Source of the DNA: a virus
IMG/VR virus record: IMGVR_UViG_3300017742_000097
Span: 1 to 26,320 of that record
Length of the DNA: 26,320 bases
Strand: one strand, 5' to 3'
The position numbers were made by a program, and so were the translations under genes. The notes beneath the pieces were generated by a model. That model was not told the DNA's origin. It saw only the letters and a program-made list of their open reading frames with translations, and made no database searches. This document shows, piece after piece, positions 1 through 26,320 of this stretch (position 1 is its first letter; every line of letters starts with the position of its first letter).

Positions 1-549
1 AGTTTATTCGCAAACGTTCCAACTGCTGTAGCAATCAATCCAGGTGCAAGTGCTAATGTAACAATTAACGCTAACGCAACTGATAGTGACTTTATCGTTT
101 CAAATGATGACGAAGAAGCATTAAGAGTTGATGGTGCTAACAGAGAAGTTGTAATTAACGAAGCTTCAGGTCAAACAGATTTAAGAGCAGAGACAAACTC
201 TTACTCTACTGCTTTACTTGTTGACGCTTCTGCTGACAACGTACAAATTAACGCAACTCCAGTTTTTGGATTAACACAAGCACTTTCAGGTGCAGGTGCT
301 ATTGATGTTGTATCTGCTATTACAGAAATCGTAACTACAGGTACTAACGCATTAACATTTGCTGACGGTGTTGAGGGACAAATTAAGTTCCTAGTTATGA
401 AAACTGACGGTGGTGTAGGTACTGTAACTCCATCTAACTTTGCAAGTGGTTCAACAATCGCTTTCAATGACGTAGGTGATACAGCATTCTTACTATTCAC
501 TAACGGTAACTGGCAACTAATTTCACACTTTGGTTGTACAATAGCGTAA
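1..549 (+). CDS. C-terminal part of a virion or appendage protein (5' end outside window)
   Basis: An open frame runs from the first base to TAA at 547-549, giving 182 residues with no start in view. The protein is rich in Ala, Thr, Asn, Val and Gly, has few charged residues and reads as repeated beta strands. The last 100 residues (from about FGLTQALSGAGAID to the GNWQLISHFG end) resemble, from memory, C-terminal domains of tail fibre or other structural proteins of marine phages. Codons ending in T or C (GCT, GTT, AAC, GAC) are commoner than in the following genes, as expected of a highly expressed virion gene. A strong terminator follows directly. That it is structural is inference from composition and position; the exact part is unknown. 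Confidence 0.7.
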   Translation, partial: SLFANVPTAVAINPGASANVTINANATDSDFIVSNDDEEALRVDGANREVVINEASGQTDLRAETNSYSTALLVDASADNVQINATPVFGLTQALSGAGAIDVVSAITEIVTTGTNALTFADGVEGQIKFLVMKTDGGVGTVTPSNFASGSTIAFNDVGDTAFLLFTNGNWQLISHFGCTIA

Positions 550-562
550 TAATTAATTAGTG

Positions 563-585
563 AGGGCGCTACGGCGCCCTTTCTT
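563..585 (+). terminator. Intrinsic terminator after the structural gene
   Basis: A perfect 7-bp stem (AGGGCGC at 563-569, GCGCCCT at 574-580) closes a TACG loop and is followed by TTTCTT. It is very GC-rich in an AT-rich region and lies 14 bases after the stop codon. It would end transcription of the structural gene, though the T run is short, so readthrough into the next genes is possible. Confidence 0.8.
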
Positions 586-599
586 AACATGAGGATAAT

Positions 600-794
600 A
601 TGAAAGAAAATATTGAGGCGAAATTAAAAGTTTTAGAAGACAATCGTTTAAAAGTATCTGAACAGATACAAAATGGTGAACAATTGTTAACGAAAGCAAA
701 GGCAGACTTAAACGCAATTCAAGGTGCGATACAAGTTTGTCAACAATTATTAGAGGAAGAAAAAGGAGATAAGAATGACGGAACAAAAGATTAG
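600..794 (+). CDS. Small coiled-coil protein, unknown function
   Basis: 64 residues, strongly charged (Lys, Glu) with heptad-like Leu, Ile and Val spacing over most of its length, so probably one long alpha-helical coiled coil. A GAGGA ribosome site at 591-595 precedes the ATG. The last 20 bases overlap the next gene, whose ribosome site lies inside this one, suggesting coupled translation. It is the first gene after the terminator. No catalytic or binding motif was seen. Position near virion genes would fit an assembly factor or minor virion protein, but this is only inference. Confidence 0.7.
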   Translation: MKENIEAKLKVLEDNRLKVSEQIQNGEQLLTKAKADLNAIQGAIQVCQQLLEEEKGDKNDGTKD

Positions 795-999
795 ATATGG
801 CGCTGGTGGCGTTCCTTACTACGAAAAGGCAGACGCAATTGAGACTGAGAAAAAAGAATTAGATACTTCTTATCAACAATCTATCGCTAATAAGGAAGAA
901 AGAACTTCCAAAAAGAAAAAGAAAACTAAAAAAGTAATTCAGGAAATCATGGGAGATGACCTGGTAGAAAACAAGGAGATGTTAGATGAAATCATTTAA
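775..999 (+). CDS. Small charged hypothetical protein
   Basis: 74 residues. The N-terminus has a short Gly/Tyr-rich stretch (IRYGAGGVPYYEKAD, residues 6-20); the rest is charged and mostly helical with a Lys run at about 47-53. AAGGAG lies just before the ATG. The end overlaps the next gene by 14 bases. No known domain was recognised. The tight overlaps on both sides and the good ribosome site support it as a real gene. Its place in the row of unnamed T4-like genes suggests a virion or assembly role, without direct evidence. Confidence 0.65.
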   Translation: MTEQKIRYGAGGVPYYEKADAIETEKKELDTSYQQSIANKEERTSKKKKKTKKVIQEIMGDDLVENKEMLDEII

Positions 1000-1399
1000 A
1001 GATTTTCAAAACGTAAACGAAAAAACTACTCCTGTTAACGCACCTTCAGAAAGTGATATGCACCTTAATGATATTACTAGTGACCAAATTGTTGCTAGAA
1101 TTAATAACTTTGTAGGTTCAATTGCGAGCATGGAACATATTAATCCAATGGCAGCAGTAAATCATTTAAGAAGTAAACTACACGGTTTAGGTGTAGAAAT
1201 GGTTGGTGAGTTACCAGAGTTTGTTGAGAAGAATGGTACAGTAAGTATTCCACTATCTAAGTTTGGTGGTGTATATGGTAAAACAGGTGAAGAACCTGCT
1301 AGTGAAGTTAAAAATGATGACGGTATTGAAAGAAATTTAAAAATTAAATACGAGACATTAGAAAACGGAGCTACAAAGGTTTACGCTGAATTAGTATAA
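986..1399 (+). CDS. Conserved hypothetical protein of marine T4-like phages
   Basis: 137 residues. It begins MKSFKDF, a start often seen in small T4-like virion-associated proteins. The middle (about 27-60) is a helical segment with INNFVGSIASMEHINPMAAV, and the second half (70-137) looks like beta strands with LSKFGGVYGK, a GDGIE-like acidic turn and a hydrophobic end. From memory, cyanophage myoviruses carry a protein with the same order (a ..FVG.. helix followed by ..PLS+(F/Y)GG.. strands). A GGAG site at about 975 precedes the start. Function is unknown; a structural or assembly role is inferred from place. Confidence 0.75.
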   Translation: MKSFKDFQNVNEKTTPVNAPSESDMHLNDITSDQIVARINNFVGSIASMEHINPMAAVNHLRSKLHGLGVEMVGELPEFVEKNGTVSIPLSKFGGVYGKTGEEPASEVKNDDGIERNLKIKYETLENGATKVYAELV

Positions 1400-1408
1400 G
1401 CGTAGATA

Positions 1409-1774
1409 ATGAGGTTTGATAATTTAACAAAGGACAATGTCCTACTGTTTGCTTTGAAACACTATGAAAACCATCAAGCGACAAGCGAGAAGGAATTTTA
1501 TGATGATATGAAGCGATTTAAGTATCTGAAAAGACTGTTTAAGAAATACAGTAAGTCAGGTGTTATTAAAGAGCGATTGATTATGAACCATATTATTGTA
1601 TTGGCAAACGTGTTTGGTCCAGACGCAGTTAAAGTATTATTATTTTTTAAGATTGACCAGATTTATTGGACACAGTTGAAAACATTTTTGATATTTCTAA
1701 ATTATATGACCGCAGATGAATTGAAACAAATCTCACTAGATGGTAGTTTATTAGAGGCATTAAGGAAAATATAA
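1409..1774 (+). CDS. Conserved hypothetical protein of T4-like marine phages (DUF7207-like)
   Basis: 121 residues, mostly helical and basic. The pattern of an N-terminal LTKDNVLLFALKHYENH helix, then EFYDDMKRFKYLKRLFKKY and a hydrophobic MNHIIVLANVFGPDAVKVLLFFKI stretch broken by a Gly-Pro turn, then LKTFLIFLNYM, matches from memory a protein found in nearly all cyanophage myoviruses and labelled DUF7207. The hydrophobic stretch is amphipathic rather than a clear membrane segment. The TAA stop is joined to the next ATG (TAAATG). The biochemical role is not known. Confidence 0.75.
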   Translation: MRFDNLTKDNVLLFALKHYENHQATSEKEFYDDMKRFKYLKRLFKKYSKSGVIKERLIMNHIIVLANVFGPDAVKVLLFFKIDQIYWTQLKTFLIFLNYMTADELKQISLDGSLLEALRKI

Positions 1775-2380
1775 ATGGCAAGTACAGCAATTGACGCTTT
1801 TATCACGTTTCGTTTTTTGAAACTATTAGTTACTCCATTTAATAAAACTGAGGCATTTAAACTTGGTATTATTAATGAGAGAGGTAAAGTTTTAAAGAAG
1901 TACAAGACACTTGAGCGAATAGAAGAAAGGCAAGCATATACTATTTTACACAGGTTGGTTTTCAATGTAAAGAAATTGATTGAAAAAGTTCCTGGTGGTA
2001 AGTCCAGATTGGCGAGTTATGCTGCCGCTCTATTTCTTATTAAAGAACATGTTGCTGAAATGAATGATAGTGACGGAGAACTGCTGGAAAAAGAATTTTA
2101 TAAATACTTAAAAGACAATGACTTACTTGAAGAAGAAGATAACGAGATTAAGGAAGAAGTTGCTTTTGGTGATAAACTTTTAAAAGGTACTTACAAGTTA
2201 ATACAAAGTGTGGGTACAGATGAAGAAGACAAGATTATAGGTAAAAAAGGTGACAAAGTTTCTGTTTATGCAGACCAAGTTGCTAAAGATAATGTTATGG
2301 GACAAGATGTTTTTGAAGTGATACATGATGAGAGTAAACAAGTATTACTAGTAACAATAGAAGACATAGAAGAAGCATGA
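1775..2380 (+). CDS. Conserved phage protein, probable virion-associated
   Basis: 201 residues. The N-terminal part (1-60) has a conserved-looking FITFRFLKLLVTPF stretch then KTEAFKLGIINERGKVLKK. A helical middle (70-120) contains AAALFLIKEHV, and a very acidic stretch (about 115-140) leads to a beta-rich tail in which a GDKVSVYADQV segment resembles a small barrel. From memory, T4-like cyanophages carry a homologue with the same N-terminus, sometimes called a structural protein. The stop overlaps the next ATG (ATGA). No enzyme motif was seen. Confidence 0.7.
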   Translation: MASTAIDAFITFRFLKLLVTPFNKTEAFKLGIINERGKVLKKYKTLERIEERQAYTILHRLVFNVKKLIEKVPGGKSRLASYAAALFLIKEHVAEMNDSDGELLEKEFYKYLKDNDLLEEEDNEIKEEVAFGDKLLKGTYKLIQSVGTDEEDKIIGKKGDKVSVYADQVAKDNVMGQDVFEVIHDESKQVLLVTIEDIEEA

Positions 2381-2745
2381 AAACATACGCAAAATTTAAA
2401 AAAGGTCCAGAAGTTGTAGAAGCAATGGACATGGCTGCTAGAAGAAAGAAGTCAATTAGAATGAGACGTATGGCGAAACGTATGGTTATCGCAAGAAAAC
2501 GTGCCATGAAAAGAATGGCAACTCCAGATATTTTAAAGAAACGTGCCACTAAACAGGCAAAGAATATGTTGATTAAAAAATTTACTAAAGGTATGGATAA
2601 AAGTGATATGACAATTACAAAAAGAACAGAGATTGAAAAAAGATTAAAGAAGATGGCAGGTAGAATTAAAACTATCACACTAAAACTAATCCCTAAGATA
2701 CGACAAAAAGAACAAGCAAGACGTAAACAAATGGGTGGACAATAA
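2377..2745 (+). CDS. Very basic Lys/Arg-rich protein, possibly nucleic-acid binding
   Basis: 122 residues with an extreme excess of Lys and Arg and many Met, forming long basic helices, for example RMRRMAKRMVIARKRAMKR at about residues 28-46. Such proteins sit at this place in other marine T4-like phages (from memory). The composition suggests binding to DNA or RNA, such as packaging into the head or neutralising phosphate, but no fold is recognised. ATGA overlap with the preceding gene and a one-base overlap with the next (TAATG) place it firmly in the operon. Confidence 0.75.
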   Translation: MKTYAKFKKGPEVVEAMDMAARRKKSIRMRRMAKRMVIARKRAMKRMATPDILKKRATKQAKNMLIKKFTKGMDKSDMTITKRTEIEKRLKKMAGRIKTITLKLIPKIRQKEQARRKQMGGQ

Positions 2746-3821
2746 TGAAAAATTTTTCAGACTTCAATGCTCAGTTAACGGCGTTAAAAATAAAATTAGA
2801 AGGCAAACAAAACGAGATTGCTAATGTTGCAGGTGACGGTGCAGTTTCTATGCCACCTACTGCTAGAAAAGTTGTTAAAAAGAAAAAAACATTTAGTGTA
2901 TCTCCACAAGTCTTTGATATGTTCAGACGAGGTAAGAAGAAGTTTGAAAAATGGTCTAAGTATCTAAACTTAGAAGATGAAAGTCAAAGAGCATTATACA
3001 GTTGGGCAATCAAAAATCATCACGGTGTCATTATCTTACAAAATGCTGTAACAGGTGAAGTAAGAGCAATCAGACATAATAGAATGGGTGGTGGACAATG
3101 GCACAAACTAAGTCGTGGTATTGTAGGTGAAGATAAAGATATGCCTAAAGCAGTATTAGATGACGCTGAAGAAATAGTAAAAGATTTAAAAAAGAAAAAA
3201 GCAGACTTTGCTAAGAGATATGGTAAAGACGCTAAAAAAGTTATGTATGCAACTGCTATGAAAATGGCAAAAGCAAAAAATGGTATTGAAAGTAAACAAT
3301 ATGGTAAAATGATACAACAGATTAAATCTAGTATTGAAAACTTAGGTCTACAAAACGAAGACTTTAATTCAAAGATAGAAAATCAATTGTATGAAACACC
3401 AGCAATTGCTAACGAAAACAATATCAATATTTTAAAAGATATAGTTTTAAAGAATGAAAGACAAAAGATTAATTTTGACAAGTATGGAAGTATGAGAGTA
3501 TTTCCAGAAGAAGCAAGTATATTACTAAAAGTATATAATGAATTAAGAGACGACCTAAAAGAGAAGTTTACAAAGATGTTAAACTTTAATCAAATGGGTC
3601 TTAAAAGTTTAAAAAATATGTGTTATGAAATAGCTACGTATGGTGAACCACAAGGTCTGGCAAGACCTATTGCTGATATAGGTAATATGAAATCACCACG
3701 AAGCAGACCTGCTTATGCTTTAAATGCAAGTAAGAAAAAGAAAAAAGAAACGGCAGTAGGTCCTGGTATGAACACATATAAACCACAAATGAATTTAATA
3801 GCAAAAAAGAAAAGGGACTAA
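2745..3821 (+). CDS. Conserved T4-like phage protein with basic central domain
   Basis: 358 residues. Residues about 43-118 form a domain starting KKKKTFSVSPQVFDMFRRGK, with NHHGVIILQNAVTGEVRAIRHN, a beta hairpin-like segment; residues about 150-175 hold AKRYGKDAKKVMYATAMKMA, a helix that I recall in virion proteins of cyanophage myoviruses. Residues 200-320 look like a separate helical domain, and the tail is Lys-rich. It may be made as a virion or internal head protein, inferred from the basic composition and from relatives. No protease or nuclease motif was seen. The start overlaps the previous stop by one base. Confidence 0.7.
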   Translation: MKNFSDFNAQLTALKIKLEGKQNEIANVAGDGAVSMPPTARKVVKKKKTFSVSPQVFDMFRRGKKKFEKWSKYLNLEDESQRALYSWAIKNHHGVIILQNAVTGEVRAIRHNRMGGGQWHKLSRGIVGEDKDMPKAVLDDAEEIVKDLKKKKADFAKRYGKDAKKVMYATAMKMAKAKNGIESKQYGKMIQQIKSSIENLGLQNEDFNSKIENQLYETPAIANENNINILKDIVLKNERQKINFDKYGSMRVFPEEASILLKVYNELRDDLKEKFTKMLNFNQMGLKSLKNMCYEIATYGEPQGLARPIADIGNMKSPRSRPAYALNASKKKKKETAVGPGMNTYKPQMNLIAKKKRD

Positions 3822-3822
3822 C

Positions 3823-4425
3823 ATGGAATTATTAATAGCTTTAGCAATGAAATTTTGGCAATGGTCAATATTGATTACACTAATCATAATAGGTTTTATT
3901 GTTAACCTATTAGATAAAAAAGATAACACTAATAGAATAGGTTTTAAATATACAGAATTTCCTCATATGAAACCAATACCAATTAAAACAAAAGGTAAAG
4001 GTTTTTGGAAAGGTATATTAATGTGGTTATTAGGTACTAGACAATGGGAAATTGTAAAAGATTTTAACTACTCAGTAGGTGGATCACAATATGTTATACC
4101 AGCAGGTTTTAAATTTGATGGTGCGAGTATACCAAAATTCTTACATACATTTTTGTCACCAGTAGGTGTATTATTAATGGGTGGACTTGTACACGATTAT
4201 ATGTACAAGTATGAAGCACAATTAATAAACAACAAAAATTACATGGACCCAAATCTAAAAAATGAGGGTGTACCTGTTACACAAAAGAAAGCAGACCAAA
4301 TCTTTAGAGATATTAATATAGAGATTAATGGTTTCTTTCTTATGAATTACTTAGCATACTGGTCATTAAGACTAGGTGGTTTTATGGCGTGGAATAAACA
4401 CCGTAAAGTTAACGCTAAGATTTAG
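3823..4425 (+). CDS. DUF1353 family membrane-anchored protein
   Basis: 200 residues. A hydrophobic segment at about 6-28 is a likely membrane anchor. The core at about 85-175 has the DUF1353 signature: a beta strand ending in GFKFDGASIPKFLHTF, then GLVHDYMYK, where an Asp-Gly-Ala-Ser-Ile-Pro turn and a His-Asp pair are conserved in this phage family. The family's function is not known; members often lie near lysis genes, as here, one gene before the spanin pair. A peptidoglycan or envelope role is inference. The start is one base after the previous stop. Confidence 0.8.
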   Translation: MELLIALAMKFWQWSILITLIIIGFIVNLLDKKDNTNRIGFKYTEFPHMKPIPIKTKGKGFWKGILMWLLGTRQWEIVKDFNYSVGGSQYVIPAGFKFDGASIPKFLHTFLSPVGVLLMGGLVHDYMYKYEAQLINNKNYMDPNLKNEGVPVTQKKADQIFRDINIEINGFFLMNYLAYWSLRLGGFMAWNKHRKVNAKI

Positions 4426-4443
4426 TAAGGTAAATAAAAAATA

Positions 4444-4893
4444 ATGTTTAGTAGTTTGAAAATAGGTTTGATTTTATTAATGCTTGCAGGTGCAGGTGGT
4501 GGTTTTCTATATGTAAAGAAACTACAAAAAGATAATGATATACTAAAACTTAATCAAGCAAAGTTAGAGACAGCAGTTGAAGACCAAAAAGGTGTCATTG
4601 ACCAACAAATCAAAGACTTTGCAAAAATACGAAGTACATTAGATACAGTACAAAAAGAAAAAGAAAAATTAGAAAAAGACAAAAACGATTTATCTAAAAG
4701 ACTAGGTAAACACGACATTGGTAACTTAGCAGAAAACAAACCTAAGTTAGTAGAAAAAATAATAAACGGTGCTTCAAAGAAAGCTCTAAGATGTATAGAG
4801 ATTGCAAGTGGGTCACCTTTAACAGAGGAAGAATTAAATGGTAAACCTAACAAAGAGTGTCCTTCTTTTTGGCCTGATACTGTTACTGACTAA
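4444..4893 (+). CDS. Probable inner-membrane spanin (Rz-like)
   Basis: 149 residues: a short N-terminus, one membrane segment (about 5-24), a long charged coiled coil (about 26-90) and a periplasmic tail with Cys117 and Cys139. This is the layout of i-spanins, the inner-membrane subunit that with an outer-membrane lipoprotein fuses the two membranes in the last step of lysis of Gram-negative hosts. The decisive support is the overlap of its 3' end by 56 bases with a lipoprotein gene in another frame. The tail segment (ALRCIEIASGSPLTEEELNG) resembles, from memory, tails of cyanophage i-spanins. The two Cys could give disulfide-linked dimers. Confidence 0.75.
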   Translation: MFSSLKIGLILLMLAGAGGGFLYVKKLQKDNDILKLNQAKLETAVEDQKGVIDQQIKDFAKIRSTLDTVQKEKEKLEKDKNDLSKRLGKHDIGNLAENKPKLVEKIINGASKKALRCIEIASGSPLTEEELNGKPNKECPSFWPDTVTD

Positions 4894-5194
4894 TTGTGCA
4901 GCTGCAGTAAAAGAGATATCTACTTATAAGGTAGAAAAAAAAAAGGAGCCGTTATCTTTACCTGCCCTATCCCCTTTAGAATTACAGGATGTAAAATGGG
5001 TTATTATAACTAAAGACAATGCTGAAGAAGTTTTTGAACAACTAAAAGCAGATGGTAATGACTATGCTTTATTCGCCTTGACTGACAAGGGTTATGAACA
5101 ACTTGCTTTGAATATTGCTGATATACGAACAGCACTTGCTATGCAAAGACAAATAATCATATCTTATCAGGAGTATTACGAAGGTGGAGAATAA
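4838..5194 (+). CDS. Probable outer-membrane spanin lipoprotein (Rz1-like)
   Basis: 118 residues. The first 20 form a lipoprotein signal: two basic-side residues, a hydrophobic core and lipobox LTNC with Cys20; Asn at the -1 site is unusual. The mature part has a Pro-rich stretch, then a strand WVIITKD and an ALTDKGYEQLALNIADI helix, a pattern that I recall in lipoproteins of marine myoviruses. It starts inside the i-spanin gene behind GAGGAAG and ends 11 bases inside the next gene. Together with the preceding gene it would form the spanin complex in the envelope. Confidence 0.75.
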   Translation: MVNLTKSVLLFGLILLLTNCAAAVKEISTYKVEKKKEPLSLPALSPLELQDVKWVIITKDNAEEVFEQLKADGNDYALFALTDKGYEQLALNIADIRTALAMQRQIIISYQEYYEGGE

Positions 5195-5606
5195 CGGCAA
5201 ACAGATACAAGAGTTAGTAAAAGATATCGCAACTCTTAAAGCAGATAAAGAAGCGTCAAGTCAAGTACATATGAGACTTGATGAAGCGATTTCAAAACTA
5301 ACAGATATTTCATCTAGTCTTAAAAGTATGTTAGCAGTACAAGAAGAAAAGATTAGACGTGTTGATATGTCCCAAGAGGATTTAATGTCCCTCATGGAAC
5401 AAAGAAGACGAGAATGGAACGAAGATTTAGAACATTTACACTCTAGGATTTCCACACAATCCAGAGAATTACGAGAGGCAATTGATAAACTAGATAGACG
5501 ATTAGATGAACGTGTAGGCGTTCTGGAGAAATGGCGTTGGTTGATTATTGGCGGCGCCATACTTCTAGGATTTCTTATGCAGAAAATGGAATTTTCATTA
5601 TTTTAA
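5184..5606 (+). CDS. Coiled-coil protein with C-terminal membrane anchor
   Basis: 140 residues with a GTG start preceded by AGGAG (5169-5173). The first 110 residues are charged and coiled coil; residues about 118-134 form one membrane segment followed by a short tail, so it is probably tail-anchored with the coiled coil in the cytoplasm. T4-like cyanophages have similar proteins next to their lysis-type genes (from memory, DUF7201-like). A holin or lysis-control role is possible from the neighbours but a single C-terminal anchor is not typical of holins. Codon choice is slightly richer in GC than in the genes around it. Confidence 0.7.
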   Translation: MENNGKQIQELVKDIATLKADKEASSQVHMRLDEAISKLTDISSSLKSMLAVQEEKIRRVDMSQEDLMSLMEQRRREWNEDLEHLHSRISTQSRELREAIDKLDRRLDERVGVLEKWRWLIIGGAILLGFLMQKMEFSLF

Positions 5607-5645
5607 ACATGCAATAAAGTCATACCCATTAGTGGTCCTTTATGC

Positions 5646-5674
5646 TTGAAAAACATATGAAAATATGTTATATA
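5646..5674 (+). promoter_or_regulatory. Sigma70-type promoter for the gene at 5694
   Basis: TTGAAA (5646-5651), a 17-base spacer, and TATATA (5669-5674) with an extended -10 TG at 5666-5667. Transcription would begin near 5681, just before the AAAGGA ribosome site (5683-5688) of the 5694 gene. An inverted repeat fills the spacer. Confidence 0.55.
5652..5669. repeat. Perfect inverted repeat between -35 and -10 (possible operator)
   Basis: AACATAT (5652-5658) and ATATGTT (5663-5669) flank GAAA. The 7-base arms exactly occupy the promoter spacer and touch the first base of the -10 box, where a dimeric repressor would block RNA polymerase. As RNA it could form a GNRA-loop hairpin, but it lies upstream of the expected start site, so a DNA-level role is more likely. 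AT-rich repeats of this size can arise by chance. Confidence 0.35.
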
Positions 5675-5693
5675 GTATTATGAAAGGACACAA

Positions 5694-5861
5694 ATGGTAC
5701 AACTCATACGACAATTTTTTAACTCACTTACTTTTACCACTAACTCTAGTGGCGCTTATTACGATAATGTGGATCCAAATATCGTCCGTTATTTTAGGAC
5801 AGAATTTGGAAAGCACTGGAAAGCGGAACTGGAACACTATCTTTATCAACAAAAAAAGTAA
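5694..5861 (+). CDS. Short conserved-looking phage protein, 55 residues
   Basis: The ATG at 5694 is preceded by AAAGGA with 5-base spacing and by a promoter. The 55-residue product is hydrophilic with DPNIVRYFRTEFGKHWKAEL at residues 27-46; I recall similar YFRTEYGKDW segments in marine phage proteins. An ORF in another frame over the same bases (5665-5868) is longer but lacks a ribosome site, so I treat this frame as the real one. Function is unknown. It lies alone between the lysis group and the primase, with about 85 bases before and 50 after. Confidence 0.6.
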   Translation: MVQLIRQFFNSLTFTTNSSGAYYDNVDPNIVRYFRTEFGKHWKAELEHYLYQQKK

Positions 5862-5871
5862 AGATTAAAGC

Positions 5872-5900
5872 TTGACTTTTTTGCTGTATTGTGATATAAT
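5872..5900 (+). promoter_or_regulatory. Strong sigma70-type promoter for the primase
   Basis: TTGACT (5872-5877), 17-base spacer, TATAAT (5895-5900), with TG at 5892-5893 giving an extended -10. Expected start is near 5906-5907, only about 5 bases before the ATG at 5912, so the mRNA would be nearly leaderless with no room for a ribosome site. The same geometry recurs at 21172 and 22455. Confidence 0.8.
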
Positions 5901-5911
5901 ATATAATTATT

Positions 5912-6904
5912 ATGTCGGCATTAGATATTCAGTATATACACACAATCTCCCACAAACTAGACAGGTTTAAAAAGAAGTCTCAAAACTTATATAATTTTAG
6001 ATGTGTCTATTGTGGAGATAGTCAAAAGAAAAAAACAAAGGCAAGAGCATACATTTATAGAGTAAAAAATGATATGTTCTACAAATGCCATAACTGTGGT
6101 AAAGGTACAACTATTGCTAAGTTATTAGAATACTTAGACCCTACTACTTACAAACAATACATTGTTGAAAAATATAAATCAGGTAATACTGCTTCAGTAA
6201 AAGAACCTGACTTTGAATTTAAACCTGTGAAGTTTGACGATAAGAAGTTAAAAGATTTAATTAAGTTTACAGATTTACCAGAAGGTCACCCAGCACTAGG
6301 TTTTATTACAAAAAGAAAACTAGACGAACATAAAGATAAATTTTATTTCTGTCATAAGTTTATGACATGGGTTAATACATTAATACCAAATAAGTTTCCA
6401 ACCATAAAGAACGACCATCCAAGAGTAGTTATCCCTTTCTATGATGTCAAAGGTAATGTCTTTGCTTTTCAAGGACGTGCCTTTGGCATTGAAGAACCTA
6501 AGTACATAACTATTAAACTAGAAGAAAACAAAAGACGTATATATGGATTAGATAGATTGAATATGAATGAACAAGTAAAGATTGTAGAAGGTCCAATAGA
6601 TAGTATGTTTTTAAAAAATGCCATTGCAGTTGCAGGTAGTGATTTAGAAATGAAACAGTTAAAAAACAAAGCTGTGTATATCTTTGATAATGAACCAAGA
6701 AGTATAGAAATAATAAAAAAAATGCAAAAATTAATTGAGAAGAATTATCAAGTGTTTATATGGCCGAAAAATATAAAAGTTAAAGATATCAACGATTTAA
6801 TATGTGAAAATATTTCTGCTCCTGAAATAGAAAAGATTATAAGTAGTAATACATTTTCAAAATTATCAGCACAACAACAACTTAACAACTGGAAAGAGGT
6901 ATAG
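5912..6904 (+). CDS. 61: DNA primase, T4 gp61-like
   Basis: 330 residues, the usual size for T4 gp61. It makes short RNA primers for lagging-strand synthesis together with the gp41-type helicase. Seen: an N-terminal zinc ribbon with Cys31, Cys34, Cys59 and Cys62 (FRCVYCGDS ... FYKCHNCGKG), and a TOPRIM catalytic core with KIVEGPIDSMF at about 224-234 (acidic metal-binding Glu and Asp) and VYIFDNEP at about 251-258. The ATG at 5912 gives the N-terminus expected from relatives. It has no ribosome site and sits 12 bases after the -10 box, so translation probably begins on a leaderless or very short leader mRNA. It is followed after one base by nrdA. Confidence 0.92.
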   Translation: MSALDIQYIHTISHKLDRFKKKSQNLYNFRCVYCGDSQKKKTKARAYIYRVKNDMFYKCHNCGKGTTIAKLLEYLDPTTYKQYIVEKYKSGNTASVKEPDFEFKPVKFDDKKLKDLIKFTDLPEGHPALGFITKRKLDEHKDKFYFCHKFMTWVNTLIPNKFPTIKNDHPRVVIPFYDVKGNVFAFQGRAFGIEEPKYITIKLEENKRRIYGLDRLNMNEQVKIVEGPIDSMFLKNAIAVAGSDLEMKQLKNKAVYIFDNEPRSIEIIKKMQKLIEKNYQVFIWPKNIKVKDINDLICENISAPEIEKIISSNTFSKLSAQQQLNNWKEV

Positions 6905-6905
6905 A

Positions 6906-9221
6906 TTGTCCCAAATTAACGTCAAAAAAAGAAATGGTAGAGGAACAGAACCTCTTAACTTAGAGAAAATACACTCTATGGTAGGTTATGCCTGTAAAGA
7001 CTTAGCAGGTGTATCTGAAAGTTTAGTAGAAATGAATAGTGGTATACAATTCTATGACGGTATTAATACAGATGATATACAACAAATTTTAATTAAGTCT
7101 GCTAGTGATTTAATTACATTAGAAAATCCTAATTATCAATACGTTGCTGCTAGATTATTACTATTCAGTTTAAGAAAATCTTTATATCATAGACTATGGG
7201 AACTACCACACTTACAAAAACATATTGAAACATGTATAGAACAAGGTGTATATGATCCTGATATTTTAAAATGGTATAGTAAAGAAGAAGTTGACCAGAT
7301 GAATGGTTTACTCAAACATGAAAGAGATTACTTATTTTCATATGCAGGTATGAGACAAGTGCTTGACAAGTACCTTGTACAAGATAGAAGTTCAGGACAA
7401 ATATTTGAAACACCACAATTCATGTATATGATGATTAGTGCTACATTATTCAGAAATTACTCAAAAGACAAAAGGATGAATTATGTTAAAAAATATTATA
7501 ACGCAATATCAACCCACCTTATCAATATTCCTACACCGGTTATGGCAGGCGTTAGGACTCCTATCCGCCAGTATGCTAGTTGTGTCCTTGTGGACGTTAA
7601 TGATACTCTTCCTAGTATCTTCTCTAGCGATATGGCTATTGGGCGTTATGTTGCTCAAAGGGCTGGCATTGGTATCAATGCTGGCAGAATTAGGGGAATT
7701 AATAGTCGTATCCGTGGCGGCGAAGTTCAACACACCGGCGTTGTCCCATTCCTTAAAAAGTTTGAAGCAACGGTCAAGTGTTGTACACAAAATGGTGTTA
7801 GAGGAGGGTCAGCGACTGTACACTTTCCTATCTGGCACCAAGAAATAGAAGATATACTTGTTTTAAAAAACAATAAAGGTACGGAAGATAATAGAGTTAG
7901 AAAGTTAGATTACTCTATACAGATATCAAAACTATTTTACGAAAGATTTATTAACAACGAAGACATAAGTTTATTTTCTCCACACGAAGTACCAGGTCTA
8001 TATGACGCATTTGGTACAGATGAGTTTGACGAAATGTATATGATGTATGAAAGAAAAACAAGTGTGAAGAAACATAAAGTAAAGGCACAAGAGTTATTTG
8101 GTGCAATCTTAAAAGAAAGAGCAGAAACAGGTCGTATCTATATTATGAACATTGACCATGCTAATTCTCATTCATCTTTTAAAGATAAAGTAAACATGTC
8201 TAATCTATGCCAAGAGATTACATTACCAACAGACCCTATTGAACATATAGATGGTGCAGGTGAGATTGCATTGTGTATTCTATCTGCTATTAATATGGGT
8301 GCAATCAATGATAAAGAAGAATTAGAAAACCTTTGTGATTTATCTGTAAGAGGGTTAGAAGAAATTATTGACCATCAAAATTATCCTGTTTTAGCGGCAG
8401 AAAGAAGTACAAAAGCAAGACGTTCATTAGGTATTGGTTATATTGGTCTTGCTCATTTCTTAGCAAAAAACAAGGTTTCTTATGCTTCAAAAGACGCCTG
8501 GAGAATGGTGGACGAGTTTACTGAGGCATTTCAATACTATCTACTCAAAGCATCCAATGAGATTGCCAAAGAGAAAGGACCATGTGAATACTTTAATAAA
8601 ACTAAATATTCAGATGGTATACTACCTATTGACACTTATAAGAAAGATGTTGATACTATTGTCAAAAGAAAGCTGAGTTATGATTGGTCTGCTCTTAGAA
8701 AGGATATCAAAGAACACGGATTACGTCACTCAACATTGTCAGCACAAATGCCTAGTGAAAGTTCGTCTGTGGTGTCAAATGAAACAAATGGTATTGAACC
8801 GCCAAGAGACTACTTGTCTATTAAGAAAAGTAAAAAAGGTCCACTCAAACAAATAGTACCAGGATATCCTAATATCAAAAACTTCTATACCCTACTTTGG
8901 GATATGCAAGGCAACGAAGGTTATATCAATGTCGTTGCAGTAATGCAGAAATACTTTGACCAAGCAATATCAGGTAACTGGTCTTATAATCCAGAACAGT
9001 TTGAAGGTAATGAAGTGCCTATTTCTGTAATGGCAAAAGATTTGTTGACTACATATAAATTAGGATGGAAAACAAGTTATTATCAAAATACATATGATAG
9101 TAAAAGTGATAGTGATGAACCACAACACAGTATTGGTGGTCCAGAACAAGAATTAAAAACAAGAAATGAGTTTCAAAGTGATGAAGCTTATGAGGAATAC
9201 TGTGAAAGTTGTGCAATATGA
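6906..9221 (+). CDS. nrdA: Ribonucleotide reductase class Ia, large (alpha) subunit
   Basis: 771 residues, full length. It reduces ribonucleoside diphosphates with NrdB. Seen: an N-terminal ATP cone (VKKRNGRGTEPLNLEKIH onward), active-site Cys226 (QYASCVL) and its partner Cys457 (ALCILSA), the catalytic N433-x-C435-x-E437 (NLCQE), the radical-transfer pair Tyr725-Tyr726 (SYYQNT) and a C-terminal CESC pair for reduction by glutaredoxin, here CX2C and not the CX4C of E. coli. It begins with TTG one base after the primase stop, behind AAAGAGG; no ATG is near. About 7505-7835 uses different codons (CTT, GGC, ATC, CGT, AGG in place of TTA, GGT, ATA, AGA). The TGA overlaps the next ATG. Confidence 0.95.
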   Translation: MSQINVKKRNGRGTEPLNLEKIHSMVGYACKDLAGVSESLVEMNSGIQFYDGINTDDIQQILIKSASDLITLENPNYQYVAARLLLFSLRKSLYHRLWELPHLQKHIETCIEQGVYDPDILKWYSKEEVDQMNGLLKHERDYLFSYAGMRQVLDKYLVQDRSSGQIFETPQFMYMMISATLFRNYSKDKRMNYVKKYYNAISTHLINIPTPVMAGVRTPIRQYASCVLVDVNDTLPSIFSSDMAIGRYVAQRAGIGINAGRIRGINSRIRGGEVQHTGVVPFLKKFEATVKCCTQNGVRGGSATVHFPIWHQEIEDILVLKNNKGTEDNRVRKLDYSIQISKLFYERFINNEDISLFSPHEVPGLYDAFGTDEFDEMYMMYERKTSVKKHKVKAQELFGAILKERAETGRIYIMNIDHANSHSSFKDKVNMSNLCQEITLPTDPIEHIDGAGEIALCILSAINMGAINDKEELENLCDLSVRGLEEIIDHQNYPVLAAERSTKARRSLGIGYIGLAHFLAKNKVSYASKDAWRMVDEFTEAFQYYLLKASNEIAKEKGPCEYFNKTKYSDGILPIDTYKKDVDTIVKRKLSYDWSALRKDIKEHGLRHSTLSAQMPSESSSVVSNETNGIEPPRDYLSIKKSKKGPLKQIVPGYPNIKNFYTLLWDMQGNEGYINVVAVMQKYFDQAISGNWSYNPEQFEGNEVPISVMAKDLLTTYKLGWKTSYYQNTYDSKSDSDEPQHSIGGPEQELKTRNEFQSDEAYEEYCESCAI
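7483..7848 (+). other. Candidate overprinted gene inside nrdA (hydrophobic ORF, +1 frame)
   Basis: A 121-codon ORF read one base ahead of nrdA. Its ATG has AAAGGA at 7471-7476 with 6-base spacing. The product is very hydrophobic over about residues 19-80, with two or three possible membrane segments (ALGLLSASMLVVSLWTLM; SSLAIWLLGVMLLKGLALV), then a polar, partly basic tail, which is holin-like in outline. Its limits nearly match the stretch where nrdA codon use changes. Against it: a reverse-strand frame is also open here, so altered composition alone could remove stops. Reported as a candidate only. Confidence 0.2.
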
Positions 9222-9757
9222 TAATATCAAAACAAATAAGTTTAATAGACACGCAAGAAAAAAGACAAGCGTTGATAGACGCTTTTGAAGAAAACAAAGA
9301 TTTAGTAAAGATAGATAAATTTGGATTTGAATATATAAGTTCGCATGATTTACCTGAAAAGTATGATGATAAAACACAACATATTTCTGACGCAATTATA
9401 GGACTACATGAATTTTTAAATTTATATGCACCTACTAAGAATGGCGTACAGTTAAAATATATACAAATAAGAAAACAACACGGTGATATGCATGTTCCAT
9501 GGCACAATGAAAAAGAATGGAACAGACTAGACATTCACATTCCACTAAATAAGACTACTGGCGGTGTATATCGTTTTCAACATGCAGTTATATCAAATAA
9601 AATGGGTAGTCTATTAATGTTTGACCCTAATATAGATTTTTGGTCAGTTGATAAAGTTGAAACTCCACATTATAAAATTGTAATAAGATGTAGTGACCTT
9701 GACCCTGAGTTAAGATACACAGGACAAGGTGATTTAATTAACTATCCAGAGGTATAA
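9218..9757 (+). CDS. Putative double-stranded beta-helix (hydroxylase-like) protein
   Basis: 179 residues from the ATG that overlaps the nrdA stop (ATGA); an upstream TTG at 9209 is less likely. The region 88-160 reads like an Asp/Asn beta-hydroxylase or 2OG-Fe(II) oxygenase fold: MHVPWHNEKE, then LDIHIPLNK, then a strand with MGSLLMFDPN and a final strand KIVIRCSD. Candidate metal ligands are His92, His96 or His107, but where the family has a second-half His before SV this protein has Trp142 (FWSV), so catalysis may be lost or the likeness superficial. It lies between nrdA and nrdB. The substrate is unknown. Confidence 0.6.
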   Translation: MIISKQISLIDTQEKRQALIDAFEENKDLVKIDKFGFEYISSHDLPEKYDDKTQHISDAIIGLHEFLNLYAPTKNGVQLKYIQIRKQHGDMHVPWHNEKEWNRLDIHIPLNKTTGGVYRFQHAVISNKMGSLLMFDPNIDFWSVDKVETPHYKIVIRCSDLDPELRYTGQGDLINYPEV

Positions 9758-9759
9758 GA

Positions 9760-10407
9760 ATGGCATATTTAACTGTTAACATACCACACATAGATGTGTA
9801 TGTAAAGAAAGAGTTTCTTTATGACAACGAAAAAGGTCATGGAGAATTAACTGAAGGAGTTTGGGTTACGGCAAAATCTATACAAGGTCGTGCCCTTTAT
9901 TTTGAAACTTATCTACCAGAGTATGGTGCTCTGTATGACAAGTTACCTATTAGTGCGTTTGTATGGAAAAAAGATTATGGTGAAAGTTTACCTTTAACTG
10001 AGTTACAGTTATGGGATTGTTTTAGTTATGATATATCAGTTATTGAAAAACAAATGTTATCAGGTAATCAATGTAAGTATTTGTCACCAGGTAAAAAATG
10101 GTACAATGGTTGGTACATGTTTACAATAGATAATGCGAACAGTACAAACTTGGAAAGAAACATAACTTATAGTGAGATACCAAGTCAACACAAATCTTTT
10201 AATATTATAAAATTAAATAATGGACACTTTGCGGCTCAACCTAATAATAGAGTTATCTTTTATGATAAGAGTTTGTCGCCAAGTAAATTAAAGTTTCCAG
10301 ACTTTAAAGTTTCTACACAAGAGTTTAGTGTAGAAGGCGAACTAAAGTGGACAGCAGGTGATAGTGATGAGTTTTTTTACGAACTAAAAGAAGGAGAAAA
10401 TGAGTAA
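9760..10407 (+). CDS. Unknown protein in the nrdA-nrdB interval
   Basis: 215 residues behind a GAGGT ribosome site. It is beta-rich and aromatic, with Trp/Tyr clusters such as LQLWDCFSYD (about 82-91) and GKKWYNGWYMFTID (about 110-123) and an acidic C-terminus. No signal peptide or membrane segment. I do not recognise a family, though from memory similar proteins sit beside nrdB in other marine T4-like phages. The last 8 bases overlap nrdB, so it is translated with the reductase genes and may relate to nucleotide metabolism or be a passenger in this spot. Confidence 0.65.
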   Translation: MAYLTVNIPHIDVYVKKEFLYDNEKGHGELTEGVWVTAKSIQGRALYFETYLPEYGALYDKLPISAFVWKKDYGESLPLTELQLWDCFSYDISVIEKQMLSGNQCKYLSPGKKWYNGWYMFTIDNANSTNLERNITYSEIPSQHKSFNIIKLNNGHFAAQPNNRVIFYDKSLSPSKLKFPDFKVSTQEFSVEGELKWTAGDSDEFFYELKEGENE

Positions 10408-11503
10408 GAGCGTTTACAATAAAAATCAAGTGGACTTTACAAAACAACCAATGTTTTTTGGAGAGGACAATTCCGTTCAAAGATATGATACATTTAAGTA
10501 TCCTGTGTTTGATAAATTAACACAACATCAATTAGGTTTATTCTGGCGACCAGAAGAAGTATCTTTACAAAAAGATAGAAACGACTGGCAACAATTACGA
10601 CCAGAACAAAAACATATCTTTACATCTAATCTAAGATATCAAACATTATTAGATAGTGTACAAGGTAGAGGACCTAGTTTATCTTTCTTACCATTTTGTA
10701 GTTTACCTGAAATAGAAAGTCATATCTTAGTATGGGATTTTATGGAAAGTATTCATAGTAGAAGTTACACATACATTATTAAAAATATTTACTCAGACCC
10801 TGGTGAAGTATTTGATAAAATTTTAACAGATAAGTATATCACAGAAAGAGCAGAAAGTGTTACAGGAACATATGATGATTTAATTGAACACGGACAAAGA
10901 TGGTTACTTGATAAAAAAGGTAACATGAAAGAACTAAAAAGAAAACTTTGGCGAGCGATAGTCAATGTAGCGATACTTGAAGGTATCCGTTTCTATGTTT
11001 CTTTTGCTTGTTCGTTTGCATTTGGTGAATTAAAACTTATGGAAGGTAGTGCAAAAATTATATCTTTGATTGCTAGAGACGAAAGTCAACACTTAGCAGG
11101 TTCTCAGCATATGATGAAACTTTATAAGAGTAAAGAAAACGATAAAGAAATGTTACAAGTAATTAAAGAAGAAGAAGAAAATACTATACAGGCATTTAAA
11201 GACGCCGTTGACCAAGAAAAGCGTTGGGCAAATTATCTATTTAAAGATGGTTCAATGATTGGTCTTAATGATAAATTATTACATAACTATGTTGAGTTTA
11301 TTGCTAACAAGAGAATGAGAGCAGTAGGATTAACGCCTATATATGACCAGTCAAGTACAAACAATCCATTACCTTGGACTGAACATTGGCTAAATAGTCG
11401 TGGTTTGCAAAATGCACCACAAGAAACAGAAATAGAAAGTTATGTTGTTGGAGGAATAAAACAAGATGTTAAAAAAGATACGTTTGAAGGATTTAAACTA
11501 TGA
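10400..11503 (+). CDS. nrdB: Ribonucleotide reductase class Ia, small (beta) subunit
   Basis: 367 residues, full length. It holds the di-iron site and tyrosyl radical that starts catalysis in NrdA. All expected ligands are visible: Asp85 (LLDSVQGR), Glu116 and His119 with the radical Tyr123 (MESIHSRSY), Glu194 (LEGIRF), and Glu228 and His231 (RDESQH). An AAGGAG site precedes the ATG, inside the end of the preceding gene. The stop overlaps the ATG of the zinc-ribbon gene. With the intact Tyr and ligands it should be a normal class Ia (NrdB) radical subunit. Confidence 0.95.
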   Translation: MSKSVYNKNQVDFTKQPMFFGEDNSVQRYDTFKYPVFDKLTQHQLGLFWRPEEVSLQKDRNDWQQLRPEQKHIFTSNLRYQTLLDSVQGRGPSLSFLPFCSLPEIESHILVWDFMESIHSRSYTYIIKNIYSDPGEVFDKILTDKYITERAESVTGTYDDLIEHGQRWLLDKKGNMKELKRKLWRAIVNVAILEGIRFYVSFACSFAFGELKLMEGSAKIISLIARDESQHLAGSQHMMKLYKSKENDKEMLQVIKEEEENTIQAFKDAVDQEKRWANYLFKDGSMIGLNDKLLHNYVEFIANKRMRAVGLTPIYDQSSTNNPLPWTEHWLNSRGLQNAPQETEIESYVVGGIKQDVKKDTFEGFKL

Positions 11504-11640
11504 TAATTTGTGAAAGCTGTGACGCTGAGTTTAAAGTAAAAGTGCTTAATGAATTACCAGTTAAGTTTTGTCCGTGTTGTGGAGAAGCAATACATAATGA
11601 CGCTGATTGGGAAGATGAAATAAAATATGAAGACGAGTAG
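11500..11640 (+). CDS. 46-residue zinc-ribbon protein
   Basis: A short gene starting in the nrdB stop (ATGA) and ending 14 bases inside the next gene. The product has two Cys pairs, CESC at residues 4-7 and CPCC at 24-27, spaced as in a rubredoxin-like or zinc-ribbon knuckle, with an acidic tail. Such mini zinc ribbons bind one zinc and usually serve protein or nucleic-acid contacts. Its place between nrdB and a nuclease gives no clear role. Overlaps on both sides and conserved-looking Cys spacing support it being real. Confidence 0.7.
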   Translation: MIICESCDAEFKVKVLNELPVKFCPCCGEAIHNDADWEDEIKYEDE

Positions 11641-11977
11641 TGCGAAAGCAAAAGGCAGAAATTTACAAAAAAAAGTTAGAGAAATATTAATAGAGAAACT
11701 AGACGTACATCCAGAGGACATTGAAAGTCGTTCTATGGGTGCAGGTGGCGAAGATTTAATTATGGCACGTGCCGCTAGAGAAAAGTTTCCATACTCAATA
11801 GAGTGTAAGAACCAAGAGAAAGTAAATGTTTGGTCAGCATATGAACAAGCAAGTGAAAACTCTGGCAAATACGAACCTATTGCAGTAATCAAAAAGAACA
11901 ATCAAAAACCTTTAGTAGTTATAGACTTAGAAGCATTTGTACAATTACATATGCCTAAGACGGTAGAAGATTTATGA
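11627..11977 (+). CDS. Putative PD-(D/E)XK nuclease / resolvase-like protein
   Basis: 116 residues. Seen: a basic N-terminal helix (SSAKAKGRNLQKKVREIL), MGAGGEDLIM with Asp43, and PYSIECKNQEK with Glu59-x-Lys61, the order G-D-(15)-ExK of PD-(D/E)XK endonucleases. From memory, cyanophages encode relatives with the same SAKxKGR start and IECKN core. It probably binds DNA and may resolve or trim recombination or replication intermediates. It is small for a restriction enzyme and stands alone. It overlaps the zinc-ribbon gene and the next small gene. Confidence 0.75.
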   Translation: MKTSSAKAKGRNLQKKVREILIEKLDVHPEDIESRSMGAGGEDLIMARAAREKFPYSIECKNQEKVNVWSAYEQASENSGKYEPIAVIKKNNQKPLVVIDLEAFVQLHMPKTVEDL

Positions 11978-12072
11978 TAGGTCTATTTTTTTTAGGAATA
12001 CCTGTGACAGTATTAGCAATGTATATATTATTAAAAGCAAGGGAACATGATGATAATAACAGGAGTAGATAA
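11974..12072 (+). CDS. Small single-span membrane peptide, 32 residues
   Basis: Begins at the ATGA overlap with the nuclease stop and ends inside the first glycosyltransferase gene. The product has one hydrophobic segment (about 3-21) and a charged tail (KAREHDDNNRSR). The gene spans what would otherwise be a 70-base gap and contains the AAGGGA ribosome site of the next gene, so it may act mainly to couple translation. Function unknown. Confidence 0.5.
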   Translation: MIGLFFLGIPVTVLAMYILLKAREHDDNNRSR

Positions 12073-12691
12073 GAACCATGAAGACATGGTTATCTGGTGG
12101 TATGAAAATGTTAAAAAACATAATCCAGATGTAAAAGTAGGCATATGGGATTTTGGTATGTCTATGCAAATGAGAGAAGTAGTTAAAGGTATAGACGCAT
12201 GGTTAAGTGAACCTATTACACACCCTAGTAACATAGGTTGGTTTAATAAAACAAGAGCAGTTATAGATACACCAAGTCAATCAGTTGCATGGTTAGATGT
12301 AGATTGTGAAGTCTTAACAAACATAGAAGAAATATTTTCATTAGTGCCATCTAACATGATAGGTCTTACTAGAGATTGGGTAAGAGACAATTGGTGGGCA
12401 ACTGGCGTTATAGTTGTTAATGATAGACCAGAATTACTTAAACATTGGAATGAAATGTTGTTAAAGACAGCAATCAGAGGCGACCAAGAAATGTTATTTG
12501 AAATAGTTGGTAAAGAAGAGCATGATGAAATACAAGAATTGCCACAAGAATATCAATGGTTAAGAATATCATTAAATAAAGGCGTAGATAGTCCAACTAA
12601 AAAGATTATTCACTGGACAGGACCTAAAGGTAAAAGATTTATAAGAGAACATTTAAAACAAGGTAGAAAGTATAAAGGTGAAACTGTATGA
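12047..12691 (+). CDS. Glycosyltransferase, GT-A fold, GT8-like
   Basis: 214 residues. Seen: an N-terminal Rossmann-like strand (IITGVDKNHEDM), the metal-binding D-x-D at residues 84-86 (AWLDVDCEV), and near the end a HWTGPKGK segment that fits the HxxGxxK signature of GT8 family sugar transferases. It would move a sugar from a nucleotide donor to an unknown acceptor. AAGGGA precedes the start; the ATG at 12050 is an equally possible start. The end overlaps the next gene (ATGA). It is the first enzyme of the sugar island. Confidence 0.75.
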   Translation: MMIITGVDKNHEDMVIWWYENVKKHNPDVKVGIWDFGMSMQMREVVKGIDAWLSEPITHPSNIGWFNKTRAVIDTPSQSVAWLDVDCEVLTNIEEIFSLVPSNMIGLTRDWVRDNWWATGVIVVNDRPELLKHWNEMLLKTAIRGDQEMLFEIVGKEEHDEIQELPQEYQWLRISLNKGVDSPTKKIIHWTGPKGKRFIREHLKQGRKYKGETV

Positions 12692-13779
12692 TAAATGAAA
12701 CTACCATTTCTATTTTAACACCTACAAGAAATAGACCTAACAATTGTGAAAGGTTTATTAAATCAATATATGCAACAGCAAGTGATAAGACTAAGATAGA
12801 ATTATTTTTTTATGTTGATAATGATGACCCAGCATTAGAACAATACAAATCTTTAGCTGCTCATTGTGATAGTGAATATAAAGATTTTAAAAAAGTAGAT
12901 TTTACATTTGATGAACCTAAAAGTGTTTCTATTTCATGGAATGATTTAGCAGCTAAGAGTTCAGGTTATTTAATGATTATGGGTAATGATGATTTAATTT
13001 ATAGAACTGCTAATTGGGATAGTTTACTCATACAAAATTTAGCAATAAGATATAAAGAGGATCCATATTGGGTTAGTTGGGTCAATGATGGTATCAATGC
13101 TGATAGACATTGTGCCTTTCCTATTATTGCAAGAGAGTGGTATAATACTGTAGGTTATTTTGCACCTGGTTGTTTTCATTTTGGTTACAACGATACATGG
13201 GTATTTGATATTGCAAAGAGATTAGAAAGAACACATTATATTAATAACATACTTGTTGAACATATGCATTTTTCAAAAGGCAAAAGTGATATGGACGATA
13301 CATATGCTCACAATAGAACAGGACCTAGAGGCAATCTATATCAAAAAGATAAAGGTATTATGGAACATCCTAATCAAGTACAAAGAAGAAAAGAAGAAGC
13401 AGAAAAAATTAAACAAGAGATAAACAAGATAAAAGGTCCGTCTTTAAAAGCACAAGTGATTGAAGATATACCTGAATATGAATTAGTATTTGTACAGAAA
13501 CTAAAAAAAGAATGGCAAGCAACTTCACATAAACTAAAAGAAGACCCATTAAAAGAACAGACAGAAAAATACAATAAACTATGTGAGAGTATAAAAAAAC
13601 ATGGTATGAAATATCCTATTCTGATTGATGGTGAAGGCAAAGTATTACGAGGCAATCAACGAGCATGGTATTGTATTGATAATGATATTAAATACATTAG
13701 TGCTTATAGAATAAAAGATAGTAATATAGATAAGTTTATTCAGAAAACATATATTGACGGTGACGAATACCCTCTATGA
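12688..13779 (+). CDS. Fusion of GT2-like glycosyltransferase and ParB-like domain
   Basis: 363 residues. The first 200 or so are GT2-like: SILTPTRNRP at 8-17, a VDNDD stretch at 43-47 and MGNDDL at 98-103 as the metal and nucleotide site, and HFGYNDTWVFD at about 164-174. A charged helical linker (about 230-295) follows. The C-terminal 70 residues read like a ParB/sulfiredoxin-type domain: LCESIKKHGMKYPILIDGEG then a RGNQRAWY segment in place of the usual dG-x-R. ATGA overlaps join it on both sides. The acceptor is unknown; the ParB-like part may bind nucleotide or regulate. Confidence 0.7.
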   Translation: MINETTISILTPTRNRPNNCERFIKSIYATASDKTKIELFFYVDNDDPALEQYKSLAAHCDSEYKDFKKVDFTFDEPKSVSISWNDLAAKSSGYLMIMGNDDLIYRTANWDSLLIQNLAIRYKEDPYWVSWVNDGINADRHCAFPIIAREWYNTVGYFAPGCFHFGYNDTWVFDIAKRLERTHYINNILVEHMHFSKGKSDMDDTYAHNRTGPRGNLYQKDKGIMEHPNQVQRRKEEAEKIKQEINKIKGPSLKAQVIEDIPEYELVFVQKLKKEWQATSHKLKEDPLKEQTEKYNKLCESIKKHGMKYPILIDGEGKVLRGNQRAWYCIDNDIKYISAYRIKDSNIDKFIQKTYIDGDEYPL

Positions 13780-14498
13780 TATATGCTCTATATAGAATCC
13801 ACTATGGATTAGATTTCTTAGAAAAATCAATTAACTCAATCATTGATGATGTTGATATGATTTTTATATACTGGTCTAAACAACCTTGGTATAAAGATTG
13901 TAAAAATTTACCACCTTTGAATGAGAATGTAAAAGAGTATTGCAAAAGATGGAATGGTAAAGTAAATGTTATAGAAAGAGAATTTGACCTACCATCAGGA
14001 CAATATACTCAAATGTATTCAGACATGATTACAGGTCATACAATACCCAAAAAAGTATTGATGATGGAACCTGATATGGTATGGGACAAAGAACAATTAA
14101 AAAAAGCATTACAACTAACAGACGCTGAAGTTTCATTTAAACAAATAGAATTTTGGAAGAATGAAGAATGGTATATAAAAAGAACTAGAGAAAGACCAGG
14201 ACCTACATTGTATAATCAGGCACCAGGTCTAACAGGTAAAGGTACTGCTTCAAATCAAAAACTTGTAAACAATGATATATATTGTTATAATTATGGATTT
14301 TGTTTAAGCAACGAAGTGATGAAGTATAAGTTTGAAGTCGCCGTGCAGTCGTCTAAATATTACAAAGATAGTTTACCTGCCAAAGACTGGTATGAAAAGA
14401 AATGGTTAAACTGGACACCAGAGACGGAAGATTTAGAAATGTCAGAAGCACATAAACACTACATAAAGAAAGCACATCCTTATGGCACTAAAGATTAA
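13776..14498 (+). CDS. Probable glycosyltransferase (GT-A-like)
   Basis: 240 residues. The N-terminus (ALYRIHYGLDFLEKSINSII) and a middle strand ending in VLMMEPDMVWD (about 94-104) match GT-A type transferases with a metal-binding acidic site, here E-P-D. Aromatic-rich helices fill the C-terminal half. No GT family can be named with certainty. It is translationally coupled to the fusion protein before it (ATGA) and overlaps the radical SAM gene by 17 bases. The small higher-GC patch at 14336-14358 is too short to interpret. Confidence 0.6.
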   Translation: MIYALYRIHYGLDFLEKSINSIIDDVDMIFIYWSKQPWYKDCKNLPPLNENVKEYCKRWNGKVNVIEREFDLPSGQYTQMYSDMITGHTIPKKVLMMEPDMVWDKEQLKKALQLTDAEVSFKQIEFWKNEEWYIKRTRERPGPTLYNQAPGLTGKGTASNQKLVNNDIYCYNYGFCLSNEVMKYKFEVAVQSSKYYKDSLPAKDWYEKKWLNWTPETEDLEMSEAHKHYIKKAHPYGTKD

Positions 14499-15852
14499 AG
14501 ATTACGAACCAGTTAGATTGCACACCAAAGAAGGTTCTGAAATAGGTCTCTATAAAAAATTAACAGAAGCAGGTACTCAATATGTTATCTATAGACATGC
14601 TGCCAGAGGTAAGATTAAAAACTTTGTTGGTAATTATGAATACATTGATAACAACAACGTATCACATTTAAAACCTATAGACTTAGAATACGGTAATAAA
14701 ATTTTAGATAGAGTAGAACAAGGAATGAAATATTCCAATATCTATATTTTCTATGATGTAAAAAGTGAAGATACAAAATTACCAGATGAACCAAGTGAAC
14801 AAGAACATAAATTTACATCTACAGGTATTAAATGGTGGCGACACCAAGAGGCAATGTTTAATTATAAGAATGGTAATCCTAATACAGTTATTTCCACACA
14901 CATAAGTCCTGAAGGTGCATGTAATCTTAAATGCCCATATTGTAGTGTAACATATAGAGATACACATACAAGAATAGATTTAGATACAATAAAAGACTAT
15001 GTACTAAAATTAAAGACAAGAGGATTAAAAGCAGTAATATTAACTGGTGGTGGCGAACCTACTGCTTACAAACATTTTAATGAATTAGTACGTTGGATAT
15101 ATGGCGAAGGATTAGAAGTTGCCTTAATTAGTAATGGTAGTAAACAATATTGGAAACGTATAGACGAAGATGTATGTAAAATGTTTAGTTGGGTTAGAAT
15201 ATCAATTAATGTATTTACAGATTGGGAAAACAGAATTGGTTTACCATTAGAAAAATTTGATATGAATAAAACAATTGTAGGTAACTCAATGGTCTATACA
15301 GTAGAACACGAACTATCAGACGAAGTAATGGAAGATAGAGTTGGGTTACTAGATAAAGTTTCTAAAGTGGCAGACGCTTGTGGTAGTAAGTATGTAAGAT
15401 TATTACCTAACTGTTTATTAGAACAAGAGAATTTAATTAGACAACATAAAAGTTTAGACAATGTATTGTCACAGGTAACAGATACAAGATTTTTTCATCA
15501 ATACAAAATACATGGAGCACCTAAAACTGCCACATGCCATCAATCATATTTCAGACCTTATCTAAGTGAAGAAGTACATAAAGAGACAGGTAAACCAGGT
15601 ACTGTTTATCCTTGTGATAGTGTTGTATTGAATGATAACTATGAACACTTTGCTGAAGAATATCAGTTATGCCATGCTAGTGATATATTAGACTACTTGG
15701 ATAAAAAAGTATTACAAAAATTTGACGCAACAAAAAGATGTACAGGTTGTGTCTTTACTGATAATGTCAATATGCTTGATGATTTTATAAATGATAAAGT
15801 TAACAGGTTTGACGAATTTAAGGAGCCGTTGACACATGAAAACTTTGTTTAA
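14482..15852 (+). CDS. Radical SAM enzyme
   Basis: 456 residues. The iron-sulfur motif CX3CX2C is seen as Cys147, Cys151 and Cys154 (ACNLKCPYC), followed by the GGGEPT motif (about 189-194) that binds the SAM amino group. Further Cys in the C-terminal part (TATCHQ, VYPCDS, QLCHAS, CTGC) could hold an auxiliary cluster, as in SPASM-type enzymes. The N-terminal 115 residues are an extra domain. It would perform a radical reaction on an unknown substrate, such as a sugar, peptide or nucleotide; the glycosyltransferases around it favour a sugar. Confidence 0.85.
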   Translation: MALKIKDYEPVRLHTKEGSEIGLYKKLTEAGTQYVIYRHAARGKIKNFVGNYEYIDNNNVSHLKPIDLEYGNKILDRVEQGMKYSNIYIFYDVKSEDTKLPDEPSEQEHKFTSTGIKWWRHQEAMFNYKNGNPNTVISTHISPEGACNLKCPYCSVTYRDTHTRIDLDTIKDYVLKLKTRGLKAVILTGGGEPTAYKHFNELVRWIYGEGLEVALISNGSKQYWKRIDEDVCKMFSWVRISINVFTDWENRIGLPLEKFDMNKTIVGNSMVYTVEHELSDEVMEDRVGLLDKVSKVADACGSKYVRLLPNCLLEQENLIRQHKSLDNVLSQVTDTRFFHQYKIHGAPKTATCHQSYFRPYLSEEVHKETGKPGTVYPCDSVVLNDNYEHFAEEYQLCHASDILDYLDKKVLQKFDATKRCTGCVFTDNVNMLDDFINDKVNRFDEFKEPLTHENFV

Positions 15853-16564
15853 ACCAGGTCAATTCTTTGACGAAAATTATTACGAAAGAGGTGCAGAAAC
15901 AGGTAAGAGTTTGTATTCACATTATAGATGGATGCCAGAACTCACAATACCTATGTGCCATCATATCGCCAAATACTTAGAATTAAAAGAAACAGATAAA
16001 GTATTAGACTTTGGTTGTGCCAAAGGATTTTCAGTATATGGTCTTAGACTATTAGGTTATAAGGCATATGGTGTAGATGTATCAGAATATGCAGTTAAGA
16101 AATCACCAGAAGAAATAAGAAAGTGGTTAGGTGTAATAGAACCACAAGAAGAATTAACATGTGCTGAAGGTGGTTATGACTGGATACTTTGTAAAGATAT
16201 ATTAGAACATGTACCCTATGAAAATATAGAACAACAACTGGAAGTATTTTACAAAGGTGGTAAAAGATTATTTGTAATTGTACCTATAGGTCGTAATGGT
16301 AAATATTTAATTGATAGTTATGAACAAGACAAGTCACACTTTATCAAAGAAGATATAGATTGGTGGTCTAAAAAGATAGAAGACGCAGGTTTTAAGATAG
16401 ACTTAGCAACTTATGATTTAGGTCCTTTTAAAAAGAACTGGCAATTTGAACCAGAAGGTAATGCCTTAATTATGGCAACAAGACCAAATACTTTACACGA
16501 AGATTTAATGATAGGTTTTGAAGAAGAAAAAAGACAAAGAGAATTAGAAGAAGAAGACGAATGA
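15836..16564 (+). CDS. SAM-dependent methyltransferase, class I
   Basis: 242 residues. Seen: motif I VLDFGCAKG at 57-65, an acidic residue ending strand 2 (YGVDVSE, Asp81) and a WILCKDILEHV segment at about 116-126, which is the typical strand 4 of Methyltransf_11/23 type enzymes. AAGGAG at about 15820 precedes the ATG. The C-terminus is a run of charged residues. The acceptor is unknown; in sugar pathways such enzymes methylate hydroxyl or carboxyl groups. It overlaps the carbamoyltransferase gene by ATGA. Confidence 0.85.
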   Translation: MKTLFKPGQFFDENYYERGAETGKSLYSHYRWMPELTIPMCHHIAKYLELKETDKVLDFGCAKGFSVYGLRLLGYKAYGVDVSEYAVKKSPEEIRKWLGVIEPQEELTCAEGGYDWILCKDILEHVPYENIEQQLEVFYKGGKRLFVIVPIGRNGKYLIDSYEQDKSHFIKEDIDWWSKKIEDAGFKIDLATYDLGPFKKNWQFEPEGNALIMATRPNTLHEDLMIGFEEEKRQRELEEEDE

Positions 16565-18093
16565 TTATATTAGGATTGTACTTTGGTCATAATGCTGCTG
16601 CCTGTGTACTGAAAGATGGCGAAGTATTAATTAATTGGGAACTAGAAAGATTTACGAGAATAAAACATGACTTTGGTTTTAGTCAGGAATTTATTGATAA
16701 AACATTAGAACATTGTGGTTTAACAATGAATGATGTTGACCATATTGCATGTAATAATCCAGGCACAATTACTAGATGGATTGAACAACACATGCCAGAA
16801 AGAAAATTAAATTTTGAAGTACCTAGTGCAAAGACTTTAGAATATAAAAAGTTTGATAGAGGTTATATTGTTAATCATCATTTAGCACACGCAGCTTCAA
16901 CATACTATACAAGTCCTTTTGATACTGCCACAATCTTTACATGGGACGGTGGTGGTGATAGTGAGAACTCTAGTGTATCACAAGGTGTTGGTAATAAAAT
17001 AGAACAATATAAACCTGACGCAAGAAAGAACTTAGCGGCATACTGGTCAAGCATTACAATTAATAATTATAGAATGAAAAGAGTACATGCTTGGGATCCA
17101 GGTTCTGGTGCAGGTAAAGTTATGGGTCTTGCAAGTTATGGTAATGCTAATGAAAACTTGATAGAAAAAATAGAGCGAACATTATCAGAGGCACCAAGAC
17201 ATGAATATTATGACCCACGTGCCAGAGCATATAACAATTGCGAAGACTTATCAGATACAAAAACATCTAATAGTCAAAATGTGGCAGCAAGTTTACAAAG
17301 TCTTACTACACGAACACTATTAACTGAAATAAAGAATATTTACACAGGTAATCAAAACTTATGTTATGCAGGTGGACTTGCGTTAAATTGTATTGCAAAT
17401 AGAGAGATTATCAAACAGACAAAGTTTGAAAAATTACATGTTCCTCCGTTTCCTAACGACACAGGATTAGCGATAGGGTGTGCTTTGTACATCTGGCACC
17501 ATGTGTTAGATAACCCTAAGAAAACATCATATTTTAGTCCTTATACAGGACCAGATTATAATGTAGGACAACCTGACATTGAAAGAGTTGGTAACCTACT
17601 TGCAGATAATAAAGTTATATGTTACTATGAAGGTCGTAGTGAGAGTGGACCTAGAGCATTAGGACATAGAAGTATTTTATGTAATCCAGGTATTGATGGC
17701 ATAAGAGATAGATTAAACTACAAAGTAAAAATGAGAGAATGGTACAGACCATATGCACCCATTATACCTGAAGAAAATGCCAAAGAAATGTTATTAGATT
17801 ATAACGAATGGTCACCTTATATGCAAACAAGTGCCATAGTTAAACACGAATATGATGAGGCATTATCAGGCGTTACACAAGTTGATGGTAGTACAAGAGC
17901 ACAAATTTTAAAACATGACCATAATGAAACACTATATAATATTATACAACAAAGTAAATTGCCTGCTTTGTTGAATACAAGTTTTAACTACCAAGAACCT
18001 ATAGTTGAAACACCTGAACAGGCGAAGGCAACATTTGATAGAATGAAAGATGTTGATGTATTAGTAATTGGAGATAAAATATATGAAAGATAG
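16561..18093 (+). CDS. Carbamoyltransferase, NodU/CmcH/TobZ family
   Basis: 510 residues, near the usual length. The family transfers a carbamoyl group from carbamoyl phosphate, through carbamoyl-AMP, to a hydroxyl of a sugar or antibiotic. Seen: the N-terminal ASKHA-like domain with GHNAAACVLKDG (about 9-20), NHHLAHAAS at 105-113 with conserved His and a WDGGGDS loop at 128-134; and the C-terminal YrdC-like domain with GRSESGPRALGHRSIL (about 356-371). All key motifs look intact. The presence of this gene suggests that the island makes a carbamoylated product. Confidence 0.92.
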   Translation: MIILGLYFGHNAAACVLKDGEVLINWELERFTRIKHDFGFSQEFIDKTLEHCGLTMNDVDHIACNNPGTITRWIEQHMPERKLNFEVPSAKTLEYKKFDRGYIVNHHLAHAASTYYTSPFDTATIFTWDGGGDSENSSVSQGVGNKIEQYKPDARKNLAAYWSSITINNYRMKRVHAWDPGSGAGKVMGLASYGNANENLIEKIERTLSEAPRHEYYDPRARAYNNCEDLSDTKTSNSQNVAASLQSLTTRTLLTEIKNIYTGNQNLCYAGGLALNCIANREIIKQTKFEKLHVPPFPNDTGLAIGCALYIWHHVLDNPKKTSYFSPYTGPDYNVGQPDIERVGNLLADNKVICYYEGRSESGPRALGHRSILCNPGIDGIRDRLNYKVKMREWYRPYAPIIPEENAKEMLLDYNEWSPYMQTSAIVKHEYDEALSGVTQVDGSTRAQILKHDHNETLYNIIQQSKLPALLNTSFNYQEPIVETPEQAKATFDRMKDVDVLVIGDKIYER

Positions 18094-18841
18094 AATTGAC
18101 CACATAGTAAAATGGATAAAAGATTATGCAAACAAATATAACAAGACAACATTAGTTATAGGTGTATCAGGTGGTATAGATAGTGCAGTAGCGTCAACGC
18201 TATGTGCTATGACAGGTATCAAAGTCATACCAATTGTAATGTCAATTAAAAATAAAGATACATTAGCATTAGAACATGCTTGGTGGTTAGATGAGAATTT
18301 TGATAATGTAAGTCGTAGAGTTATTAACTTAGAAAAAATATTCCATGAGTTTGAAAACGCAAGTAATTATCTAGGTGCTGATAGTAAATTAGCATTTGCA
18401 AATAGTCGTAGTAGATTAAGAATGATGATGTTATATCAAGTGGCACAAAGTAATAATGGATTAGTTGTAGGCACAGGTAATAAAGTAGAAGATTTTGGTG
18501 TAGGTTTCTATACTAAGTATGGTGATGGTGGTGTTGATATATCACCTATTGCAGATTGTATGAAAACAGATGTATGGAAAATTGCAAAAGAATTAAATAT
18601 ATTACAATCAATACAAGAGGCAAAACCAACAGATGGTTTATGGGACGATGGAAGAACAGATGAAGACCAACTTGGTGTAAGTTATGAAGATTTAGAAAAA
18701 TCAATGAAGCAAGACCAAATGAATGCTATTGTAACTAAACCTAGTGACCAAGAAAAAATGAAGATATATATAAAACACAGAAAACAAAACTTACATAAAA
18801 TGGAACCTATTCCAGTATGTAGCATGGAGAAATTTAAATGA
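18083..18841 (+). CDS. nadE: NH3-dependent NAD+ synthetase
   Basis: 252 residues from the ATG at 18083, which has GGAG about 10 bases ahead; an in-frame TTG at 18068 is less likely. NadE converts deamido-NAD to NAD with ATP and ammonia. Seen: PP-loop SGGIDS at 29-34, GTGNKVEDFGVGFYTKYGDG at 130-149 and PTDGLWDDGRTDEDQLG at 182-198, all close to the bacterial and archaeal consensus. There is no glutaminase domain. It overlaps both neighbours by a few bases. It may raise NAD for the dehydrogenase next door or offset NAD loss during infection. Confidence 0.9.
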   Translation: MKDRIDHIVKWIKDYANKYNKTTLVIGVSGGIDSAVASTLCAMTGIKVIPIVMSIKNKDTLALEHAWWLDENFDNVSRRVINLEKIFHEFENASNYLGADSKLAFANSRSRLRMMMLYQVAQSNNGLVVGTGNKVEDFGVGFYTKYGDGGVDISPIADCMKTDVWKIAKELNILQSIQEAKPTDGLWDDGRTDEDQLGVSYEDLEKSMKQDQMNAIVTKPSDQEKMKIYIKHRKQNLHKMEPIPVCSMEKFK

Positions 18842-19983
18842 AAGTAGGATTTATAGGACTAGGTAAACTAGGCAGAGACGCAGCTGAAGTATTAGCAGAA
18901 AAACATGATGTAACAGGTTATGACCCTAACATAGATGTACCAGGATTATCAGGTACACAAGAGCAAGCATGTAAAGGTAAAGATGTAGTTTTAATTGCAG
19001 TACAAACACCACATATACCGGCATATGATGGTAAAGACCCAACATCACATTTACCACCAAGAGATTTTGATTATTCATATATCATAGAAGCAACAAAACA
19101 AGTTGACGCATTGGTAGATAAAGGTACTTTAATTTCTGTTATATCAACTATGTTACCAGGTACTGTAAGAAAAGAAATACAACCACTTGTACAAAATGGT
19201 CAGTTTATTTACAATCCTTATTTGATTGCACAAGGTACTGTAAAATGGGATATGAGAAATCCTGAAATGATTATGATAGGTACGGAAGATGGTGAAGAAA
19301 GTTTAGCAGTAGATATGTTGCATGACTTATATAATCCTATCTTAGAAAAAGAAGTAAGATATGAATTAGGTACATGGGAAGAAATAGAGGCACTCAAAGT
19401 TTTTTATAATACTTTTATTTCTACAAAACTTGCATTAGTTAATATGATACAAGACACGGCAATGAATGTTGGTCATATGAATGTTGATGTTGTAACAAAG
19501 GCATTAGCAAACAGTACGCAACGAATTATGGGACCTAGTTATATGAAAGCAGGTTTTGGTGACGGTGGTGGTTGTCATCCTAGAGATAATATCGCATTAA
19601 GAGTATTGAATGAAAGATATGACTATGGTTATGATTTATTTGACGCTATTATGAAAGCAAGAGAAGAGCAAGCTCGTAATATGGCAAAATATTGTGTATC
19701 TTTTAAAATGCCAGTAGTAATACTTGGTAGAGGTTTTAAACCAGGTGTTGAACAAACAGCAGGAAGTCCTTCTTTGTTAGTTGGTTGGTATGTTGGAAAG
19801 TTAACTACTAATACAGTATATTATGACCACGCACCAGATGAAGGCGCTTATACGTTTTTAATACACGATAAAGCAATGATACCAAAAGAATGGAATCCAG
19901 GTAGTTGTATTATAGACCCTTATAGAGAATTAGGTCCAGTTAAAAATTGTGTGGTAAAACATTATGGTAACACTCGCAGATAG
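18838..19983 (+). CDS. UDP-glucose/GDP-mannose 6-dehydrogenase family protein
   Basis: 381 residues. The family uses two NAD+ to oxidise a nucleotide sugar to a uronic acid. Seen: Rossmann GLGKLG at 7-12 with Asp29 for the NAD ribose, the AVQTP segment at 54-58, Lys187 and Asn191 (EALKVFYNTF), and the catalytic Cys246 in a GDGGGCHPRD setting in place of the usual GGSCFPKD. The C-terminal domain has LGRGFKPGVEQTAGSPS, the normal nucleotide-sugar-binding signature. The substrate sugar cannot be told. The end overlaps the next gene by 20 bases. Confidence 0.85.
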   Translation: MKVGFIGLGKLGRDAAEVLAEKHDVTGYDPNIDVPGLSGTQEQACKGKDVVLIAVQTPHIPAYDGKDPTSHLPPRDFDYSYIIEATKQVDALVDKGTLISVISTMLPGTVRKEIQPLVQNGQFIYNPYLIAQGTVKWDMRNPEMIMIGTEDGEESLAVDMLHDLYNPILEKEVRYELGTWEEIEALKVFYNTFISTKLALVNMIQDTAMNVGHMNVDVVTKALANSTQRIMGPSYMKAGFGDGGGCHPRDNIALRVLNERYDYGYDLFDAIMKAREEQARNMAKYCVSFKMPVVILGRGFKPGVEQTAGSPSLLVGWYVGKLTTNTVYYDHAPDEGAYTFLIHDKAMIPKEWNPGSCIIDPYRELGPVKNCVVKHYGNTRR

Positions 19984-20452
19984 AAAGATTGGTACAAACG
20001 TATTAGTTAATCTTGTTAATATACGTTCAACTCTACCACAAAAACTTGTAAGTGAACAAAGACATTTACAAAAAGATTATAATTCTTATGTAGAATATTT
20101 AAGTGCAAGGTGTGAAGCATTTGTAGATAGAGGTTGGAAAATTAATATAATGAATGATGTTATTGATGAAACTATTAATGATAGAAGTATTATACATCCT
20201 TTATTTCATTTTAAAAAATTTAAAAAACGAAAGTTTATACCAGAAGATGAGATAAGAAGTTATAATAAAATATTTGTTGCAGGTGTATTTTTACAACATC
20301 AAGTATTAGAAAAGTATCAAATGTTAAGAAGAACAAATCCTGAAACATATATTACACCTACAATATCATTTTGCCAAGAATGGGGATATGATACACAAAA
20401 AAATGAAAACTGGAAAAAACTTGTAACTTTAGATATGTTTGCTTATGTTTAA
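19964..20452 (+). CDS. Unknown protein in the sugar island
   Basis: 162 residues, no recognised family. The N-terminus (LADRKIGTNVLVNLVNIRS) reads like a strand-turn-strand start, and a central segment (RGWKINIMNDVIDETINDR) has acidic residues that might bind a metal. A basic FHFKKFKKRKF patch lies at about 81-91. No signal peptide or membrane helix. It overlaps the dehydrogenase by 20 bases and the oxygenase-like gene by 8, so it is co-translated. It might be a remote enzyme, but nothing in the sequence shows which. Confidence 0.65.
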   Translation: MVTLADRKIGTNVLVNLVNIRSTLPQKLVSEQRHLQKDYNSYVEYLSARCEAFVDRGWKINIMNDVIDETINDRSIIHPLFHFKKFKKRKFIPEDEIRSYNKIFVAGVFLQHQVLEKYQMLRRTNPETYITPTISFCQEWGYDTQKNENWKKLVTLDMFAYV

Positions 20453-21077
20453 TATACCTTATTGGAAATATAATGTGGATCCTAAAAGTTATGATAGAGA
20501 TACCATACTTGCAGATATAGAACATAACTATAGTTTAGATAGTGATAGAAATAAATGGGACGGCAACAATTACTTAAATAGTAAACTACATCATAGTAAT
20601 AGAGATATAGACAACCCTAAATTTAAAAAGATTAATTACAAATCTTTAGTGCCAGTTTACCATAAAATTTTTGATGGGTTTTGTAAAACGTTAGAACTTA
20701 CATCTACCTTTTCCTATGCATTTGATATTACAAATTATACTGCTATGAAATCAGGTCAATATATGCGACCACATAACCATATAGGTGATAGTGATTTTAC
20801 TTGTATTCATTATTTAAAGTTTAATCCTAAGAAACACCAATCCACAGTATTTCACAATGCCAATCATTGGGCAGACGATTATCAATATCTTAGACCTACG
20901 TTATATAAGAAACTAGATATCAATAACGAAAAACATAGTTATCTTTTAAAATACTATAAACTACCTACTGAACAGGATACCTTTGTTATCACACCTTCCA
21001 GTTTGATACACGAAGTACCACCTTTCAAATCAGACGAATTAAGGGTTACCTTAGTCGTAAATCTTCAAATTAAATAG
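20445..21077 (+). CDS. 2OG-Fe(II) oxygenase-like protein
   Basis: 210 residues from ATG 20445. Members of this superfamily use 2-oxoglutarate, oxygen and Fe(II) to hydroxylate protein, nucleic acid or small molecules. Seen: a first metal motif region MRPHNHIGDSDF (His110, His112, Asp115) and a second region ITPSSLIHEVPP with His189 and then RVTLVVN with Arg200, which would bind 2-oxoglutarate. This resembles the putative 2OG-Fe(II) family common in marine phages (PF13759-like, from memory). It is the last gene of the island, followed by a 134-base gap before the next promoter-driven gene. Confidence 0.75.
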   Translation: MFNIPYWKYNVDPKSYDRDTILADIEHNYSLDSDRNKWDGNNYLNSKLHHSNRDIDNPKFKKINYKSLVPVYHKIFDGFCKTLELTSTFSYAFDITNYTAMKSGQYMRPHNHIGDSDFTCIHYLKFNPKKHQSTVFHNANHWADDYQYLRPTLYKKLDINNEKHSYLLKYYKLPTEQDTFVITPSSLIHEVPPFKSDELRVTLVVNLQIK

Positions 21078-21095
21078 AACAAAACAAGAACATTG

Positions 21096-21141
21096 GCTGT
21101 GCAGATTGTCGCACCAGCACTAAACCATTGCCAGGCAACGG
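21096..21141 (+). other. Structured non-coding segment with two adjacent hairpins
   Basis: The gap after the island holds two potential stems. GCTGTGC (21096-21102) can pair with GCACCAGC (21111-21118) with one bulged C. CCATTGCC and GGCAACGG (21125-21141) form a near-perfect palindrome with one mismatch. The segment is GC-rich for this genome. No T tract follows directly, so it is not a classic terminator; an mRNA 3'-end stabiliser or small RNA is possible. The rest of the gap holds the 21172 promoter. Confidence 0.35.
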
Positions 21142-21171
21142 AACTAATTTACATTTTTATGCCAATAGTTG

Positions 21172-21200
21172 TTGACTTTTTGGTCTTTTTCATGTATAGT
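21172..21200 (+). promoter_or_regulatory. Sigma70-type promoter after the sugar island
   Basis: TTGACT (21172-21177), 17-base spacer, TATAGT (21195-21200). An ATG stands at 21212, 12 bases after the end of the -10, as at 5912 and 22495. Expected start is near 21206-21207. It opens the cluster of small envelope genes. Confidence 0.75.
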
Positions 21201-21235
21201 ATATCTATATTATGAATAAAACAAAGGAAAACATT

Positions 21236-21439
21236 ATGACATATGAACAAATGAGTGACAAAATTACCAAGTTAATTGATAACGCTGAAGAAAAAATGAA
21301 TGAGTTGATTGAAGACTATAACGAGAATAATAAAGAAAACACAGAAGTTGATACTGTTGATTTATCTAGTAAGTTTTCAGAATTACAAGATTACTTAGAA
21401 GACTATACAACTGAGTTTAAAGAAGTAGAAATACAATAA
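21236..21439 (+). CDS. Small acidic protein, unknown function
   Basis: 67 residues from the ATG at 21236, which has AAAGGA at 21223-21228 with 7-base spacing. An in-frame ATG at 21212 would add 8 residues and would lie about 5 bases from the promoter's start site; both starts could be used. The protein is rich in Glu, Asp and Lys, fully helical in appearance and without a recognised domain. Small acidic early phage proteins often bind host proteins, for example as inhibitors or DNA mimics, but no specific evidence supports this here. Confidence 0.65.
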   Translation: MTYEQMSDKITKLIDNAEEKMNELIEDYNENNKENTEVDTVDLSSKFSELQDYLEDYTTEFKEVEIQ

Positions 21440-21458
21440 CTAGAAAGAGAGATATATT

Positions 21459-21638
21459 ATGAACACATTTTTTTCAATGACTACGATACTTGCTGCCATC
21501 ATGGCGGTTGGTGCTATAGACGATTGTAAAGGACATTGTATGGGTAATGAAAACTGGACTATGTTTTTTATTATGACAGCAATAATGATTGTATCCATTA
21601 TAATGACTATATTAACTTTAAAGAAGGAGAATGCTTAA
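21459..21638 (+). CDS. 59-residue two-span membrane protein
   Basis: It starts with ATG behind GAAAGAGAG and its stop overlaps the next ATG (TAATG). Two hydrophobic segments (about 3-20 and 35-54) flank a short loop with two Cys (DDCKGHCMGN, residues 21-30). The protein is rich in Met and Ile. It is probably a hairpin in the inner membrane with the Cys loop outside or inside. Function unknown; it belongs to a run of envelope-directed small genes. Confidence 0.65.
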   Translation: MNTFFSMTTILAAIMAVGAIDDCKGHCMGNENWTMFFIMTAIMIVSIIMTILTLKKENA

Positions 21639-21982
21639 TGAGAAAAACATTTTTTTACGTTTTTGTTGCTTGGGTCTATATTTGGTCTTGGTCAATATTT
21701 AACGTAGTGAAAGCAGATGAACCAATAGTTTCAAAAGAGTATGTTGAAACAGTTGTTAGTCATGTAATTAGAAATATGAATAACATGGACCATAGCGAAG
21801 TGTTAAGTGACGACCTTGCTAGAATTGCCCATATGTATACCATTGATATGTTGATAAGTGTACAGAAACATTTACCTTACATATTAGAAGGTGCTATAGC
21901 TGATATGAGACTAAAAGCAGATAAAGAATATAAATGTAAACTACAAGGTGACAGTAAGAACAAGGAGTGTTATGACAATTAA
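21638..21982 (+). CDS. Small secreted or membrane-anchored protein
   Basis: 114 residues. A signal peptide is likely: basic start (MRK), aromatic hydrophobic core and a possible cleavage after VKA (residue 26). The mature part is helical and charged, with two Cys near the C-terminus (EYKCKLQ and KECYDN) that could form a disulfide, fitting a periplasmic place. AAGGAG lies ahead of the ATG. The last 11 bases overlap the next gene. Function not recognised. Confidence 0.7.
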   Translation: MRKTFFYVFVAWVYIWSWSIFNVVKADEPIVSKEYVETVVSHVIRNMNNMDHSEVLSDDLARIAHMYTIDMLISVQKHLPYILEGAIADMRLKADKEYKCKLQGDSKNKECYDN

Positions 21983-22208
21983 GACAAAAGAAGATATTAT
22001 AGAAACATTAGAATATGCCATCAAAGATATTAAGAGTGGTATGGAAGAAAGTGGTATTGCAGAACTGGAAGATTTAGTGAAAGATATTAAGGATCCTAAA
22101 ATGATGACAGTTGATTTAAAGAAACAGTATGATTGGAGAACTGATTACGATTGGACTGATTTGAATGACCATCCTGTAGATTTGCCAGATGGTTGGATAA
22201 AAGTATGA
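21972..22208 (+). CDS. Small acidic hypothetical protein
   Basis: 78 residues from the ATG at 21972, which follows AAGGAG; a GTG 24 bases upstream is in frame but has no good site. The first half is an acidic helix with the repeated idea IKDIKSG / VKDIKDP; the C-terminal part is rich in Asp and Trp (DWRTDYDWTDL, then LPDGWIKV). No known domain. The gene overlaps both the one before and the one after, which marks it as part of the operon from 21172. Confidence 0.65.
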   Translation: MTIKTKEDIIETLEYAIKDIKSGMEESGIAELEDLVKDIKDPKMMTVDLKKQYDWRTDYDWTDLNDHPVDLPDGWIKV

Positions 22209-22234
22209 GTTTAAAAAAACGAAAGGAAACAATT

Positions 22235-22450
22235 ATGATTGCAGAATTAACATTTATTGATGAGTTGAAGGATATTAAGAACTCCTTAGGAGTAGGTACA
22301 GATAATGCTACCTTTAAATTAATTGATACTATTCAGAGGAAGTGGGAGAAACAGGTAGACGATTTTGAGAAAGCAGTGGCACCACAGGATCCTGTAGAAA
22401 TGGTTGAAGTAATGGGTATTACAGGACTAGAACAAAACGAGAACAAATAA
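22235..22450 (+). CDS. Small hypothetical protein
   Basis: 71 residues from ATG 22235, chosen because AAAGGA stands just upstream; an in-frame ATG at 22205 overlaps the previous stop but has no ribosome site. The protein is acidic and mostly helical (FIDELKDIKNSLGVG, then TFKLIDTIQRKWEKQ). No membrane segment or motif. It is the last gene before the 22455 promoter, and no terminator stands between them. Confidence 0.6.
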   Translation: MIAELTFIDELKDIKNSLGVGTDNATFKLIDTIQRKWEKQVDDFEKAVAPQDPVEMVEVMGITGLEQNENK

Positions 22451-22454
22451 AGGC

Positions 22455-22483
22455 TTGACAAAAGCACTCTTTTATGATAGGAT
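22455..22483 (+). promoter_or_regulatory. Sigma70-type promoter with leaderless geometry
   Basis: Consensus TTGACA (22455-22460), 17-base spacer, TAGGAT (22478-22483) with an extended -10 TG at 22475-22476. The ATG at 22495 is 12 bases after the -10, and the region between (ATAGACAATAG) resembles those of the promoters at 5872 and 21172. Confidence 0.7.
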
Positions 22484-22494
22484 ATAGACAATAG

Positions 22495-22872
22495 ATGGCA
22501 ATAATTTATACACACAATACGTCTGGTGCAATAAGACGTTTAAAAAGAAGAAGACCCACTAAAGAATATATGATTGCTTTAGCAAAGCATATCAAGTATT
22601 TAAAAAAACTAGGTCTAAAAGTGAATGATAAAGGTAGAATTGTAATGAAACAAAACCCAAAATATACAACTGTTACATATAACGATATTTCAAAAGACAG
22701 TACGAAAAGACTAGACGCAGAATACTGGATTAACAAAAAATTTTCAGGTGGTACAAAACCTGTAAATAACTGGCGACTTGAAGAAAGTAAAAATTTTACT
22801 ATCGCTCCTGCCTACAACAAAGGTGCTTATCAAGTAATTACTAAATCTAACGTGAAAGACATAGGTAAGTAG
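22495..22872 (+). CDS. Basic hypothetical protein, probably leaderless
   Basis: 125 residues, very basic at the start (RRLKRRRPTKEY at about 14-25, then HIKYLKKLGLKV), so nucleic-acid binding is possible. The second half has YWINKKFSGGTKPVNNWRLEE and a beta-like end. No recognised domain. The ATG has no ribosome site and lies about 5 bases from the expected start of transcription. An 84-base gap follows that holds a second possible promoter. Confidence 0.65.
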   Translation: MAIIYTHNTSGAIRRLKRRRPTKEYMIALAKHIKYLKKLGLKVNDKGRIVMKQNPKYTTVTYNDISKDSTKRLDAEYWINKKFSGGTKPVNNWRLEESKNFTIAPAYNKGAYQVITKSNVKDIGK

Positions 22873-22889
22873 TGCGACATCCTGTCACA

Positions 22890-22918
22890 TTTACTTTTCT
22901 ATTAAAGCATGATAGAGT
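22890..22918 (+). promoter_or_regulatory. Possible weaker sigma70-type promoter
   Basis: TTTACT (22890-22895), 17-base spacer, TAGAGT (22913-22918) with TG at 22910-22911. Each box matches four of six consensus bases and the extended -10 helps. It would give a leader of about 30 bases with GAGGAG at 22943-22948 for the gene at 22957. Confidence 0.4.
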
Positions 22919-22956
22919 TAACAATATATTATTAATAACAACGAGGAGACTATAAT

Positions 22957-23283
22957 ATGACTACAAAAACTATACAACAAAAGATTAAAGAGAACGATTT
23001 ATCTATGCAAGGTATTTTGAAAGAGTTTAACTCTTACGATAATCCTTTAGACAAAGCAAAATTTCTTAGAGAAATGGGTGGGTTAAATTTACCCTATGAT
23101 GTGAATTGGGAGCGACTTGCTCAAGGATATGACGGCACGAAACCTTTTCCTGTCATTAAGAAAGTTGATGAAGATGAAGGTGACGAAGATATCCTTTCTG
23201 ATAGAGTTTCAATGGACTCTGTTGGTCATGCAGAAGGACATGGCGACCCTCTAACTAAAAGGGAGTTGGATGCGTTACTTTAG
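22957..23283 (+). CDS. Small acidic hypothetical protein
   Basis: 108 residues behind a strong GAGGAG site with 8-base spacing. A helical first half (IQQKIKENDLSMQGILKEF) is followed by a Pro/Gly-containing middle (GGLNLPYDVNWERLAQGYDG) and an Asp/Glu-rich stretch (VDEDEGDEDILSD) and a His-Gly segment (GHAEGHGDP). No enzyme family recognised. The end overlaps the lipoprotein gene by 14 bases. Confidence 0.65.
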   Translation: MTTKTIQQKIKENDLSMQGILKEFNSYDNPLDKAKFLREMGGLNLPYDVNWERLAQGYDGTKPFPVIKKVDEDEGDEDILSDRVSMDSVGHAEGHGDPLTKRELDALL

Positions 23284-23620
23284 TATCGCAATAATATTTA
23301 CAATGTTAACTGGTTGTGGAAGTATGAATGATAGAACTGTCCACGCCAGTTTATTTGTTGACCATTTAAATAATATGCCTATTGGTAAAACTAATTTTTT
23401 TATGTGGCACAATAGTGCTACAGGCAATCAAGGTGATGTTAAGATTGTGAATAGTTATATACATAAGTCAGGTGCTAAATGTGTTGATTATCAATCTACA
23501 GTTAATATACAAGATAGCTGGCCAATGAATTTTCCTGGTAGTTTAGATAGAAGTACAGAATTTGGTAAGGCGTGTCAAATGCCTGACGGTAGATGGCGAA
23601 TAATTGAAAGGGTAATGTAA
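23270..23620 (+). CDS. Lipoprotein resembling the 17-kDa surface antigen C-terminal domain
   Basis: 116 residues. A lipoprotein signal ends in LTGC (Cys16). The mature part, especially GAKCVDYQSTVNI and GKACQMPDGRWRIIERV, follows the C-terminal pattern of the Rickettsia 17-kDa surface antigen / RT0821 family, in which a Cys-x-Asp/Glu-Tyr strand pairs with G-x-A-C-x-x-x-D-G-x-W. The two Cys may form a disulfide in the periplasm. Such bacterial outer-membrane lipoproteins are common in alphaproteobacteria, so a host origin is plausible. A role in blocking superinfection or altering the envelope is inference. Confidence 0.65.
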   Translation: MRYFSIAIIFTMLTGCGSMNDRTVHASLFVDHLNNMPIGKTNFFMWHNSATGNQGDVKIVNSYIHKSGAKCVDYQSTVNIQDSWPMNFPGSLDRSTEFGKACQMPDGRWRIIERVM

Positions 23621-23826
23621 TGACAGTTTATTCTACACATGATTGGCGTAAGAATACAGATGACGCTAGAGTTATAGATGATAAAAATATGACATATGCA
23701 AAAGTAAATGATTGTAGAGTGTTATTTAAAAATCCTAAAACATTAAAGGAAGAACAAGTTGATGTTTCTAGGTTGGTAAGAGTATTCGTAAACAATCAAA
23801 CACAAATGAGGAAAAGTATAAAATGA
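23620..23826 (+). CDS. Small hypothetical protein
   Basis: 68 residues, starting at the TAATG overlap with the lipoprotein stop and ending in ATGA overlap with the next gene. The sequence has STHDWRKNTDDARVID then beta-like stretches (DCRVLFKNPKT, VSRLVRVFVN). It is soluble and slightly basic. No domain recognised. Position suggests translation coupled to the lipoprotein. Confidence 0.6.
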   Translation: MTVYSTHDWRKNTDDARVIDDKNMTYAKVNDCRVLFKNPKTLKEEQVDVSRLVRVFVNNQTQMRKSIK

Positions 23827-23948
23827 ATATGTTTTATGGTATATTAGTTTCAATTGGAATATTATTAGTACCTGTTGGTATGATGTATTTAATGAATAAA
23901 GAAAAACCAAAGAAAAAAGAACCAACTTATAATGATGATACTGTATGA
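23823..23948 (+). CDS. 41-residue single-span membrane protein
   Basis: Begins in the stop of the previous gene (ATGA) and ends in the next (ATGA). One hydrophobic helix (about 4-24) is followed by a Lys-rich tail (NKEKPKKKEPTYNDD), giving the basic side that would stay in the cytoplasm. No function recognised. Its even fit between neighbours supports it being translated. Confidence 0.6.
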   Translation: MNMFYGILVSIGILLVPVGMMYLMNKEKPKKKEPTYNDDTV

Positions 23949-24271
23949 GAGAACCAAACTTTAATGTAATGTTTTTTATTGTATTGATATTAGCATTATT
24001 AATCTGGTCAGGTGCAATAGCAAATGACGAGACACCTAAATTCACAAAGAGTAATTGTGTTATAGAAGTTATCTATGATGAAAACATGGAAAACGAAGTC
24101 AGTAGAAAAATGATATGTAGAGACGGTGTTATAGGTCCTACCTACTGGCAATTATTCGCTCAATTTTATTACGGACAGGAAAATGTGCCTGCCTACTGTA
24201 GAAAAGTTGAAGGCGGTTTAATACCTGATAAGGTATGTTTAACTAATGACGGCACTTGGGAGAAACAATGA
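23945..24271 (+). CDS. Small secreted protein with four cysteines
   Basis: 108 residues. A hydrophobic N-terminal segment (about 8-25) ends in GAIA then NDET, a likely signal peptide cut after residue 26. The mature part has four Cys (NCVIEV, MICRDG, AYCRKV, KVCLTN) able to form two disulfides, and an aromatic PTYWQLFAQFYYGQ segment. It is probably periplasmic. ATGA overlaps lie on both sides. Function not recognised. Confidence 0.65.
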   Translation: MREPNFNVMFFIVLILALLIWSGAIANDETPKFTKSNCVIEVIYDENMENEVSRKMICRDGVIGPTYWQLFAQFYYGQENVPAYCRKVEGGLIPDKVCLTNDGTWEKQ

Positions 24272-24390
24272 AGTTTATCTTTGGTATGATAATAGGTGGT
24301 ATTATTGTATATCATAATCCAGATATTGGGTTTGATATATACCACAACTCAATAGAGTATATAAGAGAGGTGATAAAAGGAAATGAATAA
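24268..24390 (+). CDS. 40-residue membrane-associated peptide
   Basis: Starts with ATG in the stop of the previous gene and ends 8 bases inside the lipoprotein gene. It has a short hydrophobic start (MKFIFGMIIGGIIVY) then HNPDIGFDIYHNSIEYIREVI. From memory, small proteins of this build are frequent in marine phages. Its 3' end carries AAAGGAAATG, which serves as ribosome site for the next gene. Function unknown. Confidence 0.55.
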   Translation: MKFIFGMIIGGIIVYHNPDIGFDIYHNSIEYIREVIKGNE

Positions 24391-24976
24391 AATAATAATA
24401 ATGATTTTACTAGGTCTGTTAGTTACAGGTTGTGCTAAGACAGTAAAAATAGAACATGAAGGACAGACCAAGTCTGGTATGTTAGAAGAAGTACCTAAAT
24501 GGTTTGTAGAAAAAGAAGGTAAGAAAGGTCTCTTTAATAAGAAAGACAAGTTTTATCTTTACGGTGTAGGTGTGGCAACAAGTCCAGATTTACAACTTGC
24601 AATGGACAAAGCAACAATGGTAGCGAAAGCTGACTTAGCAGATGTAATGCATGGTGAAATGAATAAGAATGCTAATGTGTTTATACAAGAACTAGGACAA
24701 GAAGGTTCTAAGATTATAAACTCTAAGGCAGAGTCCACAATTGTAAACATAATTAAACAAACTAAAGTACAAGGTTATGAACAATGGCAGATTGCTGTAT
24801 CTATAACTGGAGACAATGAGTATAGAGTTTACATGGGTTTACAGTTACCGTTAGGTGAGTTAAACAAGTTAGCAGAATTGGTAAAAGCAGAAGCTAAAAA
24901 AGATATAAATATGGCAGAAGCTAATATTAAAGCGAATGACGCTATAGATAGTTTAACAGAAATAGCAACGGAGTAA
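24383..24976 (+). CDS. LPP20-like lipoprotein
   Basis: 197 residues. The lipoprotein signal ends in VTGC (Cys17). The mature part has VPKWFV (about 37-42), then YLYGVGVATSPDLQLAMDKATMVAKADLADV (about 58-88), the pattern of the LPP20/LipL family: a Pro-x-Trp strand, a Y-x-x-G-x-G strand and a helix of A-x-x-x-A repeats. The C-terminal third is an Ala/Lys-rich helix. It is expected on the outer membrane's inner face. LPP20-type proteins are bacterial; a phage copy is notable. AAAGGA precedes the ATG. Confidence 0.75.
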   Translation: MNKIIIMILLGLLVTGCAKTVKIEHEGQTKSGMLEEVPKWFVEKEGKKGLFNKKDKFYLYGVGVATSPDLQLAMDKATMVAKADLADVMHGEMNKNANVFIQELGQEGSKIINSKAESTIVNIIKQTKVQGYEQWQIAVSITGDNEYRVYMGLQLPLGELNKLAELVKAEAKKDINMAEANIKANDAIDSLTEIATE

Positions 24977-24979
24977 ATA

Positions 24980-25240
24980 ATGTATAAAGTATTTTCAAAA
25001 GATAATTGTGTCTATTGTACAAAGGCAAAGTCCTTACTTAATAGTGTAAATTTACCTTTTGAGGAACATAAACTGTCGCCTACTTTTACACCAGATAAAA
25101 TGTTTGAAATGATAGGTAAACAAGTACGGTCTATGCCTCAAATTATGAAAGGTGATGAGTTGATTGGTGGTTATACTGATTTGCGAGAACATCTAATAAA
25201 TGAAGGTAAAATCAATTTCCAAAGTGAAACCAAGGAATAA
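24980..25240 (+). CDS. Glutaredoxin
   Basis: 86 residues, the size of a monothiol/dithiol glutaredoxin. Seen: strand YKVFSKDN, active site CVYC at residues 10-13, the cis-proline loop SMPQI with Pro53, and GGYTDL at 63-68 for glutathione binding. In T4-like phages such proteins give electrons to ribonucleotide reductase, which fits the nrdA C-terminal Cys pair encoded in this window. A GGAG site lies just before. It is followed closely by two overlapping short genes. Confidence 0.92.
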   Translation: MYKVFSKDNCVYCTKAKSLLNSVNLPFEEHKLSPTFTPDKMFEMIGKQVRSMPQIMKGDELIGGYTDLREHLINEGKINFQSETKE

Positions 25241-25319
25241 AGATTGGTGTACCAACCTAGGATGGACAAAACCAAAGAGAGTGATACTAGATGACAGCGA
25301 AAATTCTATCGTTTCCTGA
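25200..25319 (+). CDS. Possible 39-residue basic peptide bridging two genes
   Basis: ATG 25200 lies inside the end of the glutaredoxin gene and TGA at 25317-25319 lies inside the next gene, so it fills the 50-base gap between them. The product is basic then acidic (KVKPRNKDWCTNLGWTKPKR). There is no strong ribosome site and no recognised relative, so it may be noise. I list it because this phage packs its genes without gaps. Confidence 0.3.
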   Translation: MKVKSISKVKPRNKDWCTNLGWTKPKRVILDDSENSIVS

Positions 25320-25752
25320 CGGAAAACATATACCTAATCTGACCAGAGAACAGAAAATACCTGTAGAAGAAAAGATAGCGGAAGAACAAACAACAAAATA
25401 TGCTAATGCAGTTGCTGATGATATGGTCATTGGAATGTTGGCACAGTTACAACAAGAAGGTATGAATATTGGTTTACGAGATCCAAAGTTAAGTAACAAA
25501 ACTTTCTTAGATTTAGGTATCTTTATGGAGGCGTTAAAAGGTTTATTGTATAGAGAACTAAACTTAGAACACCCTTTCCACGATATAACTGATAATCTTA
25601 TGTTTAAACAAAAAGACGAGAAATCAGGTAGGACATATTCAGTAATTGATTATGAAGGTAAAAGAATTTGTGACAAAAATGATGAAGACGAAATTGAATT
25701 TGAAGGAGAAAATTTAGATGATACTGATAGACTACAGCCAGATAGCGATTAG
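25291..25752 (+). CDS. Hypothetical protein before the flap nuclease
   Basis: 153 residues. The first 40 are polar (ILSFPDGKHIPNLTREQ); a helical core follows (KYANAVADDMVIGMLAQL and FLDLGIFMEALKGLLYREL), then a beta hairpin (TYSVIDYEGKRI) and a very acidic tail. Pelagiphages, from memory, have similar proteins of unknown role next to DNA metabolism genes. GAGAG lies ahead of the ATG. It overlaps the nuclease gene by 35 bases, so the two are coupled. Confidence 0.65.
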   Translation: MTAKILSFPDGKHIPNLTREQKIPVEEKIAEEQTTKYANAVADDMVIGMLAQLQQEGMNIGLRDPKLSNKTFLDLGIFMEALKGLLYRELNLEHPFHDITDNLMFKQKDEKSGRTYSVIDYEGKRICDKNDEDEIEFEGENLDDTDRLQPDSD

Positions 25753-26320
25753 TAATATCGCTGTACAATTGGCAATGAGTAAAGACAAGATGACCTTGTC
25801 TATACCAATTGTAAGACATATGATACTAAACTCTATTAGAGGATTAGTACACAGATTTAAACAAGACTATCCAGGTGATGTTATCATTGCAGTTGACGGA
25901 CCGGCACCTTGGCGTAGAGATATATTTCCACACTACAAAGCAAAACGAAGGGAAGGGCGAGACGAATCCAAAACTGATTGGGAAAGTGTGTTTGGTTTAA
26001 TACACACAATCAAAGAAGAAATACGAGACAACTTCCACTATAAAGTTGTACAATTAGATAATGTTGAAGCAGATGACATTATTGCTGTACTATGTAAAAA
26101 ACACAAGACAGGATTAAACATTGCTACAGACGAAAAGATTTTAATTATATCAGGTGACAAAGACTTTCAACAACTTCAAAAGTATCCAGGCATATCTCAA
26201 TATGCACCTATACAAAAGAAGATGATAGAAACACAAAATCCACAAGAGTATATCTTTGAGCATATAATGAGAGGTGATACCTCTGATGGCATACCTAACT
26301 TCTTGTCACCAGACGATACC
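25718..26320 (+). CDS. rnh: 5'-nuclease, T4 RNase H type (3' end outside window)
   Basis: 201 residues of an incomplete protein; the T4 enzyme has about 305. It removes RNA primers and flaps from lagging strands. Seen: Asp5 (MILIDYSQ), VDGPAPWRRDIFPHYKAKR at 59-77 with Asp60, DNVEADDII at 114-122, SGDKDFQQL at 145-153 and the helix-hairpin metal loop RGDTSDGIPN at 185-194. All acidic metal ligands expected in this half are present. AAGGAG (25702-25707) precedes the ATG. The rest lies beyond the window. Confidence 0.92.
   Translation, partial: MILIDYSQIAISNIAVQLAMSKDKMTLSIPIVRHMILNSIRGLVHRFKQDYPGDVIIAVDGPAPWRRDIFPHYKAKRREGRDESKTDWESVFGLIHTIKEEIRDNFHYKVVQLDNVEADDIIAVLCKKHKTGLNIATDEKILIISGDKDFQQLQKYPGISQYAPIQKKMIETQNPQEYIFEHIMRGDTSDGIPNFLSPDDT

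Follow-up and report, generated by a model that had tools for sequence, protein, structure and literature searches.

Clusters of LPS/capsule and 'secondary metabolite' genes are known in the cyanophages P-SSM2 and S-SSM6a (PMC7824862), and earlier authors assigned the glycosyltransferases of pelagimyophages to change of the O-chain (PMC7029224). The P-SSM2 and S-SSM6a clusters share glycosyltransferases, carbamoyltransferases, 2OG oxygenases and methyltransferases with a ten-gene island that we analyzed in a viral contig (IMG/VR record IMGVR_UViG_3300017742_000097; 26,320 nucleotides, hereafter the window), and in S-SSM6a and S-SSM7 NadE is adjacent to the dehydrogenase, as it is in the island. 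Unlike the cyanophage LPS/capsule clusters, the island lacks an epimerase, a kinase and a nucleotidyltransferase, and its central radical SAM-methyltransferase pair and its dehydrogenase without Glu161 are not described for the cyanophage clusters in PMC7824862.

Pelagibacter phage HTVC008M (NC_020484) has all ten genes as gp155-gp164, with order and position unchanged, at 95% DNA identity. Its GenBank record is only partly annotated, with the equivalents of genes 1, 3, 4 (radical SAM) and 9 listed as 'hypothetical'. Identity to HTVC008M is 91-98% for most island genes; gene 10 is the most diverged (79%), and gene 9 is 87% identical. In Synechococcus phage Bellamy, a single run (gp212-228) contains a carbamoyltransferase, NadE, a methyltransferase, glycosyltransferases and a Glu161-less dehydrogenase (51% identical), together with GmhA, a GHMP kinase, a nucleotidyltransferase and epimerases, which make up a heptose-type sugar pathway, and a member of the GT25 'LPS biosynthesis' family; no radical SAM relative was detected in this run. 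Cyanophage SynMITS9220M01 has a radical SAM-methyltransferase-glycosyltransferase series that adjoins a heptose kinase, GmhA and an epimerase. Among the cyanophage relatives, many are only remotely similar (22-35% for the radical SAM protein, methyltransferase and carbamoyltransferase).

Layout and gene content

The island consists of ten ORFs spanning 12047-21077 on the + strand, with neighbors that overlap or abut, confirming the one-directional, overlapping layout after the nrd genes that the sequence-only reading had described:

12047..12691, +, gene 1: GT8-like (glycogenin-like) glycosyltransferase (weak glycogenin profile, invariant D84xD86)
12688..13779, +, gene 2: GT2-type glycosyltransferase with a C-terminal ParB-like domain (phrog_14945, phrog_620, weak PF00535)
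13776..14498, +, gene 3: GT-A fold glycosyltransferase whose family has no Pfam model (AlphaFold, Foldseek, E98xD100)
14482..15852, +, gene 4: radical SAM protein with C-terminal SPASM/twitch-like cysteines (PF04055, E 1e-11)
15836..16564, +, gene 5: SAM methyltransferase (PF13489, linkage to the radical SAM gene)
16561..18093, +, gene 6: O-carbamoyltransferase (NodU/TobZ-type), accessory (PF02543 + PF16861)
18083..18841, +, gene 7: accessory ammonia ligase of NadE type (NAD synthetase fold), phage-specific clade (TIGR00552)
18838..19983, +, gene 8: nucleotide-sugar dehydrogenase without catalytic Glu161 (PF03721/PF00984)
19964..20452, +, gene 9: no family assigned, close relatives only (no family match)
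20439..21077, +, gene 10: 2OG-Fe(II) oxygenase, accessory (PF13759, E 2e-8; phrog_81, E 1e-25)

The start of gene 7 is probably 18083, the one used in HTVC008M, rather than 18068. The ten are genuine, intact genes. Since dN/dS values of 0.09-0.46 against HTVC008M indicate purifying selection, the island is not a chance pattern. The upstream flank is nrdB-PDDEXK, and downstream, on the side where the sequence-only reading had put a new promoter, lies a sigma70-like promoter match (21172-21200); such matches occur at chance frequency in the island region. Across the window there was no enrichment of the T4-type late motif TATAAATA and there were no Rfam or tRNA features. The island adjoins nrd and primase genes, not tail genes, a position that fits early or middle expression and a DNA role as well.

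All three proposed glycosyltransferases were supported by fold and profile work, though genes 1 and 3 gave no convincing Pfam or PHROG match. Gene 1 weakly matches the glycogenin (GT8) profile (E 0.004), and its DxD (D84xD86) and HWxG columns are invariant among 14 homologues. Gene 2 combines a GT2 part (residues 1-240; phrog_14945, E 2e-98) with a ParB-like domain (residues 285-343; phrog_620, E 3e-7). The fold model of gene 3 (pLDDT 92.7) is a GT-A enzyme, with Foldseek matches to SunS (E 1e-7), heparosan synthase (5e-6) and viral GT17/GT2 proteins, and E98xD100 is invariant across 21 homologues. Gene 6 holds both the N- and C-terminal Carbam_trans domains and has PDB matches to 7xb6, TobZ and GdmN. 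Gene 9 matched nothing in family scans, its fold model is unreliable (pLDDT 41), and a direct scan found it at seven loci, all in close relatives.

A modular core around a radical SAM-methyltransferase pair

Two glycosyltransferases and the nucleotide-sugar dehydrogenase, arranged around the radical SAM-methyltransferase pair, form a core that recurs in distant phages; the order GT2, GT-A, radical SAM, methyltransferase, dehydrogenase is kept even where nrdB is only ~25% identical. The sugar-modifying genes are therefore linked, as had been proposed, and the core genes are neither placed singly nor deprived of key residues. Inheritance of all ten genes as one block did not hold up, because the carbamoyltransferase, NadE, orf9 and 2OG oxygenase genes are each absent from many relatives: the island is modular, not an indivisible unit. 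All cassette genes co-diverge in Mantel tests (r 0.76-0.92), but the radical SAM gene also tracks the primase (0.92), so horizontal transfer cannot be told apart from ancient joint inheritance by these tests.

Gene 4 encodes the best-conserved protein of the cassette. It has the CxxxCxxC motif of radical SAM enzymes (C147, C151, C154), and these cysteines, along with C352, C378, C397, C420 and C423, do not vary among 18 homologues with identities as low as 45%. A methyltransferase lies within three ORFs downstream in 45 of 46 distinct loci, making the pairing near-obligate and almost invariant, and a carbamoyltransferase is found near 11 of 50 distinct radical SAM genes. The sole bacterial relative of gene 4 is in a Defluviitaleaceae MAG, within a natural-product-like cluster.

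The dehydrogenase and its NadE-type partner

Gene 8 has the UDP-glucose/GDP-mannose dehydrogenase fold (structural match 4a7p, E 3e-28) and shares with 4a7p and human UDP-glucose 6-dehydrogenase (3KHU/2Q3E) six active-site residues, the equivalents of Thr131, Lys220, Asn224, Arg260, Cys276 and Asp280. The human enzyme has a catalytic Glu161 (human numbering), whereas gene 8 has Tyr128 at this position. An active-site census found Glu161 missing from all 79 distinct proteins of the subfamily (Tyr in 75, Phe in 3, Gln in 1), a sample collected by similarity to the window protein and partly through a motif containing the Tyr; dehydrogenases drawn instead from loci selected by their radical SAM gene (n = 31) had Tyr in 27, Phe in 3 and Gln in 1. 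These alignments indicate that Glu161 is lost throughout the subfamily, which is new here; its members are present in at least 500 viral contigs. The thiohemiacetal intermediate of the human enzyme was trapped in its E161Q mutant (PMC3184952), and the phage enzymes may let go of their acyl intermediate by a non-standard route. The earlier statement that this family makes uronic acids is qualified for gene 8, because its subfamily lacks the catalytic Glu.

Gene 7 scores 176.8 bits on TIGR00552, above the curated NAD synthase cut-off of 63.65, and its SGGIDS motif is intact. The phage clade carries the signatures PTDGLW (63 of 65) and EDFGVGF; one inserted residue and the Asp of PTDGLW, which is invariant, set it apart from 31 bacterial NadE. 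In the P2-loop motif P[ST]A, Ala is replaced by Asp in all 25 aligned phage sequences and kept in 20 of 25 bacterial ones. A Tyr-to-Phe change was rejected as a diagnostic feature because other bacterial NadE have Phe there too. PTDGLW does not distinguish dehydrogenase-linked from unlinked NadE; we rejected it as a marker of pairing and, from this comparison, take it to mark the clade.

This NadE clade accompanies Glu161-less dehydrogenases, a second new observation: in all 11 of the 11 deposited phages, the distance between the two is one or two genes. The idea that NadE always adjoins such a dehydrogenase failed, as 35 of 65 distinct viral NadE had none within 5 kb; among the larger contigs with a non-adjacent NadE, 11 of 13 carried a dehydrogenase elsewhere (control, 3 of 20). 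The linkage suggests that phage NadE may amidate NDP-uronate rather than make NAD. The ligase would adenylate and then amidate the carboxylate of an NDP-uronate supplied by its partner dehydrogenase, exploiting the likeness between NaAD and NDP-uronate, each a nucleoside-diphosphate-sugar with a carboxylate. The full proposal of a uronamide synthetase, non-standard acyl release and a new radical SAM-methyltransferase pair that alters the sugar is tentative, and we consider it rather unlikely. The simpler account, to which we give somewhat less than an even chance, is that NadE makes NAD, either as a cofactor for the dehydrogenase or for recovery from NAD-depleting defense, and that the dehydrogenase is an ordinary maker of uronic acids. 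The NadE score and intact motif agree with this, as do the active-site Thr, Lys, Asn, Arg, Cys and Asp kept by the dehydrogenase, and some phages do make NAD (PMC7824862). Against it, redox use does not consume NAD, the genes beside NadE include no other annotated member of the NAD pathway, and the distribution of NadE follows the dehydrogenase instead of being scattered; the clade-specific changes in NadE and the absence of Glu161 across the dehydrogenase subfamily speak against it as well.

The proposed sugar and its probable acceptor

Our preferred reading, with a probability of roughly 0.6, takes the island for a modular operon for glycan tailoring whose likeliest acceptor is an LPS-type glycan of the host. 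It contains the genes expected of a phage surface-glycan cluster: three glycosyltransferases and a sugar-modifying dehydrogenase, methyltransferase and carbamoyltransferase. This reading is backed by what the genes are, by their folds, intact motifs and purifying selection, by core linkage and by relatives in heptose/LPS-type clusters; which step follows which, what sugar is made, where it is placed and what the phage gains are our inferences. Family scans of the ten genes found none of the further genes for sugar synthesis (epimerases, kinase, nucleotidyltransferase) that Bellamy has, so the island must draw on host NDP-sugars. The gene 8 dehydrogenase would oxidize a nucleotide sugar, which the radical SAM-methyltransferase pair would then alter; the NadE-type ligase could amidate it, and it could be O-carbamoylated and hydroxylated, before the three glycosyltransferases move it onto an outer glycan, probably that of the host surface. 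The infected cell, or its debris, would then stop binding rival phages. Relatives beside giant tail-fiber-like genes in other phages, the scarcity of restriction systems in SAR11, the O-chain role assigned to pelagimyophage glycosyltransferases (PMC7029224) and the missing base-modification genes also favor this reading; the remoteness of many cyanophage relatives and a place next to nrd/primase genes instead of tail genes weigh against it. The earlier suggestion that the products act together on one glycan is partly supported, by the linked core and its LPS/heptose-type relatives.

A virion glycan is the second likeliest acceptor, although an improbable one: sugar on tail fibers or capsid could shield these structural proteins or tune receptor binding. 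In several other phages, tail-fiber-like genes of 1,800-2,000 residues follow shortly after the radical SAM-methyltransferase or dehydrogenase genes, and the best PDB match of gene 3 is SunS, a peptide S-glycosyltransferase (low TM-score, about 10% identity). The pelagiphage cassette, however, is far from tail genes, and its cyanophage relatives are located with heptose-LPS genes.

Phage DNA, offered earlier as a target, is a very unlikely acceptor. Glycosyltransferases, radical SAM enzyme, carbamoyltransferase, oxygenase and ParB-like domain would here build a modified base, in line with the position of the operon next to nrd and primase genes, the similarity of the gene 2 ParB-like domain to domains of phage methyltransferases, and the 5-hydroxymethylcytosine carbamoyltransferases of sewage phages (MetaGPA, PMC8670742), which have both domains found in gene 6. 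However, thymidylate synthase accompanies the carbamoyltransferases linked to modified DNA, and those on unmodified contigs neighbor glycosyltransferases (PMC8670742), as gene 6 does. Thymidylate synthase/hydroxymethylase and C5-methylase (PF00303, PF00145) had no match in the complete HTVC008M genome or a 146 kb relative, with positive controls recovered, and Tet_JBP (PF12851) had none in HTVC008M, a weak negative from a search run without a positive control; the lack of these detectable genes disfavors DNA hypermodification. Only 14 of 40 distinct GT2 homologues carry the ParB-like motif, relatives of the island genes sit in surface-sugar clusters, and restriction systems are almost absent from SAR11 hosts (PMC7029224). 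A viperin-like antiviral-nucleotide enzyme aimed at rival phages is scarcely credible, and we rejected this and other defense readings: PADLOC viperin models match the core of gene 4 (E 2e-14), but it scores 40.4 bits on the curated model (cut-off 180) and differs by its additional cysteines near the C-terminus and its near-obligate pairing with a methyltransferase.

SAR11 are the commonest bacteria in the ocean, and their phages are among the commonest viruses on Earth. Many unrelated marine viruses have parts of the putative glycan-tailoring cassette in linked blocks, and the cassette offers single-gene enzymology in the Glu161-less dehydrogenase, the NadE-like ligase, whose substrate is possibly new, and the widespread radical SAM-methyltransferase pair. 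If phage NadE were a uronamide synthetase, many phage 'NAD synthetase' annotations would be wrong.

Identity and integrity of the island

The window, part of the genome of a T4-like pelagimyophage, shares 95.4% identity over the region with Pelagibacter phage HTVC008M (NC_020484). The sequence-only reading, which described ten genes for making and transferring a decorated sugar, was correct in this observation, since the ORFs pair one to one with HTVC008M gp155–gp164. The set was already known, having been deposited in GenBank, where the radical SAM gene (rSAM) and genes 1, 3, and 9 are named hypothetical. All ten genes are under purifying selection (dN/dS lowest in rSAM, 0.09, and highest in gene 9, 0.46), and the cassette is a real, intact, glycan-tailoring one of a generally known kind.

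Genes of the island (12047–21077, + strand)
Gene 1: glycogenin-like glycosyltransferase (GT; weak match, invariant DxD)
Gene 2: GT2-type glycosyltransferase carrying a ParB-like extension at its C-terminus
Gene 3: GT-A enzyme (high-confidence predicted fold)
Gene 4: radical SAM enzyme (invariant CxxxCxxC)
Gene 5: methyltransferase (MT)
Gene 6: O-carbamoyltransferase, TobZ/NodU-type
Gene 7: NadE-type ligase
Gene 8: NDP-sugar dehydrogenase
Gene 9: no identity assigned
Gene 10: 2OG oxygenase

The ParB-like extension of gene 2 is optional, as its motif is present in 14 of 40 distinct homologues. No family model matches gene 3; Foldseek matches to its model were SunS, heparosan synthase, and viral GT2/GT17 proteins. 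Five invariant cysteines in the C-terminal part of gene 4 form a pattern that seems to resemble SPASM/twitch enzymes.

Outside the island, a small ORF between nrdA and nrdB (9209–9757) is 48% identical to its HTVC008M counterpart, with nrdA, a 215-aa ORF, and nrdB nearby at 93–99%; it is probably a local gene replacement. Just downstream of the island (21172–21200) lies TTGACT-17-TATAGT, a sigma70-like match (10/12), a type showing no excess across the region as a whole.

A conserved core within the cassette

Scans of viral contigs yielded 50 distinct rSAM genes. Of the 46 loci with room for a downstream MT, 45 had one no more than three ORFs away; within eight ORFs of the 50 lay the dehydrogenase (36), the GTs of genes 3 (34), 2 (33), and 1 (16), NadE (15), 2OG (13), the carbamoyltransferase (11), and gene 9 (7), all lower bounds because the contigs are fragments. 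These counts identify rSAM-MT as the true unit and two GTs plus the dehydrogenase as the surrounding core. Gene order in relatives thus upholds linkage for these genes, not inheritance of all ten as one block, the remainder being optional. Core order is kept even in phages with nrdB ~25% and primase 31–42% identical (rSAM 60–70%), reflecting either transfer or ancient joint inheritance.

In a Defluviitaleaceae MAG (L129:9020-11588), an rSAM relative fused to a phosphotransferase-like N-terminal domain precedes the same methyltransferase, near B12-radical SAM, aminoacyl-tRNA-synthetase-like, and amidinotransferase-like genes.

Two enzymes with atypical features

Aligned to human UGDH, Thr131, Lys220, Asn224, Arg260, Cys276, and Asp280 are kept in 79/79 distinct dehydrogenases, whereas Glu161 is replaced by Tyr (75), Phe (3), or Gln (1); the 31 from rSAM-selected loci show the same pattern (27, 3, and 1). 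Replacement throughout the subfamily makes a mechanism unlike that of textbook UGDH very likely. A thiohemiacetal was trapped in the structure of the human E161Q mutant (PMC3184952). Five NadE-adjacent cyanophage/marine dehydrogenases that keep Glu161 (S-SSM7, S-SCSM2R, Sf-FS3, AG-345-O18, and P-TIM68) belong, at 25–31% identity, to a different subfamily. A cousin (36% identity) on Rhizobium leguminosarum plasmid NZ_CP030764 (L244:9989-11158) has Ala at this position, near a methyltransferase, nucleoside deaminase, GT4, and polysaccharide deacetylase. Another radical SAM family (L216:5048-6454, motif CLAKWTQVTTHLHLG...SCHHP; L208:815-2263) recurs in clusters with Tyr-type dehydrogenases; the L216 cluster also holds GTs and a giant tail-fibre-like gene.

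In the phage collection, a dehydrogenase lies one to two genes from NadE in 11/11 phages with this NadE clade (~9 independent). Among 65 distinct NadE genes in viral contigs, it occupies +1 or +2 in 30 and not in 35; 13 of the latter are on larger contigs, 11 of which carry a dehydrogenase elsewhere, and each of these 11 has one that is Tyr-type. Twenty control contigs not chosen for NadE, smaller on average and some picked through rSAM, held a dehydrogenase above cut-off in three (Fisher p 1e-4 versus 11/13, uncorrected for relatedness). The converse fails (strong NadE in only 2/10 dehydrogenase contigs), an asymmetry to be expected if NadE performed a tailoring step later than the dehydrogenase. 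Compared with bacterial NadE, the phage clade has Asp replacing Ala in the P2-loop motif, plus a one-residue insertion. The P2-loop Ala (573) of human NADS, which contacts nicotinate and the AMP phosphate (PMC6946656), may correspond to this Ala, and Francisella NMN synthetase is a precedent for substrate change among NadE homologues (PMC3376133). Given the linkage, the loop differences, and this precedent, we tentatively hypothesize uronamide synthesis (probability roughly 0.3); plain NAD synthesis stands a little short of even odds. A search of one literature library found no paper on the NadE–dehydrogenase pairing.

The probable acceptor

In Synechococcus phage SynMITS9220M01, heptose kinase, GmhA, and heptose epimerase directly precede rSAM-MT-GT. 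One run in Synechococcus phage Bellamy comprises carbamoyltransferase, NadE, methyltransferase, dehydrogenase, a GT25 family enzyme, GmhA, GHMP kinase, nucleotidyltransferase, and epimerases, and in further contigs cassette relatives adjoin giant tail-fibre-like genes. Such gene neighbourhoods suggest that the probable target is a surface or virion glycan. An O-chain role was earlier proposed for pelagimyophage GTs, and restriction systems are nearly absent from SAR11 (PMC7029224). Modification of phage DNA, which the sequence-only reading had also raised, is very improbable: HTVC008M and a 146 kb relative lacked matches to thymidylate synthase and C5-methylase models (positive controls rang) and to Tet_JBP (searched without one), and in MetaGPA carbamoyltransferases co-occurred with thymidylate synthase on modified contigs but had GTs as neighbours on unmodified ones (PMC8670742).

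Surface polysaccharide and carbamoyl/halogen/2OG clusters have been described in cyanophages (PMC7824862). HTVC008M likewise carries a second carbamoyltransferase adjoining two 2OG oxygenases (1306-3891) and a tryptophan halogenase adjoining another (63198-65157), sets that resemble the cyanophage 'halogenated secondary metabolite' set (PMC7824862).

For the glycan-tailoring cassette, what is newly defined is its core, and two of its enzymes may well have true activities other than their names imply.
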